Source: Ulva prolifera (Eukaryota > Chlorophyta > Ulvophyceae > Ulvales > Ulvaceae). Taken from it: a DNA stretch of 64,000 nt. A program made the translations under genes and the position numbers. Shown here piece after piece: positions 1-64,000 of the stretch; the first letter of the stretch is position 1; each line of letters starts with the position of its first letter. Location: NCBI GenBank assembly GCA_023078555.1, contig CM041197.1, positions 6,159,810-6,223,809 of the forward strand, given 5' to 3'. A model generated the notes under the pieces. That model searched no databases and was not told where the DNA came from. It was given only the letters and a program-made list of their open reading frames with translations.

Positions 1-1735
1 GGCACACCTGAGCTGCAAATCCATTCGGCAACTCACATGTGCAGTGAACTGTGCAGTTTGAGCTCCATCAGCCCAAGGCTGGGTTTGGTGCTGGCTGCAT
101 ACGTCGCACGTGCATGCTGGTTTCCCGCTTCTGTGAGCATGCTGAATTTTTTGTGAAGGAGCTGAGGCTGCCACTGGCACACCTGAGCTGCAAATCCATT
201 CGGCAACTCACATGTGCAGTGAACTGTGCAGTTTGAACTCCAGCAGCTCAAGGTTGGGTTTGGTGCTGGCTGCTTGCGGCGCACGTGCATGCTGGTTTCC
301 CGCTTCTGTGTACATGCTGAATTTTTTGTGAAGGAGCTGAGGCTGCCACTGGCACACCTGAGCTGCAAATCCATTCGGCAACTCACATGTGCAGTGAACT
401 GTGCAGTTTAAGCTCCAGCAGCCCAAGGCTGGGTTTGGTGCTGGCTGCATACGTCGCACGTGCATGCTGGTTTCCCGCTTCTGTGAGCATGCTGTTTTTT
501 TTGTGAAGGAGCTGAGGCTGCCACTGGCACACCTGAGCTGCAAATCCATTCGGCAACTCACATGTGCAGTGAACTGTGCAGTTTGAGCTCCATCAGCCCA
601 AGGCTGGGTTTGGTGCTGGCTGCATACGTCGCACGTGCATGCTGGTTTCCCGCTTCTGTGAGCATGCTGAATTTTTTGTGAAGGAGCTGAGGCAGCCACT
701 GGCACACCTGAGCTGCAAATCCAATCGGCAACTCACATGTGCAGTGAACTGTGCAGTTTAAGCTCCAGCAGCCCAAGGCTGGGTTTGGTGCTGGCTGCAT
801 ACGTCGCACGTGCATGCTGGTTTCCCGCTTCTGTGAGCATGCTGATTTTTTTGTGAAGGAGCTGAGGCAGCCACTGGCACACCTGAGCTGCAAATCCATT
901 CATCAACTCACATGTGCAGTGAACTGTGCAGTTTGAGCTCCATCAGCCCAAGGCTGGGTTTGGTGCTGGCTGCATACGTCGCACGTGCATGCTGGTTTCC
1001 CGCTTCTGTGAGCATGCTGAATTTTTTGTGAAGGAGCTGAGGCAGCCACTGGCACACCTGAGCTGCAAATCCATTCGGCAACTCACATGTGCAGTGAACT
1101 GTGCAGTTTAAGCTCCAGCAGCCCAAGGCTGGGTTTGGTGCTGGCTGCATACGTCGCACGTGCATGCTGGTTTCCCGCTTCTGTGAGCATGCTGAATTTT
1201 TTGTGAAGGAGCTGAGGCAGCCACTGGCACACCTGAGCTGCAAATCCATTCGGCAACTCACATGTGCAGTGAACTGTGCAGTTTGAACTCCAGCAGCTCA
1301 AGGTTGGGTTTGGTGCTGGCTGCTTGCGGCGCACGTGCATGCTGGTTTCCCGCTTCTGTGAGCATGCTGAATTTTTTGTGAAGGAGCTGAGGCAGCCACT
1401 GGCACACCTGAGCGGCAAATCCATTCGGCAACTCACATGTGCAGTGAACTGTGCAGTTTGAACTCCAGCAGCTCAAGGTTGGGTTTGGTGCTGGCTGCTT
1501 GCGGCGCACGTGCATGCTGGTTTCCCGCTTCTGTGTACATGCTGAATTTTTTGTGAAGGAGCTGAGGCTGCCACTGGCACACCTGAGCTGCAAATCCATT
1601 CGGCAACTCACATGTGCAGTGAACTGTGCAGTTTAAGCTCCATCAGCCCAAGGCTGGGTTTGGTGCTGGCTGCATACGTCGCACGTGCATGCTGGTTTCC
1701 CGCTTCTGTGAGCATGCTGATTTTTTTGTGAAGGA
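1..1735. repeat. Higher-order repeat block of the 175-bp satellite, copy 1
   Basis: Naming the four monomer types A (gagctccatc), B (gaactccagcagctc), C (aagctccagc) and D (aagctccatc), units starting at 51 and every 175 bp run A B C A C A C B B D. The same order recurs 2,800 bp (16 monomers) downstream. The unit at 751 carries a cattcatcaac variant also found at 751+2800. A few single-base differences separate the two blocks. The right boundary is approximate: similarity is lost inside the D monomer near 1740. Confidence 0.75.
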
Positions 1736-2800
1736 GCTGAGGCAGCCACTGGCAAACCTGAGCTGCATATTCATTCATCAACTCACATGTGCAGTGAACT
1801 GTGCAGTTTGAACTCCAGCAGCTCAAGGTTGGGTTTGGTGCTGGCTGCTTGCGGCGCACGTGCATGCTGGTTTCCCGCTTTTGTGAACATGCTGAATTTT
1901 TTGTGAAGGAGCTGAGGCTGCCACTGGCACACCTGAGCTGCAAATCCATTCGGCAACTCACATGTGCAGTGAACTGTGCAGTTTGAACTCCAGCAGCTCA
2001 AGGTTGGGTTTGGTGCTGGCTGCTTGCGGCGCACGTGCATGCTGGTTTCCCGCTTTTGTGAACATGCTGAATTTTTTGTGAAGGAGCTGAGGCAGCCACT
2101 GGCAAACCTGAGCTGCATATTCATTCATCAACTCACATGTGCAGTGAACTGTGCAGTTTGAACTCCAGCAGCTCAAGGTTGGGTTTGGTGCAGGCTGCTT
2201 GCGGCGCACGTGCATGCTGGTTTCCCGCTTCTGTGTACATGCTGATTTTTTTGTGAAGGAGCTGAGGCTGCCACTGGCACACCTGAGCTGCAAATCCATT
2301 CGGCAACTCACATGTGCAGTGAACTGTGCAGTTTGAGCTCCATCAGCCCAAGGCTGGGTTTGGTGCTGGCTGCATACGTCGCACGTGCATGCTGGTTTCC
2401 CGCTTCTGTGAGCATGCTGAATTTTTTGTGAAGGAGCTGAGGCTGCCACTGGCACACCTGAGCTGCAAATCCATTCGGCAACTCACATGTGCAGTGAACT
2501 GTGCAGTTTGAACTCCAGCAGCTCAAGGTTGGGTTTGGTGCTGGCTGCTTGCGGCGCACGTGCATGCTGGTTTCCCGCTTCTGTGTACATGCTGAATTTT
2601 TTGTGAAGGAGCTGAGGCTACCACTGGCACACCTGAGCTGCAAATCCATTCGGCAACTCACATGTGCAGTGAACTGTGCAGTTTAAGCTCCAGCAGCCCA
2701 AGGCTGGGTATGGTGCTGGCTGCATACGTCGCACGTGCATGCTGGTTTCCCGCTTCTGTGAGCATGCTGATTTTTTTGTGAAGGAGCTGAGGCTGCCACT

Positions 2801-4535
2801 GGCACACCTGAGCTGCAAATCCATTCGGCAACTCACATGTGCAGTGAACTGTGCAGTTTGAGCTCCATCAGCCCAAGGCTGGGTTTGGTGCTGGCTGCAT
2901 ACGTCGCACGTGCATGCTGGTTTCCCGCTTCTGTGAGCATGCTGAATTTTTTGTGAAGGAGCTGAGGCTGCCACTGGCACACCTGAGCTGCAAATCCATT
3001 CGGCAACTCACATGTGCAGTGAACTGTGCAGTTTGAACTCCAGCAGCTCAAGGTTGGGTTTGGTGCTGGCTGCTTGCGGCGCACGTGCATGCTGGTTTCC
3101 CGCTTCTGTGTACATGCTGAATTTTTTGTGAAGGAGCTGAGGCTGCCACTGGCACACCTGAGCTGCAAATCCATTCGGCAACTCACATGTGCAGTGAACT
3201 GTGCAGTTTAAGCTCCAGCAGCCCAAGGCTGGGTTTGGTGCTGGCTGCATACGTCGCACGTGCATGCTGGTTTCCCGCTTCTGTGAGCATGCTGATTTTT
3301 TTGTGAAGGAGCTGAGGCTGCCACTGGCACACCTGAGCTGCAAATCCATTCGGCAACTCACATGTGCAGTGAACTGTGCAGTTTGAGCTCCATCAGCCCA
3401 AGGCTGGGTTTGGTGCTGGCTGCATACGTCGCACGTGCATGCTGGTTTCCCGCTTCTGTGAGCATGCTGATTTTTTTGTGAAGGAGCTGAGGCAGCCACT
3501 GGCACACCTGAGCTGCAAATCCATTCGGCAACTCACATGTGCAGTGAACTGTGCAGTTTAAGCTCCAGCAGCCCAAGGCTGGGTTTGGTGCTGGCTGCAT
3601 ACGTCGCACGTGCATGCTGGTTTCCCGCTTCTGTGAGCATGCTGATTTTTTTGTGAAGGAGCTGAGGCAGCCACTGGCACACCTGAGCTGCAAATCCATT
3701 CATCAACTCACATGTGCAGTGAACTGTGCAGTTTGAGCTCCATCAGCCCAAGGCTGGGTTTGGTGCTGGCTGCATACGTCGCACGTGCATGCTGGTTTCC
3801 CGCTTCTGTGAGCATGCTGAATTTTTTGTGAAGGAGCTGAGGCAGCCACTGGCACACCTGAGCTGCAAATCCATTCGGCAACTCACATGTGCAGTGAACT
3901 GTGCAGTTTAAGCTCCAGCAGCCCAAGGCTGGGTTTGGTGCTGGCTGCATACGTCGCACGTGCATGCTGGTTTCCCGCTTCTGTGAGCATGCTGAATTTT
4001 TTGTGAAGGAGCTGAGGCAGCCACTGGCACACCTGAGCTGCAAATCCATTCGGCAACTCACATGTGCAGTGAACTGTGCAGTTTGAACTCCAGCAGCTCA
4101 AGGTTGGGTTTGGTGCTGGCTGCTTGCGGCGCACGTGCATGCTGGTTTCCCGCTTCTGTGAGCATGCTGAATTTTTTGTGAAGGAGCTGAGGCAGCCACT
4201 GGCACACCTGAGCTGCAAATCCATTCGGCAACTCACATGTGCAGTGAACTGTGCAGTTTGAACTCCAGCAGCTCAAGGTTGGGTTTGGTGCTGGCTGCTT
4301 GCGGCGCACGTGCATGCTGGTTTCCCGCTTCTGTGTACATGCTGAATTTTTTGTGAAGGAGCTGAGGCTGCCACTGGCACACCTGAGCTGCAAATCCATT
4401 CGGCAACTCACATGTGCAGTGAACTGTGCAGTTTAAGCTCCATCAGCCCAAGGCTGGGTTTGGTGCTGGCTGCATACGTCGCACGTGCATGCTGGTTTCC
4501 CGCTTCTGTGAGCATGCTGATTTTTTTGTGAAGGA
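2801..4535. repeat. Higher-order repeat block of the 175-bp satellite, copy 2
   Basis: This is the partner of the block at 1-1735, with monomer order A B C A C A C B B D starting at 2851. A smaller A B C trimer is also duplicated 525 bp upstream (2326-2850 against 2851-3375). A two-monomer shift repeats the rare variant ggcaaacctgagctgcatat at about 1752 and 2102. The array therefore grew by copying blocks of several sizes. Boundaries are approximate. Confidence 0.72.
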
Positions 4536-5659
4536 GCTGAGGCTGCCACTGGCACACCTGAGCTGCAAATCCATTCGGCAACTCACATGTGCAGTGAACT
4601 GTGCAGTTTGAGCTCCATCAGCCCAAGGCTGGGTTTGGTGCTGGCTGCATACGTCGCACGTGCATGCTGGTTTCCCGCTTCTGTGAGCATGCTGAATTTT
4701 TTGTGAAGGAGCTGAGGCAGCCACTGGCACACCTGAGCTGCAAATCCATTCGGCAACTCACATGTGCAGTGAACTGTGCAGTTTAAGCTCCAGCAGCCCA
4801 AGGCTGGGTTTGGTGCTGGCTGCATACGTCGCACGTGCATGCTGGTTTCCCGCTTCTGTGAGCATGCTGAATTTTTTGTGAAGGAGCTGAGGCAGCCACT
4901 GGCACACCTGAGCTGCAAATCCATTCGGCAACTCACATGTGCAGTGAACTGTGCAGTTTAAGCTCCAGCAGCCCAAGGCTGGGTTTGGTGCTGGCTGCAT
5001 ACGTCGCACGTGCATGCTGGTTTCCCGCTTCTGTGAGCATGCTGAATTTTTTGTGAAGGAGCTGAGGCAGCCACTGGCACACCTGAGCTGCAAATCCATT
5101 CGGCAACTCACATGTGCAGTGAACTGTGCAGTTTGAACTCCAGCAGCTCAAGGTTGGGTTTGGTGCTGGCTGCTTGCGGCGCACGTGCATGCTGGTTTCC
5201 CGCTTCTGTGAGCATGCTGAATTTTTTGTGAAGGAGCTGAGGCAGCCACTGGCACACCTGAGCTGCAAATCCATTCGGCAACTCACATGTGCAGTGAACT
5301 GTGCAGTTTGAACTCCAGCAGCTCAAGGTTGGGTTTGGTGCTGGCTGCTTGCGGCGCACGTGCATGCTGGTTTCCCGCTTCTGTGTACATGCTGAATTTT
5401 TTGTGAAGGAGCTGAGGCTGCCACTGGCACACCTGAGCTGCAAATCCATTCGGCAACTCACATGTGCAGTGAACTGTGCAGTTTGAGCTCCATCAGCCCA
5501 AGGCTGGGTTTGGTGCTGGCTGCATACGTCGCACGTGCATGCTGGTTTCCCGCTTCTGTGAGCATGCTGAATTTTTTGTGAAGGAGCTGAGGCAGCCACT
5601 GGCACACCTGAGCTGCAAATCCATTCGGCAACTCACATGTGCAGTGAACTGTGCAGTTT

Positions 5660-7155
5660 TTCATTCCCACTTTGAAGCTGTCAACCTTCGGTTGAAAAGT
5701 TACGACCATGTAACACCATAGGTACTTGTGCTGATAATGCGGCTTACCCGAGCTGGACGAAGTTTATGAGTCGAGACAGCAACACGTGATTTCTATAGAG
5801 GTCCATGCCTATCGCACAGAGCACCTACAACCAACAGGAATGCAGCACCTACATGATATCAACCAGCCAGCCAGCAAATGGTGTTCAAAGCATTTTGCTG
5901 TATCACTTGGACACGACACGAGTTCCATGCCCTAGCTAGACATAGCATCTCCACACATCAAGAATTCAGCGTGGATACTCACAGATAATACTTGCCAGCA
6001 GCCTACCTCATCGTTAATGGGCTATCCACTGCACCGTAAACTACACCGGAAGGCCTTCCGTAGCTTGTGATCAAGTAGCTTCTACTGCTGCCATAATCAT
6101 GATGCCTTGGGCTAGGTGGAGTGTAGCAGCAAACTGCCGCTGCAACACTGATCACGATACACCGAAGGAATACGTCAGTGGAGCATCATCACCTGCATGT
6201 CAGTGTAACAATCGTTTTCATTGTTTACACCTCAAATGGCGTTTTGCTGCAGGCGTCATCATGGAACACCAGTCACGAGCAACTGTGGCGCAACACACAA
6301 GCCAAGGCAGATGAAGCTTGAGCATGTAGCCTACCGGAACGTACTACATTGCTTCGGATATTGGCGTCTGGCAGCCACTGGGGAAGCACGCTGGTCACTA
6401 ATTGATTCACTCGCAGCAACGCGAAATCCACGCCGACTAATCAAGTCCGTTCTCCGCGCATGAAGAAGACTAGGGGCACATAAGCCATCCGTTGGATCAC
6501 CTGACTGAGCACACGCACCGGTGGGAACGTGATCACAGTGCAGGCCTGCGCGAGTCGATAATCATGTCGAGCCCAAAGCCGCATCCGCGTTAGCTGCATG
6601 CATCGGCTACAAACGCTGCTGGCTCCCTCCGGGCGGCCGCAAGGATCGCCACGAAAGCCGACATCAAGCGAAGCATGACCAGGATTTACGCATTCATGAA
6701 TCTGTACAGCCGACCCATCACACCACCCACGGGACACCTGCTCAATGTCCGTGCGTCGATGTACCACACCGCCAGAAACAGTCATCAGCACCCACGGTGC
6801 ACAGTTCGCGCATTCAATCGATTATGTGCCTTATCTGTCAAGATAGTAATATTCAATGCGACCCGATTGTCCATAGCAGGGCATCGCACCGTTTCACCAA
6901 TGTGCCATGGCATGGTGGCACAAATACGGCCCCTTATGGAGCAGCTTGGTGAATGCCCAAGCAAACACCCCCTCATCGTGGGGCCCATATGTGCCCCTGA
7001 CTTTCAAAGTGACCCTGGAGCCGGAACCCCCCCCAGCTGTCGAATCCTGAAACCGCCCCTGAACTAGCATGGGGCACTACAGCCCTCTGCCAAGGAGCCC
7101 CCAAGTCATAAGGGGCACCTTGTCCTTCCTTGGGCCGGTCAGGTTTCTTGTAGTG
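5660..7155. other. Single-copy spacer between the 175-bp and 92-bp arrays; no gene recognised
   Basis: Nothing here repeats elsewhere in the window. Open frames are short (at most about 130 codons: 6675-7067 on + and 6441-6791 on -) and overlap each other on opposite strands. They show no family motif, signal peptide or convincing membrane segment. I see no tRNA, rRNA or transposon ends. The stretch at 7010-7150 is rich in C and G runs. An open - frame continues from the 92-bp array into it, but that openness is inherited from the repeat. An exon of a spliced gene cannot be excluded without transcripts. Confidence 0.7.
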
Positions 7156-8625
7156 GGCACGCCAGCAAGCACTCAGTGCAATTGCTGAGGAGCAGCACTG
7201 TTCTGACAGCGGGGGGTGGGTGGTGCGGCGATGCAGCATTCTGTGAAGGCACGCCAGCAAGCACTCAGTGCAATTGCTGAGGAGCAGCACTGTTCTGACA
7301 TCGAGGGGTGGGTGGTGCGGCGATGCAGCATTCTGTGAAGGCACACCAGCAAGCACGCAGTGCAATTGCTGTGGAGCAGCACTGTTCTGACAGCGAGGGG
7401 TGGGTGGTGCGGTGATGCAGAATTCTGTGAAGGCACACCAGCAAGCACTCAGTGCAATTGCTGAGGAGCAGCACTGTTCTGACAGCGAGGGGTGGGTGGT
7501 GCGGTGATGCAGCATTCTGTGAAGGCACGCCAGCAAGCACGCAGTGCAATTGCTGTGGAGCAGCACTGTTCTGACAGCGAGGGGTGGGTGGTGCGGTGAT
7601 GCAGAATTCTGTGAAGGCACACCAGCAAGCACTCAGTGCAATTGCTGAGGAGCAGCACTGTTCTGACAGCGAGGGGTGGGTGGTGCGGTGATGCAGCATT
7701 CTGTGAAGGCACGCCAGCAAGCACGCAGTGCAATTGCTGTGGAGCAGCACTGTTCTGACAGCGAGGGGTGGGTGGTGCGGTGATGCAGCATTCTGTGAAG
7801 GCACGCCAGCAAGCACGCAGTGCAATTGCTGTGGAGCAGCACTGTTCTGACAGCGGGGGGTGGGTGGTGCGGCAATGCAGAATTCTGTGAAGGCACGCCA
7901 GCAAGCACTCAGTGCAATTTCTGTGGAGCAGCACTGTTCTGACAGCGGGGGGTGGGTGGTGCGGCGATGCAGAATTCTGTGAAGGCACGCCAGCAAGCAC
8001 TCAGTGCAATTGCTGTGGAGCAGCACTGTTCTGACAGCGGGGGGTGGGTGGTGCGGCAATGCAGAATTCTGTGAAGGCACGCCAGCAAGCACTCAGTGCA
8101 ATTGCTGTGGAGCAGCACTGTTCTGAAAGCGAGGGGTGGGTGGTGCGGCGATGCAGCATTCTGTGAAGGCACACCAGCAAGCACTCAGTGCAATTTCTGT
8201 GGAGCAGCACTGTTCTGACAGCGAGGGGTGGGTGGTGCGGCGATGCAGCATTCTGTGAAGGCACACCAGCAAGCACGCAGTGCAATTGCTGTGGAGCAGC
8301 ACTGTTCTGAAAGCGAGGGGTGGGTGGTGCGGCGATGCAGCATTCTGTGAAGGCACACCAGCAAGCACTCAGTGCAATTGCTGAGGAGCAGCACTGTTCT
8401 GACAGCGGGGGGTGGGTGGTGCGGGGATGCAGAATTCTGTGAAGGCACGCCAGCAAGCACTCAGTGCAATTGCTGAGGAGCAGCACTGTTCTGACAGCGG
8501 GGGGTGGGTGGTGCGGCGATGCAGCATTCTGTGAAGGCACGCCAGCAAGCACGCAGTGCAATTGCTGTGGAGCAGCACTGTTCTGACAGTGAGGGGTGGG
8601 TGGTGCGGCGATGCAGCATTCTGTG
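7156..8625. repeat. 92-bp minisatellite array, 16 copies
   Basis: The unit begins ggcacgccagcaagcactca and ends attctgtgaa. It starts at 7156, 7248, 7340 and so on to 8536, with the last copy about 2 bp short before unrelated sequence at 8626. Spacing is exactly 92 bp throughout. Copies differ at about seven recurrent positions, for example cactcag/cacgcag, ttgctg/tttctg, gcatt/gaatt and gcggcg/gcggtg. Copies 3-4 (7340-7523) and 5-6 (7524-7707) match as a 184-bp pair. On the - strand many copies lack stops, giving frames of up to 275 codons. Because 92 is not divisible by three, these read the same unit in all three phases, with stops appearing or vanishing with the cactcag/cacgcag variant. 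I therefore treat them as non-coding. Confidence 0.96.
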
Positions 8626-10902
8626 CAGCCGCCGTCAGAGTATGGCGTTGGTGCTGAAGAGTGCATTCTAAGGGGGAGGGCGATGGGTGAATGCTGTATA
8701 GCTATAGCATGCGCATTACTGATTTCGCATTAAGAGGCTGGATGTGTGCATGGTGGTCCCACGTGCAGTGCACATATCTTGGCAGGCCGTTTGTATTCGA
8801 CTCTGGATATGCTTTGTGCGTTGCAGGCCCTGTAGCCGGCTTGCTGTATCAGTGCATACTTCGTCGGAGCTGTAAGAGCGGTGAGGGCACGTGCAGTGAT
8901 GTAGACCCTCCGGCTACGCTGGCATTAGCATGTGTCGGCCAGCTACGGCACCAATTTTGTTGCATCATGACATTCGTAATTATCGGGAATGCTGTGTTGG
9001 TTGGCATGCCAGCAGTAATTGCTGTAAAAGCCATGCTGAGCCTGATAATTGGGTACACCTTCATGGCCACATGTGACCCTGTTTGTTGACACATAAGGCA
9101 GATGGTAGTGATGATAGTGAATAATAAGCAGCCTTCAGGATTGCATACTTGCTTTATTGCCACATTTTTAGTAGTTGCGGCTGATCAAAGGCGAGCAAGC
9201 GTGCTGGTGGCAGCATGGGTATCTCCCACGCGCGGCATGTTTCCATTGGCAGCGTTGTCAATGCCATCACCAACACATGTATATGCAATGGTGCAATGAC
9301 GTGCGGAGCTCGCATGCGTTATGCGTAGAAATTGATCGTGTAGTCGCGATCGCACTAAAGCAGAGCTGGAACTGAGACAACGGCACAAGCAGCAGGGCCC
9401 CATGCAGCCACAACCACACTCTTGCGTGTTTTTCCGTTGTCTGGTTCATGTAACCCAGCTCTTCACGATGCTGAACCTGAGAATACCGCTGGTCTGCTCT
9501 GCATTGGATGCCTGTAGACACGCTGCGCAATGGTCGTAATTCGGGCCAGGCGGGCGGTTTGCAGTCCAAATTGCTTCTCTCACACGCGATCTCACATTTG
9601 ATATTTCAATCCAAGCTATACGAGCATCTTCTGGACCTGCAATACCTTTTGCCTGCGAAGCGCAGTGTAAGGCAGTACGACGAGCTGTTGACCGTGAGAC
9701 TCGGACAATGCGCCAGCCCAATCACGATACAGTTATGTGTAGCTAATCTTATATCTATAACGATCAATAATGTACCTGCGTAAGCCTCGACTTCTGTTGT
9801 CTCTGGACTTGCTGTCGCTCGGCTGCGGACGACGTCAAGCGGCGGTGCACCATGCAGCGGCTGAAGTCGGGGCCAAGCCGTGCATAATTGAGCCATGGAT
9901 TCTAGAGGTTTTCTACTTCTACGTGTGCGCTTGCCTGCCGTGTCTGTCGCAGCCCCAGGTCCATTCGTGACGGCACGCCATGTGCCGTGACCGCTCAGCG
10001 CCCCCTTCAGTTTGCCAACCTTTGCCTTCGTGCGCCTCTGGTAAAAACAAGTTTATCTGAAGAGTCACCTGAATGGCCAGGGCGGAAGGCAGTAGCTGCT
10101 GGTCGCTCCTGCAATTGTTGACTTCTAGGGCCTTGCGCTTTGTGCCAGACACCGCCACACTCCTGCCACAAACCGGAATGTAGCAAACGAGGGACACACA
10201 ATCATGACCGCATTGTGCGCAGCCAACAGCCGCTGAACAACTGGTGTCAACTGTGCAGCGGTGCAGCCTCCCTTGTCTCCCGTGATAGGATGGTATACCA
10301 TCGTATCCCCTGCATGGCCATGCATGTGCGGTGGCGTTGCAGGCGATGCAATCTGGCCTCGAAATGCATTGCACAAGTCCATAACATGCCCACGTGTTTC
10401 CATACTAACCCCACCTTGCAGAAACTGCCCACAAGCATGATGTCCATTGAATGTATGTGTCCGCATGTCATGTGAGTGTATGGTCATATGGTCTCATGTT
10501 CAGGCAGTGTGCTTGCAGCACCGCGAATGATGCGCGGTGGTGCAAGCACACTTTCAGTTTTTGATGTTAAGGTATTGTCAAGCAATGTATATGTAATGTG
10601 TGATTAACCCATAGCATCGGGATGTGTTCATGCAAGTGGTAGCATGGCATGTGTATGATGTTGTGGTCCACTGTTGCTGTACTTCTTTTACTCACAATTG
10701 CGTCGGCGAGTTGGCAGTCGTTTCTAGTGATCTCCTTCGCAGGCCCGTCACACCTCCTCGGATGGAGGACGTTTCAGTGACAGCTGTGCCCGAATCCGTC
10801 CTTGCCACTGTGAGCACTGGAGAGTGAGGTCGAGTTGCTAAGCGGGTTCCTATCAAGGTGACTGATTGAGGTCCCTATAAGAAGTGTTCAGTCGTGCTAG
10901 TG
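8626..10902. other. Single-copy spacer between the 92-bp and 167-bp arrays; no gene recognised
   Basis: This is the largest non-repetitive stretch. The longest open frames are 8691-9089 on + (132 codons, with a hydrophobic C-terminal third but no recognisable domain) and 9919-10374 on - (151 codons, cysteine-rich, no known spacing motif). Neither has supporting context, and several overlapping frames of similar size occur on both strands, as expected by chance. The one structured element I can support is the hairpin at 10506-10552. The spacer ends where the 167-bp satellite begins, at tcggagaagacatgcatggg. Confidence 0.7.
10506..10552. other. 20-bp near-perfect inverted repeat with a 7-base loop
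   Basis: The left arm (10506-10525, agtgtgcttgcagcaccgcg) is the reverse complement of the right arm (10533-10552) except for one G:G mismatch. The loop is aatgatg. A five-base direct repeat, ttcag, lies outside it at 10499-10503 and 10553-10557, with two extra bases between the left copy and the arm. This could be a tiny foldback or MITE-like remnant with a target-site duplication, or a structured RNA or terminator hairpin. The sequence does not choose between these. Confidence 0.7.
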
Positions 10903-11352
10903 TCGGAGAAGACATGCATGGGAGGGCCTTTACACACCGCGCTCATTTCTTCATGTTGTATACATACATATCATGCCAATGTGTGTCAGATGGATAATTT
11001 TCATTGACCTCGTGCCCGCGTGCATTCCTGCTAGTGTGTAGACCACGATCTTCAAAAAATGTGTACTTTCGAAGCTAGCAGGCATGGGAGTACGTTTACA
11101 TTGGCGCGCTCATTTCTTCATGTTGTATACATAAATATCCTGTTAATGTGTGTCCGATCTACTGATTAACATTGACCCCATGCCCGCGTGCATAATAAAT
11201 GGTGTGTAGACCACAATCTTCAAAAACTGTGTACTTTCGAAGCTGGCAGGCATGGGAGTACGTTTACACTGGCGCGCTCATTTCTTCATGTTGTATACAT
11301 AAATATCCTGTTATTGTGTGTCAGATATACTGATTTACATTGAGCCCATGCA

Positions 11353-14300
11353 TGCTTGCATTCTAGCTGTTGTGTAGTCCACGTTCTTCAAAAACTGTGT
11401 ACTTTCGGAGAAGACATGCATGGGAGGGCCTTTACACACCGCGCTCATTTCTTCATGTTGTATACATACATATCATGCCAATGTGTGTCAGATGGAAAAT
11501 TTTCATTGAGCTCGTGCCCGCGTGCATTCCTACCAGTGTGTAGACCACGATCTTCAAAAAATGTGTACTTTCGAAGCTGGCAGGCATGGGAGTACGTTAA
11601 CATTGGCGCACTCATTTCTACATGTTGTATACATAAATATCCTGTTAATGTGTGTCAGATATACTGATTTACATTGAGCCCATGCCTGCTTGCATTCTAG
11701 CTGTTGTGTAGTCCACGTTCTTCAAAAACTGTGTACTTTCGGAGAAGACATGCATGGGAGGGCCTTTACACACCGCGCTCATTTCTTCATGTTGTATACA
11801 AACATATCATGCCAATGTGTGTCAGATGGATAATTTTCATTGACCTCGTGCCCGCGTGCATTCCTACTAGTGTGTAGACCACGATCTTCAAAACCTGTGT
11901 ACTTTCGAAGCTGGCAGGCATGGGAGTACGTTTACATTGGCGCACTCATTTCTTCATGTTGTATACATAAATATCCTGTTAATGTGTGTCAGATATACTG
12001 ATTTACATTGAGCCCATGCCTGCTTACATTCTAGCTGTTGTGTAGTCCACGTTCTTCAAAAACTGTGTACTTTCGGAGAAGACATGCATGGGAGGGCCTT
12101 TACACACCGCGCTCATTTCTTCATGTTGTATACATACATATCATGCCAATGTGTGTCAGATGGAAAATTTTCATTGAGCTCGTGCCCGCGTGCATTCCTA
12201 CCAGTGTGTAGACCACGATCTTCAAAAAATGTGTACTTTCGAAGCTGGCAGGCATGGGAGTACGTTTACATTGGCGCGTTCATTTCTACATGTTGTATAC
12301 ATAAATATCCTGTTAATGTGCGTCAGATATACTGATTTACATTGAGCCCATGCCTGCTTGCATTCTAGCTGTTGTGCAGTCCACGTTCTTCAAAAACTGT
12401 GTACTTTCGGAGAAGACATGCATGGGAGGGCCTTTACACACCGCGCTCATTTCTTAATGTTGTATACATACATATCATGCCAATGTGTGTCAGATGGAAA
12501 ATTTTCATTGACCTCGTGCCCGCGTGCATTCCTACCAGTGTGTAGACCACGATCTTCAAAAAATGTGTACTTTCGAAGCTGGCAGGCATGGGAGTACGTT
12601 TACATTGGCGCGTTCATTTCTACATGTTGTATACATAAATATCCTGTTATTGTGTGTCAGATATACTGATTAACATTGAGCCCATGCCTGCTTGCATTCT
12701 AGCTGTTGTGTAGTCCACGTTCTTCAAAAACTGTGTACTTTCGGAGAAGACATGCATGGGAGGGCCTTTACACACCGCGCTCATTTCTTCATGTAGTATA
12801 CATACAAATCATGTCAATGTGTGTCAGATGGATAATTTTCATTGACCTCGTGCCCGCGTGCATTCCTACTAGTGTGTAGACCACGATCTTCAAAAACTGT
12901 GTACTTTCGAAGCTGGCAGGCATGGGAGTACGTTTACATTGGCGCGCTCATTTCTTCATGTTGTATACATAAATATCCTGTTAATGTGTGTCCGATATAC
13001 TGATTAACATTGAGCCTATGCCCGCGTGCATAATAAATGGTGTGTAGACCACAATCTTCAAAAACTGTGTACTTTCGGAGAAGACATGCATGGGAGGGCC
13101 TTTACACACCGCACTCATTTCTTCATGTTGTATACATACATATCATGCCAATGTGTGTCAGATGGATAATTTTCATTGACCTCGTGCCCGCGTGCATTCC
13201 TACTAGTGTGTAGACCACGATCTTCAAAAAATGTGTACTTTCGAAGCTAGCAGGCATGGGAGTACGTTTACATTGGCGCGCTCATTTCTTCATGTTGTAT
13301 ACATAAATATCTTGTTAATGTGTGTCCGATATACTGATTAACATTGAGCCCATGCCCGCGTGCATAATAAATGGTGTGTAGACCACAATCTTCAAAAACT
13401 GTGTACTTTCGAAGCTGGCAGGCATGGGAGTACGTTTACACTGGCGCGCTCATTTCTTCATGTTGTATACATAAATATCCTGTTATTGTGTGTCAGATAT
13501 ACTGATTTACATTGAGCCCATGCATGCTTGCATTCTAGCTGTTGTGTAGTCCACGTTCTTCAAAAACTGTGTACTTTCGGAGAAGACATGCATGGGAGGG
13601 CCTTTACACACCGCGCTCATTTCTTCATGTTGTATACATACATATCATGCCAATGTGTGTCAGATGGATAATTTTCATTGACCTCGTGCCCGCGTGCATT
13701 CCTACTAGTGTGTAGACCACGATCTTCAAAAACTGTGTACTTTCGAAGCTAGCAGGCATGGGAGTACGTTTACATTGGCGCGCTCATTTCTTCATGTTGT
13801 ATACATAAATATCTTGTTAATGTGTGTCCGATATACTGATTAACATTGAGCCCATGCCCGCGTGCATAATAAATGGTGTGTAGACCACAATCTTCAAAAA
13901 CTGTGTACTTTCGAAGCTGGCAGGCATGGGAGTACGTTTACACTGGCGCGCTCATTTCTTCATGTTGTATACATAAATATCCTGTTATTGTGTGTCAGAT
14001 ATACTGATTTACATTGAGCCCATGCATGCTTGCATTCTAGCTGTTGTGTAGTCCACGTTCTTCAAAAACTGTGTACTTTCGGAGAAGACATGCATGGGAG
14101 GGCCTTTACACACCGCGCTCATTTCTTCATGTTGTATACATACATATCATGCCAATGTGTGTCAGATGGAAAATTTTCATTGACCTCGTGCCCGCGTGCA
14201 TTCCTACCAGTGTGTAGACCACGATCTTCAAAAAATGTGTACTTTCGAAGCTGGCAGGCATGGGAGTACGTTTACATTGGCGCGTTCATTTCTACATGTT

Positions 14301-14925
14301 GTATACATAAATATCCTGTTAATGTGCGTCAGATATACTGATTTACATTGAGCCCATGCCTGCTTGCATTCTAGCTGTTGTGCAGTCCACGTTCTTCAAA
14401 AACTGTGTACTTTCGGAGAAGACATGCATGGGAGGGCCTTTACACACCGCGCTCATTTCTTCATGTAGTATACATACATAACATGCCAATGTGTGTCAGA
14501 TGGATAATTTTCATTGACCTCGTGCCCGCGTGCATTCCTACTAGTGTGTAGACCACGTTCTGCGAAAACTGTGTACTTTCGAAGCAGGCAGGCCTGGGAG
14601 TACCTTTACATCGACGCGCTCATTTCTACATGTTGTATACATACATATAATGTTAATGTGTGTCATATATACTGATTTACATTGAGCTCATGCCTGCTTC
14701 CATTCTAGCTGTTGTGTAGTCCACGTTCTTCAAAAACTGTGTACTTTCGGAGAAGACATGCATGGGAGGGCCTTTACACACCGCGCTCATTTCTTCATGT
14801 TGTATACATACATATCATGCCAATGTGTGTCAGATGGAAAATTTTCATTGACCTCGTGCCCGCGTGCATTCCTACCAGTGTGTAGACCACGATCTTCAAA
14901 AAATGTGTACTTTCGAAGCTGGCAG
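11353..14925. repeat. Higher-order repeat block of about 3.57 kb, copy 1 (partner at +5,682 bp)
   Basis: This stretch matches 17035-20607 nearly base for base at an offset of 5,682 bp (34 monomers). The pair shares private variants, for example gtatacaaacatatc near 11795 and 17477 and cctgcttacattc near 12021 and 17703. At least one difference exists (aaaactgtg near 13729 against aaaaaatgtg in the partner). Upstream of 11350 the two diverge at several positions, so the left limit is approximate. Confidence 0.8.
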
Positions 14926-17034
14926 GCATGGGAGTACGTTTATATTGGCGCGTTCATTTCTACATGTTGTATACATAAATATCCTGTTATTGTGTGTCAG
15001 ATATACTGATTTACATTGAGCCCATGCGTGCTTGCATTCTAGCTGTTGTGTAGTCCACGTTCTTCAAAAACTGTGTACTTTCGGAGAAGACATGCATGGG
15101 AGGGCCTTTACACACCGCGCTCATTTCTTCATGTAGTATACATACATATCATGTCAATGTGTGTCAGATGGATAATTTTCATTGACCTCGTGCCCGCGTG
15201 CATTCCTACTAGTGTGTAGACCACGATCTTCAAAAACTGTGTACTTTCGAAGCTGGCAGGCATGGGAGTACGTTTACATTGGCGCACTCATTTCTTCATG
15301 TTGTATACATAAATATCCTGTTAATGTGTGTCAGATATACTGATTTACATTGAGCCCATGCCTGCTTGCATTCTAGCTGTTGTGTAGTCCACGTTCTTCA
15401 AACACTGTGTACTTTCGGAGAAGACATGCATGGGAGGGCCTTTACACACCGCGCTCATTTCTTCATGTTGTATACATACATATCACGCCAATGTGTGTCA
15501 GATGGATAATTTTCATTGACCTCGTGCCCGCGTGCATTCCTGCTAGTGTGTAGACCACGATCTTAAAAAAATGTGTACTTTCGAAGCTAGCAGGCATGGG
15601 AGTACGTTTACATTGGCGCGCTCATTTCTTCATGTTGTATACATAAATATCCTGTTAATGTGTGTCCGATATACTGATTAACATTGAGCCCATGCCCGCG
15701 TGCATAATAAATGGTGTGTAGACCACAATCTTCAAAAATTGTGTACTTTCGAAGCTGGATGGCATGGGAGTACGTTTACACTGGCGCGCTCATTTCTTCA
15801 TGTTTTATACATAAATATCCTGTTATTGTGTGTCAGATATACTGATTTACATTGAGCCCATGCCTGCTTGCATTCTAGCTGTTGTGTAGTCCACGTTCTT
15901 CAAAAACGGTGTACTTTCGGAGAAGACATGCATGGGAGGGACTTTACACACCGCACTCATTTCTTCATGTTGTATACATACATATCATGTCAATGTGTGT
16001 CAGATGGATAATTTTCATTGACCTCGTGCCCGCGTGCATTCCTACTAGTGTGTAGACCACGATCTTCAAAAACTGTGTACTTTCGAAGCTGGCAGGCATG
16101 GGAGTACGTTTACACTGGCGCGCTCATTTCTTCATGTTGTATACATAAATATCCTGTTATTGTGTGTCAGATATACTGATTTACATTGAGCCCATGCCTG
16201 CTTGCATTCTAGCTGTTGTGTAGTCCACGTTCTTCAAAAACTGTGTACTTTCGGAGAAGACATGCATGGGAGGGCCTTTACACACCGCGCTCATTTCTTC
16301 ATGTTGTATACATACACATCATGCCAATGTGTGTCAGATGGATAATTTTCATTGACCTCGTGCCCGCGTGCATTCCTACTAGTGTGTAGACCACGATCTT
16401 CAAAAACTGTGTACTTTCGAAGCTGGCAGGCATGGGAGTACGTTTACATTGGCGCACTCATTTCTTCATGTTGTATACATAAATATCCTGTTAATGTGTG
16501 TCAGATATACTGATTTACATTGAGCCCATGCCTGCTTGCATTCTAGCTGTTGTGTAGTCCACGTTCTTCAAACACTGTGTACTTTCGGAGAAGACATGCA
16601 TGGGAGGGCCTTTACACACCGCGCTCATTTCTTCATGTTGTATACATACATATCACGCCAATGTGTGTCAGATGGATAATTTTCATTGACCTCGTGCCCG
16701 CGTGCATTCCTGCTAGTGTGTAGACCACGATCTTAAAAAAATGTGTACTTTCGAAGCTAGCAGGCATGGGAGTACGTTTACATTGGCGCGCTCATTTCTT
16801 CATGTTGTATACATAAATATCCTGTTAATGTGTGTCCGATATACTGATTAACATTGAGCCCATGCCCGCGTGCATAATAAATGGTGTGTAGACCACAATC
16901 TTCAAAAATTGTGTACTTTCGAAGCTGGATGGCATGGGAGTACGTTTACACTGGCGCGCTCATTTCTTCATGTTTTATACATAAATATCCTGTTATTGTG
17001 TGTCAGATATACTGATTTACATTGAGCCCATGCC

Positions 17035-20000
17035 TGCTTGCATTCTAGCTGTTGTGTAGTCCACGTTCTTCAAAAACTGTGTACTTTCGGAGAAGACATG
17101 CATGGGAGGGCCTTTACACACCGCGCTCATTTCTTCATGTTGTATACATACATATCATGCCAATGTGTGTCAGATGGAAAATTTTCATTGAGCTCGTGCC
17201 CGCGTGCATTCCTACCAGTGTGTAGACCACGATCTTCAAAAAATGTGTACTTTCGAAGCTGGCAGGCATGGGAGTACGTTAACATTGGCGCACTCATTTC
17301 TACATGTTGTATACATAAATATCCTGTTAATGTGTGTCAGATATACTGATTTACATTGAGCCCATGCCTGCTTGCATTCTAGCTGTTGTGTAGTCCACGT
17401 TCTTCAAAAACTGTGTACTTTCGGAGAAGACATGCATGGGAGGGCCTTTACACACCGCGCTCATTTCTTCATGTTGTATACAAACATATCATGCCAATGT
17501 GTGTCAGATGGATAATTTTCATTGACCTCGTGCCCGCGTGCATTCCTACTAGTGTGTAGACCACGATCTTCAAAACCTGTGTACTTTCGAAGCTGGCAGG
17601 CATGGGAGTACGTTTACATTGGCGCACTCATTTCTTCATGTTGTATACATAAATATCCTGTTAATGTGTGTCAGATATACTGATTTACATTGAGCCCATG
17701 CCTGCTTACATTCTAGCTGTTGTGTAGTCCACGTTCTTCAAAAACTGTGTACTTTCGGAGAAGACATGCATGGGAGGGCCTTTACACACCGCGCTCATTT
17801 CTTCATGTTGTATACATACATATCATGCCAATGTGTGTCAGATGGAAAATTTTCATTGAGCTCGTGCCCGCGTGCATTCCTACCAGTGTGTAGACCACGA
17901 TCTTCAAAAAATGTGTACTTTCGAAGCTGGCAGGCATGGGAGTACGTTTACATTGGCGCGTTCATTTCTACATGTTGTATACATAAATATCCTGTTAATG
18001 TGCGTCAGATATACTGATTTACATTGAGCCCATGCCTGCTTGCATTCTAGCTGTTGTGCAGTCCACGTTCTTCAAAAACTGTGTACTTTCGGAGAAGACA
18101 TGCATGGGAGGGCCTTTACACACCGCGCTCATTTCTTAATGTTGTATACATACATATCATGCCAATGTGTGTCAGATGGAAAATTTTCATTGACCTCGTG
18201 CCCGCGTGCATTCCTACCAGTGTGTAGACCACGATCTTCAAAAAATGTGTACTTTCGAAGCTGGCAGGCATGGGAGTACGTTTACATTGGCGCGTTCATT
18301 TCTACATGTTGTATACATAAATATCCTGTTATTGTGTGTCAGATATACTGATTAACATTGAGCCCATGCCTGCTTGCATTCTAGCTGTTGTGTAGTCCAC
18401 GTTCTTCAAAAACTGTGTACTTTCGGAGAAGACATGCATGGGAGGGCCTTTACACACCGCGCTCATTTCTTCATGTAGTATACATACAAATCATGTCAAT
18501 GTGTGTCAGATGGATAATTTTCATTGACCTCGTGCCCGCGTGCATTCCTACTAGTGTGTAGACCACGATCTTCAAAAACTGTGTACTTTCGAAGCTGGCA
18601 GGCATGGGAGTACGTTTACATTGGCGCGCTCATTTCTTCATGTTGTATACATAAATATCCTGTTAATGTGTGTCCGATATACTGATTAACATTGAGCCTA
18701 TGCCCGCGTGCATAATAAATGGTGTGTAGACCACAATCTTCAAAAACTGTGTACTTTCGGAGAAGACATGCATGGGAGGGCCTTTACACACCGCACTCAT
18801 TTCTTCATGTTGTATACATACATATCATGCCAATGTGTGTCAGATGGATAATTTTCATTGACCTCGTGCCCGCGTGCATTCCTACTAGTGTGTAGACCAC
18901 GATCTTCAAAAAATGTGTACTTTCGAAGCTAGCAGGCATGGGAGTACGTTTACATTGGCGCGCTCATTTCTTCATGTTGTATACATAAATATCTTGTTAA
19001 TGTGTGTCCGATATACTGATTAACATTGAGCCCATGCCCGCGTGCATAATAAATGGTGTGTAGACCACAATCTTCAAAAACTGTGTACTTTCGAAGCTGG
19101 CAGGCATGGGAGTACGTTTACACTGGCGCGCTCATTTCTTCATGTTGTATACATAAATATCCTGTTATTGTGTGTCAGATATACTGATTTACATTGAGCC
19201 CATGCATGCTTGCATTCTAGCTGTTGTGTAGTCCACGTTCTTCAAAAACTGTGTACTTTCGGAGAAGACATGCATGGGAGGGCCTTTACACACCGCGCTC
19301 ATTTCTTCATGTTGTATACATACATATCATGCCAATGTGTGTCAGATGGATAATTTTCATTGACCTCGTGCCCGCGTGCATTCCTACTAGTGTGTAGACC
19401 ACGATCTTCAAAAAATGTGTACTTTCGAAGCTAGCAGGCATGGGAGTACGTTTACATTGGCGCGCTCATTTCTTCATGTTGTATACATAAATATCTTGTT
19501 AATGTGTGTCCGATATACTGATTAACATTGAGCCCATGCCCGCGTGCATAATAAATGGTGTGTAGACCACAATCTTCAAAAACTGTGTACTTTCGAAGCT
19601 GGCAGGCATGGGAGTACGTTTACACTGGCGCGCTCATTTCTTCATGTTGTATACATAAATATCCTGTTATTGTGTGTCAGATATACTGATTTACATTGAG
19701 CCCATGCATGCTTGCATTCTAGCTGTTGTGTAGTCCACGTTCTTCAAAAACTGTGTACTTTCGGAGAAGACATGCATGGGAGGGCCTTTACACACCGCGC
19801 TCATTTCTTCATGTTGTATACATACATATCATGCCAATGTGTGTCAGATGGAAAATTTTCATTGACCTCGTGCCCGCGTGCATTCCTACCAGTGTGTAGA
19901 CCACGATCTTCAAAAAATGTGTACTTTCGAAGCTGGCAGGCATGGGAGTACGTTTACATTGGCGCGTTCATTTCTACATGTTGTATACATAAATATCCTG

Positions 20001-20607
20001 TTAATGTGCGTCAGATATACTGATTTACATTGAGCCCATGCCTGCTTGCATTCTAGCTGTTGTGCAGTCCACGTTCTTCAAAAACTGTGTACTTTCGGAG
20101 AAGACATGCATGGGAGGGCCTTTACACACCGCGCTCATTTCTTCATGTAGTATACATACATAACATGCCAATGTGTGTCAGATGGATAATTTTCATTGAC
20201 CTCGTGCCCGCGTGCATTCCTACTAGTGTGTAGACCACGTTCTGCGAAAACTGTGTACTTTCGAAGCAGGCAGGCCTGGGAGTACCTTTACATCGACGCG
20301 CTCATTTCTACATGTTGTATACATACATATAATGTTAATGTGTGTCATATATACTGATTTACATTGAGCTCATGCCTGCTTCCATTCTAGCTGTTGTGTA
20401 GTCCACGTTCTTCAAAAACTGTGTACTTTCGGAGAAGACATGCATGGGAGGGCCTTTACACACCGCGCTCATTTCTTCATGTTGTATACATACATATCAT
20501 GCCAATGTGTGTCAGATGGAAAATTTTCATTGACCTCGTGCCCGCGTGCATTCCTACCAGTGTGTAGACCACGATCTTCAAAAAATGTGTACTTTCGAAG
20601 CTGGCAG
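17035..20607. repeat. Higher-order repeat block of about 3.57 kb, copy 2, ending at a recombination junction
   Basis: Partner of 11353-14925. It stops matching at 20608-20616, where a class 2 monomer switches to class 1 sequence within the shared nine bases gcatgggag. Sequence after that point matches 17768 onward instead (offset 2,840 bp), which marks an unequal exchange. Confidence 0.8.
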
Positions 20608-22650
20608 GCATGGGAGGGCCTTTACACACCGCGCTCATTTCTTCATGTTGTATACATACATATCATGCCAATGTGTGTCAGATGGAAAATTTTCATTGAG
20701 CTCGTGCCCGCGTGCATTCCTACCAGTGTGTAGACCACGATCTTCAAAAAATGTGTACTTTCGAAGCTGGCAGGCATGGGAGTACGTTTACATTGGCGCG
20801 TTCATTTCTACATGTTGTATACATAAATATCCTGTTAATGTGCGTCAGATATACTGATTTACATTGAGCCCATGCCTGCTTGCATTCTAGCTGTTGTGCA
20901 GTCCACGTTCTTCAAAAACTGTGTACTTTCGGAGAAGACATGCATGGGAGGGCCTTTACACACCGCGCTCATTTCTTAATGTTGTATACATACATATCAT
21001 GCCAATGTGTGTCAGATGGAAAATTTTCATTGACCTCGTGCCCGCGTGCATTCCTACCAGTGTGTAGACCACGATCTTCAAAAAATGTGTACTTTCGAAG
21101 CTGGCAGGCATGGGAGTACGTTTACATTGGCGCGTTCATTTCTACATGTTGTATACATAAATATCCTGTTATTGTGTGTCAGATATACTGATTAACATTG
21201 AGCCCATGCCTGCTTGCATTCTAGCTGTTGTGTAGTCCACGTTCTTCAAAAACTGTGTACTTTCGGAGAAGACATGCATGGGAGGGCCTTTACACACCGC
21301 GCTCATTTCTTCATGTAGTATACATACAAATCATGTCAATGTGTGTCAGATGGATAATTTTCATTGACCTCGTGCCCGCGTGCATTCCTACTAGTGTGTA
21401 GACCACGATCTTCAAAAACTGTGTACTTTCGAAGCTGGCAGGCATGGGAGTACGTTTACATTGGCGCGCTCATTTCTTCATGTTGTATACATAAATATCC
21501 TGTTAATGTGTGTCCGATATACTGATTAACATTGAGCCTATGCCCGCGTGCATAATAAATGGTGTGTAGACCACAATCTTCAAAAACTGTGTACTTTCGG
21601 AGAAGACATGCATGGGAGGGCCTTTACACACCGCACTCATTTCTTCATGTTGTATACATACATATCATGCCAATGTGTGTCAGATGGATAATTTTCATTG
21701 ACCTCGTGCCCGCGTGCATTCCTACTAGTGTGTAGACCACGATCTTCAAAAAATGTGTACTTTCGAAGCTAGCAGGCATGGGAGTACGTTTACATTGGCG
21801 CGCTCATTTCTTCATGTTGTATACATAAATATCTTGTTAATGTGTGTCCGATATACTGATTAACATTGAGCCCATGCCCGCGTGCATAATAAATGGTGTG
21901 TAGACCACAATCTTCAAAAACTGTGTACTTTCGAAGCTGGCAGGCATGGGAGTACGTTTACACTGGCGCGCTCATTTCTTCATGTTGTATACATAAATAT
22001 CCTGTTATTGTGTGTCAGATATACTGATTTACATTGAGCCCATGCATGCTTGCATTCTAGCTGTTGTGTAGTCCACGTTCTTCAAAAACTGTGTACTTTC
22101 GGAGAAGACATGCATGGGAGGGCCTTTACACACCGCGCTCATTTCTTCATGTTGTATACATACATATCATGCCAATGTGTGTCAGATGGATAATTTTCAT
22201 TGACCTCGTGCCCGCGTGCATTCCTACTAGTGTGTAGACCACGATCTTCAAAAACTGTGTACTTTCGAAGCTAGCAGGCATGGGAGTACGTTTACATTGG
22301 CGCGCTCATTTCTTCATGTTGTATACATAAATATCTTGTTAATGTGTGTCCGATATACTGATTAACATTGAGCCCATGCCCGCGTGCATAATAAATGGTG
22401 TGTAGACCACAATCTTCAAAAACTGTGTACTTTCGAAGCTGGCAGGCATGGGAGTACGTTTACACTGGCGCGCTCATTTCTTCATGTTGTATACATAAAT
22501 ATCCTGTTATTGTGTGTCAGATATACTGATTTACATTGAGCCCATGCATGCTTGCATTCTAGCTGTTGTGTAGTCCACGTTCTTCAAAAACTGTGTACTT
22601 TCGGAGAAGACATGCATGGGAGGGCCTTTACACACCGCGCTCATTTCTTC
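20608..22650. repeat. Third copy of part of the higher-order block (offset 2,840 bp from 17768-19810)
   Basis: From the chimeric monomer onward this segment follows 17768-19810 and, equally, the first block at an offset of 8,522 bp, including the ttcttaatgttg variant near 20973 and 18133. Near 22650 the match ends where gttgtatac is replaced by gtagtatac. From there the sequence resumes the pattern found two monomers (about 334 bp) further along in the earlier copies, so a dimer appears to be missing here. Confidence 0.7.
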
Positions 22651-25050
22651 ATGTAGTATACATACATAACATGCCAATGTGTGTCAGATGGATAATTTTC
22701 ATTGACCTCGTGCCCGCGTGCATTCCTACTAGTGTGTAGACCACGTTCTGCGAAAACTGTGTACTTTCGAAGCAGGCAGGCCTGGGAGTACCTTTACATC
22801 GACGCGCTCATTTCTACATGTTGTATACATACATATAATGTTAATGTGTGTCATATATACTGATTTACATTGAGCTCATGCCTGCTTCCATTCTAGCTGT
22901 TGTGTAGTCCACGTTCTTCAAAAACTGTGTACTTTCGGAGAAGACATGCATGGGAGGGCCTTTACACACCGCGCTCATTTCTTCATGTTGTATACATACA
23001 TATCATGCCAATGTGTGTCAGATGGAAAATTTTCATTGACCTCGTGCCCGCGTGCATTCCTACCAGTGTGTAGACCACGATCTTCAAAAAATGTGTACTT
23101 TCGAAGCTGGCAGGCATGGGAGTACGTTTATATTGGCGCGTTCATTTCTACATGTTGTATACATAAATATCCTGTTATTGTGTGTCAGATATACTGATTT
23201 ACATTGAGCCCATGCGTGCTTGCATTCTAGCTGTTGTGTAGTCCACGTTCTTCAAAAACTGTGTACTTTCGGAGAAGACATGCATGGGAGGGCCTTTACA
23301 CACCGCGCTCATTTCTTCATGTAGTATACATACATATCATGTCAATGTGTGTCAGGTGGATAATTTTCATTGACCTCGTGCCCGCGTGCATTCCTACTAG
23401 TGTGTAGACCACGATCTTCAAAAACTGTGTACTTTCGAAGCTGGCAGGCATGGGAGTACGTTTACATTGGCGCACTCATTTCTTCATGTTGTATACATAA
23501 ATATCCTGTTAATGTGTGTCAGATATACTGATTTACATTGAGCCCATGCCTGCTTGCATTCTAGCTGTTGTGTAGTCCACGTTCTTCAAACACTGTGTAC
23601 TTTCGGAGAAGACATGCATGGGAGGGCCTTTACACACCGCGCTCATTTCTTCATGTTGTATACATACATATCACGCCAATGTGTGTCAGATGGATAATTT
23701 TCATTGACCTCGTGCCCGCGTGCATTCCTGCTAGTGTGTAGACCACGATCTTAAAAAAATGTGTACTTTCGAAGCTAGCAGGCATGGGAGTACGTTTACA
23801 TTGGCGCGCTCATTTCTTCATGTTGTATACATAAATATCCTGTTAATGTGTGTCCGATATACTGATTAACATTGAGCCCATGCCCGCGTGCATAATAAAT
23901 GGTGTGTAGACCACAATCTTCAAAAATTGTGTACTTTCGAAGCTGGATGGCATGGGAGTACGTTTACACTGGCGCGCTCATTTCTTCATGTTTTATACAT
24001 AAATATCCTGTTATTGTGTGTCAGATATACTGATTTACATTGAGCCCATGCCTGCTTGCATTCTAGCTGTTGTGTAGTCCACGTTCTTCAAAAACGGTGT
24101 ACTTTCGGAGAAGACATGCATGGGAGGGACTTTACACACCGCACTCATTTCTTCATGTTGTATACATACATATCATGTCAATGTGTGTCAGATGGATAAT
24201 TTTCATTGACCTCGTGCCCGCGTGCATTCCTACTAGTGTGTAGACCACGATCTTCAAAAACTGTGTACTTTCGAAGCTGGCAGGCATGGGAGTACGTTTA
24301 CACTGGCGCGCTCATTTCTTCATGTTGTATACATAAATATCCTGTTATTGTGTGTCAGATATACTGATTTACATTGAGCCCATGCCTGCTTGCATTCTAG
24401 CTGTTGTGTAGTCCACGTTCTTCAAAAACTGTGTACTTTCGGAGAAGACATGCATGGGAGGGCCTTTACACACCGCGCTCATTTCTTCATGTTGTATACA
24501 TACACATCATGCCAATGTGTGTCAGATGGATAATTTTCATTGACCTCGTGCCCGCGTGCATTCCTACTAGTGTGTAGACCACGATCTTCAAAAACTGTGT
24601 ACTTTCGAAGCTGGCAGGCATGGGAGTACGTTTACATTGGCGCACTCATTTCTTCATGTTGTATACATAAATATCCTGTTAATGTGTGTCAGATATACTG
24701 ATTTACATTGAGCCCATGCCTGCTTGCATTCTAGCTGTTGTGTAGTCCACGTTCTTCAAGAACTGTGTACTTTCGGAGAAGACATGCATGGGAGGGCCTT
24801 TACACACCGCGCTCATTTCTTCATGTTGTATACATACATATCATGCCAATGTGTGTCGGATGGATAATTTTCATTGACCTCGTGCCCGCGTGCATTCCTA
24901 CTAGTGTGTAGACCACGATCTTCAAAACCTGTGTACTTTCGAAGCTGGCAGGCATGGGAGTACGTTTACATTGGCGCACTCATTTCTTCATGTTGTATAC
25001 ATAAATATCCTGTTAATGTGTGTCAGATATACTGATTTACATTGAGCCCA
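22575..25050. repeat. Higher-order repeat block of about 2.48 kb, copy 1 (partner at +3,008 bp)
   Basis: The segment matches 25583-28058 at an offset of 3,008 bp (18 monomers), with shared private variants such as gtttatattggcgcgttc (near 23127 and 26135), a run of seven A in atcttaaaaaaatg, and ggagggactttacac. At least one difference is visible (gtcaggtgg near 23352 against gtcagatgg). Limits are approximate. Confidence 0.75.
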
Positions 25051-25582
25051 TGCCCGCGTGCATAATAAATGGTGTGTAGACCACAATCTTCAAAAACTGT
25101 GTACTTTCGAAGCTGGCAGGCATGGGAGTACGTTTACACTGGCGCGCTCATTTCTTCATGTTGTATACATAAATATCCTGTTATTGTGTGTCAGATATAC
25201 TGATTTACATTGAGCCCATGCATGCTTGCATTCTAGCTGTTGTGTAGTCCACGTTCTTCAAAAACTGTGTACTTTCGGAGAAGACATGCATGGGAGGGCC
25301 TTTACACACCGCGCTCATTTCTTCATGTTGTATACATACATATCATGCCAATGTGTGTCAGATGGAAAATTTTCATTGACCTCGTGCCCGCGTGCATTCC
25401 TACCAGTGTGTAGACCACGATCTTCAAAAAATGTGTACTTTCGAAGCTGGCAGGCATGGGAGTACGTTTACATTGGCGCGTTCATTTCTACATGTTGTAT
25501 ACATAAATATCCTGTTAATGTGCGTCAGATATACTGATTTACATTGAGCCCATGCCTGCTTGCATTCTAGCTGTTGTGCAGT

Positions 25583-28058
25583 CCACGTTCTTCAAAAACT
25601 GTGTACTTTCGGAGAAGACATGCATGGGAGGGCCTTTACACACCGCGCTCATTTCTTCATGTAGTATACATACATAACATGCCAATGTGTGTCAGATGGA
25701 TAATTTTCATTGACCTCGTGCCCGCGTGCATTCCTACTAGTGTGTAGACCACGTTCTGCGAAAACTGTGTACTTTCGAAGCAGGCAGGCCTGGGAGTACC
25801 TTTACATCGACGCGCTCATTTCTACATGTTGTATACATACATATAATGTTAATGTGTGTCATATATACTGATTTACATTGAGCTCATGCCTGCTTCCATT
25901 CTAGCTGTTGTGTAGTCCACGTTCTTCAAAAACTGTGTACTTTCGGAGAAGACATGCATGGGAGGGCCTTTACACACCGCGCTCATTTCTTCATGTTGTA
26001 TACATACATATCATGCCAATGTGTGTCAGATGGAAAATTTTCATTGACCTCGTGCCCGCGTGCATTCCTACCAGTGTGTAGACCACGATCTTCAAAAAAT
26101 GTGTACTTTCGAAGCTGGCAGGCATGGGAGTACGTTTATATTGGCGCGTTCATTTCTACATGTTGTATACATAAATATCCTGTTATTGTGTGTCAGATAT
26201 ACTGATTTACATTGAGCCCATGCGTGCTTGCATTCTAGCTGTTGTGTAGTCCACGTTCTTCAAAAACTGTGTACTTTCGGAGAAGACATGCATGGGAGGG
26301 CCTTTACACACCGCGCTCATTTCTTCATGTAGTATACATACATATCATGTCAATGTGTGTCAGATGGATAATTTTCATTGACCTCGTGCCCGCGTGCATT
26401 CCTACTAGTGTGTAGACCACGATCTTCAAAAACTGTGTACTTTCGAAGCTGGCAGGCATGGGAGTACGTTTACATTGGCGCACTCATTTCTTCATGTTGT
26501 ATACATAAATATCCTGTTAATGTGTGTCAGATATACTGATTTACATTGAGCCCATGCCTGCTTGCATTCTAGCTGTTGTGTAGTCCACGTTCTTCAAACA
26601 CTGTGTACTTTCGGAGAAGACATGCATGGGAGGGCCTTTACACACCGCGCTCATTTCTTCATGTTGTATACATACATATCACGCCAATGTGTGTCAGATG
26701 GATAATTTTCATTGACCTCGTGCCCGCGTGCATTCCTGCTAGTGTGTAGACCACGATCTTAAAAAAATGTGTACTTTCGAAGCTAGCAGGCATGGGAGTA
26801 CGTTTACATTGGCGCGCTCATTTCTTCATGTTGTATACATAAATATCCTGTTAATGTGTGTCCGATATACTGATTAACATTGAGCCCATGCCCGCGTGCA
26901 TAATAAATGGTGTGTAGACCACAATCTTCAAAAATTGTGTACTTTCGAAGCTGGATGGCATGGGAGTACGTTTACACTGGCGCGCTCATTTCTTCATGTT
27001 TTATACATAAATATCCTGTTATTGTGTGTCAGATATACTGATTTACATTGAGCCCATGCCTGCTTGCATTCTAGCTGTTGTGTAGTCCACGTTCTTCAAA
27101 AACGGTGTACTTTCGGAGAAGACATGCATGGGAGGGACTTTACACACCGCACTCATTTCTTCATGTTGTATACATACATATCATGTCAATGTGTGTCAGA
27201 TGGATAATTTTCATTGACCTCGTGCCCGCGTGCATTCCTACTAGTGTGTAGACCACGATCTTCAAAAACTGTGTACTTTCGAAGCTGGCAGGCATGGGAG
27301 TACGTTTACACTGGCGCGCTCATTTCTTCATGTTGTATACATAAATATCCTGTTATTGTGTGTCAGATATACTGATTTACATTGAGCCCATGCCTGCTTG
27401 CATTCTAGCTGTTGTGTAGTCCACGTTCTTCAAAAACTGTGTACTTTCGGAGAAGACATGCATGGGAGGGCCTTTACACACCGCGCTCATTTCTTCATGT
27501 TGTATACATACACATCATGCCAATGTGTGTCAGATGGATAATTTTCATTGACCTCGTGCCCGCGTGCATTCCTACTAGTGTGTAGACCACGATCTTCAAA
27601 AACTGTGTACTTTCGAAGCTGGCAGGCATGGGAGTACGTTTACATTGGCGCACTCATTTCTTCATGTTGTATACATAAATATCCTGTTAATGTGTGTCAG
27701 ATATACTGATTTACATTGAGCCCATGCCTGCTTGCATTCTAGCTGTTGTGTAGTCCACGTTCTTCAAGAACTGTGTACTTTCGGAGAAGACATGCATGGG
27801 AGGGCCTTTACACACCGCGCTCATTTCTTCATGTTGTATACATACATATCATGCCAATGTGTGTCGGATGGATAATTTTCATTGACCTCGTGCCCGCGTG
27901 CATTCCTACTAGTGTGTAGACCACGATCTTCAAAACCTGTGTACTTTCGAAGCTGGCAGGCATGGGAGTACGTTTACATTGGCGCACTCATTTCTTCATG
28001 TTGTATACATAAATATCCTGTTAATGTGTGTCAGATATACTGATTTACATTGAGCCCA
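25583..28058. repeat. Higher-order repeat block of about 2.48 kb, copy 2
   Basis: Partner of 22575-25050. An overlapping stretch (about 25226-26875) is itself repeated at 28066-29715 with an offset of 2,840 bp (17 monomers), so different block sizes were copied successively over the same ground. Confidence 0.75.
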
Positions 28059-31000
28059 TGCCTGCTTGCATTCTAGCTGTTGTGTAGTCCACGTTCTTCA
28101 AAAACTGTGTACTTTCGGAGAAGACATGCATGGGAGGGCCTTTACACACCGCGCTCATTTCTTCATGTTGTATACATACATATCATGCCAATGTGTGTCA
28201 GATGGAAAATTTTCATTGACCTCGTGCCCGCGTGCATTCCTACCAGTGTGTAGACCACGATCTTCAAAAAATGTGTACTTTCGAAGCTGGCAGGCATGGG
28301 AGTACGTTTACATTGGCGCGTTCATTTCTACATGTTGTATACATAAATATCCTGTTAATGTGCGTCAGATATACTGATTTACATTGAGCCCATGCCTGCT
28401 TGCATTCTAGCTGTTGTGCAGTCCACGTTCTTCAAAAACTGTGTACTTTCGGAGAAGACATGCATGGGAGGGCCTTTACACACCGCGCTCATTTCTTCAT
28501 GTAGTATACATACATAACATGCCAATGTGTGTCAGATGGATAATTTTCATTGACCTCGTGCCCGCGTGCATTCCTACTAGTGTGTAGACCACGTTCTGCG
28601 AAAACTGTGTACTTTCGAAGCAGGCAGGCCTGGGAGTACCTTTACATCGACGCGCTCATTTCTACATGTTGTATACATACATATAATGTTAATGTGTGTC
28701 ATATATACTGATTTACATTGAGCTCATGCCTGCTTCCATTCTAGCTGTTGTGTAGTCCACGTTCTTCAAAAACTGTGTACTTTCGGAGAAGACATGCATG
28801 GGAGGGCCTTTACACACCGCGCTCATTTCTTCATGTTGTATACATACATATCATGCCAATGTGTGTCAAATGGAAAATTTTCATTGACCTCGTGCCCGCG
28901 TGCATTCCTACCAGTGTGTAGACCACGATCTTCAAAAAATGTGTACTTTCGAAGCTGGCAGGCATGGGAGTACGTTTATATTGGCGCGTTCATTTCTTCA
29001 TGTTGTATACATAAATATCCTGTTATTGTGTGTCAGATATACTGATTTACATTGAGCCCATGCCTGCTTGCATTCTAGCTGTTGTGTAGTCCACGTTCTT
29101 CAAAAACTGTGTACTTTCGGAGAAGACATGCATGGGAGGGCCTTTACACACCGCGCTCATTTCTTCATGTAGTATACATACATATCATGTCAATGTGTGT
29201 CAGATGGATAATTTTCATTGACCTCGTGCCCGCGTGCATTCCTACTAGTGTGTAGACCACGATCTTCAAAAACTGTGTACTTTCGAAGCTGGCAGGCATG
29301 GGAGTACGTTTACATTGGCGCACTCATTTCTTCATGTTGTATACATAAATATCCTGTTAATGTGTGTCAGATATACTGATTTACATTGAGCCCATGCCTG
29401 CTTGCATTCTAGCTGTTGTGTAGTCCACGTTCTTCAAACACTGTGTACTTTCGGAGAAGACATGCATGGGAGGGCCTTTACACACCGCGCTCATTTCTTC
29501 ATGTTGTATACATACATATCACGCCAATGTGTGTCAGATGGATAATTTTCATTGACCTCGTGCCCGCGTGCATTCCTGCTAGTGTGTAGACCACGATCTT
29601 AAAAAAATGTGTACTTTCGAAGCTAGCAGGCATGGGAGTACGTTTACATTGGCGCGCTCATTTCTTCATGTTGTATACATAAATATCCTGTTAATGTGTG
29701 TCCGATATACTGATTAAAATTGAGCCCATGCCCGCGTGCATAATAAATGGTGTGTAGACCACAATCTTCAAAAACTGTGTACTTTCGAAGCTGGCAGGCA
29801 TGGGAGTACGTTTACACTGGAGCGCTCATTTCTTCATGTTGTATACATAAATATCCTGTTATTGTGTGTCAGATATACTGATTTACATTGAGCCCATGCC
29901 TGCTTGCATTCTAGCTGTTGTGTAGTCCACGTTCTTCAAAAACTGTGTACTTTCGGAGAAGACATGCATGGGAGGGCCTTTACACACCGCGCTCATTTCT
30001 TCATGTTGTATACATACATATCATGCCAATGTGTGTCAAATGGAAAATTTTCATTGACCTCGTGCCCGCGTGCATTCCTACCAGTGTGTAGACCACGATC
30101 TTCAAAAAATGTGTACTTTCGAAGCTGGCAGGCATGGGAGTACGTTTATATTGGCGCGTTCATTTCTACATGTTGTATACATAAATATCCTGTTATTGTG
30201 TGTTAGATATACTGATTTACATTGAGCCCATGCCTGCTTGCATTCTAGCTGTTGTGTAGTCCACGTTCTTCAAAAACTGTGTACTTTCGGAGAAGACATG
30301 CATGGGAGGGCCTTTACACACCGCGCTCATTTCTTCATGTAGTATACATACATATCATGTCAATGTGTGTCAGATGGATAATTTTCATTGACCTCGTGCC
30401 CGCGTGCATTCCTACTAGTGTGTAGACCACGATCTTCAAAAACTGTGTACTTTCGAAGCTGGCAGGCATGGGAGTACGTTTACATTGGCGCACTCATTTC
30501 TTCATGTTGTATACATAAATATCCTGTTAATGTGTGTCAGATATACTGATTTACATTGAGCCCATGCCTGCTTGCATTCTAGCTGTTGTGTAGTCCACGT
30601 TCTTCAAACACTGTGTACTTTCGGAGAAGACATGCATGGGAGGGCCTTTACACACCGCGCTCATTTCTTCATGTTGTATACATACATATCACGCCAATGT
30701 GTGTCAGATGGATAATTTTCATTGACCTCGTGCCCGCGTGCATTCCTGCTAGTGTGTAGACCACGATCTTAAAAAAATGTGTACTTTCGAAGCTAGCAGG
30801 CATGGGAGTACGTTTACATTGGCGCGCTCATTTCTTCATGTTGTATACATAAATATCCTGTTAATGTGTGTCCGATATACTGATTAACATTGAGCCCATG
30901 CCCGCGTGCATAATAAATGGTGTGTAGACCACAATCTTCAAAAATTGTTTACTTTCGAAGCTGGATGGCATGGGAGTACGTTTACACTGGCGCGCTCATT

Positions 31001-33959
31001 TCTTCATGTTTTATACATAAATATCCTGTTATTGTGTGTCAGATATACTGATTTACATTGAGCCCATGCCTGCTTGCATTCTAGCTGTTGTGTAGTCCAC
31101 GTTCTTCAAAAACGGTGTACTTTCGGAGAAGACATGCATGGGAGGGCCTTTACACACCGCACTCATTTCTTCATGTTGTATACATACATATCATGTCAAT
31201 GTGTGTCAGATGGATAATTTTCATTGACCTCGTGCCCGCGTGCATTCCTACTAGTGTGTAGACCACGATCTTCAAAAACGGTGTACTTTCGAAGCTGGCA
31301 GGCATGGGAGTACGTTTACACTGGCGCGCTCATTTCTTCATGTTGTATACATAAATATCCTGTTATTGTGTGTCAGATATACTGATTTACATTGAGCCCA
31401 TGCCTGCTTGCATTCTAGCTGTTGTGTAGTCCACGTTCTTCAAAAACTGTGTACTTTCGGAGAAGACATGCATGGGAGGGCCTTTACACACCGCGCTCAT
31501 TTCTTCATGTTGTATACATACACATCATGCCAATGTGTGTCAGATGGATAATTTTCATTGACCTCGTGCCCGCGTGCATTCCTGCTAGTGTGTAGACCAC
31601 GATCTTCAAAAAATGTGTACTTTCGAAGCTAGCAGGCATGGGAGTACGTTTACATTGGCGCGCTCATTTCTTCATGTTGTATACATAAATATCCTGTTAA
31701 TGTGTGTCCGATATACTGATTAAAATTGAGCCCATGCCCGCGTGCATAATAAATGGTGTGTAGACCACAATCTTCAAAAACTGTGTACTTTCGAAGCTGG
31801 CAGGCATGGGAGTACGTTTACACTGGAGCGCTCATTTCTTCATGTTGTATACATAAATATCCTGTTATTGTGTGTCAGATATACTGATTTACATTGAGCC
31901 CATGCCTGCTTGCATTCTAGCTGTTGTGTAGTCCACGTTCTTCAAAAACTGTGTACTTTCGGAGAAGACATGCATGGGAGGGCCTTTACACACCGCGCTC
32001 ATTTCTTCATGTTGTATACATACACATCATGCCAATGTGTGTCAGATGGATAATTTTCATTGACCTCGTGCCCGCGTGCATTCCTGCTAGTGTGTAGACC
32101 ACGATCTTCAAAAAATGTGTACTTTCGAAGCTAGCAGGCATGGGAGTACGTTTACATTGGCGCGCTCATTTCTTCATGTTGTATACATAAATATCCTGTT
32201 AATGTGTGTCCGATATACTGATTAACATTGAGCCCATGCCCGCGTGCATAATAAATGGTGTGTAGACCACAATCTTCAAAAATTGTGTACTTTCGAAGCT
32301 GGATGGCATGGGAGTACGTTTACACTGGCGCGCTCATTTCTTCATGTTTTATACATAAATATCCTGTTATTGTGTGTCAGATATAGTGATTTACATTGAG
32401 CCCATGCCTGCTTGCATTCTAGCTGTTGTGTAGTCCACGTTCTTCAAAAACTGTGTACTTTCGGAGAAGACATGCATGGGAGGGCCTTTACACACCGCGC
32501 TCATTTCTTCATGTTGTATACATACACATCATGCCAATGTGTGTCAGATGGATAATTTTCATTGACCTCGTGCCCGCGTGCATTCCTGCTAGTGTGTAGA
32601 CCACGATCTTCAAAAAATGTGTACTTTCGAAGCTGGCAGCCATGGGAGTACGTTTACACTGGCGCGCTCATTTCTTCATGTTGTATACATAAATATCCTG
32701 TTATTGTGTGTCAGATATACTGATTTACATTGAGCCCATGCCTGCTTGCATTCTAGCTGTTGTGTAGTCCACGTTCTTCAAAAACTGTGTACTTTCGGAG
32801 AAGACATGCATGGGAGGGCCTTTACACACCGCGCTCATTTCTTCATGTAGTATACATACATATCATGTCAATGTGTGTCAGATGGATAATTTTCATTGAC
32901 CTCGTGCCCGCGTGCATTCCTACTAGTGTGTAGACCACGATCTTCAAAAACTGTGTACTTTCGAAGCTGGCAGGCATGGGAGTACGTTTACATTGGCGCA
33001 CTCATTTCTTCATGTTGTATACATAAATATCCTGTTAATGTGTGTCAGATATACTGATTTACATTGAGCCCATGCCTGCTTGCATTCTAGCTGTTGTGTA
33101 GTCCACGTTCTTCAAAAACTGTGTACTTTCGGAGAAGACATGCATGGGAGGGCCTTTACACACCGCGCTCATTTCTTCATGTTGTATACATACACATCAT
33201 GCCAATGTGTGTCAGATGGATAATTTTCATTGACCTCGTGCCCGCGTGCATTCCTGCTAGTGTGTAGACCACGATCTTCAAAAACTGTGTACTTTCGAAG
33301 CTGGCAGGCATGGGAGTACGTTTACATTGGCGCACTCATTTCTTCATGTTGTATACATAAATATCCTGTTAATGTGTGTCAGATATACTGATTTACATTG
33401 AGCCCATGCCTGCTTGCATTCTAGCTGTTGTGTAGTCCACGTTCTTCAAAAACTCTGTACTTTCGGAGAAGACATGCATGGGAGGGCCTTTACACACCGC
33501 GCTCATTTCTTCATGTTGTATACATACACATCATGCCAATGTGTGTCAGATGGATAATTTTCATTGACCTCGTGCCCGCGTGCATTCCTGCTAGTGTGTA
33601 GACCACAATCTTCAAAAACTTTGTACTTTCGAAGCTGGCAGGCATGGGAGTACGTTTACACTGGCGCGCTCATTTCTTCACGTTGTATACATACATATCA
33701 TGTCAATGTGTGTCAGATGGATAATTTTCATTGACCTCGTGCCCGCGTGCATTCCTACTAGTGTGTAGACCACGATCTTCAAAAACTTTGTACTTTCGAA
33801 GCTGGCAGGCATGGGAGTACGTTTACATTGGCGCGCTCATTTCTTCATGTTGTATACATAAATATCCTGTTAATGTGTGTCAGATATACTGATTTACATT
33901 GAGCCCATGCCTGCTTGCATTCTAGCTGTTGTGTAGTCCACGTTCTTCAAAAACTGTGT

Positions 33960-35785
33960 ACTTTCGGAGAAGACATGCATGGGAGGGCCTTTACACACCG
34001 CGCTCATTTCTTCATGTTGTATACATACATATCATGCCAATGTGTGTCCTATGGATAATTTTCATTGACCTCGTGTCCGCGTGCATTCCTGCTAGTGTGT
34101 AGACCACGATCTTCAAAAACTGTGTACTTTCGAAGCTGGCAGGCATGGGAGTACGTTTACATTGGCGCACTCATTTCTTCATGTTGTATACATAAATATC
34201 CTGTTAATGTGCGTCAGATATACTGATTTGCATTGAGCCCATGCCTGCTTGCATTCTAGCTGTTGTGTAGTCCACGTTCTTCAAAAACTGTGTACTTTCG
34301 GAGAAGACATGCATGGGAGGGCCTTTACACACCGCGCTCATTTCTTCATGTTGTATACATACATATCATGCCAATGTGTGTCAGATGGATAATTTTCATT
34401 GACCTCGTGCCCGCGTGCATTCCTGCTAGTGTGTAGACCACGATCTTCAAAAAATGTGTACTTTCGAAGCTAGCAGGCATGGGAGTACGTTTACATTGGC
34501 GCGCTCATTTCTTCATGTTGTATACATAAATATCCTGTTAATGTGTGTCCGATATACTGATTAAAATTGAGCCCATGCCCGCGTGCATAATAAATGGTGT
34601 GTAGACCACAATCTTCAAAAACTTTGTACTTTCGAAGCTGGCAGGCATGGGAGTACGTTTACACTGGCGCGCTCATTTCTTCATGTTGTATACATACATA
34701 TCATGTCAATGTGTGTCAGATGGATAATTTTCATTGACCTCGTGCCCGCGTGCATTCCTACTAGTGTGTAGACCACGATCTTCAAAAACTTTGTACTTTC
34801 GAAGCTGGCAGGCATGGGAGTACGTTTACACTGGCGCGCTCATTTCTTCATGTTGTATACATAAATATTCTGTTATTGTGTGTCAGATATACTGATTTAA
34901 ATTGAGCCCATGCCTGCTTGCATTCTAGCTGTTGTGTAGTCCACGTTCTTCAAAAACTGTGTACTTTCGGAGAAGACATGCATGGGAGGGCCTTTACACA
35001 CCGCGCTCATTTCTTCATGTTGTATGCATACATATCATGCCAATGTGTGTCAGATGGAAAATTTTCATTGACCTCGTGCCCGCGTGCATTCCTACTAGTG
35101 TGTAGACCACGTTCAGCGAAAACTGTGTACTTTCGAAGCAGGCAGGCCTGGGAGTACCTTTACATCGACGCGCTCATTTCTACATGTTGTATACATACAT
35201 ATAATGTTAATGTGTGTCAGATATACTGATTTACATTGAGCTCATGCCTGCTTGCATTCTAGCTGTTGTGTAGTCCACGTTCTTCAAAAACTCTGTACTT
35301 TCGGAGAAGACATGCATGGGAGGGCCTTTACACACCGCGCTCATTTCTTCATGTTGTATACATACACATCATGCCAATGTGTGTCAGATGGATAATTTTC
35401 ATTGACCTCGTGCCCGCGTGCATTCCTGCTAGTGTGTAGACCACGATCTTCAAAAAATGTGTACTTTCGAAGCTAGCAGGCATGGGAGTACGTTTACATT
35501 GGTGCGCTCATTTCTTCATGTTGTATACATAAATATCCTGTTAATGTGTGTCCGATATACTGATTAACATTGAGCCCATGCCCGCGTGCATAATAAATGG
35601 TGTGTAGACCACAATCTTCAAAAATTGTGTACTTTCGAAGCTGGATGGCATGGGAGTACGTTTACACTGGCGCGCTCATTTCTTCATGTTTTATACATAA
35701 ATATCCTGTTATTGTGTGTCAGATATACTGATTTACATTGAGCCCATGCCTGCTTGCATTCTAGCTGTTGTGTAGTCCACGTTCT
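33960..35785. repeat. Higher-order repeat unit of about 1.84 kb (11 monomers), copy 1 of 3
   Basis: The unit is recognised by the paired private variants gtgtcctatggataat and cctcgtgtccgcg (near 34045-34080), which recur at +1,839 bp (near 35885) and a further 3,343 bp on (near 39229). It contains the class 3 monomer with the ttcagcgaaaac variant. The three copies differ by single bases, for example gtatgcatac in this copy. Ends are approximate. Confidence 0.75.
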
Positions 35786-35798
35786 TCAAAAACTGTGT

Positions 35799-37624
35799 AC
35801 TTTCGGAGAAGACATGCATGGGAGGGCCTTTACACACCGCGCTCATTTCTTCATGTTGTATACATACATATCATGCCAATGTGTGTCCTATGGATAATTT
35901 TCATTGACCTCGTGTCCGCGTGCATTCCTGCTAGTGTGTAGACCACGATCTTCAAAAACTGTGTACTTTCGAAGCTGGCAGGCATGGGAGTACGTTTACA
36001 TTGGCGCACTCATTTCTTCATGTTGTATACATAAATATCCTGTTAATGTGCGTCAGATATACTGATTTGCATTGAGCCCATGCCTGCTTGCATTCTAGCT
36101 GTTGTGTAGTCCACGTTCTTCAAAAACTGTGTACTTTCGGAGAAGACATGCATGGGAGGGCCTTTACACACCGCGCTCATTTCTTCATGTTGTATACATA
36201 CATATCATGCCAATGTGTGTCAGATGGATAATTTTCATTGACCTCGTGCCCGCGTGCATTCCTGCTAGTGTGTAGACCACGATCTTCAAAAAATGTGTAC
36301 TTTCGAAGCTAGCAGGCATGGGAGTACGTTTACATTGGCGCGCTCATTTCTTCATGTTGTATACATAAATATCCTGTTAATGTGTGTCCGATATACTGAT
36401 TAAAATTGAGCCCATGCCCGCGTGCATAATAAATGGTGTGTAGACCACAATCTTCAAAAACTTTGTACTTTCGAAGCTGGCAGGCATGGGAGTACGTTTA
36501 CACTGGCGCGCTCATTTCTTCATGTTGTATACATACATATCATGTCAATGTGTGTCAGATGGATAATTTTCATTGACCTCGTGCCCGCGTGCATTCCTAC
36601 TAGTGTGTAGACCACGATCTTCAAAAACTTTGTACTTTCGAAGCTGGCAGGCATGGGAGTACGTTTACACTGGCGCGCTCATTTCTTCATGTTGTATACA
36701 TAAATATTCTGTTATTGTGTGTCAGATATACTGATTTAAATTGAGCCCATGCCTGCTTGCATTCTAGCTGTTGTGTAGTCCACGTTCTTCAAAAACTGTG
36801 TACTTTCGGAGAAGACATGCATGGGAGGGCCTTTACACACCGCGCTCATTTCTTCATGTTGTATACATACATATCATGCCAATGTGTGTCAGATGGAAAA
36901 TTTTCATTGACCTCGTGCCCGCGTGCATTCCTACTAGTGTGTAGACCACGTTCAGCGAAAACTGTGTACTTTCGAAGCAGGCAGGCCTGGGAGTACCTTT
37001 ACATCGACGCGCTCATTTCTACATGTTGTATACATACATATAATGTTAATGTGTGTCAGATATACTGATTTACATTGAGCTCATGCCTGCTTGCATTCTA
37101 GCTGTTGTGTAGTCCACGTTCTTCAAAAACTCTGTACTTTCGGAGAAGACATGCATGGGAGGGCCTTTACACACCGCGCTCATTTCTTCATGTTGTATAC
37201 ATACACATCATGCCAATGTGTGTCAGATGGATAATTTTCATTGACCTCGTGCCCGCGTGCATTCCTGCTAGTGTGTAGACCACGATCTTCAAAAAATGTG
37301 TACTTTCGAAGCTAGCAGGCATGGGAGTACGTTTACATTGGTGCGCTCATTTCTTCATGTTGTATACATAAATATCCTGTTAATGTGTGTCCGATATACT
37401 GATTAACATTGAGCCCATGCCCGCGTGCATAATAAATGGTGTGTAGACCACAATCTTCAAAAATTGTGTACTTTCGAAGCTGGATGGCATGGGAGTACGT
37501 TTACACTGGCGCGCTCATTTCTTCATGTTTTATACATAAATATCCTGTTATTGTGTGTCAGATATACTGATTTACATTGAGCCCATGCCTGCTTGCATTC
37601 TAGCTGTTGTGTAGTCCACGTTCT
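35799..37624. repeat. Higher-order repeat unit of about 1.84 kb, copy 2 of 3
   Basis: Matches the unit at 33960-35785 with the same private variants. Downstream, a segment from about 37640 is repeated near 40983, 42822 and 45497, at successive offsets of 3,343, 1,839 and 2,675 bp (20, 11 and 16 monomers). It is recognised by class 3 monomers with ttctgcgaaaactttg preceded by gtgtccgatggaaaat. Confidence 0.72.
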
Positions 37625-39141
37625 TCAAAAACGGTGTACTTTCGGAGAAGACATGCATGGGAGGGCCTTTACACACCGCGCTCATTTCTTCATGTTGTAT
37701 ACATAAATATCCTGTTAATGTGTGTCCGATATACTGATTAAAATTGAGCCCATGCCCGCGTGCATAATAAATGGTGTGTAGACCACGATCTTCAAAAACT
37801 GTGTACTTTCGAAGCTGGCAGGCATGGGAGTACGTTTACATTGGCGCACTCATTTCTTCATGTTGTATACATAAATATCCTGTTAATGTGCGTCAGATAT
37901 ACTGATTTGCATTGAGCCCATGCCTGCTTGCATTCTAGCTGTTGTGTAGTCCACGTTCTTCAAAAACTGTGTACTTTCGGAGAAGACATGCATGGGAGGG
38001 CCTTTACACACCGCGCTCATTTCTTCATGTTGTATACATACATATCATGCCAATGTGTGTCAGATGGATAATTTTCATTGACCTCGTGCCCGCGTGCATT
38101 CCTGCTAGTGTGTAGACCACGATCTTCAAAAACTGTGTACTTTCGAAGCTGGCAGGCATGGGAGTACGTTTACATTGGCGCACTCATTTCTTCATGTTGT
38201 ATACATAAATATCCTGTTAATGTGTGTCAGATATACTGATTTACATTGAGCCCATGCCTGTTTGCATTCTAGCTGTTGTGTAGTCCACGTTCTTCAAAAA
38301 CTGTGTACTTTCGGAGAAGACATGCATGGGAGGGCCTTTACACACCGCGCTCATTTCTTCATGTTGTATACATACATATCATGCCAATGTGTGTCCGATG
38401 GAAAATTTTCATTGACCTCGTGCCCGCGTGCATTCCTACTAGTGTGTAGACCACGTTCTGCGAAAACTTTGTACTTTCGAAGCAGGCAGGCCTGGGAGTA
38501 CCTTTACATCGACGCGCTCATTTCTACATGTTGTATACATACATATAATGTTAATGTGTGTCAGATATACTGATTTACATTGAGCCCATGCCTGCTTGCA
38601 TTCTAGCTGTTGTGTAGTCCACGTTCTTCAAAAACTGTGTACTTTCGGAGAAGACATGCATGGGAGGGCCTTTACACACCGCGCTCATTTCTTCATGTTG
38701 TATACATACACATCATGCCAATGTGTGTCAGATGGATAATTTTCATTGACCTCGTGCCCGCGTGCATTCCTGCTAGTGTGTAGACCACAATCTTCAAAAA
38801 CTTTGTACTTTCGAAGCTGGCAGGCATGGGAGTACGTTTACACTGGCGCGCTCATTTCTTCACGTTGTATACATACATATCATGTCAATGTGTGTCAGAT
38901 GGATAATTTTCATTGACCTCGTGCCCGCGTGCATTCCTACTAGTGTGTAGACCACGATCTTCAAAAACTTTGTACTTTCGAAGCTGGCAGGCATGGGAGT
39001 ACGTTTACATTGGCGCGCTCATTTCTTCATGTTGTATACATAAATATCCTGTTAATGTGTGTCAGATATACTGATTTACATTGAGCCCATGCCTGCTTGC
39101 ATTCTAGCTGTTGTGTAGTCCACGTTCTTCAAAAACTGTGT

Positions 39142-40967
39142 ACTTTCGGAGAAGACATGCATGGGAGGGCCTTTACACACCGCGCTCATTTCTTCATGTT
39201 GTATACATACATATCATGCCAATGTGTGTCCTATGGATAATTTTCATTGACCTCGTGTCCGCGTGCATTCCTGCTAGTGTGTAGACCACGATCTTCAAAA
39301 ACTGTGTACTTTCGAAGCTGGCAGGCATGGGAGTACGTTTACATTGGCGCACTCATTTCTTCATGTTGTATACATAAATATCCTGTTAATGTGCGTCAGA
39401 TATACTGATTTGCATTGAGCCCATGCCTGCTTGCATTCTAGCTGTTGTGTAGTCCACGTTCTTCAAAAACTGTGTACTTTCGGAGAAGACATGCATGGGA
39501 GGGCCTTTACACACCGCGCTCATTTCTTCATGTTGTATACATACATATCATGCCAATGTGTGTCAGATGGATAATTTTCATTGACCTCGTGCCCGCGTGC
39601 ATTCCTGCTAGTGTGTAGACCACGATCTTCAAAAAATGTGTACTTTCGAAGCTAGCAGGCATGGGAGTACGTTTACATTGGCGCGCTCATTTCTTCATGT
39701 TGTATACATAAATATCCTGTTAATGTGTGTCCGATATACTGATTAAAATTGAGCCCATGCCCGCGTGCATAATAAATGGTGTGTAGACCACAATCTTCAA
39801 AAACTTTGTACTTTCGAAGCTGGCAGGCATGGGAGTACGTTTACACTGGCGCGCTCATTTCTTCATGTTGTATACATACATATCATGTCAATGTGTGTCA
39901 GATGGATAATTTTCATTGACCTCGTGCCCGCGTGCATTCCTACTAGTGTGTAGACCACGATCTTCAAAAACTTTGTACTTTCGAAGCTGGCAGGCATGGG
40001 AGTACGTTTACACTGGCGCGCTCATTTCTTCATGTTGTATACATAAATATTCTGTTATTGTGTGTCAGATATACTGATTTAAATTGAGCCCATGCCTGCT
40101 TGCATTCTAGCTGTTGTGTAGTCCACGTTCTTCAAAAACTGTGTACTTTCGGAGAAGACATGCATGGGAGGGCCTTTACACACCGCGCTCATTTCTTCAT
40201 GTTGTATACATACATATCATGCCAATGTGTGTCAGAGGGAAAATTTTCATTGACCTCGTGCCCGCGTGCATTCCTACTAGTGTGTAGACCACGTTCAGCG
40301 AAAACTGTGTACTTTCGAAGCAGGCAGGCCTGGGAGTACCTTTACATCGACGCGCTCATTTCTACATGTTGTATACATACATATAATGTTAATGTGTGTC
40401 AGATATACTGATTTACATTGAGCTCATGCCTGCTTGCATTCTAGCTGTTGTGTAGTCCACGTTCTTCAAAAACTCTGTACTTTCGGAGAAGACATGCATG
40501 GGAGGGCCTTTACACACCGCGCTCATTTCTTCATGTTGTATACATACACATCATGCCAATGTGTGTCAGATGGATAATTTTCATTGACCTCGTGCCCGCG
40601 TGCATTCCTGCTAGTGTGTAGACCACGATCTTCAAAAAATGTGTACTTTCGAAGCTAGCAGGCATGGGAGTACGTTTACATTGGTGCGCTCATTTCTTCA
40701 TGTTGTATACATAAATATCCTGTTAATGTGTGTCCGATATACTGATTAACATTGAGCCCATGCCCGCGTGCATAATAAATGGTGTGTAGACCACAATCTT
40801 CAAAAATTGTGTACTTTCGAAGCTGGATGGCATGGGAGTACGTTTACACTGGCGCGCTCATTTCTTCATGTTTTATACATAAATATCCTGTTATTGTGTG
40901 TCAGATATACTGATTTACATTGAGCCCATGCCTGCTTGCATTCTAGCTGTTGTGTAGTCCACGTTCT
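39142..40967. repeat. Higher-order repeat unit of about 1.84 kb, copy 3 of 3
   Basis: Matches 35799-37624 at an offset of 3,343 bp (20 monomers), including gtgtcctatgg, ttcagcgaaaac and ttggtgcgctc. A private change, gtcagaggga near 40233, separates it from the other copies. Confidence 0.72.
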
Positions 40968-43900
40968 TCAAAAACGGTGTACTTTCGGAGAAGACATGCA
41001 TGGGAGGGCCTTTACACACCGCGCTCATTTCTTCATGTTGTATACATAAATATCCTGTTAATGTGTGTCCGATATACTGATTAAAATTGAGCCCATGCCC
41101 GCGTGCATAATAAATGGTGTGTAGACCACGATCTTCAAAAACTGTGTACTTTCGAAGCTGGCAGGCATGGGAGTACGTTTACATTGGCGCACTCATTTCT
41201 TCATGTTGTATACATAAATATCCTGTTAATGTGCGTCAGATATACTGATTTGCATTGAGCCCATGCCTGCTTGCATTCTAGCTGTTGTGTAGTCCACGTT
41301 CTTCAAAAACTGTGTACTTTCGGAGAAGACATGCATGGGAGGGCCTTTACACACCGCGCTCATTTCTTCATGTTGTATACATACATATCATGCCAATGTG
41401 TGTCAGATGGATAATTTTCATTGACCTCGTGCCCGCGTGCATTCCTGCTAGTGTGTAGACCACGATCTTCAAAAACTGTGTACTTTCGAAGCTGGCAGGC
41501 ATGGGAGTACGTTTACATTGGCGCACTCATTTCTTCATGTTGTATACATAAATATCCTGTTAATGTGTGTCAGATATACTGATTTACATTGAGCCCATGC
41601 CTGTTTGCATTCTAGCTGTTGTGTAGTCCACGTTCTTCAAAAACTGTGTACTTTCGGAGAAGACATGCATGGGAGGGCCTTTACACACCGCGCTCATTTC
41701 TTCATGTTGTATACATACATATCATGCCAATGTGTGTCCGATGGAAAATTTTCATTGACCTCGTGCCCGCGTGCATTCCTACTAGTGTGTAGACCACGTT
41801 CTGCGAAAACTTTGTACTTTCGAAGCAGGCAGGCCTGGGAGTACCTTTACATCGACGCGCTCATTTCTACATGTTGTATACATACATATAATGTTAATGT
41901 GTGTCAGATATACTGATTTACATTGAGCCCATGCCTGCTTGCATTCTAGCTGTTGTGTAGTCCACGTTCTTCAAAAACTGTGTACTTTCGGAGAAGACAT
42001 GCATGGGAGGGCCTTTACACACCGCGCTCATTTCTTCATGTTGTATACATACATACCATGCCAATGTGTGTCAGATGGATAATTTTCATTGACCTCGTGC
42101 CCGCGTGCATTCCTACTAGTGTGTAGACCACGATCTTCAAAAACTGTGTACTTTCGAAGCAGGCAGGCCTGGGAGTACCTTTACATCGACGCGCTCATTT
42201 CTACATGTTGTATACATACATATAATGTTAATGTGTGTCAGATATACTGATTTACATTGAGCTCATGCCTGCTTGCATTCTAGCTGTTGTGTAGTCCACG
42301 TTCTTCAAAAACTCTGTACTTTCGGAGAAGACATGCATGGGAGGGCCTTTACACACCGCGCTCATTTCTTCATGTTGTATACATACACATCATGCCAATG
42401 TGTGTCAGATGGATAATTTTCATTGACCTCGTGCCCGCGTGCATTCCTGCTAGTGTGTAGACCACGATCTTCAAAAAATGTGTACTTTCGAAGCTAGCAG
42501 GCATGGGAGTACGTTTACATTGGTGCGCTCATTTCTTCATGTTGTATACATAAATATCCTGTTAATGTGTGTCCGATATACTGATTAACATTGAGCCCAT
42601 GCCCGCGTGCATAATAAATGGTGTGTAGACCACAATCTTCAAAAATTGTGTACTTTCGAAGCTGGATGGCATGGGAGTACGTTTACACTGGCGCGCTCAT
42701 TTCTTCATGTTTTATACATAAATATCCTGTTATTGTGTGTCAGATATACTGATTTACATTGAGCCCATGCCTGCTTGCATTCTAGCTGTTGTGTAGTCCA
42801 CGTTCTTCAAAAACGGTGTACTTTCGGAGAAGACATGCATGGGAGGGCCTTTACACACCGCGCTCATTTCTTCATGTTGTATACATAAATATCCTGTTAA
42901 TGTGTGTCCGATATACTGATTAAAATTGAGCCCATGCCCGCGTGCATAATAAATGGTGTGTAGACCACGATCTTCAAAAACTGTGTACTTTCGAAGCTGG
43001 CAGGCATGGGAGTACGTTTACATTGGCGCACTCATTTCTTCATGTTGTATACATAAATATCCTGTTAATGTGCGTCAGATATACTGATTTGCATTGAGCC
43101 CATGCCTGCTTGCATTCTAGCTGTTGTGTAGTCCACGTTCTTCAAAAACTGTGTACTTTCGGAGAAGACATGCATGGGAGGGCCTTTACACACCGCGCTC
43201 ATTTCTTCATGTTGTATACATACATATCATGCCAATGTGTGTCAGATGGATAATTTTCATTGACCTCGTGCCCGCGTGCATTCCTGCTAGTGTGTAGACC
43301 ACGATCTTCAAAAACTGTGTACTTTCGAAGCTGGCAGGCATGGGAGTACGTTTACATTGGCGCACTCATTTCTTCATGTTGTATACATAAATATCCTGTT
43401 AATGTGTGTCAGATATACTGATTTACATTGAGCCCATGCCTGTTTGCATTCTAGCTGTTGTGTAGTCCACGTTCTTCAAAAACTGTGTACTTTCGGAGAA
43501 GACATGCATGGGAGGGCCTTTACACACCGCGCTCATTTCTTCATGTTGTATACATACATATCATGCCAATGTGTGTCCGATGGAAAATTTTCATTGACCT
43601 CGTGCCCGCGTGCATTCCTACTAGTGTGTAGACCACGTTCTGCGAAAACTTTGTACTTTCGAAGCAGGCAGGCCTGGGAGTACCTTTACATCGACGCGCT
43701 CATTTCTACATGTTGTATACATACATATAATGTTAATGTGTGTCAGATATATTGATTTACATTGAGCCCATGCCTGCTTGCATTCTAGCTGTTGTGTAGT
43801 CCACGTTCTTCAAAAACTGTGTACTTTCGGAGAAGACATGCATGGGAGGGCCTTTACACACCGCGCTCATTTCTTCATGTTGTATACATACATACCATGC

Positions 43901-46900
43901 CAATGTGTGTCAGATGGATAATTTTCATTGACCTCGTGCCCGCGTGCATTCCTACTAGTGTGTAGACCACGATCTTCAAAAACTGTGTACTTTCGAAGCT
44001 AGCAGGCATGGGAGTACGTTTACATTGGCGCGCTCATTTCTTCATGTTGTATACATAAAAATCCTGTTAATGTGTGTCCGATATACTGATTAACATTGAG
44101 CCCATGCCCGCGTGCATAATAAATGGTGTGTAGACCACAATCTTCAAAAACTGTGTACTTTCGAAGCTGGCAGGCATGGGAGTACGTTTACACTGGAGCG
44201 CTCATTTCTTCATGTTGTATACATAAATATCCCGTTATTGTGTGTCAGATATACTGATTTACATTGAGCCCATGCCTGCTTGCATTCTAGCTGTTGTGTA
44301 GTCCACGTTCTTCAAAAACTGTGTACTTTCGGAGAAGACATGCATGGGAGGGCCTTTACACACCGCGCTCATTTCTTCATGTTGTATACATACACATCAT
44401 GCCAATGTGTGTCAGATGGCTAATTTTCATTGACCTCGTGCCCGCGTGCATTCCTGCTAGTGTGTAGACCACGATCTTCAAAAAATGTGTACTTTCGAAG
44501 CTAGCAGGCATGGGAGTACGTTTACATTGGCGCGCTCATTTCTTCATGTTGTATACATAAAAATCCTGTTAATGTGTGTCCGATATACTGATTAACATTG
44601 AGCCCATGCCTGTTTGCATTCTAGCTGTTGTGTAGTCCACGTTCTTCAAAAACTGTGTACTTTCGGAGAAGACATGCATGGGAGGGCCTTTACACACCGC
44701 GCTCATTTCTTCATGTTGTATACATACATATCATGCCAATGTGTGTCAGATGGATAATTTTCATTGACCTCGTGCCCGCGTGCATTCCTGCTAGTGTGTA
44801 GACCACGATCTTCAAAAACTGTGTACTTTCGAAGCTGGCAGGCATGGGAGTACGTTTACATTGGCGCACTCATTTCTTCATGTTGTATACATAAATATCC
44901 TGTTAATGTGTGTCAGATATACTGATTTACATTGAGCCCATGCCTGTTTGTATTCTAGCTGTTGTGTAGTCCACGTTCTTCAAAAACTGTGTACTTTCGG
45001 AGAAGACATGCATGGGAGGGCCTTTACACACCGCGCTCATTTCTTCATGTTGTATACATACACATCATGCCAATGTGTGTCAGATGGATAATTTTCATTG
45101 ACCTCGTGCCCGCGTGCATTCCTGCTAGTGTGTAGACCACGATCTTCAAAAAATGTGTACTTTCGAAGCTAGCAGGCATGGGAGTACGTTTACATTGGTG
45201 CGCTCATTTCTTCATGTTGTATACATAAATATCCTGTTAATGTGTGTCCGATATACTGATTAACATTGAGCCCATGCCCGCGTGCATAATAAATGGTGTG
45301 TAGACCACAATCTTCAAAAATTGTGTACTTTCGAAGCTGGATGGCATGGGAGTACGTTTACACTGGCGCGCTCATTTCTTCATGTTTTATACATAAATAT
45401 CCTGTTATTGTGTGTCAGATATACTGATTTACATTGAGCCCATGCCTGCTTGCATTCTAGCTGTTGTGTAGTCCACGTTCTTCAAAAACGGTGTACTTTC
45501 GGAGAAGACATGCATGGGAGGGCCTTTACACACCGCGCTCATTTCTTCATGTTGTATACATAAATATCCTGTTAATGTGTGTCCGATATACTGATTAAAA
45601 TTGAGCCCATGCCCGCGTGCATAATAAATGGTGTGTAGACCACGATCTTCAAAAACTGTGTACTTTCGAAGCTGGCAGGCATGGGAGTACGTTTACATTG
45701 GCGCACTCATTTCTTCATGTTGTATACATAAATATCCTGTTAATGTGCGTCAGATATACTGATTTGCATTGAGCCCATGCCTGCTTGCATTCTAGCTGTT
45801 GTGTAGTCCACGTTCTTCAAAAACTGTGTACTTTCGGAGAAGACATGCATGGGAGGGCCTTTACACACCGCGCTCATTTCTTCATGTTGTATACATACAT
45901 ATCATGCCAATGTGTGTCAGATGGATAATTTTCATTGACCTCGTGCCCGCGTGCATTCCTGCTAGTGTGTAGACCACGATCTTCAAAAACTGTGTACTTT
46001 CGAAGCTGGCAGGCATGGGAGTACGTTTACATTGGCGCACTCATTTCTTCATGTTGTATACATAAATATCCTGTTAATGTGTGTCAGATATACTGATTTA
46101 CATTGAGCCCATGCCTGTTTGCATTCTAGCTGTTGTGTAGTCCACGTTCTTCAAAAACTGTGTACTTTCGGAGAAGACATGCATGGGAGGGCCTTTACAC
46201 ACCGCGCTCATTTCTTCATGTTGTATACATACATATCATGCCAATGTGTGTCCGATGGAAAATTTTCATTGACCTCGTGCCCGCGTGCATTCCTACTAGT
46301 GTGTAGACCACGTTCTGCGAAAACTTTGTACTTTCGAAGCAGGCAGGCCTGGGAGTACCTTTACATCGACGCGCTCATTTCTACATGTTGTATACATACA
46401 TATAATGTTAATGTGTGTCAGATATACTGATTTACATTGAGCCCATGCCTGCTTGCATTCTAGCTGTTGTGTAGTCCACGTTCTTCAAAAACTGTGTACT
46501 TTCGGAGAAGACATGCATGGGAGGGCCTTTACACACCGCGCTCATTTCTTCATGTTGTATACATACATACCATGCCAATGTGTGTCAGATGGATAATTTT
46601 CATTGACCTCGTGCCCGCGTGCATTCCTACTAGTGTGTAGACCACGATCTTCAAAAACTGTGTACTTTCGAAGCTAGCAGGCATGGGAGTACGTTTACAT
46701 TGGCGCGCTCATTTCTTCATGTTGTATACATAAAAATCCTGTTAATGTGTGTCCGATATACTGATTAACATTGAGCCCATGCCCGCGTGCATAATAAATG
46801 GTGTGTAGACCACAATCTTCAAAAACTGTGTACTTTCGAAGCTGGCAGGCATGGGAGTACGTTTACACTGGAGCGCTCATTTCTTCATGTTGTATACATA

Positions 46901-48348
46901 AATATCCTGTTATTGTGTGTCAGATATACTGATTTACATTGAGCCCATGCCTGCTTGCATTCTAGCTGTTGTGTAGTCCACGTTCTTCAAAAACTGTGTA
47001 CTTTCGGAGAAGACATGCATGGGAGGGCCTTTACACACCGCGCTCATTTCTTCATGTTGTATACATACACATCATGCCAATGTGTGTCAGATGGCTAATT
47101 TTCATTGACCTCGTGCCCGCGTGCATTCCTGCTAGTGTGTAGACCACGATCTTCAAAAAATGTGTACTTTCGAAGCTAGCAGGCATGGGAGAACGTTTAC
47201 ATTGGCGCGCTCATTTCTTCATGTTGTATACATAAAAATCCTGTTAATGTGTGTCCGATATACTGATTAACATTGAGCCCATGCCTGTTTGCATTCTAGC
47301 TGTTGTGTAGTCCACGTTCTTCAAAAACTGTGTACTTTCGGAGAAGACATGCATGGGAGGGCCTTTACACACCGCGCTCATTTCTTCATGTTGTATACAT
47401 ACATATCATGCCAATGTGTGTCCGATGGAAAATTTTCATTGACCTCGTGCCCGCGTGCATTCCTACTAGTGTGTAGACCACGTTCTGCGAAAACTTTGTA
47501 CTTTCGAAGCAGGCAGGCCTGGGAGTACCTTTACATCGACGCGCTCATTTCTACATGTTGTATACATACATATAATGTTAATGTGTGTCAGATATACTGA
47601 TTTACATTGAGCCCATGCCTGCTTGCATTCTAGCTGTTGTGTAGTCCACGTTCTTCAAAAACTGTGTACTTTCGGAGAAGACATGCATGGGAGGGCCTTT
47701 ACACACCGCGCTCATTTCTTCATGTTGTATACATACATACCATGCCAATGTGTGTCAGATGGATAATTTTCATTGACCTCGTGCCCGCGTGCATTCCTAC
47801 TAGTGTGTAGACCACGATCTTCAAAAACTGTGTACTTTCGAAGCTAGCAGGCATGGGAGTACGTTTACATTGGCGCGCTCATTTCTTCATGTTGTATACA
47901 TAAAAATCCTGTTAATGTGTGTCCGATATACTGATTAACATTGAGCCCATGCCCGCGTGCATAATAAATGGTGTGTAGACCACGATCTTCAAAAACTGTG
48001 TACTTTCGAAGCAGGCAGGCCTGGGAGTACCTTTACATCGACGCGCTCATTTCTACATGTTGTATACATACATATAATGTTAATGTGTGTCAGATATACT
48101 GATTTACATTGAGCTCATGCCTGCTTGCATTCTAGCTGTTGTGTAGTCCACGTTCTTCAAAAACTCTGTACTTTCGGAGAAGACATGCATGGGAGGGCCT
48201 TTACACACCGCGCTCATTTCTTCATGTTGTATACATACACATCATGCCAATGTGTGTCAGATGGATAATTTTCATTGACCTCGTGCCCGCGTGCATTCCT
48301 GCTAGTGTGTAGACCACGATCTTCAAAAAATGTGTACTTTCGAAGCTA

Positions 48349-48361
48349 CAGAGTGCTCGAA
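48349..48361. other. 13-bp linker between satellite and telomeric tract
   Basis: The sequence cagagtgctcgaa belongs neither to the satellite, which stops inside a monomer at cgaagcta, nor to the TTAGGGG tract. It is the only sequence between them and marks a junction formed by breakage or end healing. Confidence 0.6.
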
Positions 48362-48855
48362 GGGGTTAGGGGTTAGGGGTTAGGGGTTAGGGGTTAGGGG
48401 TTAGGGGTTAGGGGTTAGGGGTTAGGGGGGTTAGGGGTAGGGGTTTAGGGGTGGGTTAGGGGTTAGGGGTTAGGGGTTAGGGGTTAGGGGTTAGGGGTTG
48501 AGGGTTGGGGTTAGGGGTTAGGGGTTAGGGGTTAGGGGTTAGGGGTTAGGGGTTAGGGGTTAGGGGTTAGGGGTTTGGGGTTACGGGGTTCGGGGTTATG
48601 GGTTAGGGGTTCGGGGTTATGGGGTAGGTAGGGGGTAGGGGTTCGGGGTTAGGGGTTATGGGTGGGGTTAGGGGTTAGGGGTTAGGGGTTAGGGGTACGG
48701 GGTTAGGGGTTAAGGGTTCGGGGTTAGGGGTTAGGTAGGGGTTAGGGGTTCGGGGTTGGGTTTAGGGGTAGGGTTTTAGGGGTACGGGGTTAGGGGTTCG
48801 GGGATTAGGGGTTGGGGTTAGGGGTTAGGGGTGGTTAGGGGTTGGGGTTAGTGGT
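48362..48855 (+). repeat. Telomere-type tract, (TTAGGGG)n, about 70 units, partly degenerate
   Basis: About 494 bp are built on the heptamer ttagggg with the G-rich strand on +. The first 60 bp and about 48455-48570 are almost regular. From about 48570 onward variants are frequent (ttcgggg, ttacgggg, ttatggg, ggtaggg, ggtttaggg). G-rich strands run 5' to 3' toward chromosome ends, so the natural end would be on the right. The tract instead meets an N and then unrelated DNA. It is either an interstitial telomeric sequence or a true telomere joined to another contig. Confidence 0.93.
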
Positions 48856-48856
48856 N
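48856..48856. other. Undetermined base (N) at the telomeric tract / island junction
   Basis: This is the only ambiguous base I noticed in the window, and it sits exactly where the telomeric tract ends. An unresolved consensus base at such a change of sequence character suggests a contig join or a low-quality read end. Confidence 0.9.
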
Positions 48857-48857
48857 A

Positions 48858-48885
48858 GCACGTGCACGTGCGCATGCGTGCACGC
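48858..48885. other. 28-bp alternating purine-pyrimidine run, potential Z-DNA
   Basis: Every base from 48858 to 48885 alternates purine and pyrimidine, mostly GC and GT/AC steps, starting two bases after the N. Such runs are known to favour left-handed DNA under negative supercoiling. That it forms here is inference. Confidence 0.55.
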
Positions 48886-49099
48886 CGAACACAACACCAT
48901 GTACATGTCAATTGATGCAACTCACGCCCAGCACGCTCTTGGCGACTCATTGCTGCGTGTCTACAAGTGCACGGGTCGAGTCACGAATGTATCAGTGTCC
49001 ACGAGTAACGAACCATTCGTGACATGCCTGACATTTTGTGACATGCCTCACAAGCCGCACGTCAGAAATCACCATGGACTACGGCCCAGCCCTTGCTGT

Positions 49100-49405
49100 C
49101 CGTCGCCCCCTGTCGGACGCCATACGTATGCGGACCGGATCAGGCAGTCTATGCAAACCTCCGTTCTCCGTCCGTCGGACGGCCAACGGATCCGTGATTT
49201 CCTCCGTTCAACGTCCAATGGAGCTCCGACGGAGAGGCTGAAGGCAACGAGCGTTGCCCTGTGACTCACCGGACGGGAAACGGAACATCCTGCCCACCTC
49301 CGCAACATTGCCCCGATAGTCCGTGCAACCTACTTCCGGCCTCCACCGATTCTCCGAAGGCTCTCCAACTGCCCCTCCGCACACACTACGTCAGCTCTCC
49401 GATTC
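49100..49405. other. Cluster of TCCG/CGGA motifs and short palindromes
   Basis: TCCG or CGGA occurs well over a dozen times in about 300 bp, often as small inverted repeats. Examples are ccgtcc-gtc-ggacgg at 49168-49182, acggatccgt at 49186-49195 and ctccg-a-cggag at 49224-49234. The perfect 10-bp palindrome catacgtatg lies at 49121-49130. Such clustering recalls sub-terminal repeats of DNA transposons or a multi-site protein-binding region, but I see no transposase or terminal repeats. Confidence 0.5.
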
Positions 49406-52400
49406 ACCGTGTCGCCATTCTCCTAGTGTGTGTACTTTCGAAGCAGGCAATCCTGGGAGTACCTTTACATCGACGCACTCATTTCTACATGTTGTATACA
49501 TACATATAATGTTAATATGTGTCGGATATACTGATTTACATTGAGCCCATGCCCGCGTGCATAACAACTGGTGTGTAGATCACGATCTTCAAAAACTGTG
49601 TACTTTCGAAGCAGGCATGCATGAGAGTACGTTTACATTGGCGCGCTCACTTCTACATGTTGTATACATACATATCATGCCAATGTGTGTCAGATGGAAA
49701 AGTTTCATTGACCTCGTGCCCGCGTGCATTCCTACTAGTGTGTAGACCACGTTCTTCGAAAACTGTGTACTTTCGAAGCAGGCAGGCCTGAGAGTACCTT
49801 TACATCGACGCGCTCATTTCTACATGTTGTATACATACATATAATATTTATGTGTGTCAGATATACTGATTTACATTGAGCCCATGCCTGCTTGCATTCT
49901 AGCTGTTGTGTAGTCCACGTTCTTCAAAAACTGTGTACTTTCGGAGAAGACATGCATGGGAGGTCCTTTACACGCCGCGCTCATTTCTTCATGTTGTATA
50001 CATATATATCATGCCAATGTGTGTCAGACGGAAAATTTTCATTGTCCTCGTGCCCGCGTGCATTCCTACTAGTGTGTAGACCACGATCTTCAAAAACTGT
50101 GTACTTTCGAAGCTGGCAGGCATGGGAGTACGTTTACATTGGCGCGCTCACTTCTACATGTTGTATACATACATATCATGCCAATGTGTGTCAGATGGAA
50201 AAGTTTCATTGACCTCGTGCCCGCGTGCATTCCTACTAGTGTGTAGACCACGTTCTTCGAAAACTGTGTACTTTCGAAGCAGGCAGGCCTGGGAGTACCT
50301 TTACATCGACGCGCTCATTTCTACATGTTGTATACATACATATAATATTTATGTGTGTCAGATATACTGATTTACATTGAGCCCATGCCTGCTTGCATTC
50401 TAGCTGTTGTGTAGTCCACATTCTTCAAAAACTGTGTACTTTCGGAGAAGACATGCATGGGAGGGCCTTTACACACCGCGCTCATTTCTTCATGTTGTAT
50501 ACATACATATCATGCCAATGTGTGTCAGATGGAAAATTTTCATTGACCTCGTGCCCGCGTGCATTCCTACTAGTGTGTAGACCACGTTCTGCGAAAACTG
50601 TGTACTTTCGAAGCAGGCAATCCTGGGAGTACCTTTACATCGACGCACTCATTTCTACATGTTGTATACATACATATAATGTTAATATGTGTCGGATATA
50701 CTGATTTACATTGAGCCCATGCCCGCGTGCATAACAACTGGTGTGTAGATCACGATCTTCAAAAACTGTGTACTTTCGAAGCAGGCATGCATGAGAGTAC
50801 GTTTACATTGGCGCGCTCACTTCTACATGTTGTATACATACATATCATGCCAATGTGTGTCAGATGGAAAAGTTTCATTGACCTCGTGCCCGCGTGCATT
50901 CCTACTAGTGTGTAGACCACGTTCTTCGAAAACTGTGTACTTTCGAAGCAGGCAGGCCTGGGAGTACCTTTACATCGACGCGCTCATTTCTACATGTTGT
51001 ATACATACATATAATATTTATGTGTGTCAGATATACTGATTTACATTGAGCCCATGCCTGCTTGCATTCTAGCTGTTGTGTAGTCCACATTCTTCAAAAA
51101 CTGTGTACTTTCGGAGAAGACATGCATGGGAGGGCCTTTACACACCGCGCTCATTTCTTCATGTTGTATACATACATATCATGCCAATGTGTGTCAGATG
51201 GAAAATTTTCATTGACCTCGTGCCCGCGTGCATTCCTACTAGTGTATAGACCACGTTCTTCGAAAACTGTGTACTTTCGAAGCAGGCAGGCCTGGGAGTA
51301 CCTTTACATCGACGCGCTCATTTCTACATGTTGTATACATACATATAATGTTAATATGTGTCGGATATACTGATTTACATTGAGCCCATGCCCGCGTGCA
51401 TAACAACTGGTGTGTAGATCACGATCTTCAAAAACTGTGTACTTTCGAAGCAGGCATGCATGAGAGTACGTTTACATTGGCGCGCTCACTTCTACATGTT
51501 GTATACATACATATCATGCCAATGTGTGTCAGATGGAAAAGTTTCATTGACCTCGTGCCCGCGTGCATTCCTACTAGTGTGTAGACCACGTTCTTCGAAA
51601 ACTGTGTACTTTCGAAGCAGGCAGGCCTGGGAGTACCTTTACATCGACGCGCTCATTTCTACATGTTGTATACATACATATAATGTTAATGTGTGTCGGA
51701 TATACTGATTTACATTGAGCCTATGCCCGCGTGCATAACAACTGGTGTGTAGATCACGATCTTCAAAAACTGTGTACTTTCGAAGCAGGCATGCATGGGA
51801 GTACGTTTACATTGGCGCGCTCACTTCTTCATGTTGTATACATACATATCATGCCAATGGGTGTCAGATGGAAATTTTTCTTGGACCTCGTGCCCGCGTG
51901 CATTCCTACTAGTGTGTAGACCACATTCTTCGAAAACTGTGTACTTTCGAAGCAGGCAGGCCTGGGAGTACCTTTACATCGACGCGCTCATTTCTACATG
52001 TTGTATACATACATATAATGTTAATGTGTGTCAGATATACTGATTTACATTGAGCCCATGCCTGCTTGCATTCTAGCTGTTGTGTAGTCCACGTTCTTCA
52101 AAAACTGTGTACTTTCGGAGAAGACATGCATGGGAGGTCCTTTACACGCCGCGCTCATTTCTTCATGTTGTATACATACATATCATGCCAATGTGTGTCA
52201 GATGGAAAATTTTCATTGTCCTCGTGCCCGCGTGCATTCCTACTAGTGTGTAGACCACGTTCTGCGAAAACTGTGTACTTTCGAAGCAGGCAGGCATGGG
52301 AGTACGTTTACATTGGCGCGCTCACTTCTACATGTTGTATACATACATATCATGCCAATGTGTGTCAGATATACTGATTTACATTGAGCCCATGCCTGCT

Positions 52401-54404
52401 TGCATTCTAGCTGTTGTGTAGTCCACATTCTTCAAAAACTGTGTACTTTCGGAGAAGACATGCATGGGAGGGCCTTTACACACCGCGCTCATTTCTTCAT
52501 GTTGTATACATACATATCATGCCAATGTGTGTCAGATGGAAAATTTTCATTGACCTCGTGCCCGCGTGCATTCCTACTAGTGTGTAGACCACGTTCTGCG
52601 AAAACTGTGTACTTTCGAAGCAGGCAGGCCTGGGAGTACCTTTACATCGACGCGCTCTTTTCTACATGTTGTATACATACATATAATGTTAATGTGTGTC
52701 AGATATACTGATTTACATTGAGCCCATGCCTGCTTGCATTCTAGCTGTTGTGTAGTCCACGTTCTTCAAAAACTGTGTACTTTCGGAGAAGACATGCATG
52801 GGAGGTCCTTTACACGCCGCGCTCATTTCTTCATGTTGTATACATACATATCATGCCAATGTGTGTCAGACGGAAAATTTTCATTGTCCTCGTGCCCGCG
52901 TGCAATCCTACTAGTGTGTAGACCACGATCTTCAAAAACTGTGTACTTTCGAAGCTGGCAGGCATGGGAGTACGTTTACATTGGCGCGCTGACTTCTACA
53001 TGTTGTATACATACATATCATGCCAATGTGTGTCAGATATACTGATTTACATTGAGCCCATGCCTGCTTGCATTCTAGCTGTTGTGTAGTCCACATTCTT
53101 CAAAAACTGTGTACTTTCGGAGAAGACATGCATGGGAGGGCCTTTACACACCGCGCTCATTTCTTCATGTTGTATACATACATATCATGCCAATGTGTGT
53201 CAAATGGGAAAATTTTCATTGACCTCGTGCCCGCGTTCACTCCTACTAGTGTGTAGACCACGTTCTGCGAAAACTGTGTACTTTCGAAGCAGGCAGGCCT
53301 GGGAGTACCTTTACATCGACGCGCTCATTTCTACATGTTGTATACATACATATAATGTTAATGTGTGTCAGATATACTGATTGACATTGAGCCCATGCCT
53401 GCTTGCATTCTAGCTGTTGTGTAGTCCACGTTCTTCAAAAACTGTGTACTTTCGGAGAAGACATGCATGGGAGGTCCTTTACACGCCGCGCTCATTTCTT
53501 CATGTTGTATACATACATATCATGCCAATGTGTGTCAGACGGAAAGTTTTCATTGTCCTCGTGCCCGCGTGCATTCCTACTAGTGTGTAGACCACGATCT
53601 TCAAAAACTGTGTACTTTCGAAGCTGGCAGGCATGGGAGTACGTTTACATTGGCGCGCTCACTTCTACATGTTGTATACATACATATCATGCCAATGTTT
53701 GTCAGATATACTGATTTACATTGAGCCCATGCCTGCTTGCATTCTAGCTGTTGTGTAGTCCACATTCTTCAAAAACTGTGTACTTTCGGAGAAGACATGC
53801 ATGGGAGGTCCTTTACACGCCGCGCTCATTTCTTCATGTTGTATACATACATATCATGCCAATGTGTGTCAGACGGAAAATTTTCATTGTCCTCGTGCCC
53901 GCGTGCATTCCTACTATTGTGTAGACCACGATCTTCAAAAACTGTGTACTTTCGAAGCTGGCAGGCATGGGAGTACGTTTACATTGGCGCGCTCACTTCT
54001 ACATGTTGTATACATACATATCATGCCAATGTGTGTCAGATATACTGATTTACATTGAGCCCATGCCTGCTTGCATTCTAGCTGTTGTGTAGTCCACATT
54101 CTTCAAAAACTGTGTACTTTCGGAGAAGACATGCATGGGAGGGCCTTTACACACCGCGCTCATTTCTTCATGTTGTATACATACATATCATGCCAATGTG
54201 TGTCAGATGGAAAATTTTCATTGACCTCGTGCCCGCGTGCATTCCTACTAGTGTGTAGACCACGTTCTGCGAAAACTGTGTACTTTCGAAGCAGGCAGGC
54301 CTGGGAGTACCTTTACATCGACGCGCTCATTTCTACATGTTGTATACATACATATAATGTTAATGTGTGTCAGATATACTGATTTACATTGAGCCCATGC
54401 CTGC

Positions 54405-55407
54405 TTGCATTCTAGCTGTTGTGTAGTCCACGTTCTTCAAAAACTGTGTACTTTCGGAGAAGACATGCATGGGAGGTCCTTTACACGCCGCGCTCATTTC
54501 TTCATGTTGTATACATACATATCATGCCAATGTGTGTCAAATGGGAAAATTTTCATTGACCTCGTGCCCGCGTTCATTCCTACTAGTGTGTAGACCACGT
54601 TCTGCGAAAACTGTGTACTTTCGAAGCAGGCAGGCCTGGGAGTACCTTTACATCGACGCGCTCATTTCTACATGTTGTATACATACATATAATGTTAATG
54701 TGTGTCAGATATACTGATTTACATTGAGCCCATGCCTGCTTGCATTCTAGCTGTTGTGTAGTCCACATTCTTCAAAAACTGTGTACTTTCGGAGAAGACA
54801 TGCATGGGAGGTCCTTTACACGCCGCGCTCATTTCTTCATGTTGTATACATACATATCATGCCAATGTGTGTCAGACGGAAAATTTTCATTGTCCTCGTG
54901 CCCGCGTGCATTCCTACTAGTGTGTAGACCACGATCTTCAAAAACTGTGTACTTTCGAAGCTGGCAGGCATGGGAGTACGTTTACATTGGCGCGCTCACT
55001 TCTACATGTTGTATACATACATATCATGCCAATGTGTGTCAGATATACTGATTTACATTGAGCCCATGCCTGCTTGCATTCTAGCTGTTGTGTAGTCCAC
55101 ATTCTTCAAAAACTGTGTACTTTCGGAGAAGACATGCATGGGAGGGCCTTTACACACCGCGCTCATTTCTTCATGTCGTATACATACATATCATGCCAAT
55201 GTGTGTCAGATGGAAAATTTTCATTGACCTCGTGCCCGCGTGCATTCCTACTAGTGTGTAGACCACGTTCTGCGAAAACTGTGTACTTTCGAAGCAGGCA
55301 GGCCTGGGAGTACCTTTACATCGACGCGCTCATTTCTACATGTTGTATACATACATATAATGTTAATGTGTGTCAGATATACTGATTTACATTGAGCCCA
55401 TGCATGC
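54405..55407. repeat. 1,003-bp six-monomer higher-order unit, copy 1
   Basis: This hexamer carries a one-base insertion relative to the family consensus, in gtcaaatgggaaaat, together with cgttcattcc. Near-identical hexamers occur at 55742-56744 and 56745-57747. A single dimer (55408-55741) separates copies 1 and 2, and a close copy of that dimer follows copy 3 (57748-58081). Confidence 0.78.
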
Positions 55408-55741
55408 TTGCATTCTAGCTGTTGTGTAGTCCACGTTCTTCAAAAACTGTGTACTTTCGGAGAAGACATGCATGGGAGGTCCTTTACACGCCGCGCTCAT
55501 TTCTTCATGTTGTATACATACATATCATGCCAATGTGTGTCAGATGGAAAATTTTCATTGTCCTCGTGCCCGCGTGCATTCCTACTAGTGTGTAGACCAC
55601 GTTCTTCGAAAACTGTGTACTTTCGAAGCAGGCAGGCCTGGGAGTACCTTTACATCGACGCGCTCATTTCTACATGTTGTATACATACATATAATGTTAA
55701 TGTGTGTCAGATATACTGATTTACATTGAGCCCATGCCTGC

Positions 55742-56744
55742 TTGCATTCTAGCTGTTGTGTAGTCCACGTTCTTCAAAAACTGTGTACTTTCGGAGAAGA
55801 CATGCATGGGAGGTCCTTTACACGCCGCGCTCATTTCTTCATGTTGTATACATACATATCATGCCAATGTGTGTCAAATGGGAAAATTTTCATTGACCTC
55901 GTGCCCGCGTTCATTCCTACTAGTGTGTAGACCACGTTCTGCGAAAACTGTGTACTTTCGAAGCAGGCAGGCCTGGGAGTACCTTTACATCGACGCGCTC
56001 ATTTCTACATGTTGTATACATACATATAATGTTAATGTGTGTCAGATATACTGATTTACATTGAGCCCATGCCTGCTTGCATTCTAGCTGTTGTGTAGTC
56101 CACATTCTTCAAAAACTGTGTACTTTCGGAGAAGACATGCATGGGAGGTCCTTTACACGCCGCGCTCATTTCTTCATGTTGTATACATACATATCATGCC
56201 AATGTGTGTCAGACGGAAAATTTTCATTGTCCTCGTGCCCGCGTGCATTCCTACTAGTGTGTAGACCACGATCTTCAAAAACTGTGTACTTTCGAAGCTG
56301 GCAGGCATGGGAGTACGTTTACATTGGCGCGCTCACTTCTACATGTTGTATACATACATATCATGCCAATGTGTGTCAGATATACTGATTTACATTGAGC
56401 CCATGCCTGCTTGCATTCTAGCTGTTGTGTAGTCCACATTCTTCAAAAACTGTGTACTTTCGGAGAAGACATGCATGGGAGGGCCTTTACACACCGCGCT
56501 CATTTCTTCATGTTGTATACATACATATCATGCCAATGTGTGTCAGATGGAAAATTTTCATTGACCTCGTGCCCGCGTGCATTCCTACTAGTGTGTAGAC
56601 CACGTTCTGCGAAAACTGTGTACTTTCGAAGCAGGCAGGCCTGGGAGTACCTTTACATCGACGCGCTCATTTCTACATGTTGTATACATACATATAATGT
56701 TAATGTGTGTCAGATATACTGATTTACATTGAGCCCATGCCTGC
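55742..56744. repeat. 1,003-bp six-monomer higher-order unit, copy 2
   Basis: Same layout as copy 1, including the one-base insertion. It has catgttgtatac where copies 1 and 3 share the private variant catgtcgtatac (near 55176 and 57516), so copies 1 and 3 are closer to each other than to this one. Confidence 0.78.
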
Positions 56745-57747
56745 TTGCATTCTAGCTGTTGTGTAGTCCACGTTCTTCAAAAACTGTGTACTTTCGGAGA
56801 AGACATGCATGGGAGGTCCTTTACACGCCGCGCTCATTTCTTCATGTTGTATACATACATATCATGCCAATGTGTGTCAAATGGGAAAATTTTCATTGAC
56901 CTCGTGCCCGCGTTCATTCCTACTAGTGTGTAGACCACGTTCTGCGAAAACTGTGTACTTTCGAAGCAGGCAGGCCTGGGAGTACCTTTACATCGACGCG
57001 CTCATTTCTACATGTTGTATACATACATATAATGTTAATGTGTGTCAGATATACTGATTTACATTGAGCCCATGCCTGCTTGCATTCTAGCTGTTGTGTA
57101 GTCCACATTCTTCAAAAACTGTGTACTTTCGGAGAAGACATGCATGGGAGGTCCTTTACACGCCGCGCTCATTTCTTCATGTTGTATACATACATATCAT
57201 GCCAATGTGTGTCAGACGGAAAATTTTCATTGTCCTCGTGCCCGCGTGCATTCCTACTAGTGTGTAGACCACGATCTTCAAAAACTGTGTACTTTCGAAG
57301 CTGGCAGGCATGGGAGTACGTTTACATTGGCGCGCTCACTTCTACATGTTGTATACATACATATCATGCCAATGTGTGTCAGATATACTGATTTACATTG
57401 AGCCCATGCCTGCTTGCATTCTAGCTGTTGTGTAGTCCACATTCTTCAAAAACTGTGTACTTTCGGAGAAGACATGCATGGGAGGGCCTTTACACACCGC
57501 GCTCATTTCTTCATGTCGTATACATACATATCATGCCAATGTGTGTCAGATGGAAAATTTTCATTGACCTCGTGCCCGCGTGCATTCCTACTAGTGTGTA
57601 GACCACGTTCTGCGAAAACTGTGTACTTTCGAAGCAGGCAGGCCTGGGAGTACCTTTACATCGACGCGCTCATTTCTACATGTTGTATACATACATATAA
57701 TGTTAATGTGTGTCAGATATACTGATTTACATTGAGCCCATGCCTGC
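56745..57747. repeat. 1,003-bp six-monomer higher-order unit, copy 3
   Basis: Directly abuts copy 2. It shares the catgtcgtatac variant and the following dimer with copy 1, so the pair 54405-55741 and 56745-58081 behaves as a duplicated 1,337-bp eight-monomer unit. Confidence 0.78.
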
Positions 57748-60700
57748 TTGCATTCTAGCTGTTGTGTAGTCCACGTTCTTCAAAAACTGTGTACTTTCGG
57801 AGAAGACATGCATGGGAGGTCCTTTACACGCCGCGCTCATTTCTTCATGTTGTATACATACATATCATGCCAATGTGTGTCAGATGGAAAATTTTCATTG
57901 TCCTCGTGCCCGCGTGCATTCCTACTAGTGTGTAGACCACGTTCTTCGAAAACTGTGTACTTTCGAAGCAGGCAGGCCTGGGAGTACCTTTACATCGACG
58001 CGCTCATTTCTACATGTTGTATACATACATATAATGTTAATGTGTGTCGGATATACTGATTTACATTGAGCCTATGCCCGCGTGCATAACAACTGGTGTG
58101 TAGATCACGATCTTAAAAAAATGTGTACTTTCGAAGCAGGCATGCATGGGAGTACGTTTACATTGGCACGCTCACTTCTTCATGTTGTATACATACATAT
58201 CATGCCAATGGGTGTCAGATGGAAAATTTTTATTGACCTCGTGCCCGCGTGCATTCCTACTAGTGTGTAGACCACGTTCTGCGAAAACTGTGTACTTTCG
58301 AAGCAGGCAAGCCTGGGAGTACCTTTACATCGACGCGCACATTTCTACATGTTGTATACATACATATAATGTTAGTGTGTGTCAGATATACTGATTTACA
58401 TTGAGCCCATGCCTGCTTGCATTCTAGCTGTTGTGTAGTCCACGTTCTTCAAAAACTGTGTACTTTCGGAGAAGACATGCATGGGAGGGCCTTTACACAC
58501 CGCGCTCATTTCTTCATGTTGTATACATACATATCATGTTAATGTGTGTCAGATGGATAATTTTCATTGACCTCGTGCCAGCGTGCATTCCTACTAGTGT
58601 GTAGACCACGATCTTCAAAAACTGTGTACTTTCGAACCTGGCAGGCATGGGAGTACGTTTACATTGGCGCACTCATTTCTTCATGTTGTATACATAAATA
58701 TCCTGTTGATGTGTGTCAGATATACTGATTTACATTGAGCCCATGCCTGCTTGCATTCTAGCTGTTGTGTAGTCCACGTTCTTCAAAGTTTGTGTACTTT
58801 CGGAGAAGACATGCATGGGAGGGCCTTTACACACCGCGCTCATTTCTTCATGTTGTATACATACATATCATGCCAATGTGTGTCAGATGGATAATTTTCA
58901 TTGACCTCGTGCCCGCGTGCATTCCTGCTAGTGTGTAGACCACGATCTTCAAAAAATGTGTACTTTCGAAGCTAGCAGGCATGGGAGTACGTTTACATTG
59001 GCGCGCTCATTTCTTCATGTTGTATACATAAATATTCTGTTATTGTGTGTCAGATATACTGATTTACATTGAGCCCATGCCTGCTTGCATTCTAGCTGTT
59101 GTGTAGTCCACGTTCTTCAAAAACTGTGTACTTTCGGAGAAGACATGCATGGGAGGGCCTTTACACACCGCGCTCATTTCTTCATGTTGTATACATACAT
59201 ATCATGCTAATGTGTGTCAGATGGATAATTTTCATTGACCTCGTGCCCGCGTGCATTCCTGCTAGTGTGTAGACCACGATCTTCAAAAAATGTGTACTTT
59301 CGAAGCTAGCAGGCATGGGAGTACGTTTACATTGGCGCGCTCATTTCTTCATGTTGTATACATAAAAATCCTGTTAATGTGTGTCCGATATACTGATTAA
59401 CATTGAGCCCATGCCCGCGTGCATAATAAATGGTGTGTAGACCACAATCTTCAAAAACTGTGTACTTTCGAAGCTGGCAGGCATGGGCGTACGTTTACAT
59501 TGGCGCGCTCACTTCTACATGTTGTATACATACACATCATGCCAATGTGTGTCAGATATACTGATTTACATTGAGCCCATGCCTGCTTGCATTCTAGCTG
59601 TTGTGTAGTCCACGTTCTTCAAAAACTGTGTACTTTCGGAGAAGACATGCATGGGAGGGCCTTTACACACCGCGCTCATTTCTTCATGTTGTATACATAC
59701 ATATCATGCCAATGTGTGTCCGATGGAAAATTTTCATTGACCTCGTGCCCGCGTGCATTCCTACTAGTGTGTAGACCACGTTCTGCGAAAACTTTGTACT
59801 TTCGAAGCAGGCAGGCCTGGGAGTACCTTTACATCGACGCGCTCATTTCTACATGTTGTATACATACATATAATGTTAATGTGTGCCAGATATACTGATT
59901 TACATTGAGCCCATGCCTGCTTGCATTCTAGCTGTTGTGTAGTCCACGTTCTTCAAAAACTGTGTACTTTCGGAGAAGACATGCATGGGATGGCCTTTAC
60001 ACACCGCGCTCATTTCTTCATGTTGTATACATACATATCATGCCAATGTGTGTCAGATGGATAATTTTCATTGACCTCGTGCCCGCGTGCATTCCTGCTA
60101 GTGTGTAGACCACGATCTTCAAAAAATGTGTACTTTCGAAGCTAGCAGGCATGGGAGTACGTTTACATTGGCGCGCTCATTTCTTCATGTTGTATACATA
60201 AATATCCTGTTAATGTGTGTCCGATATACTGATTAACATTGAGCCCATGCCCGCGTGCATAATAAATGGTGTGTAGACCACAATCTTCAAAAACTGTGTA
60301 CTTTCGAAGCTGGCAGGCATGGGAGTACGTTTACACTGGCGCGCTCATTTCTTCATGTTGTATACATAAATATTCTGTTATTGTGTGTCGGATATACTGA
60401 TTTACATTGAGCCCATGCCTGCTTGCATTCTAGCTGTTGTGTAGTCCACGTTCTTCAAAAACTGTGTACTTTCGGAGAAGACATGCATGGGAGGGCCTTT
60501 ACACACCGCACTCATTTCTACATGTTGTATACATACATATACTGTTAATGTGTGTCAGATATACTGATTTACATTGAGCCCATGCCTGCTTGCATTCTAG
60601 CTGTTGTGTAGTCCACGTTCTTCAAAAACTGTGTACTTTCGGACAAGACATGCATGGGAGGGCCTTTACACACCGCGCTCATTTCTTCATGTTGTATACA

Positions 60701-63700
60701 TACATATCATGCCAATGTGTGTCAGATGGATAATTTTCATTGACCTCGTGCCCGCGTGCATTCCTGCTAGTGTGTAGACCACGATCTTCAAAAAATGTGT
60801 ACTTTCGAAGCTAGCAGGCATGGGAGTACGTTTACATTGGCGCGCTCATTTCTTCATGTTGTATACATAAAAATCCTGTTAATGTGTGTCCGATATACTG
60901 ATTAACATTGAGCCCATGCCCGCGTGCATAATAAATGGTGTGTAGACCACAATCTTCAAAAACTGTGTACTTTCGAAGCTGGCAGGCATGGGAGTACGTT
61001 TACATTGGCGCGCTCATTTCTTCATGTTGTATACATAAATATCCTGTTATTGTGTGTCAGATATACTGATTTACATTGAGCCCATGCCTGCTTGCATTCT
61101 AGCTGTCGTGTAGTCCACGTTCTTCAAAAACTGTGTACTTTCGGAGAAGACATGCATGGGAGGGCCTTTACACACCGCGCTCATTTCTTCATGTTGTATA
61201 CATACATATCATGCCAATGTGTGTCAGATGGATAATTGTCATTGACCTCGTGCCCGCGTGCATTCCTGCTAGTGTGTAGACCACGATCTTCAAAAAATGT
61301 GTACTTTCGAAGCTAGCAGGCATGGGAGTACGTTTACATTGGCGCGCTCATTTCTTCATGTTGTATACATAAATATCCTGTTAATGTGTGTCCGATATAC
61401 TGATTAACATTGAGCCCATGCCCGCGTGCATAATAAATGGTGTGTAGACCACAATCTTCAAAAACTGTGTACTTTCGAAGCTGGCAGCCATGGGAGTACG
61501 TTTACACTGGCGCGCTCATTTCTTCATGTTGTATACATCAATATTCTGTTATTGTGTGTCAGATATACTGATTTACATTGAGCCCATGCCTGCTTGCATT
61601 CTAGCTGTTGTGTAGTCCACGTTCTTCAAAAACTGTGTACTTTCGGAGAAGACATGCATGGGAGGGCCTTTACACACCGCACTCATTTCTACATGTTGTA
61701 TACATACATATACTGTTAATGTGTGTCAGATATACTGATTTACATTGAGCCCATGCCTGCTTGCATTCTAGCTGTTGTGTAATCCACGTTCTTGAAAAAC
61801 TGTGTACTTTCGGAGAAGACATGCATGGGAGGGCCTTTACACACCGCGCTCATTTCTTCATGTTGTATACATACATATCATGCCAATGTGTGTCAGATGG
61901 ATAATTTTCATTGACCTCGTGCCCGCGTGCATTCATGCTAGTGTGTAGACCACGATCTTCAAAAAATGTGTACTTTCGAAGCTAGCAGGCATGGGAGTAC
62001 GTTTACATTGGCGCGCTCATTTCTTCATGTTGTATACATAAAAATCCTGTTAATGTGTGTCCGATATACTGATTAACATTGAGCCCATGCCCGCGTGCAT
62101 AATAAATGGTGTGTAGACCACAATCTTCAAAAAATGTGTACTTTCGAAGCTGGCAGGCATGGGAGTACGTTTACACTGGCGCGCTCATTTCTTCATGTTG
62201 TATACATAAATATACTGTTATTGTGTGTCAGATATACTGATTTACATTGAGCCCATGCCTGCTTGCATTCTAGCTGTTGTGTAGTCCACGTTCTTCAAAA
62301 ATTGTGTACTTTCGGAGAAGACATGCATGGGTGGTCCTTTACACGCCGCGCTCATTTCTTCATGTTGTATACATACATATCATGCCAATGGGTGTCAGAT
62401 GGAAAATTTTCATTGACCTCGTGCCCGCGTGCATTCCTACTAGTGTGTAGACCACGTTCTGCGAAAACTGTGTACTTTCGAAGCAGGCAGGCCTGGGAGT
62501 ACCTTTACATCGACGCGCTCATTTCTACATGTTGTATACATACATATAATGTTAATGTGTGTCAGATATACTGATTTACATTGAGCCCATGCCTGCTTGC
62601 ATTCTAGCTGTTGTGTAGTCCACGTTCTTCAAAAACTGTGTACTTTCGGAGAAGACATGCATGGGAGGGCCTTTACACACCGCGCTCATTTCTTCATGTT
62701 GTATACATACATATCATGGCAATGTGTGTCAGATGGATAATTTTCATTGACCTCGTGCCCGCGTGCATTCCTACTAGTGTGTAGACCACGATCTTCAAAA
62801 ACTGTGTACTTTCGAAGCTGGCAGGCATGGGAGTACGTTTACATTGGCGCACTCATTTCTACATGTTGTATACATAAATATCCTGTAAATTTGTGTCAGA
62901 TGTACTGATTTACATTTAGCCCATGCCTGCTTGCATTCTAGCTGTTGTGTAGTCCACGTTCTTAAAAAACTGTGTACTTTCGGAGAAGACATGCATGGGA
63001 GGGCCTTTACACACCGCGCTCATTTCTTCATGTTGTATACATACATATCATGCCAATGTGTGTCAGATGGATAATTTTCATTGACCTCGTGCCCGCGTGC
63101 ATTCCTGCTAGTGTGTAGACCACGATCTTCAAAAAATGTGTACTTTCGAAGCTAGCAGGCATGGGAGTACGTTTACATTGGCGCGCTCATTTCTTCATGT
63201 TGTATACATAAAAATCCTGTTATTGTGTGTCAGATATACTGATTTACATTGAGCCCATGCCTGCTTGCATTCTAGCTGTTGTGTAGTCCACGTTCTTCAA
63301 AAACTGTGTACTTTCGGAGAAGACATGCATGGGAGGGCCTTTACACACCGCGCTCATTTCTTCATGTTGTATACATACATATCATGCCAATGTGTGTCAG
63401 ATGGATAATTTTCATTGACCTCGTGCCCGCGTGCATTCCTGCTAGTGTGTAGACCACGATCTTCAAAAAATGTGTACTTTCGAAGCTAGCAGGCATGGGA
63501 GTACGTTTACATTGGCGCGCTCATTTCTTCATGTTGTATACATAAAAATCCTGTTAATGTGTGTCCGATATACTGATTAACATTGAGCCCATGCCCGCGT
63601 GCATAATAAATGGTGTGTAGACCACAATCTTCAAAAACTGTGTACTTTCGAAGCTGGCAGGCATGGGAGTACGTTTACACTGGCGCGCTCATTTCTTCGT

Positions 63701-64000
63701 GTTGTATACATAAATATCCTGTTATTGTGTGTCAGATATACTGATTTACATTGAGCCCATGCCTGCTTGCATTCTAGCTGTTGTGTAGTCCACGTTCTTC
63801 AAAAACTGTGTACTTTCGGAGAAGACATGCATGGGAGGGCCTTTACACACCGCGCTCATTTCTTCATGTTGTATACATACATATCATGCCAATGTGTGTC
63901 AGATGGATAATTTTCATTGACCTCGTGCCCGCGTGCATTCCTGCTAGTGTGTAGACCACGATCTTCAAAAAATGTGTACTTTCGAAGCTAGCAGGCATGG

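Follow-up and report, generated by a model that had tools for sequence, protein, structure and literature searches.

Inverted CACTAG...CTAGTG ends and a 3-bp target duplication are the marks of CACTA transposons. Among scaffolding programs, LINKS is described as padding gaps with N and marking overlapping contigs with a single n, dnaasm-link as inserting one N, and SSPACE-LongRead as merging overlaps and padding gaps with one or more N; LINKS and dnaasm-link are cited here only as examples of the single-N convention. The string TTAGGGG is reported for human variants and within the fungal repeat TTAGGGGG, and TeloBase gives CCCCTAA for one Aspergillus.

The window analyzed here is the 64-kb stretch C2:6159810-6223809 of an 88.9-Mb eukaryotic assembly in 44 contigs, and it contains a long tract of TTAGGGG (Table 1). 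Tandem Repeats Finder returned a period of 7 for the tract (unit AGGGGTT, 71.9 copies, 82% matches). It holds 42 exact TTAGGGG units, nine of them in the longest run, while no exact unit was found on either strand in the rest of the window and the longest run in 200 mononucleotide shuffles was one unit. These results bear out the initial annotation, made from the sequence alone, in its description of a telomere-type tract inside the sequence ending at an N. The junction that it placed at 48855 is the last base of the tract, but the N itself stands one base further right; satellite in the same orientation was correctly noted on both sides, but 572 bp of a transposon lie between the N and the point at which the satellite restarts. 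Between satellite and tract, the linker 14-mer ACAGAGTGCTCGAA has a single occurrence genome-wide, and the linker was rejected on this ground as the 5' end of a mobile element. A linker 20-mer gave four matches outside the window at up to three mismatches, all with three, and a reversed-pattern control likewise gave four.

Table 1. Positions of the features discussed (window numbering unless a contig is named).
Feature	Position	Strand	Remark
Left satellite array	10916-48347	+	167/334-bp period; subtelomeric here, assigned to the chromosome end
Linker at satellite/tract boundary	48349-48362	+	about 14 bp, unique; boundary uncertain by 1-2 bases
Telomere tract (TTAGGGG)n	48361-48855	+	G-rich strand toward the N at right
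Single N	48856 (= C2:6208665)	.	read as a false join
Right-hand 572 bp of ~18-kb CACTA-type transposon	48857-49428	+	ends ...CTAGTG; presumed start of the wrongly attached contig
Right satellite array	49429-64000 and beyond the window	+	transposon insertion target, TGT 3-bp duplication
Intact satellite copy (80-bp empty site)	50562-50641	+	identical to the joined outer flanks
Distant transposon half	C2:6001242-6010895	inverted, minus	~198 kb off, also on C2; terminates in the satellite of the window, at TGT
Long TTAGGGG tracts	C2:5.999, C2:6.208 (window), C2:7.203 (reverse) Mb
Long TTAGGGG tracts	C4:8.020, C4:10.588, C7:6.263 Mb; C12:23 kb

As judged from the sequence features described below, the tract is almost certainly a true chromosome end that the assembly glued to an unrelated inner contig, and hence an assembly error rather than an unusual chromosome. 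At each of the seven long tracts found in the assembly, the 3' end of the G-rich strand abuts N (a single N in four, 100 N in three), and this strand runs 5' to 3' in the direction expected of a chromosome end; the initial annotation had taken the right-pointing G-rich strand to mark such an end. Its argument from the N at the junction likewise extends to the six other tracts. In the 358,342 letters read (overlaps and window included), runs of N were present only at these tracts and in C44, a contig of 11651 bases of which the first 3000, perhaps a withheld stretch, are all N. At the 18 ends of the nine largest scaffolds (C1-C9), by comparison, not one TTAGGGG unit was seen within 3 kb at four starts or 500 bp at fourteen ends. 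A genome-wide 28-mer count was explained by the long tracts and short runs for 397 of 401 forward and 175 of 175 reverse occurrences. The short runs, six in number, consist of four to six perfect units in ordinary sequence without N, and they are possible genuine interstitial telomere repeats, better candidates than the tract in the window. Repeat purity did not fall steadily toward the N: the last quarter was below the first in five of seven tracts, and this mixed result was not relied on as proof of a contig end. The lengths of C11 and C20, exactly 100000 and 200000 bases, suggest that these contigs were cut at round numbers.

The sequence immediately right of the N belongs to a dispersed element. 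From 68 first-look candidate places for the 572 bp, 40 were scored, and besides the window itself these comprised 10 copies at 99-100%, 10 at 89-91% and 19 at 74-79% identity. Among 30 copies inspected, 29 reach the ...CTAGTG end and then pass into unrelated sequence, the remaining one differing in its final bases. The terminal 22 bases have 67 exact copies, from which eight inward-facing pairs spaced 17.6-19.0 kb were chosen by eye. Both ends were read in seven of these pairs; all seven have the terminal inverted repeats CACTAG...CTAGTG, beginning with CACTA, and six of the seven are flanked by a 3-bp target-site duplication. For the window copy taken with the distant half described below, the duplication is TGT. 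The label CACTA-type is taken from the element ends, because no Pfam family was found in four frames from 6 kb of one ~18-kb copy. Within the ~18-kb family the copies fall into identity groups near 99%, 90% and 77% with a right end common to all, and the several near-identical copies suggest recent activity. A tract is present in only two of 30 copies examined with 1.5-kb flanks, those in the window and on C12. At C12:23336-26877 a tract and a single N cut another copy of the transposon, and a copy with the same right flank continues uninterrupted at C9:1496946-1500487; the two show seven differences in 2.9 kb, six of them within 200 bp of the N. C12 resembles a second copy of part of C9 in which a tract and a single N replace the left part of the transposon.

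A probable partner for the truncated copy in the window is present at another place on C2. Since the right flank of this copy starts with TGTGTACTTTCG, the missing left flank was expected to be the same satellite, ending in TGT. A search for left ends with CTGT before the element gave 48 matches at up to two mismatches; of the two exact ones, one lies in unrelated sequence and the other in the satellite of the window, at C2:6010878 on the minus strand (...CCACGTTCTGCGAAAACTGT|CACTAGGAGAATGGCGAC). From this left end ~9.65 kb of transposon extend to C2:6001242, where it meets 100 N behind another telomere tract. In other copies at 97% identity or more, 8.1-8.3 kb separate the position matching C2:6001242 from the right end in six of eight, and about 14 and 19 kb in the remaining two. 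The sum of ~9.65 kb and 8.1-8.3 kb is ~17.8 kb, the usual length of the transposon. When the outer flanks were joined with one TGT, the resulting 80-mer matched the window with no mismatches at 50562 and with one at 58252, as compared with four mismatches at best for the alternative join of tract-side satellite to the right flank. When the joined flanks were aligned at length with the remainder of the window (leading 1.5 kb of the right array masked), the distant flank was not favored (90.5%, as compared to 92.7% for the tract-side flank); the alternatives were not separated, and these alignments were dropped as a discriminator. Of the 944 31-mers in the 1.5-kb satellite stretch flanking the distant half, the right array contains 867 and the left array 381; 486 are private to the right array and none to the left. 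The inverted stretch C2:6001242-6010895 is thus likely the true left neighbor of the right-hand contig.

The initial annotation had left two options, a retained telomere addition and a contig join, and omitted a third that also requires no switch of the G-rich strand, namely a real interstitial telomere produced when an uncapped end fused to a double-strand break in a transposon copy, with only one telomere kept. Such a fusion would fit both the orientation of the tract and the truncated transposon, but it is very improbable given that the other half of the transposon lies on the same scaffold beside 100 N with matching flank and duplication, that an N stands exactly at the junction here as at the six other tracts, and that such a fusion would have to have happened several times independently, each time with an N at its end. 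The tail-to-head join of contigs, which the initial annotation preferred because of the N, gains support from the transposon half, the TGT and the satellite variants found elsewhere.

The satellite on the two sides of the junction bears on the other of those options. Both arrays have a period of about 167/334 bp and one shared orientation by Tandem Repeats Finder, but their variant sets near the join differ. Among the 31-mers of the final 1.5 kb ahead of the tract, 237 recur elsewhere in the left array and not in the right, and none in the right array only. AAGCT comes after all 46 units that end TCAAAAAA, the type nearest the tract, and AAGCAGGCA, the sequence to the right of the transposon, comes after all 29 units that end CGAAAAC. 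Taking all units ending AAAAAA, AAGCT follows in 52 of 53; because AAGCAGGCA follows in the remaining one, the mismatch in unit type between the arrays is strong but not absolute. The first option of the initial annotation, in which telomeric repeats were added where the satellite had broken and then persisted within an unbroken array, would account for the way in which linker and tract start break a satellite unit; it is nevertheless less probable still than a fusion, as the arrays are discontinuous in unit type and private 31-mers and the end of a transposon intervenes between them. Sixteen base pairs of satellite are repeated on both sides of the whole insert, as a target duplication would give. 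Because the unit types on the two sides mismatch, these 16 bp are probably not a target duplication, and two breaks in a ~167-bp unit can by chance leave 16 bp in common. A tract carried by a mobile element, e.g., a retroelement inserted with telomeric RNA and flanked by this 16-bp duplication, would be in keeping with the dispersed element right of the N as well, but has a negligible probability and was dropped in view of the CACTA-type inverted ends with 3-bp duplications, the restriction of tracts to the window and C12 copies among 30, and the differing types of the flanking satellite units.

Several further features of the repeats were observed. Satellite variants are zoned, some being confined to the initial ~2.6 kb of the right array (49429-52000), and the variant ATAAAAATCC is restricted to 44-48 kb and to positions from 58 kb onward (compared were 44000-48347, 49429-52000 and 58000-64000). 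Centromere-proximal to the telomeric satellite, the window contains a 175-bp tandem array at 1-5659 (32 copies) and a 92-bp tandem array at 7156-8625 (16 copies), and the 175-bp repeat is also present, inverted, at C2:6263810. Near C2:6064370 the satellite flips from reverse to forward without an N, for which a real inversion and a contig error are both possible.

Under the preferred reading of a false join, the chromosome end (satellite, then TTAGGGG) would belong with the sequence on the left, and an assembly step at the N would have attached it to an inner contig. That contig would begin in mid-transposon, the assembly having broken in a dispersed element with copies up to 99-100% identical. 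Its true left neighbor would be the inverted stretch starting from C2:6001242, with ~7.6 kb of transposon missing from the join. We infer that scaffolding links derived from the satellite made the join; because links through a common satellite would join contigs in matching orientation, they could also explain the unchanged direction of the satellite. Turning the 207-kb block C2:6001242-6208664 round would, we infer, put both block ends right, with the window telomere against the telomere at C2:6.001 Mb and the transposon halves united. Within the minor part of the block that was read, no N was seen at the satellite turn near C2:6064370, which counts against a block inversion.

TTAGGGG is probably the nuclear telomere repeat of this alga, as the long tracts suggest, with at least seven chromosome ends hidden in scaffolds and with C2 and C4, at least, each combining more than one chromosome. 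A literature search of open-licence papers turned up no TTAGGGG telomere in green algae, and the occurrence of this motif in a green alga is the only potentially novel point. Chlorophyll a/b-type light-harvesting genes are present in the genome (38 matches) and point to an alga with a green plastid; their PDB matches are chlorophyll a-b binding proteins and LHCI chains; the best whole-chain score was obtained with a two-domain LHCI-2 chain (9vfj), and the best single-domain alignment, of two compared, with a one-domain chlorophyll a-b protein. The false join, if accepted, removes a false case of an internal telomere. It also points to an assembly that is chimeric at chromosome scale, with three of the seven long tracts on C2 and two on C4, so that chromosome counts, synteny and fusion histories derived from it would be erroneous at these loci. 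Pairing transposon halves by target duplication and satellite variants yields a specific correction that is testable with reads.

The locus resembles known systems to different degrees. In common with TTAGGG and TTTAGGG telomeres, it has a repeat of T, A and G whose G-rich strand extends to the end, whereas the unit here is seven bases with four G (TTAGGGG). The transposon shares with CACTA (En/Spm) elements the inverted CACTAG...CTAGTG ends and the 3-bp target duplication (6/7) and differs in its large size (17.6-19.0 kb) and in the lack of a Pfam transposase in the four frames scanned (6 kb of one copy). Like interstitial telomeric sequences, the tract lies inside a chromosome-sized scaffold; unlike them, it ends at an N without continuity rightward, and its two sides would not form one continuous chromosome, the right contig pairing instead with the inverted stretch C2:6001242-6010895. 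The likeness to a scaffolding false join extends to all essentials: a gap character marks the junction, with the internal telomere repeats of the scaffold stopping exactly at an N; the right contig starts in a dispersed repeat; and a better-fitting partner, likely its true neighbor, is found at another place.
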